Shown here piece after piece: positions 1 to 23,676 of a stretch of 23,676 bases of DNA. Numbering within the stretch: position 1 is the first letter of the stretch; every line of letters begins with the position of its first letter. The notes beneath the pieces were generated by a model, which did not search any database, was not told where the DNA came from, and worked only from the letters and a program-made list of their open reading frames with translations. Source of the DNA: an uncultured Pelagibacteraceae bacterium (lineage in GTDB: Bacteria > Pseudomonadota > Alphaproteobacteria > Pelagibacterales > Pelagibacteraceae); the NCBI GenBank assembly GCA_902566925.1, contig CACFKO010000012.1, forward strand, positions 1 to 23,676. Direction: 5' to 3'. The position numbers were made by a program, and so were the translations under genes.

Positions 1-1
1 G

Positions 2-106
2 GATAAACACTATCCAGATTTGTGTTTGGCCATTGGACTAGGTTTCATTGGTTTCAAACTTTTTGAATCAACCCTTCCAACATACGAGAAATATGTACGA
101 AACTGA
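2..106 (+). CDS. C-terminal end of an upstream gene (partial), possible small membrane protein
   Basis: An open frame enters from the left edge and ends at a TGA at 104-106, giving 34 residues. It contains a hydrophobic run (LCLAIGLGFIGFKLF) followed by a short polar tail ending YEKYVRN, which would suit the last membrane segment of a small protein. It overlaps the next gene's ATG by 14 bases, the same style of overlap seen elsewhere in the window. No family is recognised, and with so little sequence it could be a chance open frame. Confidence 0.35.
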   Translation, partial: DKHYPDLCLAIGLGFIGFKLFESTLPTYEKYVRN

Positions 107-491
107 TACTTACGAATTTTATTTCAATAGTGGTAACAAGATTGCTAGAATTGAGATAGGCCAAAATGGAGAACTTTCCTTGACAGATGTTCTTCGTGCA
201 GTTCAAGATATTTTAGTTGCAGGTGGTTTCACTTATGTAGATGAAGTACGAGCGGTAAACTATGGTGAAAGAGAAAACAAAATATTTTCCTCAAATCCAG
301 AAGATTCAATGTGGACTGAAGAGATTGATGTGCCAGTTCCAGAAGATGATGGATTTAAACGAATGGCCTATGAGACAATACAGAATGCGAATGCACAAAC
401 GAATACTGATGATTTGGGTTTTTCTGTAGTTTTAAATTCTGAAGGTGAAACTGAAGAACCTACTGCTAATGTTTTTGAAAATCAATATTAA
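93..491 (+). CDS. Hypothetical phage protein, 132 aa
   Basis: I do not recognise this protein. It is acidic, begins MYETDTYEFYFNSGNKIARIEI and has a disordered, Asp/Glu/Asn-rich C-terminal half. The first part looks like alternating beta strand and a helix (residues about 10-45), and no catalytic motif is visible. I chose the ATG at 93, preceded by GAGAAAT, over the TTG at 48 because the TTG has no ribosome binding site and would lengthen the overlap with the upstream frame. It ends 8 bases before the glycosyltransferase gene, so the two are probably co-transcribed. Confidence 0.7.
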   Translation: MYETDTYEFYFNSGNKIARIEIGQNGELSLTDVLRAVQDILVAGGFTYVDEVRAVNYGERENKIFSSNPEDSMWTEEIDVPVPEDDGFKRMAYETIQNANAQTNTDDLGFSVVLNSEGETEEPTANVFENQY

Positions 492-499
492 GGGAGTCA

Positions 500-1456
500 A
501 TGGAAATTGAAATTAAAATTGAAGAACTACGAAAGAAAAAGATTTTCGTAGCAACACCAATGTATGGTGGCCAATGCTGTGGTATGTACACGAAATCTAC
601 AGCAGACCTTGCAACTATTTCGACTCAGTACGGAATGGATGTAAGGTTTTTCTATTTGTTTAACGAGAGTCTTATCACACGTGCAAGAAACTATCTTGTC
701 GATGAGTTTTTGAGAAGTCCTTACACTCATCTGATGTTCATTGATTCAGATATTCATTTCAATCCAAATGACGTTTTGACTTTAGCAGCACTTGATAAAC
801 CTATCATTGGTGCACCCTATCCTAAAAAAGTTATTGCTTGGGAGAAGGTAAGAAACGCAGTTGATGCTGGATTGGCTGATGATGATCCTATTAGACTTGA
901 AGAGTTTACTGGTGACTTTGTTTTTAATCCAGTTGCTGGAACACAAGAAATTAAAGTATCAGAACCAGTTGAAGTCTTAGAAATTGGTACAGGGTTTATG
1001 CTAGTTGCTAGAGAAGTTTTTGAAAAATTCAGAGATGCTTATCCTCAATTCTCTTACAAACCAGACCATAATCGTTCAGAAAATTTTGATGGGTCAAGAT
1101 ACATTCATGCATTTTTTGATACTGTCATTGACTCTGAGGCTTTCGCTGGAGAAGGTTCTAGTGGAAGTGATCGTTATCTTTCAGAAGATTATATGTTCTG
1201 TCAGTTCACTCGCAAGATTGGTATTTCAACTTGGTTGTGTCCTTGGATGAAACTTGGTCACGTTGGTTCTTACGTTTTCAATGGAACTTTACCAGCACTT
1301 GGTAATCTTGATTTTGCTGCTCATGGTAATGATATGGTAACTAGACCACACAACATTACTGAAGAAGAAGAGAAAGAAGCTGAAAAGTCATCTGGTAAAA
1401 AACTAAGTCGTATGGAACGAAGACAACAAGCGAGAAAGAATAGAAAGAAAAAATAA
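500..1456 (+). CDS. GT-A fold glycosyltransferase-like protein
   Basis: A 318-residue protein with the layout of a nucleotide-sugar-dependent GT-A glycosyltransferase. It opens with a beta strand and loop (KIFVATPMYGG, residues 14-24). The segment SLITRARNYLVDEF (58-70) follows, then a hydrophobic strand running into a DxD motif (FIDSDIHF, Asp82 and Asp84), the usual metal and sugar-nucleotide site. SEDYMFC near residue 229 and LGHVGS near 253 resemble the later acid and His positions of such enzymes. The C-terminus is a strongly basic tail (RMERRQQARKNRKKK). The start has a good AAGGGAG site at 489-495. Its stop overlaps the next ATG (TAATG). Similar genes occur in marine T4-like phages. The acceptor (virion protein, DNA or host glycan) cannot be told. 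Confidence 0.75.
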   Translation: MEIEIKIEELRKKKIFVATPMYGGQCCGMYTKSTADLATISTQYGMDVRFFYLFNESLITRARNYLVDEFLRSPYTHLMFIDSDIHFNPNDVLTLAALDKPIIGAPYPKKVIAWEKVRNAVDAGLADDDPIRLEEFTGDFVFNPVAGTQEIKVSEPVEVLEIGTGFMLVAREVFEKFRDAYPQFSYKPDHNRSENFDGSRYIHAFFDTVIDSEAFAGEGSSGSDRYLSEDYMFCQFTRKIGISTWLCPWMKLGHVGSYVFNGTLPALGNLDFAAHGNDMVTRPHNITEEEEKEAEKSSGKKLSRMERRQQARKNRKKK

Positions 1457-2079
1457 TGAGTGGTTTTAAAATTCCATGGCTAGAAATAGATCTTCCAAAA
1501 GAATCAATTGATTTTTTGTGGGATACTATTTCTGATACAGATAGTCACACAGATGCAAGAAAGGGGTTAGCTGGAAATATTTCAAAAAGTAATTTCATGC
1601 CAGATAAAGATGATTGGTTTTTTAAAAATTCGTTGGAAGGGTGGAGTAACACCATGTTTTTTAAAGATTGGTCTAATTATTATTCTGTTCATGTTTCAAA
1701 AATAACTCCAGCTCCAAAATTTAAGTTGAATGGTTTTTGGGTAAATTATCAGAAACAATATGAATTTAATCCGCCCCACACTCACTCATCAGAGTATTCT
1801 TTTGTCGTGTTTATGAAAATACCTACTCATTGGAAAGAACAACATGAACTACCAATGTGTGTAAATTCTCGCACACCTTGTGCGGGAGATTTTTCATTTC
1901 TTTTTTCAGACACGATGCATCATGGTGTTGTTAAATCACATACGATCAAACTTTCACCAGAATACGAGGGAAAAATGTTATTTTTTCCTTCTGATTTAAC
2001 GCACCAAGTGTATCCCTTTTATGGAACAGAAGAAGAAAGAATAACGATAAGTGGAAATATAGAAAAAATAAGTGGTTGA
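1456..2079 (+). CDS. 2OG-Fe(II) oxygenase-like protein (paralogue 1 of 7)
   Basis: A 207-residue protein with the core signature of the phage 2OG-Fe(II) oxygenase-like family. An HxH pair (His108-Thr-His110) follows NPP and leads into a hydrophobic strand (FVVFMKIP). A distal His183 lies in FFPSDLTHQVYPF, and Arg195 in EERITISGN would bind the 2-oxoglutarate carboxylate. It is the most divergent of the seven copies here and lacks the NWYVxAPWAQL start shared by the tandem copies. It starts inside the stop codon of the glycosyltransferase gene (TAATG), so translation is probably coupled. The substrate is unknown. It ends just after the -35 element of the gp45 promoter begins. Confidence 0.7.
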   Translation: MSGFKIPWLEIDLPKESIDFLWDTISDTDSHTDARKGLAGNISKSNFMPDKDDWFFKNSLEGWSNTMFFKDWSNYYSVHVSKITPAPKFKLNGFWVNYQKQYEFNPPHTHSSEYSFVVFMKIPTHWKEQHELPMCVNSRTPCAGDFSFLFSDTMHHGVVKSHTIKLSPEYEGKMLFFPSDLTHQVYPFYGTEEERITISGNIEKISG

Positions 2080-2103
2080 CATTTTGCTATATTATGATAT
2101 AAT
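2076..2103 (+). promoter_or_regulatory. Sigma70-type promoter for the sliding clamp gene
   Basis: TTGACA (2076-2081), a 16-base spacer and TATAAT (2098-2103), with an extended -10 TGA immediately upstream. The -35 overlaps the stop of the preceding gene. The expected start is near 2110, giving a leader of about 21 bases that carries GGAG (2121-2124) before the ATG at 2131. Confidence 0.85.
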
Positions 2104-2130
2104 GATTATACAAACTAAATGGAGTATATT

Positions 2131-2787
2131 ATGAAATTAAGTGAACAGACTATTGCCTTATTGAAAAACTTTTCTGGAATAAACCAGAATATTCAATTTA
2201 GGGCTGGTAATAAAATACAAAGTATTTCTGCACAAAAGAATATTCTTGTGTCTGCAGAAGTACCAGAGTCATTTCCAAGTGACTTTGCAATTTATGATTT
2301 GAACAAACTTCTTGGAGTGATGTCTCTGTTTCAAGATCCAGATTTAGAAATTGGAGACAAGACCATGAAGATTGGCGGAAAGGTAGATTATATGTTTGCC
2401 GATCCAGCAATGATCGTTTCACCACCAGAGAAAGATCTGGCTTTTCCAGATCCAGAAGTTTCCTTTACTTTGAGTAAGGGTGATTTTTCTCAAGTAACGA
2501 AGGCGGCTGCTGTTCTTGGTCTTCCTCATATTTGTGTGGAAGGTAAAGATGGTAAATTAAATCTTGTTGCCACAGATGTCAACAATTCATCTTCGGATGA
2601 GTTTAAAACTGAGCTTGGTGAAACGAGTAATACTTTCAATATGATTTTCAAGATAGAAAATCTTAAATTATTTTCTGGTGATTACAATGTCGAGATTACT
2701 TCAAAGGGTATCTCAAAATTTTCCCATACTTCCACTAACCTTCAATATTTTATCGCAACTGAATCTGATTCAACATTTGGAGGCTAA
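2131..2787 (+). CDS. 45: Sliding clamp, DNA polymerase processivity factor gp45
   Basis: The 218-residue product aligns with T4 gp45 from its first residue (MKLSEQTIALLKNF against T4 MKLSKDTTALLKNF). It also keeps AIYDLNKLLGVMSLF, the ADPAMIVSPP region and a C-terminal YFIATESDST like T4 VVALEADST. gp45 forms a trimeric ring that tethers the polymerase to DNA and in T4 also activates late transcription. I chose the ATG at 2131 because it matches the T4 start and sits 6 bases after GGAG. The ATG at 2119 would add four residues without a ribosome binding site. The gene has its own strong promoter and its stop overlaps the gp44 start (TAATG). Confidence 0.95.
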   Translation: MKLSEQTIALLKNFSGINQNIQFRAGNKIQSISAQKNILVSAEVPESFPSDFAIYDLNKLLGVMSLFQDPDLEIGDKTMKIGGKVDYMFADPAMIVSPPEKDLAFPDPEVSFTLSKGDFSQVTKAAAVLGLPHICVEGKDGKLNLVATDVNNSSSDEFKTELGETSNTFNMIFKIENLKLFSGDYNVEITSKGISKFSHTSTNLQYFIATESDSTFGG

Positions 2788-3731
2788 TGCAACGAGATGA
2801 TTTTTTGTGGGTAGAAAAATATCGCCCACACAGAATTAGTGATTGTGTCCTGCCCAGTGATCTTCAAGAGCCTTTCTCTGAATATGTAGAGCAAGGTAAA
2901 GTTCCAAACTTAATTTTAACTGGTGGCCCTGGCAGTGGTAAGACTACTGTTGCTAGAGCTCTTTGTGAAGAAGTCGGTCTTGACTATTTGATGGTCAATG
3001 GTTCCGATGAGGGTAGAAACATAGATACTGTAAGAACTACTTTAACTCAATTTTGTAGTTCGGTTTCTATGACTGGCAAACGTAAAGCCATCATAATGGA
3101 CGAGGCCGACTACATGAATCCAGATTCCGTCCAACCAGCATTGAGAGGTTTCATTGAACGATTTGGAAATAATGTCTCTTTTATTTTTACTTGTAATTAT
3201 CGTAGTCGTATTATTGATCCCATCCATTCCCGTTGTGCTGTCTTTGATTTTGTAATTCCAAATAATGAGAAACCAAAGATCGCTGAGAACTATCTTAAAC
3301 TTTGTGAAGGTATTCTTAAAATTGAAAATGTAAAGTTTGAACGTAAAGTTTTGATAGAACTCATTATGAAATACTTTCCAGATTTTCGGAGAGTACTGAA
3401 TGAGTTACAAAGATATTCTGTTTCGGGTGTAATTGATACTGGCATACTCACTAATCTAAATGAAGTTAATCTTACAGAACTTGTCGGTGGCTTGAAAGGT
3501 AAAAAGTTTTCTGAGGTTCGTAAGTGGGTAAACCAGAACATGGATCAAGATACTGCGAAGCTGTTTCGTAAGTTATATGATAATTTCAATCAACATCTTA
3601 AACCTCAGTCTGTTCCTCAGGCTGTGTTAATCATTGCTGACTACCAGTATAAGTCGGCATTCGTGGCAGACCAAGAAATCAATATGGTGGCTTGTCTGAC
3701 CGAAATTATGGTCGAGTGTGAATTCAAATAG
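2787..3731 (+). CDS. 44: Clamp loader large subunit gp44 (AAA+ ATPase)
   Basis: A 314-residue AAA+ ATPase of the clamp-loader class. It has Walker A (GGPGSGKTT, residues 46-54), Walker B (IIMDEADYM, with DEAD at 105-108), sensor-1-like FIFTCNYRSRI (132-142) and the SRC motif (148-150) that contacts DNA and the neighbouring subunit. A helical C-terminal collar domain follows. The length and the opening VEKYRPHRISD are typical of gp44/RFC small subunits. It works with gp62 to open and load the gp45 ring. It is translationally coupled to gp45. Its usual downstream neighbour gp62 is displaced about 4.4 kb by the cassette at 3736-8095. Confidence 0.95.
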   Translation: MQRDDFLWVEKYRPHRISDCVLPSDLQEPFSEYVEQGKVPNLILTGGPGSGKTTVARALCEEVGLDYLMVNGSDEGRNIDTVRTTLTQFCSSVSMTGKRKAIIMDEADYMNPDSVQPALRGFIERFGNNVSFIFTCNYRSRIIDPIHSRCAVFDFVIPNNEKPKIAENYLKLCEGILKIENVKFERKVLIELIMKYFPDFRRVLNELQRYSVSGVIDTGILTNLNEVNLTELVGGLKGKKFSEVRKWVNQNMDQDTAKLFRKLYDNFNQHLKPQSVPQAVLIIADYQYKSAFVADQEINMVACLTEIMVECEFK

Positions 3732-3735
3732 GCAC

Positions 3736-3763
3736 TTGACAAATCGTATATATATGGTATACT
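3736..3763 (+). promoter_or_regulatory. Sigma70-type promoter of the modification cassette
   Basis: TTGACA (3736-3741), a 16-base spacer ending in the extended TGG, and TATACT (3758-3763). It starts four bases after the gp44 stop. Transcription would begin near 3770, leaving a leader of about 118 bases before the ATG at 3888. Confidence 0.8.
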
Positions 3764-3790
3764 GTTAGTATAAACAATAGTTAAGGTAGC

Positions 3791-3818
3791 GGGAACAAGA
3801 ACAATTCTGTTCACTCCC
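3791..3818 (+). promoter_or_regulatory. Stem-loop in the leader of the modification cassette
   Basis: GAACA (3799-3803) pairs with TGTTC (3808-3812) around the loop ATTC. An outer GGGA/TCCC pairing (3791-3794 with 3815-3818) flanks a small internal loop. It lies in the transcribed leader just before a short upstream ORF. There is no T-run after it, so it is more likely a leader structure than a terminator. Confidence 0.45.
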
Positions 3819-3829
3819 ATATTGTAGAA

Positions 3830-3895
3830 ATGGCCGAAACCATGACTACTTTGTATCTTAACACCGCCCCGAAAGCGAAAGGTAACTATGGCTGA
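3830..3895 (+). CDS. Possible leader peptide, 21 aa, upstream of the DUF262-HNH gene
   Basis: ATG at 3830 opens a 21-residue frame (MAETMTTLYLNTAPKAKG, then NYG) ending at a TGA at 3893-3895, which overlaps the start region of the next gene (ATG at 3888). Its position between a hairpin and the cassette's first gene would suit translational coupling or attenuation. There is no clear Shine-Dalgarno sequence before it, and the frame is short enough to be chance. Confidence 0.3.
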   Translation: MAETMTTLYLNTAPKAKGNYG

Positions 3896-5282
3896 GAAAC
3901 AGCACAAAACAGAACTGTTTGAATTATATACTCAAGAAATTCGAGAGTTCCTAAAAGAATACATTCATATTGACTGCCAGCCGGTCGGTCAAAGACTTCC
4001 AGTTAGTTCCCAAAACAATTCAAAAGAAGCTGGTATCATTCAGAGTATATTCGATGGAGAGTCCATTGGAATGATAACTCTAATGATAATTGACAGTAAA
4101 GCAAATCGAAAACAACGCCGTGATTTTATGCGGACTTTTGAAAAAGAGTCCGTTGATGGTGGTCATCGTAAACGTGCGATATATGCGTACTATACTGGTG
4201 AATTCAAAGTGGACGGCAAATACTACAATGATTTGTCTAAAGAAGAACAAGAGAAGTTTCTTGAATTTCCATTGTCGTTTACTTGTTATACGAGCATGGA
4301 CAATGACAGAAAAGGTCGCATCTTTCGTAACCTTAACAAGACTACTGATGTCAATTTCATTGAGATGTTAAATTCTTATGGTGATATCACAATAGCGAAC
4401 TATGTACGAGAAAAGGTTCGGTTCGTTGACCAAATTAACAATGCGTATCATGAATTGTTTAATTTTCACTATACACCAAGTAAAGAAGTAGTTTATGAAT
4501 ATCTTAGCTTTGACAATGATCGTTTGAAGCAAGATCATCTATTTGCCCGTATCGTACATCGTTATGTTAAGTTTCCAGATCAACTTCTTGGTGGGTCATC
4601 AGATGATCAATTAGAGACAATGTATAAAGAAGAAGATCTTAACATAGATCCAAAAACCAATACCAAGATTGATCGTCATCTGGACTTTCTCAGAATGATG
4701 GCGGATATGTCCAAGAATTATAATAAGAGGGGATTGACCCTACATGATTTTAAAATCTTGAGTGCTCTTCATCTTTATCTTGTAGATACTTACAAGGTTT
4801 TCAATGTCAAAGATGCTCTAAACCTTTTTAAAACTTATTCAACAGCGGATGTGGAATTGAAAAAAGGTACAGACAAAAATGGTAAGTATTCAAAAGATGT
4901 TCATAAAGCTTCTGGATATGCTGTCAATCTCATGTACACAAGATATATCAATGCTCCTCAACATGAAACCAAGACTGCAGAAGCTTTTAGTTATCTGTTA
5001 AGAGAAATGGGTGATGTTGAAAAGTTTCTTGATATTAAAGATCCTGTTAAAAGTTTCTCATTTAGTCAAAGACAAGCAAAACTCGCAGAACAAGGTTATG
5101 TTTGTGCAATTGATGGTAAAGATTTGACGATGGAAGAAGCACATGCTGCTCACATCGTGGCCCACTCCAAAGGTGGAAAAACTGTCTATAGTAACCTCGC
5201 CATGGTTCGAGCTTGTTACAATATAGACATGGGCACCATGAACTTAAATGAGTACAAAGAAACTTTACCGAAAGCTGCTTAA
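3888..5282 (+). CDS. DUF262-HNH protein, GmrSD-like nuclease candidate
   Basis: The 464-residue product has two recognisable parts. The N-terminal part resembles DUF262: IIQSIFDGESIGMITLMII (about 50-68), then DGGHRKRAIYAYYTGEF (90-106), equivalent to the family's DGQQR motif, then RIFRNLNKTTDVNFIEML as in other DUF262 proteins. The C-terminus (from about Cys406) is an HNH nuclease-like module with HIVAHSKGGKT (His422, His426), SNLAMV (Asn436) and CYN (Cys443, Asn445). DUF262 with a nuclease domain is the architecture of GmrSD-type enzymes that cut modified DNA. Whether this one cuts unmodified host DNA, rival phages or a homing site is open. AAAGG precedes the ATG. Its stop overlaps the next start (TAATG), so it heads a four-gene operon. 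Confidence 0.75.
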   Translation: MAEKQHKTELFELYTQEIREFLKEYIHIDCQPVGQRLPVSSQNNSKEAGIIQSIFDGESIGMITLMIIDSKANRKQRRDFMRTFEKESVDGGHRKRAIYAYYTGEFKVDGKYYNDLSKEEQEKFLEFPLSFTCYTSMDNDRKGRIFRNLNKTTDVNFIEMLNSYGDITIANYVREKVRFVDQINNAYHELFNFHYTPSKEVVYEYLSFDNDRLKQDHLFARIVHRYVKFPDQLLGGSSDDQLETMYKEEDLNIDPKTNTKIDRHLDFLRMMADMSKNYNKRGLTLHDFKILSALHLYLVDTYKVFNVKDALNLFKTYSTADVELKKGTDKNGKYSKDVHKASGYAVNLMYTRYINAPQHETKTAEAFSYLLREMGDVEKFLDIKDPVKSFSFSQRQAKLAEQGYVCAIDGKDLTMEEAHAAHIVAHSKGGKTVYSNLAMVRACYNIDMGTMNLNEYKETLPKAA

Positions 5283-6127
5283 TGATTGATACTTTATTAT
5301 GTGATTCTATTGATAATCAAATACCAGCTGAAACCTGTGCAGTGCTGTTGAGTGGGGGTGTAGACTCCCTCTCAGTGGCTCTTGCCGCACACAATGTTGG
5401 TAAGAAGGTTGTGGCCTATAGTTTTCATCTTGAAGGAAACGAATCTTATGATTTCAAAACTGCTCAAAAGTTTTCTGAGCAAATGGGCTGGACATTCAAA
5501 CCAACAATAGTTCCTACAGATAATCTAGAACAAGATTGGCACACACTTGTCAAGATGGGTTGTAAAAAGAAAACTCATTTTGAATGTGTGTTTCCATTTC
5601 TATATGTCTATCCAAATATTACCGAAGAGTATATCCTAACTGGCTGGGGTGCCGATGGTTATTTTGGTGTAAGTAAAAAAGCTCAGATGAGATATGGTAG
5701 TGAAAAGGGTAAGAAAAGATATCATGAATATTTTAAAAAAAATCCACAAAACATCAAAACATTTGATGAAGCCAGAGACATATATTTTTTACCAGATAAC
5801 TCAGCAGGACTCAAATGGCACAATAAACTTGTGGAAAAATATAACAAAAAACATATAACACCATATCTAGATCCTAAAGTTAAAGATTATTTTTATCAAT
5901 TCAATTGGGAAGAATTAAACAAGCCAGAACAGAAACATCATGTTAGAACTGCATTTCCAGAAATTCAAAATTTTGGAAAAATAAAAAAGCACACCAACCT
6001 ACATCTTGGGGCGGGCGTGGATAAGCTATTTGAATCCTTGCTAAATAATAGTAAGATCAACTTTAATGGAAGAAAACGAATGATGGATGTTTCAAAAGAT
6101 TGGTATGAAAAGGAGTTTGAAAAATGA
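5282..6127 (+). CDS. Asparagine-synthetase-like PP-loop ATP pyrophosphatase
   Basis: A 281-residue protein with the PP-loop SGGVDS (residues 24-29), which binds ATP pyrophosphate. GWGADGYFG (121-129) matches the second signature of the asparagine synthase C-terminal domain (usually GxGxDExFxGY). ITPYLDPKVKDYF near 193-205 resembles that family's RxPfLD segment. The family adenylates a carboxylate and then transfers an amine to it. The N-terminal glutaminase domain of AsnB is absent, so ammonia or another amine would have to be supplied. It is coupled on both sides (TAATG before, ATGA after) to the nuclease and methyltransferase genes, so a nucleic-acid carboxylate substrate is plausible. That is inference. 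QueC- or TilS-like activities are less likely because those hallmarks are not visible. Confidence 0.75.
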   Translation: MIDTLLCDSIDNQIPAETCAVLLSGGVDSLSVALAAHNVGKKVVAYSFHLEGNESYDFKTAQKFSEQMGWTFKPTIVPTDNLEQDWHTLVKMGCKKKTHFECVFPFLYVYPNITEEYILTGWGADGYFGVSKKAQMRYGSEKGKKRYHEYFKKNPQNIKTFDEARDIYFLPDNSAGLKWHNKLVEKYNKKHITPYLDPKVKDYFYQFNWEELNKPEQKHHVRTAFPEIQNFGKIKKHTNLHLGAGVDKLFESLLNNSKINFNGRKRMMDVSKDWYEKEFEK

Positions 6128-7410
6128 AAACAGAAGGCGCAGTTTTATCTTGGTTTGAAGACACTGATTTTTCTCATGTTAAAAAACCAAATGTTAAAAA
6201 CTACAAAGGGACAGCAACAGCTTCAGCAACATTATCTGAAGATTATGTTAAGGATGTAAAAGATGCAGAACCCATTTCTGCAGACTACCAGAAGTATACA
6301 CTACAAGATGTTTACGATGGTGAAGCACAAAACAAGTTCAATGTAATATCTACTTTTGCTGGTGGCGGTGGTTCTTCTACAGGATATCGTTTGGCTGGTG
6401 GTAAGATTTTATGTATCAATGAATTTGTAGAAGAGGCTAGAAATACTTATCATGAAAATTATCCAAACACTCCAATACTTCCAGATGACATAAAAGAACT
6501 TGAAGGAAAACACTTGTTGGAGGCTGCAAATATTGGAGCTGGAGAAGTTGATATCCTAGATGGTTCACCGCCATGTTCTGCTTTCTCTATGGCTGGTTCT
6601 GTAGTACAGGGTGGTGGTCATGGTGTTGGGTTTGGTAAAACTAAAAATTATTCTGATGGTAAAAAGGTAGAAAATATTGAAGATTTATTTTTTGAGTTCA
6701 TTAGAGTTGCGAAAGATATTCAACCTAAAGTCATTGTTGGTGAAAATGTGTCAGGATTGTTAATGGGTGAAGCAAAAAATTATTATTGGAGAATTACAAA
6801 TGCATTTGAAAATATTGGTTACAATGTATCATCAATGTTATTAGATGCATCTCATTATGGAGTACCACAAACAAGAAAGAGAGTTATTTTTATTGCAGTT
6901 CGTGAAGATGTAGCTGATGCGATTGGCCTTACTGCTCTTAACATTGCTAGTATATTTCCAGAAAAGAATAGTGAAGTTGTTACTTGTGGAAATGCATTTA
7001 CCGATTTAGAGTATGATAATAAAGAAATTGACCATTTACTAGAAAGATTCACACACGGCCGTCATTATGAAACTGCAGAAAAAATGCCACTTGATCCTAA
7101 GAAAGTATTAACTGGTTGTGATTATCATCCAAAAGGGCATCACTTTAATATGAAAAGAATTTCAAGATTCAAACCATCTCCTACCATCACAGCTTCTGGT
7201 GGTTGTATTCATTGGACAGAATTACGAAGACTTGCATTATGTGAAACTCGTAGAATAATGTCTTTACCAGAAGATTTCAAACTAACTGGTAAATGGGAGC
7301 AAAAATCTGAACGCATGGGAAGAATGGTGCCACCATTGATGATGAAAGCGATAGCAGATTCAATATACAAGAAAGTACTGAAACCCTATAAGGAGTTGAA
7401 CAATGGCTGA
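6124..7410 (+). CDS. DNA cytosine-C5 methyltransferase with an altered motif X
   Basis: A 428-residue protein carrying the ordered motifs of C5-cytosine methyltransferases: motif I FAGGGGSSTG (78-87), motif IV DGSPPCSAFS with catalytic Cys151, motif VI ENV (207-209), motif VIII QTRKRVIFIA (249-258) and motif IX PSPTITASGG (351-360). Motif X is present but reads ERMGRMVPPLMMKAIADSI (396-414). The near-invariant Asn of GN(S/A)VPP is Arg400 here. That position lies at the cofactor pocket, and the engineered N374K change in M.MpeI, as I recall, allows use of carboxy-SAM. The first 70 residues are an extra N-terminal segment. It overlaps the CmoA-like gene by 8 bases. A plain 5-methylcytosine enzyme remains possible. 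Confidence 0.9.
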   Translation: MKTEGAVLSWFEDTDFSHVKKPNVKNYKGTATASATLSEDYVKDVKDAEPISADYQKYTLQDVYDGEAQNKFNVISTFAGGGGSSTGYRLAGGKILCINEFVEEARNTYHENYPNTPILPDDIKELEGKHLLEAANIGAGEVDILDGSPPCSAFSMAGSVVQGGGHGVGFGKTKNYSDGKKVENIEDLFFEFIRVAKDIQPKVIVGENVSGLLMGEAKNYYWRITNAFENIGYNVSSMLLDASHYGVPQTRKRVIFIAVREDVADAIGLTALNIASIFPEKNSEVVTCGNAFTDLEYDNKEIDHLLERFTHGRHYETAEKMPLDPKKVLTGCDYHPKGHHFNMKRISRFKPSPTITASGGCIHWTELRRLALCETRRIMSLPEDFKLTGKWEQKSERMGRMVPPLMMKAIADSIYKKVLKPYKELNNG

Positions 7411-8095
7411 TTTTACTTTCGCTCATAGAGAAGAGGGATTTGATAATCATATAGAAAAATCAATTCGTGGTTATTCCACCTTGCTTGAAGATACCATCAA
7501 CCTCTCTCGTTATTTTGTAGAGGATAACACTTACATAGTTGATATTGGTTGTTCTACTGGAAAATTGACAAAGGCTATGATGTTATACAATGAGGATCAT
7601 TCTCCAACGGCATATTACATGGGAGTTGAGATTGCTGATGGTTTCAAACAAGATTTAGAAGATCGTGAAAAAGAACTTAGAGATCTTAAATACTACAATG
7701 TAGAATTTATAATGCAAGATATTCGTGATTTTGAGTTTGAGAATGTCAACCTCGTTACTTCTATTTTTACTTTACAGTTCATGCCAAAGAAAGATAGAAA
7801 AGAAGTTATTTCTAACATTTATGAGGGATTGAATGAAGGCGGGGGGTTTATCTTCGCAGAAAAAACAATATGTGAGAGTGCTATAGTACAAGATATGATA
7901 ACTTTTAATTACTATGATTACAAGCGAAAATCATTTGAAGCAGAAGATATCATGGACAAAGAACAAACACTCAGAAATATTATGAAACCCATGACATGGA
8001 AAGATATTGAAAATATGGTAACTAATGCTGGATTTGGTACAGTTCAACCATTTTGGAGAAATCATGCATTTGTTGGTGCAATAGCTATAAAGTAA
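7403..8095 (+). CDS. CmoA-like SAM-dependent enzyme, candidate carboxy-SAM synthase
   Basis: A 230-residue class I SAM-binding protein that follows CmoA along its length. It has FDNHIEKSIRGYSTL (13-27; CmoA has a matching SVPGYSNI), motif I VDIGCSTG (46-53; CmoA YDLGCSLG), DIRDFEFENV (106-115), FTLQF (122-126, identical), IYEGLNEGGGFIFAEK (139-154), DYKR (172-175) and a C-terminal AGF..PFWR..FVGAIAIK. CmoA converts SAM and prephenate to carboxy-SAM for tRNA wobble uridine modification. One caution is that the CmoA Arg of the QKR.MLENVM helix aligns with Glu187 here, while an Arg appears one helical turn later (Arg191). The 8-base overlap with the DNA methyltransferase suggests it supplies that enzyme's cofactor. 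RBS AAGGAG lies at 7389-7394. Confidence 0.75.
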   Translation: MADFTFAHREEGFDNHIEKSIRGYSTLLEDTINLSRYFVEDNTYIVDIGCSTGKLTKAMMLYNEDHSPTAYYMGVEIADGFKQDLEDREKELRDLKYYNVEFIMQDIRDFEFENVNLVTSIFTLQFMPKKDRKEVISNIYEGLNEGGGFIFAEKTICESAIVQDMITFNYYDYKRKSFEAEDIMDKEQTLRNIMKPMTWKDIENMVTNAGFGTVQPFWRNHAFVGAIAIK

Positions 8096-8096
8096 C

Positions 8097-8124
8097 TTGA
8101 CAAAACACTTTAACATGGTATAAT
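8097..8124 (+). promoter_or_regulatory. Sigma70-type promoter for gp62-regA-dUTPase
   Basis: TTGACA (8097-8102), a 16-base spacer ending ATGG (extended -10) and TATAAT (8119-8124). It starts one base after the stop of the CmoA-like gene. The expected +1, seven bases past the -10, is 8131, which is the A of the gp62 ATG. Confidence 0.85.
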
Positions 8125-8130
8125 AGTATT

Positions 8131-8559
8131 ATGAGTCCATTTGATTATCTAAAAGCAATTAATGAAACCAAAGAGGATGTAATGCTCACTTCTCAAGATG
8201 AGAAGAAGTATTCACCCTTTATTGTGAATCGTGGGCTGTCATTTTTCATGGATACTATATTTCAAGTAAATGAAATGAATCAAAACCACCACCTTGATTC
8301 CAGACTTCAGTTTGACTATCTTATAAATAATATAAGAAAGAAACGAAGGTATAGTAAGTGGCTGAAACCTGAGAAACTACAGAATGTTGAATTGGTGAAA
8401 GAGTATTATGGATTTAGTTATGAGAAGGCTAAGGATGCTCTAAGGATACTATCTGAGGATCAGTTGGCTTATATCATAGATAAACTAGATCAAGGTGGAG
8501 TGGAAAATGACAATAGGAACCGAAAACATGGTGGAATGCACTCTGGAAAATCCAGATGA
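8131..8559 (+). CDS. 62: Clamp loader small subunit gp62
   Basis: The 142-residue product matches the gp62 proteins of marine T4-like phages in pattern: it opens MSPFDYLKAINETK, followed by YSPFIVNRGLSFFMDTIFQVNEMN, a FDYLINNIRKKRRYSKW core, and YYGFSYEKAKDALRILS. T4 gp62 shows the corresponding NYLM..VPRGKRYGKW stretch. It forms the clamp loader with gp44. It directly precedes regA, as in T4, which supports the call. There is no Shine-Dalgarno sequence, and the ATG coincides with the predicted transcription start, so a leaderless message is likely. The C-terminal 32 bases overlap regA in another frame. Confidence 0.85.
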   Translation: MSPFDYLKAINETKEDVMLTSQDEKKYSPFIVNRGLSFFMDTIFQVNEMNQNHHLDSRLQFDYLINNIRKKRRYSKWLKPEKLQNVELVKEYYGFSYEKAKDALRILSEDQLAYIIDKLDQGGVENDNRNRKHGGMHSGKSR

Positions 8560-8929
8560 TTTTCTCAAGGTGCGTGAGACACTTACTAGAATCGGGGTAG
8601 CATCCCGAAAAGATAAAATATTATATCAATCTTGTCACATATTACACAAACAAGGTAGATACTATATCGTTCATTTTAAAGAATTATTTGCACTTGATGG
8701 TAAACCAACCAACTTTTCAGAAAACGATCAAGCAAGACGTAATACAATAGCAAATCTTTTATCGGAATGGGGCTTAATTGCACTAGTGAATCCAGAAACT
8801 TCAAGTGAATTAGTTGTTCCATTGAATCAACTAAAGATTCTATCTTTTAAAGAAAAAGATCAATGGAATCTTACAGCAAAATATAATATTGGAAGTAAAA
8901 GGAATGAAGATGGCGACCAGCAAGAATGA
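8528..8929 (+). CDS. regA: RegA translational repressor
   Basis: From the ATG at 8528 the 133-residue product aligns with T4 RegA without a gap at the N-terminus: VECTLENPDDFLKVRETLTRIGVA against IEITLKKPEDFLKVKETLTRMGIA. LYQSCHILHKQGRYYIVHFKE, DQARRNTIANLLSEWGLI and a final KYNIGS follow. RegA binds the start regions of phage early mRNAs and blocks translation, in T4 including genes 44, 45 and its own. I chose 8528 by homology, with AGGA at 8515-8518. An ATG at 8507, after GGTGGAG (8494-8500), would add seven residues and is a real alternative. It overlaps gp62 upstream and dUTPase downstream. Confidence 0.95.
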   Translation: MVECTLENPDDFLKVRETLTRIGVASRKDKILYQSCHILHKQGRYYIVHFKELFALDGKPTNFSENDQARRNTIANLLSEWGLIALVNPETSSELVVPLNQLKILSFKEKDQWNLTAKYNIGSKRNEDGDQQE

Positions 8930-9434
8930 ACCAAAACTAAAGTTTTATAAATTACATGAGAATGCGAAAGATCCCTTTTATGCAACAGAGGGGTCAGCAT
9001 GTTTCGATCTTCATGCGTGTCTTGATGGAGTTGACAAATATCAAGTCCGCCAAGATACTTTAAATAGATTGATCGAAAAACCAGTAAAGAACGGAGTTCT
9101 TCAAATTAATAACATGGAACGAGTATTAGTTCCTACTGGATTGATCTTTGATATTCCAGAGGGATACTCAGTTAGACTTCACTCTAGGTCTGGTTTGGCC
9201 TGGAAAGAAGGCTTATACTTAACAAATTGTGAAGGTATAATAGATTCTGACTATGTAGATCCTGTTTTCGTTATGATGACTAGCATAGCTCAATCTCCTA
9301 AAGTAATAAATAATGGAGATAGAATATGTCAAGCTGAATTGGTGAAAAAGGTATATCATGGTTTAACCGAAATCAAAAAACCACCAGTTCAAAAGACTGA
9401 GCGAGATGGTGGATTTGGTTCCACTGGTACATAA
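8910..9434 (+). CDS. dut: Trimeric dUTPase
   Basis: A 174-residue protein with all five motifs of trimeric dUTPases: SACFDLHA (29-36), RSGLA (93-97), GIIDSDY with the catalytic Asp (109-115), GDRICQAEL (136-144) and RDGGFGSTG (165-173), the C-terminal lid. An insertion of about 30 residues between motifs 1 and 2 (KYQVRQDTLNRLIEKPVKN) makes it longer than the bacterial enzyme. It hydrolyses dUTP to dUMP and pyrophosphate, keeping uracil out of phage DNA and feeding dTMP synthesis. I chose the ATG at 8910 because AAAAGGA lies six bases upstream. The ATG at 8904 would touch that site. It overlaps the end of regA by 20 bases. Confidence 0.93.
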   Translation: MATSKNEPKLKFYKLHENAKDPFYATEGSACFDLHACLDGVDKYQVRQDTLNRLIEKPVKNGVLQINNMERVLVPTGLIFDIPEGYSVRLHSRSGLAWKEGLYLTNCEGIIDSDYVDPVFVMMTSIAQSPKVINNGDRICQAELVKKVYHGLTEIKKPPVQKTERDGGFGSTGT

Positions 9435-9449
9435 TAACAGAGGTTGTTT

Positions 9450-9707
9450 ATGGCCAAAACTACAATTCAAAAAGGGAGTAATCCTATGTTAGATAAAGCA
9501 ATAGGCTGGATTCGCAGTCTTACAGAAGCTGGTCTTGCGTTAATCGCACTAGGCGTAGTTCTTCAAATTCTTTTCGGAGCGGCAGTTCCTTTCATTGGTC
9601 TAGATATTATCGGATCAGTAGTCGGTCTAGTTGGTAAACTAGGAGCTGAAGGTCTTGTCGGCTTAGTCGCAGTTTGGGTACTTTGGGGAATTTATACCAA
9701 AAAGTAA
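9450..9707 (+). CDS. Small membrane protein with two hydrophobic segments
   Basis: The 85-residue product has a short polar N-terminus followed by two membrane-spanning segments, GLALIALGVVLQILFGAAVPFI and GLVGLVAVWVLWGIYTKK, separated by a glycine-rich stretch (DIIGSVVGLVGKLGAEG). The two-segment form is holin-like, but that is not evidence of function. Small proteins of this kind occur in marine T4-like phages. The ATG at 9450 follows AGAGG. A second ATG at 9486 (MLDKAIGWIRSL) is preceded by the stronger AGGGAG and may be the true start, giving 73 residues. The gene ends the 8097 transcription unit and is followed by a clear terminator. Confidence 0.75.
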   Translation: MAKTTIQKGSNPMLDKAIGWIRSLTEAGLALIALGVVLQILFGAAVPFIGLDIIGSVVGLVGKLGAEGLVGLVAVWVLWGIYTKK

Positions 9708-9820
9708 CTAAATACTTTTGAATGGGGTGATTAATTCGCCCCTTCATTTTTTTATTATATTATGACTAAATACCTATGTAATAATTGGTTATTGGATGAA
9801 ATTGATATGGAAACTAAATA
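9707..9820 (+). promoter_or_regulatory. Three ACTAAATA elements, possible late-promoter-like sites
   Basis: ACTAAATA occurs at 9707-9714, 9765-9772 and 9813-9820, the first two extended to ACTAAATAC. The core resembles the T4 late -10 (TATAAATA). They lie between the small membrane protein gene and hsp20. Transcription from them is inferred only from the motif and its repetition. Confidence 0.3.
9720..9753 (+). terminator. Rho-independent terminator after the 8097 transcription unit
   Basis: The arms GAA-T-GGGGTGA and TCGCCCC-TTC form a stem of 10 pairs, counting one G-T pair, with a one-base bulge and a TTAAT loop (9720-9745). A seven-base T run follows (9747-9753). It lies just after the small membrane protein gene. 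Confidence 0.85.
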
Positions 9821-9938
9821 TAAATTGTTAGTGAAGGGAGCCGGTAATTATGCTTCCGATTCACTTATAGAATTATTTTGGGTAATTTTTAAACATCGTT
9901 GCGAACATCTCTGCAAAGGAGAGGGTTGGCGCGACTGA
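9762..9938 (+). CDS. Possible small ORF, 58 aa
   Basis: An ATG at 9762 opens a 58-residue frame ending at a TGA at 9936-9938. The product begins MTKYLCNNWLLDEIDMETKY and ends FKHRCEHLCKGEGWRD, with cysteines and histidines clustered near the end that could bind a metal. There is no Shine-Dalgarno sequence, and the ATG overlaps an ACTAAATA element, which argues against it. It covers most of the gap between the terminator and the hsp20 leader. No family is recognised. Confidence 0.35.
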   Translation: MTKYLCNNWLLDEIDMETKYKLLVKGAGNYASDSLIELFWVIFKHRCEHLCKGEGWRD

Positions 9939-10027
9939 GGTTGTCCATAGTGGAAACCTCTAACTTACTCCAAGTCTACGTGCTGAAGATTGGAGTGTAA
10001 TATTAACCTCGCTTTAAAGGAGGCCCT
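9937..10027 (+). promoter_or_regulatory. Structured leader of hsp20, possible RNA thermometer
   Basis: Three structures can be drawn. GAGGTT (9937-9942) pairs with AACCTC (9955-9960) around TCCA/TGGA. ACTCCAA (9967-9973) pairs with TTGGAGT (9990-9996). CCTC (10007-10010) can pair with GAGG (10020-10023) of the strong Shine-Dalgarno AAAGGAGG. A second AACCTC (10005-10010) could compete with the first for GAGGTT. Masking the ribosome binding site of a heat-shock gene is a known thermosensor design, but the pairing here is weak and the function is inferred. Confidence 0.4.
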
Positions 10028-10495
10028 ATGTATACATTAGCACCACACACTATTCCAACTCCCCAAGACTTACAAAAGATGCTCGGATTCTCTGTTGGAT
10101 TCGATGGATTTTTTAATCGTCTTTCTAATGTGGACACTGCACAAACCAGTTATCCACCATATAACATTCGTAAAATCAATGAATTTCAGTATGTAGTAGA
10201 ATTAGCTCTTGCTGGTTTTACAAAAAATGACATTGAAGTGGAATTGGCTGAAGGTACTCTTACTGTACGTTCAATTCTCAAGAAAGATGATGGGGGTGAT
10301 AATGATGAATCAAGTTCCAACAATGAAATCGGTTTTGTACATCGTGGAATTGCCAAGAGAAGCTTCTCTAGGTCATTTCAATTGAGTGATGATATCATTG
10401 TTAAAAATGCCGATCTCAAAGATGGTATGCTTATTGTGAATCTGGAAAGGGTAATTCCAGAAGAGAAGAAGCCTAGACTAATTCCCATTGGCTGA
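10028..10495 (+). CDS. hsp20: Small heat shock protein, Hsp20/alpha-crystallin family
   Basis: The 155-residue product has a short N-terminal arm (residues 1-43, with FDGFFNRL as in IbpA-like proteins) and an alpha-crystallin domain (about 44-142) starting PPYNIRKINEFQYVVELALAGF. It keeps the DGMLIVNLER strand (132-141) that ends the domain and a C-terminal IxI-type motif (LIPIG) used in oligomer assembly. A Gly/Asp/Ser-rich insert (88-99) lies in the middle loop. Such proteins hold unfolding proteins in a refoldable state. An Hsp20 gene is common in T4-like marine phages, and virion assembly is one proposed role. A strong AAAGGAGG lies five bases before the ATG. Confidence 0.93.
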   Translation: MYTLAPHTIPTPQDLQKMLGFSVGFDGFFNRLSNVDTAQTSYPPYNIRKINEFQYVVELALAGFTKNDIEVELAEGTLTVRSILKKDDGGDNDESSSNNEIGFVHRGIAKRSFSRSFQLSDDIIVKNADLKDGMLIVNLERVIPEEKKPRLIPIG

Positions 10496-10520
10496 AAACC
10501 ACGCATGAGTTAAGGTGGTG

Positions 10521-10563
10521 CCCCCAATGTTGTTTACCAGAATCCTGCCTGCAGTATTGGGGG
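10521..10563 (+). promoter_or_regulatory. Long-loop stem between hsp20 and the next gene
   Basis: CCCCCAAT (10521-10528) and ATTGGGGG (10556-10563) form a perfect 8-bp GC-rich stem closing a 27-base loop. No T run follows. Three bases later a TATAAATA element begins. A weaker ACCAC/GTGGT pairing (10498-10502 with 10515-10519) lies just upstream. It could be an RNA-stabilising or processing structure, or a weak terminator for hsp20. Confidence 0.5.
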
Positions 10564-10565
10564 AT

Positions 10566-10573
10566 TATAAATA
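10566..10573 (+). promoter_or_regulatory. T4-late-type promoter element TATAAATA
   Basis: An exact TATAAATA match to the T4 late promoter -10 consensus, in non-coding DNA 46 bases before the GTG start at 10620. Late promoters of this type need no -35 and depend on the phage late sigma factor and the clamp gp45, which is encoded in this window. Confidence 0.55.
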
Positions 10574-10619
10574 AGTATATTATGAAGTAAAATATTAATC
10601 TTTCAGTAGGAGAATTGAA

Positions 10620-10874
10620 GTGGCTACAAGTAAAAAACCTAAAAAAAGTACAAAGAAAGTTTCTAAAGCATCAGAACCAGTAAAGGTAATAGAAACTCCA
10701 GCACCAAAATCAGAACCAGTATCAGCACCAGCACCAGTTTGGAATTCGTTACAAGAATTTAGAGCATCAGTAAACGCGTCGGGTATTAATCCAAATGCAA
10801 TTAATGTGGAAGCTGAGTGGAATCTGTATTCAGAGAATCCAAAAGCCTACAAAAACCCTATGAATTTGAAGTAA
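10620..10874 (+). CDS. Hypothetical basic protein, 84 aa
   Basis: The N-terminal half is low complexity, rich in Lys, Ser, Pro and Ala (TSKKPKKSTKKVSKASEP), and probably disordered. The C-terminal part (VWNSLQEFRASVNASGINPN) looks like one folded helical element. I do not recognise a family. Translation starts at a GTG supported by AGGAGA six bases upstream. No ATG start is available nearby. It is the first gene after the TATAAATA element and ends one base before the next ATG, so it opens a run of small genes leading to the M15 peptidase. The motif is consistent with late expression. Confidence 0.7.
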   Translation: MATSKKPKKSTKKVSKASEPVKVIETPAPKSEPVSAPAPVWNSLQEFRASVNASGINPNAINVEAEWNLYSENPKAYKNPMNLK

Positions 10875-10875
10875 A

Positions 10876-11055
10876 ATGGCGAAAAAAAGAAAAGTATTAA
10901 CAGAAGTTCTTTTCGATGATGTAATGGAAAAAATGGAATATGAGTTTTTGACTCGCGATCAATTTTTTCAAAAAGTAGATGCGCGTCCAATGTCGGCACG
11001 TGGAATGGAAATGTGGGAAAGATATCTGCAAGATCCAAAAGGATTTCAATTTTAG
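10876..11055 (+). CDS. Small hypothetical protein, 59 aa
   Basis: An ATG at 10876, two bases after the stop at 10872-10874, opens a 59-residue frame ending at TAG 11053-11055. The product starts MAKKRKVLTEVLFDDVMEKM and continues through a helical, charged middle to a tail ending LQDPKGFQF. It fills the space between its neighbours exactly, and the stop runs straight into the AGGAGA of the next gene, so it looks like a real operon member. No strong Shine-Dalgarno sequence is visible, so translation may be coupled to the upstream gene. No family is recognised. Confidence 0.65.
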   Translation: MAKKRKVLTEVLFDDVMEKMEYEFLTRDQFFQKVDARPMSARGMEMWERYLQDPKGFQF

Positions 11056-11064
11056 GAGATTATT

Positions 11065-11373
11065 ATGTTACCACTAGCTGGTATGTTGTTCAATGTGGTG
11101 GCTGGGTTAGTAGTCGATAAGGCTCAAGACTTGGCTCATGACCATGTTGCAAAAATGATAGACGATGTTCTTCCAGATAAAGCGAAGAAAGAATTAGATA
11201 AAATTGTAAAGGAAGACCCTACACACGCCTTTGATAATGCACAAGATGCATTAGTTGCTGCAGTAGAAGGGAAACTTCCTGTGAAGATGAAGGATGGTAA
11301 ATTATTGCCAATAGAAATGACAGTCAAAGTAAGATTTGACCCAAACACACAAAAACTTGAGGTGATTACATGA
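11065..11373 (+). CDS. Hypothetical protein, 102 aa, hydrophobic N-terminus
   Basis: The protein begins with a hydrophobic stretch (MLPLAGMLFNVVAGLVV), which could be a membrane anchor or a buried helix. An amphipathic helical region rich in Lys and Asp follows (DKAQDLAHDHVAKMIDDVLPDKAKKELDKI), then a short beta-rich end (IEMTVKVRFDPNTQKLEVI). I do not recognise a family. AGGAGA precedes the ATG by eight bases. The gene overlaps the M15 peptidase start by four bases (ATGA). Next to a cell-wall enzyme, a membrane-associated role is possible but unproven. Confidence 0.7.
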   Translation: MLPLAGMLFNVVAGLVVDKAQDLAHDHVAKMIDDVLPDKAKKELDKIVKEDPTHAFDNAQDALVAAVEGKLPVKMKDGKLLPIEMTVKVRFDPNTQKLEVIT

Positions 11374-11834
11374 GATTATCACAAAACTTTTGGCTGAGTG
11401 AACTTACAAAGAGTTCAACAGCAGACAGATTAGGTATTAGTAATGAGCCGGGCGTTGAAGAAATCGTAAATTTAACAGTTCTCACTCATCACGTGCTTCA
11501 GCCTGTCAGGGAAAAGTTTGGAGTGATAACAGTAAATAGTGGCTATAGATCGCCACAGCTCAATGGTAAAGTTGGCGGATCTAAAACAAGTCAACATTGT
11601 TTTGGAGAAGCTTCTGATTTTGAACAGCTGGGTACACCGAATGGAGAAGTTGCTACTTGGATTAGCAAAGAGCTCGATTTTGACCAGTTAATTTTGGAAT
11701 TTTATACTAAAGGAAAACCTAACAGCGGATGGGTACATTGCAGCTTCAAAAAAGATGGTTCAAATCGAAGGAAGATTATGACCGCTTTAAGAGTAAATGG
11801 AAAAACTCAATACAAGCAGGGTCTTATTTTCTAG
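11370..11834 (+). CDS. Peptidase M15-type (D-Ala-D-Ala carboxypeptidase-like) lytic enzyme
   Basis: The 154-residue product carries the zinc-binding pattern of M15 peptidases: NSGYRSPQLN (56-65), SQHCFGEASDFE with His76 and Asp83, and a distal WVHCSF with His123. It opens LSQNFWLSELTKSSTA, as do similar phage and bacterial M15A proteins. Such enzymes cut peptide cross-links in peptidoglycan and serve phages as endolysins or virion-associated lysins. There is no signal peptide, so release would need a holin or another route. The two-segment membrane protein at 9450 and the hydrophobic-start protein at 11065 are candidates. It overlaps the upstream gene by four bases. Confidence 0.85.
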   Translation: MRLSQNFWLSELTKSSTADRLGISNEPGVEEIVNLTVLTHHVLQPVREKFGVITVNSGYRSPQLNGKVGGSKTSQHCFGEASDFEQLGTPNGEVATWISKELDFDQLILEFYTKGKPNSGWVHCSFKKDGSNRRKIMTALRVNGKTQYKQGLIF

Positions 11835-11867
11835 TTGGACTAGTCCTCAAAATATATCTACAGATAC

Positions 11868-11899
11868 TTTTCTTGGTTGGTGCCTTTCAACCAAGAAAA
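11868..11899. repeat. Perfect 12-bp inverted repeat upstream of the polymerase promoter
   Basis: TTTTCTTGGTTG (11868-11879) and CAACCAAGAAAA (11888-11899) are exact reverse complements with an 8-base loop, seven bases before the -35 of the gp43 promoter. There is no T run beyond it on either strand, so it could be a terminator variant for the lysis gene or an operator. The rest of 11835-11976 holds a GGACTAGTCC palindrome (11837-11846), the promoter and no gene. Confidence 0.6.
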
Positions 11900-11906
11900 A
11901 CACCTA

Positions 11907-11935
11907 TTGACAAACAAATCAAATGGTGTTATAAT
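11907..11935 (+). promoter_or_regulatory. Sigma70-type promoter for DNA polymerase
   Basis: TTGACA (11907-11912), a 17-base spacer and TATAAT (11930-11935) with an extended TGT just upstream. Transcription should start near 11942, leaving a 35-base A-rich leader with no Shine-Dalgarno sequence before the ATG at 11977. Confidence 0.85.
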
Positions 11936-11976
11936 GTCTTTGACAAGTTAAAAATCCCCTATCAAAAATATTACTA

Positions 11977-14442
11977 ATGTTCTATACTAATGTACAGCCT
12001 CACGGAAATTTCATTGCTCTGAGAGGTGTCAATGATCGTGGTGAATCATTCAAGAAAAAAGTAAATTATGAACCTACTTTATTTGTAGAGTCTCATAAAC
12101 CTCAAAATCCTCAGTGGAAAACTTTGAGGGGTAAGAATGTTGCTGGTGTGAAGTGGGGATCGATGAAAGAAACCAAAGAAGCTATCAGACAATATGGGGG
12201 TGATGTCTATGGTCTTGATCAGTTTCAATATTCATATATTTCTGATAATTATCCTGGCATGGTTGATTACGATCTTTCCAAGATAAAGATTGCATTTATT
12301 GACATTGAATGTAGTTCAGAGTTTGGATTTCCAAATATAAGAGAAGCCAACGAAGAAGTTCTCGCCATCTCTATTAAGATGGGTTCTGACTTCAAAACTT
12401 ATGCTTGTGGTGAATACAATCCACCATCTCATGTTAGATACATTAAATGTATCAATGAAGAACATTTGTTGACCGAGTTCATCAATGATTGGGCCTCGAA
12501 TTTTCCAGATATTGTTACAGGGTGGAATTCACGTTTCTTTGATATTCCATATCTTGTAAATCGTATCATTCGTGTTCTTGGTGAGAAGGCAGCTAATAAA
12601 TTGTCGCCTTGGGGTTGGTTCAGAGAAACAGAGGTAACTCTTGTTGGTAATCGAAAACAACAAGTGTATGATCTTATAGGTATATCCAGTATTGACTATC
12701 TTGATGCATACAAAAAATTTACCTATATCAATCGGGAATCGTATTCTCTTAATCATATTGCTTATGCAGAGTTGGGTGAGAAGAAGCTAGACTATGCAGA
12801 GGCATCATCTCTTCATGATTTGTACAAGACAAACTTTCAGAGATATCTTGACTACAATGTACATGATGTAGTTTTGGTTGAAAGACTTGAAGAAAAGATG
12901 AAACTCTTGGAGATGATCATCTCACTAGCATACATGGCCAAGTGTAACTTCAATGATGTATTCAGTCCTGTTAAAATGTGGGATTGTATCATTTACAATC
13001 ATTTGAAAGATCAACAAATTGTAGTTCCACCAAAGAAACATGAAACCAAATCGGAAGCATACGAGGGTGCGTATGTCAAAGATCCAAATATTGGTAGACA
13101 CAAGTGGGTTGCTAGTTTTGATTTGAATTCTCTGTATCCGCATCTGATAATGCAATATAATATTTCGCCCGAGACTCTTGTAAGTATGTTTCCTGAGTCT
13201 GGATTGGTTGAGCCTCTTCTCAATCGTGAAGTAGATACTGCGTTTCTTAACGAAAAGAATTTGACAATGACGCCTAATGGTTCATTGTATACTCGTAAGA
13301 AACAAGGTTTTCTTCCTGCCCTGATGGAGAAGATGTATACCGATAGGGTCAAATATAAAAAGATGATGATTGAGGAACAGAAGAAAGGTAAATCTGCAGA
13401 TACCAATAAATTGGCACAGTATCACAATATGCAGATCAATTTGAAAATCGCTCTTAACTCAGCCTACGGAGCCCTTGGTAATCAATGGTTTCGATTTTAT
13501 GATGTACGGAATGCTGAGGCCGTATCAGTTGCGGGTCAACTTTCTATTCGATGGGCTGAGAGAGCGGTTAATCAATACTTAAATAAAGTTTTAGAAACAG
13601 ATGGAACAGACTACGTTATTGCTTCCGATACTGACTCTTTGTATGTTACTTTGGATTCTCTTGTACAGAGGGTAGGTATTACAGACACAGACAAAACTAT
13701 CAATTTCATGGACTCAGTTTGTGATGGTAAAATTCAAGATGTGATAGACAAGTGTTATAGTGAGTTGGCAGAATATGTCAATGCATTTCAACAAAAGATG
13801 GTAATGAAAAGAGAGGTCTTGGCAGATGTTGGTATTTGGGTTGCCAAAAAACATTATGTTCTGAATGTTCACAATTCTGAAGGTGTTCCTTATGATGAAC
13901 CTAAATTGAAGATTATGGGTATTGAAGCTGTCAAGAGTTCTACACCAGAACCTTGTCGTAATGCTCTCAAAGAAGCATTCAAGATTATGATGAATGGAAC
14001 TGAAGATGATGTTATCAATTATATTGAAGACTTTAAGACTACGTTCAAGACTCTTCCTGCAGAAGAAGTTTCCTTTCCAAGATCGGTAAAGGGTCTTTCT
14101 AAATATTATGATGCTGCTTCAATCTATCAAAAGTCTACACCAATTCATGTTAAGGGTTCGCTGATCTACAACAAAATTTTACAGAACAAAAGATTGACAA
14201 GAAAGTATCCAAAAATTCAAGAAGGTGAAAAGATTAAGTTTGCCTATCTGAAAGAACCAAATCCAACTGGTGACACTGTAATTGCTATGTTAAATGCTTT
14301 ACCAGATGAGTTTGAATTAAAACCTTACATAGATTATGAGAAACAATTTTCAAAAGCTTTCCTTGATCCAATAATCGGTATTCTTAATGTTATTGGTTGG
14401 GAACATGAAAGAAAAACTAATATCATGGAGTTCTTCAAATGA
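11977..14442 (+). CDS. 43: DNA polymerase gp43, family B
   Basis: The 821-residue product has an N-terminal exonuclease domain with Exo I IDIECSSEFGFPN (108-120). Its polymerase domain keeps motif A SFDLNSLYPHLIMQY (380-394, catalytic Asp382), motif B LKIALNSAYGALGNQ (489-503) and motif C ASDTDSLYV (549-557, Asp551 and Asp553). It is shorter than T4 gp43 (898 residues), as in marine T4-like phages, and appears complete with no intein, intron or split. The ATG lacks a Shine-Dalgarno sequence, which might make it easy to control. RegA, gp45, gp44 and gp62 in the same window are its usual partners. It overlaps the next ATG by four bases (ATGA). Confidence 0.97.
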   Translation: MFYTNVQPHGNFIALRGVNDRGESFKKKVNYEPTLFVESHKPQNPQWKTLRGKNVAGVKWGSMKETKEAIRQYGGDVYGLDQFQYSYISDNYPGMVDYDLSKIKIAFIDIECSSEFGFPNIREANEEVLAISIKMGSDFKTYACGEYNPPSHVRYIKCINEEHLLTEFINDWASNFPDIVTGWNSRFFDIPYLVNRIIRVLGEKAANKLSPWGWFRETEVTLVGNRKQQVYDLIGISSIDYLDAYKKFTYINRESYSLNHIAYAELGEKKLDYAEASSLHDLYKTNFQRYLDYNVHDVVLVERLEEKMKLLEMIISLAYMAKCNFNDVFSPVKMWDCIIYNHLKDQQIVVPPKKHETKSEAYEGAYVKDPNIGRHKWVASFDLNSLYPHLIMQYNISPETLVSMFPESGLVEPLLNREVDTAFLNEKNLTMTPNGSLYTRKKQGFLPALMEKMYTDRVKYKKMMIEEQKKGKSADTNKLAQYHNMQINLKIALNSAYGALGNQWFRFYDVRNAEAVSVAGQLSIRWAERAVNQYLNKVLETDGTDYVIASDTDSLYVTLDSLVQRVGITDTDKTINFMDSVCDGKIQDVIDKCYSELAEYVNAFQQKMVMKREVLADVGIWVAKKHYVLNVHNSEGVPYDEPKLKIMGIEAVKSSTPEPCRNALKEAFKIMMNGTEDDVINYIEDFKTTFKTLPAEEVSFPRSVKGLSKYYDAASIYQKSTPIHVKGSLIYNKILQNKRLTRKYPKIQEGEKIKFAYLKEPNPTGDTVIAMLNALPDEFELKPYIDYEKQFSKAFLDPIIGILNVIGWEHERKTNIMEFFK

Positions 14443-15065
14443 CAATAGAAACAATTTTTGGTTATCCTGTAATGTTACTTACTCTGGATTTTGATCTAGA
14501 AAAACTAACAGATTTTGCCCACGATGAACAAAGTAATGATTCAGAGGGTCTTCAACATACAAATCTGGGTGGATGGCATAGTAAAGTACTTGTAGATGAT
14601 GAAATAGATAATACAGAATTTGATAAGTTGAAAAGGACAATAGGAGAACACTTAGATGTATATCATTCAGAGTTTTTCAAAGACACAACATTTACACATA
14701 ATGTCAAATCTCTTGTTTCTAATATGTGGTTAAATATTAATGATAAAGGTCATGGAAACGCGTTGCATCATCATCCAGACGGAATGTTTTCGGGTACTTT
14801 TTACATAAAACATGACAATACTCCTAAAAACGGAGATCTCGTATTTCAAAACCCTCTAGATTCAAAGTTAGACTATATTTTACGTTCCCATCATTTACAT
14901 CGCGGTAATGTCAAAGAATATGGTCATGTAATTTCAAAAGAAATTCGTGTTCTACCAGAAGAGAATATGTTAATATATTTTCCCGCATGGCTATTTCATT
15001 GGGTTGATATGAATTTAAGTGATAATCAAAGGATATCATTATCTTTTGATACTGTAATACTCTAA
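14439..15065 (+). CDS. 2OG-Fe(II) oxygenase-like protein (paralogue 2 of 7)
   Basis: The 208-residue product has the clearest classical layout of the set: NMWLNINDKGHGNALHHHPDG with the HxH pair His110/His112, a SGTFYIKHD strand, GDLVFQNP, and then LIYFPAWLFHWVDMN with the distal His187. NQRISLSFDTVIL follows, with Arg198 for 2-oxoglutarate. It begins TIFGYPVMLLTLDFD, as in other phage and bacterial members of this putative 2OG oxygenase family. It overlaps the polymerase stop by four bases and ends two bases before the next promoter. The substrate is unknown. Confidence 0.85.
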   Translation: MTIETIFGYPVMLLTLDFDLEKLTDFAHDEQSNDSEGLQHTNLGGWHSKVLVDDEIDNTEFDKLKRTIGEHLDVYHSEFFKDTTFTHNVKSLVSNMWLNINDKGHGNALHHHPDGMFSGTFYIKHDNTPKNGDLVFQNPLDSKLDYILRSHHLHRGNVKEYGHVISKEIRVLPEENMLIYFPAWLFHWVDMNLSDNQRISLSFDTVIL

Positions 15066-15066
15066 C

Positions 15067-15094
15067 TTGACAAATCTCTCAAACATGGTATAAT
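15067..15094 (+). promoter_or_regulatory. Sigma70-type promoter for the small-gene and peroxiredoxin block
   Basis: TTGACA (15067-15072), a 16-base spacer ending ACATGG and TATAAT (15089-15094). It is nearly identical to the promoter at 8097. The predicted +1 is 15101, the A of an ATG. Confidence 0.85.
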
Positions 15095-15100
15095 AAGTGT

Positions 15101-15241
15101 ATGTTAAATATTAGTAGAATCTTTATAGGAACTTTTGTAATGTCATTTTTGTGGAGTTATTTCGGGGTAAATCCCCTGCTTTCAGGACTAATCATAGGAC
15201 TCTGGTTTGGTATAACAGACCATGTAAGAGAAAGACAATAA
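15101..15241 (+). CDS. Small membrane protein, 46 aa, possibly leaderless
   Basis: An ATG at 15101 coincides with the predicted transcription start and opens a 46-residue frame: MLNISRIFIGTFVMSFLWSY, then FGVNPLLSGLIIGLWFGITD and a basic end. It has two hydrophobic stretches suited to a membrane hairpin. A second in-frame ATG at 15140 is preceded by AGGA (15127-15130) and would give a 33-residue, one-segment protein. Its stop overlaps the next ATG (TAATG), which supports its being real. No family is recognised. Confidence 0.6.
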   Translation: MLNISRIFIGTFVMSFLWSYFGVNPLLSGLIIGLWFGITDHVRERQ

Positions 15242-15444
15242 TGAATATATGGGTAGAGTATTGGAAATTCAAAGACACTAGGAACAATACTCATGCTCAA
15301 ATGAAAGAAAATGCAAAATGGGTTGAGCCCGATCCTTCTGAGATCCGAAAAAGGTTTTTTGAAAAAAGAGAAGATGCATCTAAGTTTGCACAATGTATGC
15401 AAGAAGATGGTCATAGGACAAGAATAAGAACGGATGGAATATGA
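15241..15444 (+). CDS. Small hypothetical protein, 67 aa
   Basis: A charged protein starting MNIWVEYWKFKDTRNNTHAQ, rich in Lys, Arg and Glu, with a helical middle (EIRKRFFEKREDASKFAQCM). The beta-helix pattern suggests a small domain that adjusts or reads a single input, but no family is recognised. I chose the ATG at 15241, which overlaps the upstream stop (TAATG). An earlier in-frame start would run through the membrane-protein gene and lacks a ribosome binding site. It overlaps the next gene by four bases (ATGA). Confidence 0.65.
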   Translation: MNIWVEYWKFKDTRNNTHAQMKENAKWVEPDPSEIRKRFFEKREDASKFAQCMQEDGHRTRIRTDGI

Positions 15445-15611
15445 CTGGCGATCTAGATTTTGGTGGATGGTTGATAGAAGACTTAAAAGAATATCGTAAA
15501 GACTTACTCAATGAAAGAAATCGCACAGAAATGTATAGTGACAGAGTAGAAATTAATAGATTAGTAAATACCATTACAAAAGAAATTGAATTAAGAGAAA
15601 GGAATTTATAA
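15441..15611 (+). CDS. Small hypothetical protein, 56 aa, helical
   Basis: An ATG at 15441 overlaps the upstream stop (ATGA), and the frame ends at TAA 15609-15611, overlapping the next ATG (TAATG). The product starts MTGDLDFGGWLIEDLKEYRK. The rest is very rich in Glu, Arg, Asn and Leu and predicted helical (about residues 10-55), probably a coiled coil. No family is recognised. Its tight coupling on both sides supports expression as part of the 15067 operon. Confidence 0.65.
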   Translation: MTGDLDFGGWLIEDLKEYRKDLLNERNRTEMYSDRVEINRLVNTITKEIELRERNL

Positions 15612-16330
15612 TGGCTGAAGTAACGTATGCAAAAGGTGACCACACCAATGAAAAACAAAAAGAATTACATGATCAAAGATTAAAAGAAAACGAAACTAGA
15701 GAAAGAGAAAAAGAATACGATGGCCTTACTCTTAAAGAGATGAGAAGAAAACATGGTATTGGTGCTCATGTTGGTGGTCATGAAATCCTAGAAGCTTATA
15801 AAGCTGATAAAGTTGATACTATCAGAAAAGAAGAATCTTCAGAAGAGATTGCCCGTCAACGTAAAATTCTAGACCAAGCCAAAATGGAACTAGAATGGGA
15901 TCGTAAAGAACGAGATGCAAGAGCAGAACTTGAGGGGGAAGAGACTGAGGCAAGAATGTCTAATCCCGATGAATCTCAGGCTAGAAGAGCAAATCCCCTG
16001 ACTGCTCCAGGCGCCGATGTTGAAAAGGGTGTGTTTTCAAATGAACACATGGATCATGGATATGGTATGGCTTGTGATGTCAGAAGAGTGGTCTTGTATG
16101 AGGGTTTAAAAAGAGATCCCCGCACAGGACAATCTATTGCAACCAATGATTTACAAAGACAATATATGAATCCTGGCCAAGTTCTAGAACGAACCTTGAC
16201 TTTAGAGGGTCATATAGAATTAGATAAATTCTCTATTGAAATGATGGCACTTGAAGATGTTGTTATTTTGAGAGATTTATGTAACGAACATCTTAATCAA
16301 ATGGTTAAGAAAGTTTCAATAGTAACTTAA
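15611..16330 (+). CDS. Hypothetical charged protein, 239 aa
   Basis: The first half is highly charged and probably helical or coiled (residues about 12-40 and 70-115, rich in Lys, Glu and Arg). A Pro/Ala/Gly linker follows ([14 protein letters not shown], about 128-141), then a more compact C-terminal domain (about 150-239) with [16 protein letters not shown] and a helical end rich in Leu and Met. I do not recognise any family or catalytic motif. AGAAAGGAA precedes the ATG. It ends 13 bases before the peroxiredoxin start and is probably transcribed with it. Confidence 0.75.
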
Positions 16331-16343
16331 ATTGAAGGATATT

Positions 16344-16829
16344 ATGAGAGTTCCAAATAAGGTATTTAAGACCAGAGAAAATGATGAATGGGTAGATAAA
16401 ACTACTAAAGATTATTTTTTCGGTAAAAGGGTATTGTTACTTTCGTTGCCTGGTGCATTTACACCTATATGAACCAAGCAACATCTTCCAAGGTTGGAAG
16501 AACTTTACGATGAAATTATTGCAAAAGGTATAGACGATATTTACTGTATGTGTGTCAATGATGCATTTGTCATGAACGCATGGGGTAAAGAATTAGGTAT
16601 AGAAAAAGTTAAACTGATTCCCGATGGTGATGGTAAATTTACTGAAGGGATGGATATGTTAGTACATAAACCAGCTCAGGGTTTTGGTTATAGGAGTTGG
16701 AGATATGCTATGACTGTAAAAGATGGAGAAGTTGAAAAGATGTGGGTTGAAGAAGGTAAAAACCAGTTAGGTCTGGATGATGACCCATACAAGCGAACAT
16801 CTCCGTTGAGGATTTTAGGAGATCTATAA
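16344..16829 (+). CDS. Selenocysteine-containing peroxiredoxin (Prx5/AhpC-TSA type), TGA recoded
   Basis: Read through one internal TGA, the 161-residue product is a full Prx5-type peroxiredoxin. [12 protein letters not shown] (31-42) leads to the TGA at codon 43 (16470-16472), then [13 protein letters not shown]. In Cys-type relatives the motif is PGAFTPxC(S/T), so TGA sits exactly on the peroxidatic Cys. The frame then keeps [13 protein letters not shown] (70-82), [12 protein letters not shown] (94-105) and [24 protein letters not shown], with the conserved active-site Arg region. TGA is an ordinary stop for other genes here, so general recoding is excluded. AAGGA precedes the ATG. A nonsense-mutated relic is the alternative. 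Peroxiredoxins reduce peroxides, and Cys68 or Cys70 could act as resolving residues. Confidence 0.82.
16470..16501 (+). promoter_or_regulatory. UGA codon with bacterial SECIS-like hairpin
   Basis: After TGA (16470-16472) come 11 bases, then TCTTCCA (16484-16490) paired with TGGAAGA (16495-16501) around the loop AGGT. In E. coli fdhF the SECIS hairpin also begins 11 bases after UGA and has an AGGU-containing loop whose G and U bind SelB. The match in spacing, stem and loop is close. The stem also encodes protein. Confidence 0.75.
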
Positions 16830-17542
16830 TGGAAATGGGTGAAAATTGGCATGTGAATGCCCCTTGGGCACAGCTAGTTGTAAGTACTGAAGTACCAAAA
16901 AAGTGTTTTCAGGCTGCTTTAAAATTAACTGACGAAATTTTTGCTGATGAAAATCGGGATAGTGCAGGTGATGGACTGGCGGGACAAATCAGTAATGAAT
17001 ATTTTCTTCCACAAGAAAAACTCATTGAAACTGGATTGTTGGAATACTTTCATCAGATGGTTACTAAGTATTGGCAGACAGTTCTAACAAATGGAAATAT
17101 GTGGCAGTATTGTGACAGAAAGTTTGAAAACGGGCCACATGGATTTGATTATGCATGTAAGATTGTAAGTGCTTGGACTGTTCATCAATTTGAAAATGAA
17201 TATAATCCAATACACAATCATTCTAATTGTAAAGTCTCAGCAGTAATGCATCTAAAATTTCCAGAAAAGATTGATCCACCAGTAAAAGATCATACTGGTG
17301 GACTTGATGGAAATTTAATATTTACTGGTATGGGTGATGCAGATGAATGGTGTACTTCTCCTGTAATGAATTGTAATGCAGCAACTGTTGGATGGTTACA
17401 TATCTTTCCAGCTTCATTGGGTCACTCAGTTTATCCATTCAAGGGTAAAGGTGAACGTAGAAGTTTATCCTTCAATGCAGACATTATTTCTAAAAAACAA
17501 ATGGATGCAATTATTGAACAAGAAACAAGGGAGATGAATTAA
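16829..17542 (+). CDS. 2OG-Fe(II) oxygenase-like protein (paralogue 3 of 7)
   Basis: The 237-residue product opens with the NWHVNAPWAQL block (6-16) shared by the tandem copies and has a helical middle. The core is NPIHNHSNCKVSAVMHLKFP with HxH at His129/His131, NLIFTGMGD (162-170), and GWLHIFPASLGHSVYPF with the distal His199. GERRSLSFNADI follows (Arg210/Arg211, candidate 2-oxoglutarate ligand). Its TAATG overlap with the peroxiredoxin gene couples the two. It keeps an extra cysteine-containing loop (DEWCTSPVMNC) absent from the next two copies. The substrate is unknown. Confidence 0.82.
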   Translation: MEMGENWHVNAPWAQLVVSTEVPKKCFQAALKLTDEIFADENRDSAGDGLAGQISNEYFLPQEKLIETGLLEYFHQMVTKYWQTVLTNGNMWQYCDRKFENGPHGFDYACKIVSAWTVHQFENEYNPIHNHSNCKVSAVMHLKFPEKIDPPVKDHTGGLDGNLIFTGMGDADEWCTSPVMNCNAATVGWLHIFPASLGHSVYPFKGKGERRSLSFNADIISKKQMDAIIEQETREMN

Positions 17543-17543
17543 T

Positions 17544-18275
17544 ATGAGACTTGGTGAAAATTGGTATGTTCATGCTCCTTGGGCACAGTTAGTTTGTTGT
17601 ACAGAAATACCCGAAGATAAATTAATAAAATTTATGGCAGTGAGTAATGAAGTATTGGATGAGGCAGAAGCTTCTGATGATAATTTTGGAGATGGAGTGA
17701 TACCCCTGCCATGGACAGTTACAGATGAAAAACTCATTAAATATGATGTAAGAACTTACATTATGGAAATGGTATCGGTCTATATGGAAACTATTTTATC
17801 TAATGGTAATGTTCAGAGTAATTTGGATCAAATACTTCCTGGCGGCCCACATACACAATGGCATACAAGACTTGTCGATGCATGGGTTGTGAGTCAAAAA
17901 GAAGGTGACTACATTCCAGTTCATACTCATCATAATCAAAAAGAATCTTGTAAAATTTCTGGTGTTCTTTATCTAAAAGTTCCAGAACAAGTTGAAAGTT
18001 CAAGTAAAAATTTGGCAATAAAAGGCGGTAAAGATGGTCAAATAGTTTTTACTGGTATGGGTGGGGCTGATCCATTTTCAACTACAGTACAATTTAATGT
18101 TCCACCAGAAGTTGGTTGGTTGTATTTGTTTCCAAGCACACTCAATCATCAAGTTTACCCATTCAAAGGTGAGGGTGAAAGAAGAGGTATATCTTTCAAT
18201 GTCGATGTAATTTCAAAAGAACAATTAAAATTATTTGAAGGGATAACACAAGAGGTGCCAAATGAAACTGAGTGA
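17544..18275 (+). CDS. 2OG-Fe(II) oxygenase-like protein (paralogue 4 of 7)
   Basis: The 243-residue product begins RLGENWYVHAPWAQL and has HxH at His127/His129 in IPVHTHHNQKESCKISGVLYLK. GQIVFTGMGGADPF (165-178), [17 protein letters not shown] with distal His202, and GERRGISFNVD follow. It is closest to the next copy, sharing the GGPHTQWH block, the TxxxDAWVVSQK-type strand and the DPFxTT segment, which points to a fairly recent tandem duplication. It starts one base after the stop of paralogue 3 and overlaps paralogue 5 by 14 bases. Confidence 0.82.
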   Translation: MRLGENWYVHAPWAQLVCCTEIPEDKLIKFMAVSNEVLDEAEASDDNFGDGVIPLPWTVTDEKLIKYDVRTYIMEMVSVYMETILSNGNVQSNLDQILPGGPHTQWHTRLVDAWVVSQKEGDYIPVHTHHNQKESCKISGVLYLKVPEQVESSSKNLAIKGGKDGQIVFTGMGGADPFSTTVQFNVPPEVGWLYLFPSTLNHQVYPFKGEGERRGISFNVDVISKEQLKLFEGITQEVPNETE

Positions 18276-18963
18276 TAACTGGTATGTAGATGCACCTTGG
18301 GCACAGTTGTTATGTAGTACAAAAATACCAGACGATAAAGTTGAAAATTTCATTGCAGTAACTGATGAAGTATTGAATGAGTCAGATGGATTGGGTACTA
18401 AAGAAGTAGTGCCTTCTTCATGGGTAATTTCTACAGAAAAATTTCAAAAACATGGTGTTCTTGAGTTTCTTATGCAAATGATAGACAACTACATGATTAC
18501 CATCCTCTCAAATGGAAATGTCAAGCAGCACATGGATAGTGCTGTTGCTGGTGGGCCACATACACAATGGCACTCAAGAATAGTTCATGCATGGGTAGTT
18601 AGTCAAAAACAAAATGACTATCTTCCAACTCATGCCCACAGTCAACTAGAAGGTGAACATCAATGTTCTAAAATTTCTGCTGTGATGTATCTGAAGATTC
18701 CCCCACAAATGGAACGTAAACCAGATGAAGCATCTATAAAAATGGGAAAAGATGGTCAAATATCCTTTACTGGAATGGGAGATGCTGATCCATTTCAAAC
18801 TACTTCTCTGTATAATATTATACCAGAAGTTGGTTGGTTATATCTATTTCCTAGTACACTTAATCACATGGTTTATCCATTTATAGGTGATGGTGAACGT
18901 AGAGGTATAGCCTTTAATGCTGATTTTATGTCTAAAGAACAACTGGAAAAAATGAAAAGGTAA
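18262..18963 (+). CDS. 2OG-Fe(II) oxygenase-like protein (paralogue 5 of 7)
   Basis: The 233-residue product begins [15 protein letters not shown] and shares [20 protein letters not shown] with paralogue 4. HxH is His124/His126 in [17 protein letters not shown], where the loop is a few residues longer than in paralogue 4. [17 protein letters not shown] (distal His202) and [12 protein letters not shown] follow. It ends four bases before the uvsX ATG, which sits at the far end of the tandem array. The function is unknown. Closely related copies with differing loops after HxH suggest different substrates. Confidence 0.82.
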
Positions 18964-18967
18964 AATT

Positions 18968-20023
18968 ATGAGTGATTATTTTGACGAATTGATAGGGGTA
19001 ACTGGAAACCAATATGCATCCAAAGTTTCTGATGGGATGCTGGGGAGCGTAAATGAATACATTGATACAGGGAGTTATATACTTAATGCACTTATTTCGG
19101 GAAGCATTCACAAAGGGTTACCATCAAATAAAATCACTGCTTTCGCAGGAGAGTCGGCTACGGGCAAGACTTTCTTCTTACTGGGGCTTGTCAGACAGTT
19201 TCTTTCAGATAACCCTAGCGGTGGTGTTCTTTACTTTGAATCTGAGTCAGCGCTGACTCCCGAAATGGTGGAAGAAAGAGATATCGACACAAAAAGATTC
19301 ATCCAGTTACCAGTTTCTACTATACAAGAATTTGCACAACAAGCATCTAGAGTAGTGGACAAACATATAGAAAAGGGAGATGGGGCACCTCTTCTTCTCT
19401 GTCTTGACAGTCTTGGAATGTTATCTACAGCCAAAGAAGTTGGAGATGTGACTGAGGGTGCAGACAAAGTTGACATGACTAAGGCAAGAATTGTCAAAGG
19501 TGCATTCAGGGTCTTGACTCTCAAACTGGCCAAAGCAGGTATTCCATTATTGGTTACCAATCACACTTACAAACAAGTTGGAACAATGTTTCCACAAGAT
19601 GTGATGGGCGGTGGTTCTGGTTTACAGTATGCAGCATCTAATATTGTGTTTCTATCCAAGAAAAAAGAAAAAGATGGTACTGATGTAATTGGTAATATCA
19701 TTCATTGTAAAAACTTTAAGTCGAGACTCGCAAAAGAAAACAAAAAAGTCGATGTACTTCTAAGTTATGATGAGGGTCTTAATCGTTATTATGGACTACT
19801 TGAATTGGCAGAGAAGTATGAAATTTTTAAGAAAGTATCTACAAGATATGAATTACCAGATGGTTCCAAACTTTATGGTAAACAGATCTTGAATGATCCA
19901 GAAAAATATTTCACCGAAGATATTATGAATAAACTAGATGAAGCCGCTGATAGAGAATTCTCCTATGGTGGTGGATCTAATGATTCCGAAGAAGAATTAG
20001 AAACAGGAGAACAAAATGGCTGA
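18968..20023 (+). CDS. uvsX: UvsX, RecA-like recombinase
   Basis: The 351-residue product has the RecA-type ATPase core. Walker A is GESATGKT (61-68), the strand [12 protein letters not shown] (86-97) follows, Walker B is [11 protein letters not shown] with Asp147, and [13 protein letters not shown] lies near 208-220. [12 protein letters not shown] corresponds to the DNA-binding loop region. The opening and length are as in UvsX of T4-like phages, with an acidic C-terminal tail ([13 protein letters not shown]). It forms filaments on single-stranded DNA for recombination-driven replication and repair. No strong Shine-Dalgarno sequence precedes the ATG. It overlaps the next oxygenase-like gene by eight bases. 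Confidence 0.95.
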
Positions 20024-20801
20024 AGAACAGTACGAAACTGAGGTTGCTTTCTATAACAGATATCATCATGGAGCCACGGCCAACATGAGGCCAGGTTTGG
20101 TTGATCAGATGAATGAAATTATAGACAACCTTTATGAAACTCGTTTTGAGGAATTATATCATCAAAATGCTTATAGAGAAGTTACTGGAAAACAATTAAG
20201 TATGCCAAAATCTGAATTACCAGAAGAAATGCATCATTTCATTATGCAAATGTCTAGAGGATATATAATGAATTCTGGTTTACATCACATGGATGTAGAT
20301 TGGCAAAATATTCCATTAGAAATAGACAAAATATGGACTACTGATTCTAAAGAAAATGACTATATTGCTAATCATAGTCATTTTGGATTAGTTGCTGGTG
20401 TATTTTATTTAAAGATTCCACCAATAGTTTCTGAATTTAACGATGAGGGTAAATTTTACATTCACCATGACGAACCTGGCTTTACCGATATAAATCCACT
20501 TTCAAGTATCAGACCTAAAGGTGCTGATATGATTATTCCAAAAGAAGGAATGTTTACAATATTTCCTTCTTGGTTGAAACATTCGGTATCTCCTTTTTGG
20601 GGGCCTGGGATTAGAAGAGCAGTATCTTTTAATGTGATATGTCCAGAAAAAGAGAAACACAAATATACAGTAGTCGAGGCTGAAAGAGAGATGATAGGAA
20701 AGCGACGTAAAGTTGAAGAAGTATTAAAAATAGATACTGAGGGTGGGCCTGACGCTAAAGTTCAAGGTGTTACTGATTTACATGGAGTGGCGAATGCCTG
20801 A
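20016..20801 (+). CDS. 2OG-Fe(II) oxygenase-like protein (paralogue 6 of 7)
   Basis: A 261-residue divergent member. The N-terminal 90 residues do not resemble the other copies. The core has [24 protein letters not shown] with HxH at His120/His122, [17 protein letters not shown] with distal His189, and [11 protein letters not shown] with Arg200. A C-terminal charged extension of about 50 residues follows ([16 protein letters not shown], then [11 protein letters not shown]). It lies between uvsX and the small protein gene before gp41, overlapping both. Its placement inside the recombination-helicase block is notable, but a DNA substrate is not shown. Confidence 0.78.
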
Positions 20802-21168
20802 TCTTTCCCCAAAAGCCCATATACCAAAACTAAAAGATAATTGGTTTATTATTGTCCCAAATCCAGAAGATCCTGAAGATAATAGTCTTTGTATTCAAAT
20901 TATAGAAGGCCCATTTCGTTATGTCATATTAAAATACAAAGACTTTAAAACAGATGCTCAGTTGAATAATGATGGAACCTTGACATGCCAGTATGGATAT
21001 GATATAATAAGTTCACCATCTGATATTGGAGAAAGAGATATAACCGATGAACAGGGTAAAAGATTTGAAGAAAATCTAGGTAAAGCAATCTTAGAATTAA
21101 TAGAGGAATCATACATAGGTAGCGATGAAGATAGAAACAACCATATTAAAGAATCTATTACAGAATGA
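20794..21168 (+). CDS. Hypothetical protein, 124 aa, between uvsX and gp41
   Basis: A small acidic protein: [20 protein letters not shown], then NPEDPEDNSLCIQIIEGPF, RYVILKYKDFKTDAQLNNDG and a helical acidic end (FEENLGKAILELIEESYIG). The beta-rich first half and helical end suggest one compact domain, but I do not recognise a family. I chose the ATG at 20794, six bases after GGAG. A GTG at 20743 would run further into the upstream gene without a ribosome binding site. It overlaps the gp41 start by 44 bases and contains a near-perfect internal promoter (20980-21008). Confidence 0.75.
   Translation: MPDLSPKAHIPKLKDNWFIIVPNPEDPEDNSLCIQIIEGPFRYVILKYKDFKTDAQLNNDGTLTCQYGYDIISSPSDIGERDITDEQGKRFEENLGKAILELIEESYIGSDEDRNNHIKESITE
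20980..21008 (+). promoter_or_regulatory. Internal sigma70-type promoter ahead of gp41
   Basis: TTGACA (20980-20985), a 17-base spacer and TATAAT (21003-21008) with the extended TGA, inside the preceding coding region. It matches the consensus of the five intergenic promoters. The expected start is near 21015, 110 bases before the helicase ATG. Confidence 0.6.
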
Positions 21169-22525
21169 GGATTATGCAAGAAAAGTATTACCATTTTTAA
21201 GTGATGAATATTTTACTGAAAGATCCGATAAAATTGTATTCAATCAGATAAATAATTTTATACTAAAATACAATTCTCTTCCAAACAAAGAAGCTCTTAA
21301 CATTGAGTTAGGTGAAGAAAAAATCACAGAGGAAGATTATAGAGAATCTATAAACCTTATTAATGAAATTGGTAGAGAAGTAGAAGAATTCTCAGACCTC
21401 TCATGGTTGTTGGATTCAACCGAAAAATTCTGTCAAGATAAGGCGATCTATAATGCAGTCGTGGAATCGATCTCAATACTCGACAATCCAAAATCAACAA
21501 CAGACAAGGGGGCTATTCCAGACATACTTAGTGATGCCCTTGCGGTCAGCTTTGATCCTCATGTTGGTCATGATTATATCGATGATAGTGCTGATAGATT
21601 TGATTTTTATCACCGCGTTGAAGAAAGGATACCATTTGATCTCGACTACTTTAACAGAATTACAAAAGGTGGTCTTCCGCAAAAAACCCTAAACATCTGT
21701 CTTGCTGGTACTGGTGTAGGTAAGTCTCTATTCATGTGCCATGTTGCTTCTTCCTGTCTTGCCCAGAATCAAAATGTTCTTTATATTACATTGGAAATGG
21801 CAGAAGAGAAAATTGCAGAGAGAATTGATGCAAATTTGCTGGATATTGCAGTAGATGATCTTCACAGTTTGCCACAAGATCTTTATGATAAAAAAATAAA
21901 TAATTTAAGTAAGACTACAAAGGGTAAACTTATAATTAAAGAATATCCAACTGCATCTGCAAATGTCAATCATTTTCGTGCATTATTGAATGAATTGAAT
22001 CTCAAAAGATCTTTTGTTCCAGACATTATTTTTGTTGACTATTTGAATATATGTACATCTTCTAGAATAAAGACAGGATCAAATGTCAATTCTTACACAC
22101 TTATCAAATCTATTGCAGAGGAGCTACGCGGGCTCGCTGTTGAGAATAAAGTTCCTATTGTGTCTGCTACTCAGACCACTAGAAGTGGTTACTCAAATAC
22201 TGATGTTGGATTGGAAGATACTTCAGAATCTTTTGGCCTCCCTGCGACTGCGGATCTTATGTTTGCAATCATCAGTACGGAACAGATGGAAGAAGTTGGA
22301 CAAATTCTAGTCAAACAATTGAAAAATAGGTATAATGATCCTACTGTAAATCGTAAATTTGTTGTAGGTATTGATCGTTCAAAAATGAGATTATTTGATG
22401 TATCTCAGGCAGAACAAGATGAATTGGTAGATAGTGGACAAAAAGATGATGATACACCAGCTTTTGATGTAGCAACTGGTGGTAAATTTAAGAAAAGAGA
22501 TTTCACAGGATTTGATTATGAGTAA
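21125..22525 (+). CDS. 41: Replicative DNA helicase gp41 (DnaB-like)
   Basis: The 466-residue product aligns with T4 gp41 throughout. Its N-terminal part has YARKVLPFLSDEYF and AIPDILSDALAVSFDPHVGHDYIDD (T4: AIPDIMRQALSISFDSYVGHDWMDD). The RecA-like domain has Walker A AGTGVGKS (194-201), LYITLEMAEEKIAERIDANLLDI, Walker B IIFVDYLNIC and the ESFGLPATADLMFAI segment. It is the hexameric 5'-3' helicase that unwinds DNA at the fork and works with the primase. The start overlaps the previous gene by 44 bases. It is likely served by the promoter at 20980. It ends within the start of paralogue 7. Confidence 0.95.
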   Translation: MKIETTILKNLLQNEDYARKVLPFLSDEYFTERSDKIVFNQINNFILKYNSLPNKEALNIELGEEKITEEDYRESINLINEIGREVEEFSDLSWLLDSTEKFCQDKAIYNAVVESISILDNPKSTTDKGAIPDILSDALAVSFDPHVGHDYIDDSADRFDFYHRVEERIPFDLDYFNRITKGGLPQKTLNICLAGTGVGKSLFMCHVASSCLAQNQNVLYITLEMAEEKIAERIDANLLDIAVDDLHSLPQDLYDKKINNLSKTTKGKLIIKEYPTASANVNHFRALLNELNLKRSFVPDIIFVDYLNICTSSRIKTGSNVNSYTLIKSIAEELRGLAVENKVPIVSATQTTRSGYSNTDVGLEDTSESFGLPATADLMFAIISTEQMEEVGQILVKQLKNRYNDPTVNRKFVVGIDRSKMRLFDVSQAEQDELVDSGQKDDDTPAFDVATGGKFKKRDFTGFDYE

Positions 22526-23297
22526 AAAAAAGAAAAAACCATTCGTACCAAGAAAGGAAGTGGTTAAGGAACAACAAGAACTTCCTGAATCCTTTCAAAT
22601 GAATTATCATCTACATAGACCATGGGCTGATATTTTATTTGAGACAAGGCTTCCACCACAAATTTTGGAGAAGATGGTAGAAGTTTCCGATGAAGTACTA
22701 GGAGATTCACAAAGGACAAATTGGGGTAATAACCTTGCAGGACAGATTAAAGATGAGCCCCTAATACCACCTAGTCTAATTAGAAAATATGATTTAACAG
22801 AATTTTTTGGTAACATGGTTCTTGAATATGTTCATCAATGTAATTTACAAAAAGCTCCACCAGCTTTCCATAAAGATATGGAACGTCTGAAGAGCACCAT
22901 TCAAGTTACAATTAACAGTATGTGGATAGTAGAACAACAGCCAGGAGAATATAATCCTATTCATGTTCATACAAGTTGTGATATTTCTTCAGTTATGTAT
23001 TTAAAAACTCCCAACTTTTTACCTTCACAGAAAACAGAAAGAGATGACGATGGGGCAATTGTATTTCTTGGGGCAGCAGGTCAGAGTGGTGGTCAATTGA
23101 AAACAAATTCAATTAAAGTTAAACCAAAAGTTGGTCAATTTTTCATATTTCCTTCACACATGCAACACACAGTTTATCCTTACAAGACGAATGATGATTT
23201 CGCAAGACGAAGTGTTTCTTTCAATGCATCCTTTGAATACAAGGGACAAGGTGGAGAGGGTGTAAGGAAGTTTTCAAGTTTTGATGGTATCAAATAG
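22518..23297 (+). CDS. 2OG-Fe(II) oxygenase-like protein (paralogue 7 of 7)
   Basis: The 259-residue product has a lysine-rich N-terminal extension (SKKKKKPFVPRKEVVKEQQ) before the NYHLHRPWADILFETRLP block that corresponds to the NWYVxAPWAQL start of the tandem copies. The core has NPIHVHTSCDISSVMYLKTP with His149/His151, GQFFIFPSHMQHTVYPY with distal His217, and FARRSVSFNASF with Arg230/Arg231. An insertion between the two (QKTERDDDGAIVFLGAAGQS) is larger than in the others. I chose the ATG at 22518 after AGGA. It lies within the last codons of gp41. It ends two bases before clpS. Confidence 0.82.
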   Translation: MSKKKKKPFVPRKEVVKEQQELPESFQMNYHLHRPWADILFETRLPPQILEKMVEVSDEVLGDSQRTNWGNNLAGQIKDEPLIPPSLIRKYDLTEFFGNMVLEYVHQCNLQKAPPAFHKDMERLKSTIQVTINSMWIVEQQPGEYNPIHVHTSCDISSVMYLKTPNFLPSQKTERDDDGAIVFLGAAGQSGGQLKTNSIKVKPKVGQFFIFPSHMQHTVYPYKTNDDFARRSVSFNASFEYKGQGGEGVRKFSSFDGIK

Positions 23298-23299
23298 TT

Positions 23300-23620
23300 A
23301 TGAAAAGTAATTCTACAGTTATTGACAAAAATGGTTCTGATACAGGAAAGAAACGTAAAAAAGCATCTCCCCCAAAGAAAATTAAAGTCATTTATCATAA
23401 TGATGATTATACACCGATGGAGTTTGTTACTTGGTCATTAATTGAATTTTTCAACAAAACAGAGATTGATGCACAGTCTATTACTCTTGAAGTTCACAAA
23501 CTAGGGTATGCTCTTGCAGGAGTATATGATTATCAAATCGCAGAACAAAAAATATATGAAGTTTTACAGTCTGCTAAAGAAAACCAATTTCCCTTGCGAG
23601 TAACTGGTGAAAGAGAATAA
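23300..23620 (+). CDS. clpS: ClpS-like adaptor of the ClpAP protease
   Basis: After a basic N-terminal extension (about residues 1-27), the 106-residue product follows ClpS closely: IKVIYHNDDYTPMEFV (28-43) with the Asn34-Asp35-Asp36 triplet and Met40, ITLEVHKLGYALAGVYDYQIAEQKI (61-85) with His66, and PLRVTGE at the end. ClpS binds proteins with N-terminal Phe, Leu, Trp or Tyr and hands them to ClpA. The residues at the N-degron pocket are mostly kept. Position 62, Met in E. coli, is Thr here. A phage copy could redirect host proteolysis. There is no clear Shine-Dalgarno sequence before the ATG, so coupling to the upstream oxygenase-like gene is likely. Confidence 0.9.
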   Translation: MKSNSTVIDKNGSDTGKKRKKASPPKKIKVIYHNDDYTPMEFVTWSLIEFFNKTEIDAQSITLEVHKLGYALAGVYDYQIAEQKIYEVLQSAKENQFPLRVTGERE

Positions 23621-23676
23621 TGTAGTAAACCTTTCAACTTATCGAAAGGAAAAAGAAAAACAGAAAAAACAGTTCC

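Follow-up and report, generated by a model that had tools for sequence, protein, structure and literature searches.

A phage-borne cassette for putative cytosine carboxymethylation and amidation, headed by a predicted ParB/Srx-HNH nuclease gene

What does a block of four overlapping genes lodged between two clamp-loader genes do to DNA, and why would one of them encode a nuclease? The window analyzed here (the whole stretch of DNA, 23,676 nucleotides, deposited as part of an uncultured Pelagibacteraceae genome) carries gp44 (2787..3731, + strand) and gp62 (8131..8559, + strand), both recognized in Pfam and PHROGs searches. These are T4-like clamp-loader genes flanking the cassette, and the window is read as DNA of a T4-like phage. 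The cassette itself spans positions 3888-8095 on the + strand, and its ORFs overlap by 1, 4 and 8 bases in 5' to 3' order. A sigma70-like site (3736..3763, + strand; TTGACA-16-TATACT with TG before the -10), proposed from its 11/12 consensus match only, starts just past the gp44 stop codon. Another, with a 12/12 match (8097..8124, + strand), precedes gp62 at the downstream edge of the cassette. Promoter-like sites show no excess in number over the region 3600-8250 (20 versus 19.5 in shuffled sequences); the two best matches of this region are the two sites above, both located in the gaps that flank the cassette. The initial annotation had described four overlapping genes served by one promoter, and the ORF positions together with the strong upstream site bear this out.

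Three of the four genes have assayed homologs. In the Synechococcus phage S-B43, Yang et al. (Nat Commun, December 2025; PMC12783734) reported that CmoA makes carboxy-SAM, that CmoX uses it to form 5-carboxymethylcytosine and that CmoY converts this base into its glycine amide, on the evidence of assays of the three enzymes, a crystal structure (8YF3) and LC-MS of virion DNA. The window shares with S-B43 the three homologous genes, the carboxy-SAM-selecting Arg, the Cys of the SPPC motif and a ligase devoid of glutaminase domain. The arrangement is different: S-B43 has the order cmoA-cmoY-cmoX at another genome place and no nuclease, whereas the window has nuclease-cmoY-cmoX-cmoA within a T4-like clamp-loader block. 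The window also differs in that its CmoX is extended at the N-terminus by about 54 aa and that a ParB/Srx-HNH gene is added.

CmoX (6124..7410, + strand, 428 aa) is a putative DNA cytosine C5-carboxymethyltransferase according to homology and diagnostic residues. It matches PF00145 (C5-MTase, E 2e-51) and exceeds the cut-off of the NCBIfam dcm profile, and in the PDB it matches SpCmoX (8yf3, E 5e-154), with 65% identity over 362 aa. The catalytic Cys151 lies in the SPPC motif, in a column that is Cys in all 110 aligned rows. Arg400 (GRMVPP, motif X) occupies the position of SpCmoX R350 and HhaI N304. It is the predicted carboxy-SAM-selecting residue, retained in the CmoX of the window; the column holds Arg in 105 of the 106 rows having it, the exception being a Leu in the Melnitz phage (L003). 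Wild-type SpCmoX takes carboxy-SAM only, and its R350N mutant takes neither SAM nor carboxy-SAM (PMC12783734). CmoX would move a carboxymethyl group onto C5 of DNA cytosine, with Arg400 holding the carboxylate. The N-terminal extension aligns in 26 of the 109 other rows. GC specificity is not assured for this enzyme because its DNA-target region is just 43% identical to that of SpCmoX.

CmoA (7403..8095, + strand, 230 aa) is, by homology, a putative carboxy-SAM synthase. It resembles the PDB CmoA structures 4gek and 1im8 (E about 1e-23) and aligns over residues 3-230 with SpCmoA at 60-61% identity, the latter having been assayed as a carboxy-SAM synthase (PMC12783734). Its match to TIGR00740 (E 2.6e-32, 112.4 bits) falls below the cut-off of 193.3 bits, and the protein is therefore filed as the phage SpCmoA subtype rather than as the bacterial CmoA of the tRNA pathway. 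In E. coli CmoA, Arg199 binds the carboxylate (PMC4482062). This residue is missing in the CmoA of the window, where Glu187 takes its place and Arg191 lies four residues on. The same holds across the family: the column is Glu in 86 of 86 rows having it, 85 of these rows show the Arg at the corresponding downstream position, and the assayed SpCmoA likewise has Glu in that column. CmoA would convert SAM and prephenate into carboxy-SAM.

On another reading, the C5-methyltransferase would simply make 5mC and the CmoA-like protein would act on tRNA; both do belong to large SAM-dependent families. This reading conflicts with the 8-base overlap of cmoX and cmoA and with their linkage across contigs: IMG/VR contigs covering these stretches show cmoX followed by cmoA, mostly with cmoY ahead. 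An ordinary 5mC methyltransferase was discarded as a candidate since motif X has Arg instead of Asn and the protein is so close to an enzyme accepting carboxy-SAM only; the chance that this reading is correct appears minimal.

CmoY (5282..6127, + strand, 281 aa) is a homolog of PP-loop, asparagine-synthetase-like ATP-dependent amide ligases. The Pfam search gave PF00733 (Asn_synthase, E 3.5e-11) and no glutaminase domain. CmoY would cap the carboxymethyl group on cytosine with an amino acid, as an amide. It is 46-48% identical to the SpCmoY of S-B43, above the approximately 30% identity at which the SpCmoY cluster was drawn; SpCmoY uses glycine, and its product 5gcxmdC was detected in S-B43 virion DNA (PMC12783734). 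All 49 near-invariant positions of the CmoY family (68 full-length rows) are common to the window protein and SpCmoY, in a comparison covering family-wide invariants. Use of ammonia or of a non-amino-acid amine, giving 5-carbamoylmethylcytosine or another amide, would be compatible with the Asn_synthase PP-loop domain. Further ligase clusters, of which some bear a glutaminase domain and some differ in their pockets, may use other amines (PMC12783734), and one locus of our collection (L031) has a glutaminase-bearing AsnB-like gene. The lack of a glutaminase domain in the 281-aa CmoY of the window, the shared invariant residues and its identity above the cluster threshold all speak against such a substrate, which we consider improbable. 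Since CmoY lacks a glutaminase domain and resembles a glycine-using enzyme, an amide of glycine or of another alpha-amino acid is the likelier product, and 5-carbamoylmethylcytosine is disfavored as main product for want of that domain.

The CmoA, CmoX and CmoY steps are assigned to the window phage on the basis of homology to the S-B43 enzymes and of residue checks, and the cassette very probably makes 5-carboxymethylcytosine in the phage's own DNA, capped with an amino acid. The initial annotation had already recognized the CmoA-like protein, the AsnB-C-like PP-loop enzyme and the DNA cytosine-C5 methyltransferase. Its route, from carboxy-SAM through C5 carboxymethylation to a PP-loop amide, agrees with the assayed homologs and the diagnostic residues, apart from 5-carbamoylmethylcytosine as first-named product. 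The system is not new, the chemistry having been published for S-B43 (PMC12783734).

The first gene (3888..5282, + strand, 464 aa) occupies a variable slot directly 5' of cmoY. Its AF2 model (pLDDT 86) leads to the prediction of a ParB/Srx (GmrSD-like) sensor fused to a C-terminal HNH nuclease: the N-terminal part of the model matches GmrSD-N, BrxU and SspE, and the C-terminal part matches HNH, aligning best with Cas9-type HNH domains. Among solved structures BrxU is the top Foldseek match, a weak one (best PDB E 3e-3), and the sequence finds nothing in the PDB up to E 1. DUF262 did not appear in the Pfam search, which returned HNH_5 alone, at 17.9 bits and thus below its cut-off of 27.5. Neither PF02195 (ParBc) nor PF07510 (DUF1524), the mark of (E/D)HxxPQ-type nucleases, matched at E <= 0.01. 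The C-terminus gives HNH/endonuclease VII matches in PHROGs (best E 3.5e-5) and carries the residues AAHIVAH...N...N, with the catalytic H and N conserved. PADLOC produced weak matches only. The best is REase_II, which falls on the HNH region at 1.1e-5 in the window protein and at 1.7e-7 in the homolog of locus L032; the latter also matched NsnA at 0.006. In the N-terminal two thirds, the QR, DG(G)HR and FxxxN motifs are conserved in nearly all rows. The label DUF262-HNH given by the initial annotation is thus appropriate at the level of the fold and not at that of Pfam profiles.

The type IV restriction enzymes GmrSD and BrxU and the modification-sensing nucleases SspE/DndI show an organization like the one predicted here, a ParB/Srx-fold N-terminal part (QR, DGxxR, FxxxN) followed by a His-Me/HNH nuclease. 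QR and FxxxN of the GmrS type are present in the window protein, whereas the pentapeptide is DGGHR instead of DGQQR, the fold matches are weak to moderate, the DUF262 and DUF1524 profiles are absent and the best HNH relatives are of Cas9 type. Those systems reside in host defense islands, while this gene is phage-encoded within a base-modification operon. Because it has HNH residues in place of a PF07510 match, the nuclease is not filed as a GmrSD member, although it may work like GmrSD. Phage ParBc (PF02195) proteins without assigned function occur near CmoX (PMC12783734); the window protein is likewise a predicted ParB/Srx-type gene product from a CmoX neighborhood but has a predicted nuclease domain and no PF02195 match. 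The main text of PMC12783734 contains neither "HNH" nor "DUF262", and the ParB/Srx-HNH gene of cmo cassettes was not found among the papers listed in a mainly open-access literature search.

Homologs of this nuclease number 330, and none of the 120 matches listed has a Pfam domain. A single-sequence search of IMG/VR gave no match, while an alignment search gave 43 loci. Of the cassette-bearing nuclease loci, 20 extend past the gene, and in each of them it immediately precedes cmoY. In other cassettes this slot is empty or filled by different genes, for instance one for a further ligase or for a different protein of ParB fold. Most cassettes, including those of S-B43 and S-CRM01, are without the nuclease, which is hence dispensable for the modification. 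Its alleles and those of CmoY do not go together (the nucleases of L016 and L049 are 88% alike and their CmoYs belong to different classes), and no co-evolution of the two was seen across loci. No cmo gene was seen in 22 of the 43 loci. For these 22 distant relatives, 17 contigs were scanned: genes of the kind involved in DNA hypermodification, for a glycosyltransferase (TAGT) or a carbamoyltransferase, occur in 7 of the 17, against 1 of 50 random contigs, and both are absent in the other 10. Among 20 ORFs neighboring distant nucleases, Pfam identified four of modification type (one TAGT, two carbamoyltransferases, one N6/N4-MTase), the other 16 belonging to other families or none. Tet_JBP had no match in the 21 loci scanned of the 22 distant ones, nor anywhere in the controls, which makes this zero uninformative; C5-MTase PF00145 was found in 0 of 21 loci and the thymidylate-synthase family in 0 of 17 contigs. 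In tblastn searches against 50,697 phage records, the window nuclease had no match at E 1e-4 and that of L032 none at 1e-3. A distant nuclease (L101) has one cultured-phage match, in Synechococcus phage Sf-FS3 (21% identity), whose gene is next but one to that of a 2OG-Fe(II) oxygenase. In bacterial and archaeal genomes, 18 pattern matches were obtained and none was confirmed.

For the nuclease, the initial annotation had allowed an attack on DNA either lacking or carrying a modification. Probably gated by NTP, the enzyme would recognize the modified DNA of its own phage as self and cleave any other, be it that of the host chromosome or of a rival phage. This self-sparing role, which we infer from domains and context, is plausible while falling somewhat short of probable. 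T4 endonucleases II and IV degrade host DNA and spare the phage's modified cytosine; the proposed logic of a phage nuclease combined with modified own DNA is the same by analogy only, the protein family and the base modification being different. The nuclease might instead be type IV-like, attacking foreign modifications such as 5hmC or glucosylated DNA of competitor phages and ignoring plain and 5cxmC-amide DNA, with the cmo modification genes working as described above. BrxU, its top structural match, cuts modified DNA, as does GmrSD (PMC10952713). The weakness of the fold matches tempers this argument. A self/non-self role tied to own DNA accounts at least equally well for the position of the gene beside the base-modification genes of its phage and for that of some distant nucleases beside other modification genes. 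We regard the type IV-like alternative as unlikely.

HNH and GIY-YIG are typical domains of homing nucleases, and the first gene could be a selfish element of this kind inserted beside cmoY and unrelated to modification. Its patchy occurrence (8 of the 53 loci of the CmoX set in which the start of cmoY could be placed), the varying content of the slot and a promoter-like site of its own, present in the window and seen by eye in L008 and L016 (not in L011), are in keeping with such an origin. However, its N-terminal two thirds form a conserved, predicted ParB/Srx (GmrSD-like) region and not a homing-type DNA-binding part, it keeps its place 5' of cmoY across different cassette orders and genome positions, and its distant relatives are located elsewhere, that of L109 adjoining a TAGT gene. 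Homing is judged rather unlikely. The explanation as a whole, a CmoA-CmoX-CmoY pathway joined by a ParB/Srx-HNH nuclease of proposed self/non-self function, appears quite probable.

A more general and tentative proposal is that phages with hypermodified DNA carry an interchangeable restriction-like nuclease with a ParB/Srx-fold sensor (HNH in the window, apparently GIY-YIG in related contigs), the modified base serving as both self-mark and shield and enabling the destruction of unmodified host or rival DNA. The slot directly before the last pathway enzyme would then be that of the ParB/Srx nuclease, and distant versions would accompany glycosyl- and carbamoyl-type hypermodification. The modification chemistry has been known since December 2025, and what the window mainly adds is its occurrence in a T4-like phage that appears to be uncultured. 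If the nuclease discriminates by base modification, phage hypermodification would serve as the protecting partner in a restriction-modification pair aimed at the host and at other phages, and these loci would be a source of enzymes reading 5-carboxymethylcytosine-type bases. A modification-reading nuclease would also suggest a function for the ParB-like proteins found beside CmoX.

The cassette comprises four overlapping genes on the + strand (3888-8095), which encode a predicted nuclease (3888-5282), CmoY (5282-6127), CmoX (6124-7410) and CmoA (7403-8095). A strong sigma70-like site (3736-3763) lies directly after the gp44 stop, in agreement with the initial annotation, which had described four overlapping genes behind a promoter. 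Profile matches place T4-like gp45 (2119) and gp44 (2787) on the 5' flank, and T4-like gp62 (8131), RegA (8495) and DNA polymerase gp43 (11977), together with a dUTPase (8889), on the 3' side. A second strong sigma70-like site (8097-8124) precedes gp62. Megablast of the whole 23.7 kb against 50,697 phage records gave no match. The window also carries five PF13759 (2OG-FeII_Oxy_5) genes (1456-2079, 14439-15065, 16829-17542, 20016-20801 and 22479-23297), and two further stretches (17868-18215 and 18592-18903) resemble the first of them.

The modification chemistry is already published. In Synechococcus phage S-B43, CmoA produces carboxy-SAM, the sole cofactor taken by wild-type CmoX; SpCmoX (PDB 8yf3), a DNA cytosine C5-carboxymethyltransferase, generates 5-carboxymethylcytosine (5cxmC) at GC motifs, and CmoY joins glycine, the glycine amide being present in virion DNA (PMC12783734, December 2025). 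The same study reports that 5cxmC protects against HhaI and that the carboxylate is contacted by SpCmoX Arg350, the counterpart of HhaI Asn304.

Window CmoA is 60-61% identical to SpCmoA and scores under the NCBIfam CmoA cut-off. The position of Arg199, which holds the carboxylate in E. coli CmoA (PMC4482062), is occupied by Glu in SpCmoA and in all 86 CmoA rows having the column, while an Arg lies four residues further on in 85 of the 86. Since SpCmoA is active, with a kcat above that of the E. coli enzyme (PMC12783734), this phage subtype presumably uses the shifted Arg. In locus L102, a DAHP synthase gene (6688-7449) lies two ORFs past a distant nuclease relative, in a contig stretch devoid of cmoA. 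DAHP synthase catalyzes the first step of the shikimate route to prephenate.

Window CmoX (428 aa) matches PDB 8yf3 with an E-value of 5e-154, and its residues 58-419 are 65% identical to the S-B43 gene. The counterpart of SpCmoX Arg350 is Arg400, within GRMVPP. Among CmoX-like rows (ORFs of at least 100 aa from 121 loci plus the window), the catalytic Cys is kept in 110/110 and the motif-X Arg in 105 of the 106 having the column, four rows being too short; as most come from the 80 best of 381 loci, those closest to the window, and near-duplicates are among them, this is conservation among near relatives. The exception, with Leu, is Methylophilales phage Melnitz (L003, 3995-5212). No cmoA or cmoY match occurs in the stretch of this locus examined, and its CmoX homolog is probably not a carboxymethyltransferase. 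The window and SpCmoX target regions are 43% identical, against 73% for the catalytic part, and the GC motif therefore need not carry over. Ten loci (L057, L059, L061, L064, L070, L072, L077, L080, L082 and L083) contain tandem cmoX copies, and each copy keeps SPPC as well as the motif-X Arg. In the first four, the target-recognition regions of the pair diverge far more (25-28% alike) than the catalytic parts (64-68%), which suggests two carboxymethyltransferases with different DNA targets per phage.

Window CmoY has an Asn_synthase PP-loop domain, to which a weak QueC match also corresponds, and a profile search found no glutaminase domain. It is 46-48% identical overall to SpCmoY, compared with the about 30% at which a cluster of presumed amino-acid-using ligases was drawn (PMC12783734), and all 49 near-invariant positions (97% or more, over 68 full-length rows) are common to SpCmoY. 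On these grounds the best guess for its product is an alpha-amino-acid amide, most likely of glycine. The amide proposed initially is thus retained, but not as 5-carbamoylmethylcytosine, which is disfavored for a SpCmoY-like protein lacking a glutaminase domain. The cmoY gene seems to be exchanged separately: among phages with CmoX at least about 80% alike, CmoY falls into distinct classes, some members having 81-89% identity to that of the window and others about 49-61%. In L022, L023, L024 (full) and L018 (partial), a further PP-loop ligase of 339 aa is encoded immediately 5' of cmoY; this enzyme could act on the carboxylate that glycine ligation leaves free, capping it, or use another amine. 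In L031 (2-1327), the usual CmoY is replaced, directly before cmoX, by an AsnB-like ligase that has a glutaminase domain (PF00733 plus GATase) and resembles the second ligase cluster of PMC12783734. S-CRM01 (L002, 5333-7170) carries cmoA-cmoX between gp62 and regA without cmoY there, and tblastn of window CmoY against its record (E 1e-5) gave no match; its DNA may therefore keep bare 5cxmC.

An alignment search identified 43 nuclease loci in IMG/VR. A cassette gene is present in 21, including all 18 at 49% identity or more; some of these contigs are closely related and several also belong to the CmoX set. Despite differing cassette order and genome position, cmoY lies directly 3' of the nuclease in 20/20 cassette-bearing loci extending past it. 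The nucleases of L016 and L049 are 88% alike, yet CmoY shares 54% identity with the window protein in L016 and 89% in L049, which argues against a matched nuclease-CmoY pair. No cmo gene was found in the stretch examined of the 22 more distant loci (L116 and L121 stop within the nuclease gene). Seventeen of these contigs were scanned, five apparent near-duplicates being dropped: 4 contain a TAGT glycosyltransferase (Pfam's TET-Associated Glycosyltransferase), 4 a carbamoyltransferase and 7 either, against 0, 1 and 1 of 50 random IMG/VR contigs (0.52 versus 1.65 Mb scanned; Fisher p about 1.5e-4 for either, a contrast inflated by kinship). They form about ten lineages at 60% nuclease identity (partial L116 placed with L102, L121 counted alone), four of which have such a match. 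TAGT adjoins the nuclease in L109 and lies some 27 kb off in the L106 contig. The TAGT and carbamoyltransferase families modify DNA in phages. Neither the nuclease partner nor its slot before cmoY was found in the open-access literature searched or by term searches of the main text of PMC12783734.

By analogy with the homologs for which these steps are shown, window CmoA would synthesize carboxy-SAM, CmoX would carboxymethylate cytosine in the phage DNA and CmoY would ligate glycine. More tentatively than for these modification steps, the ParB/Srx part of the nuclease may sense the DNA state with NTP and its HNH part may cut, in which case the modified base might spare the phage's own genome while host or rival DNA is destroyed.
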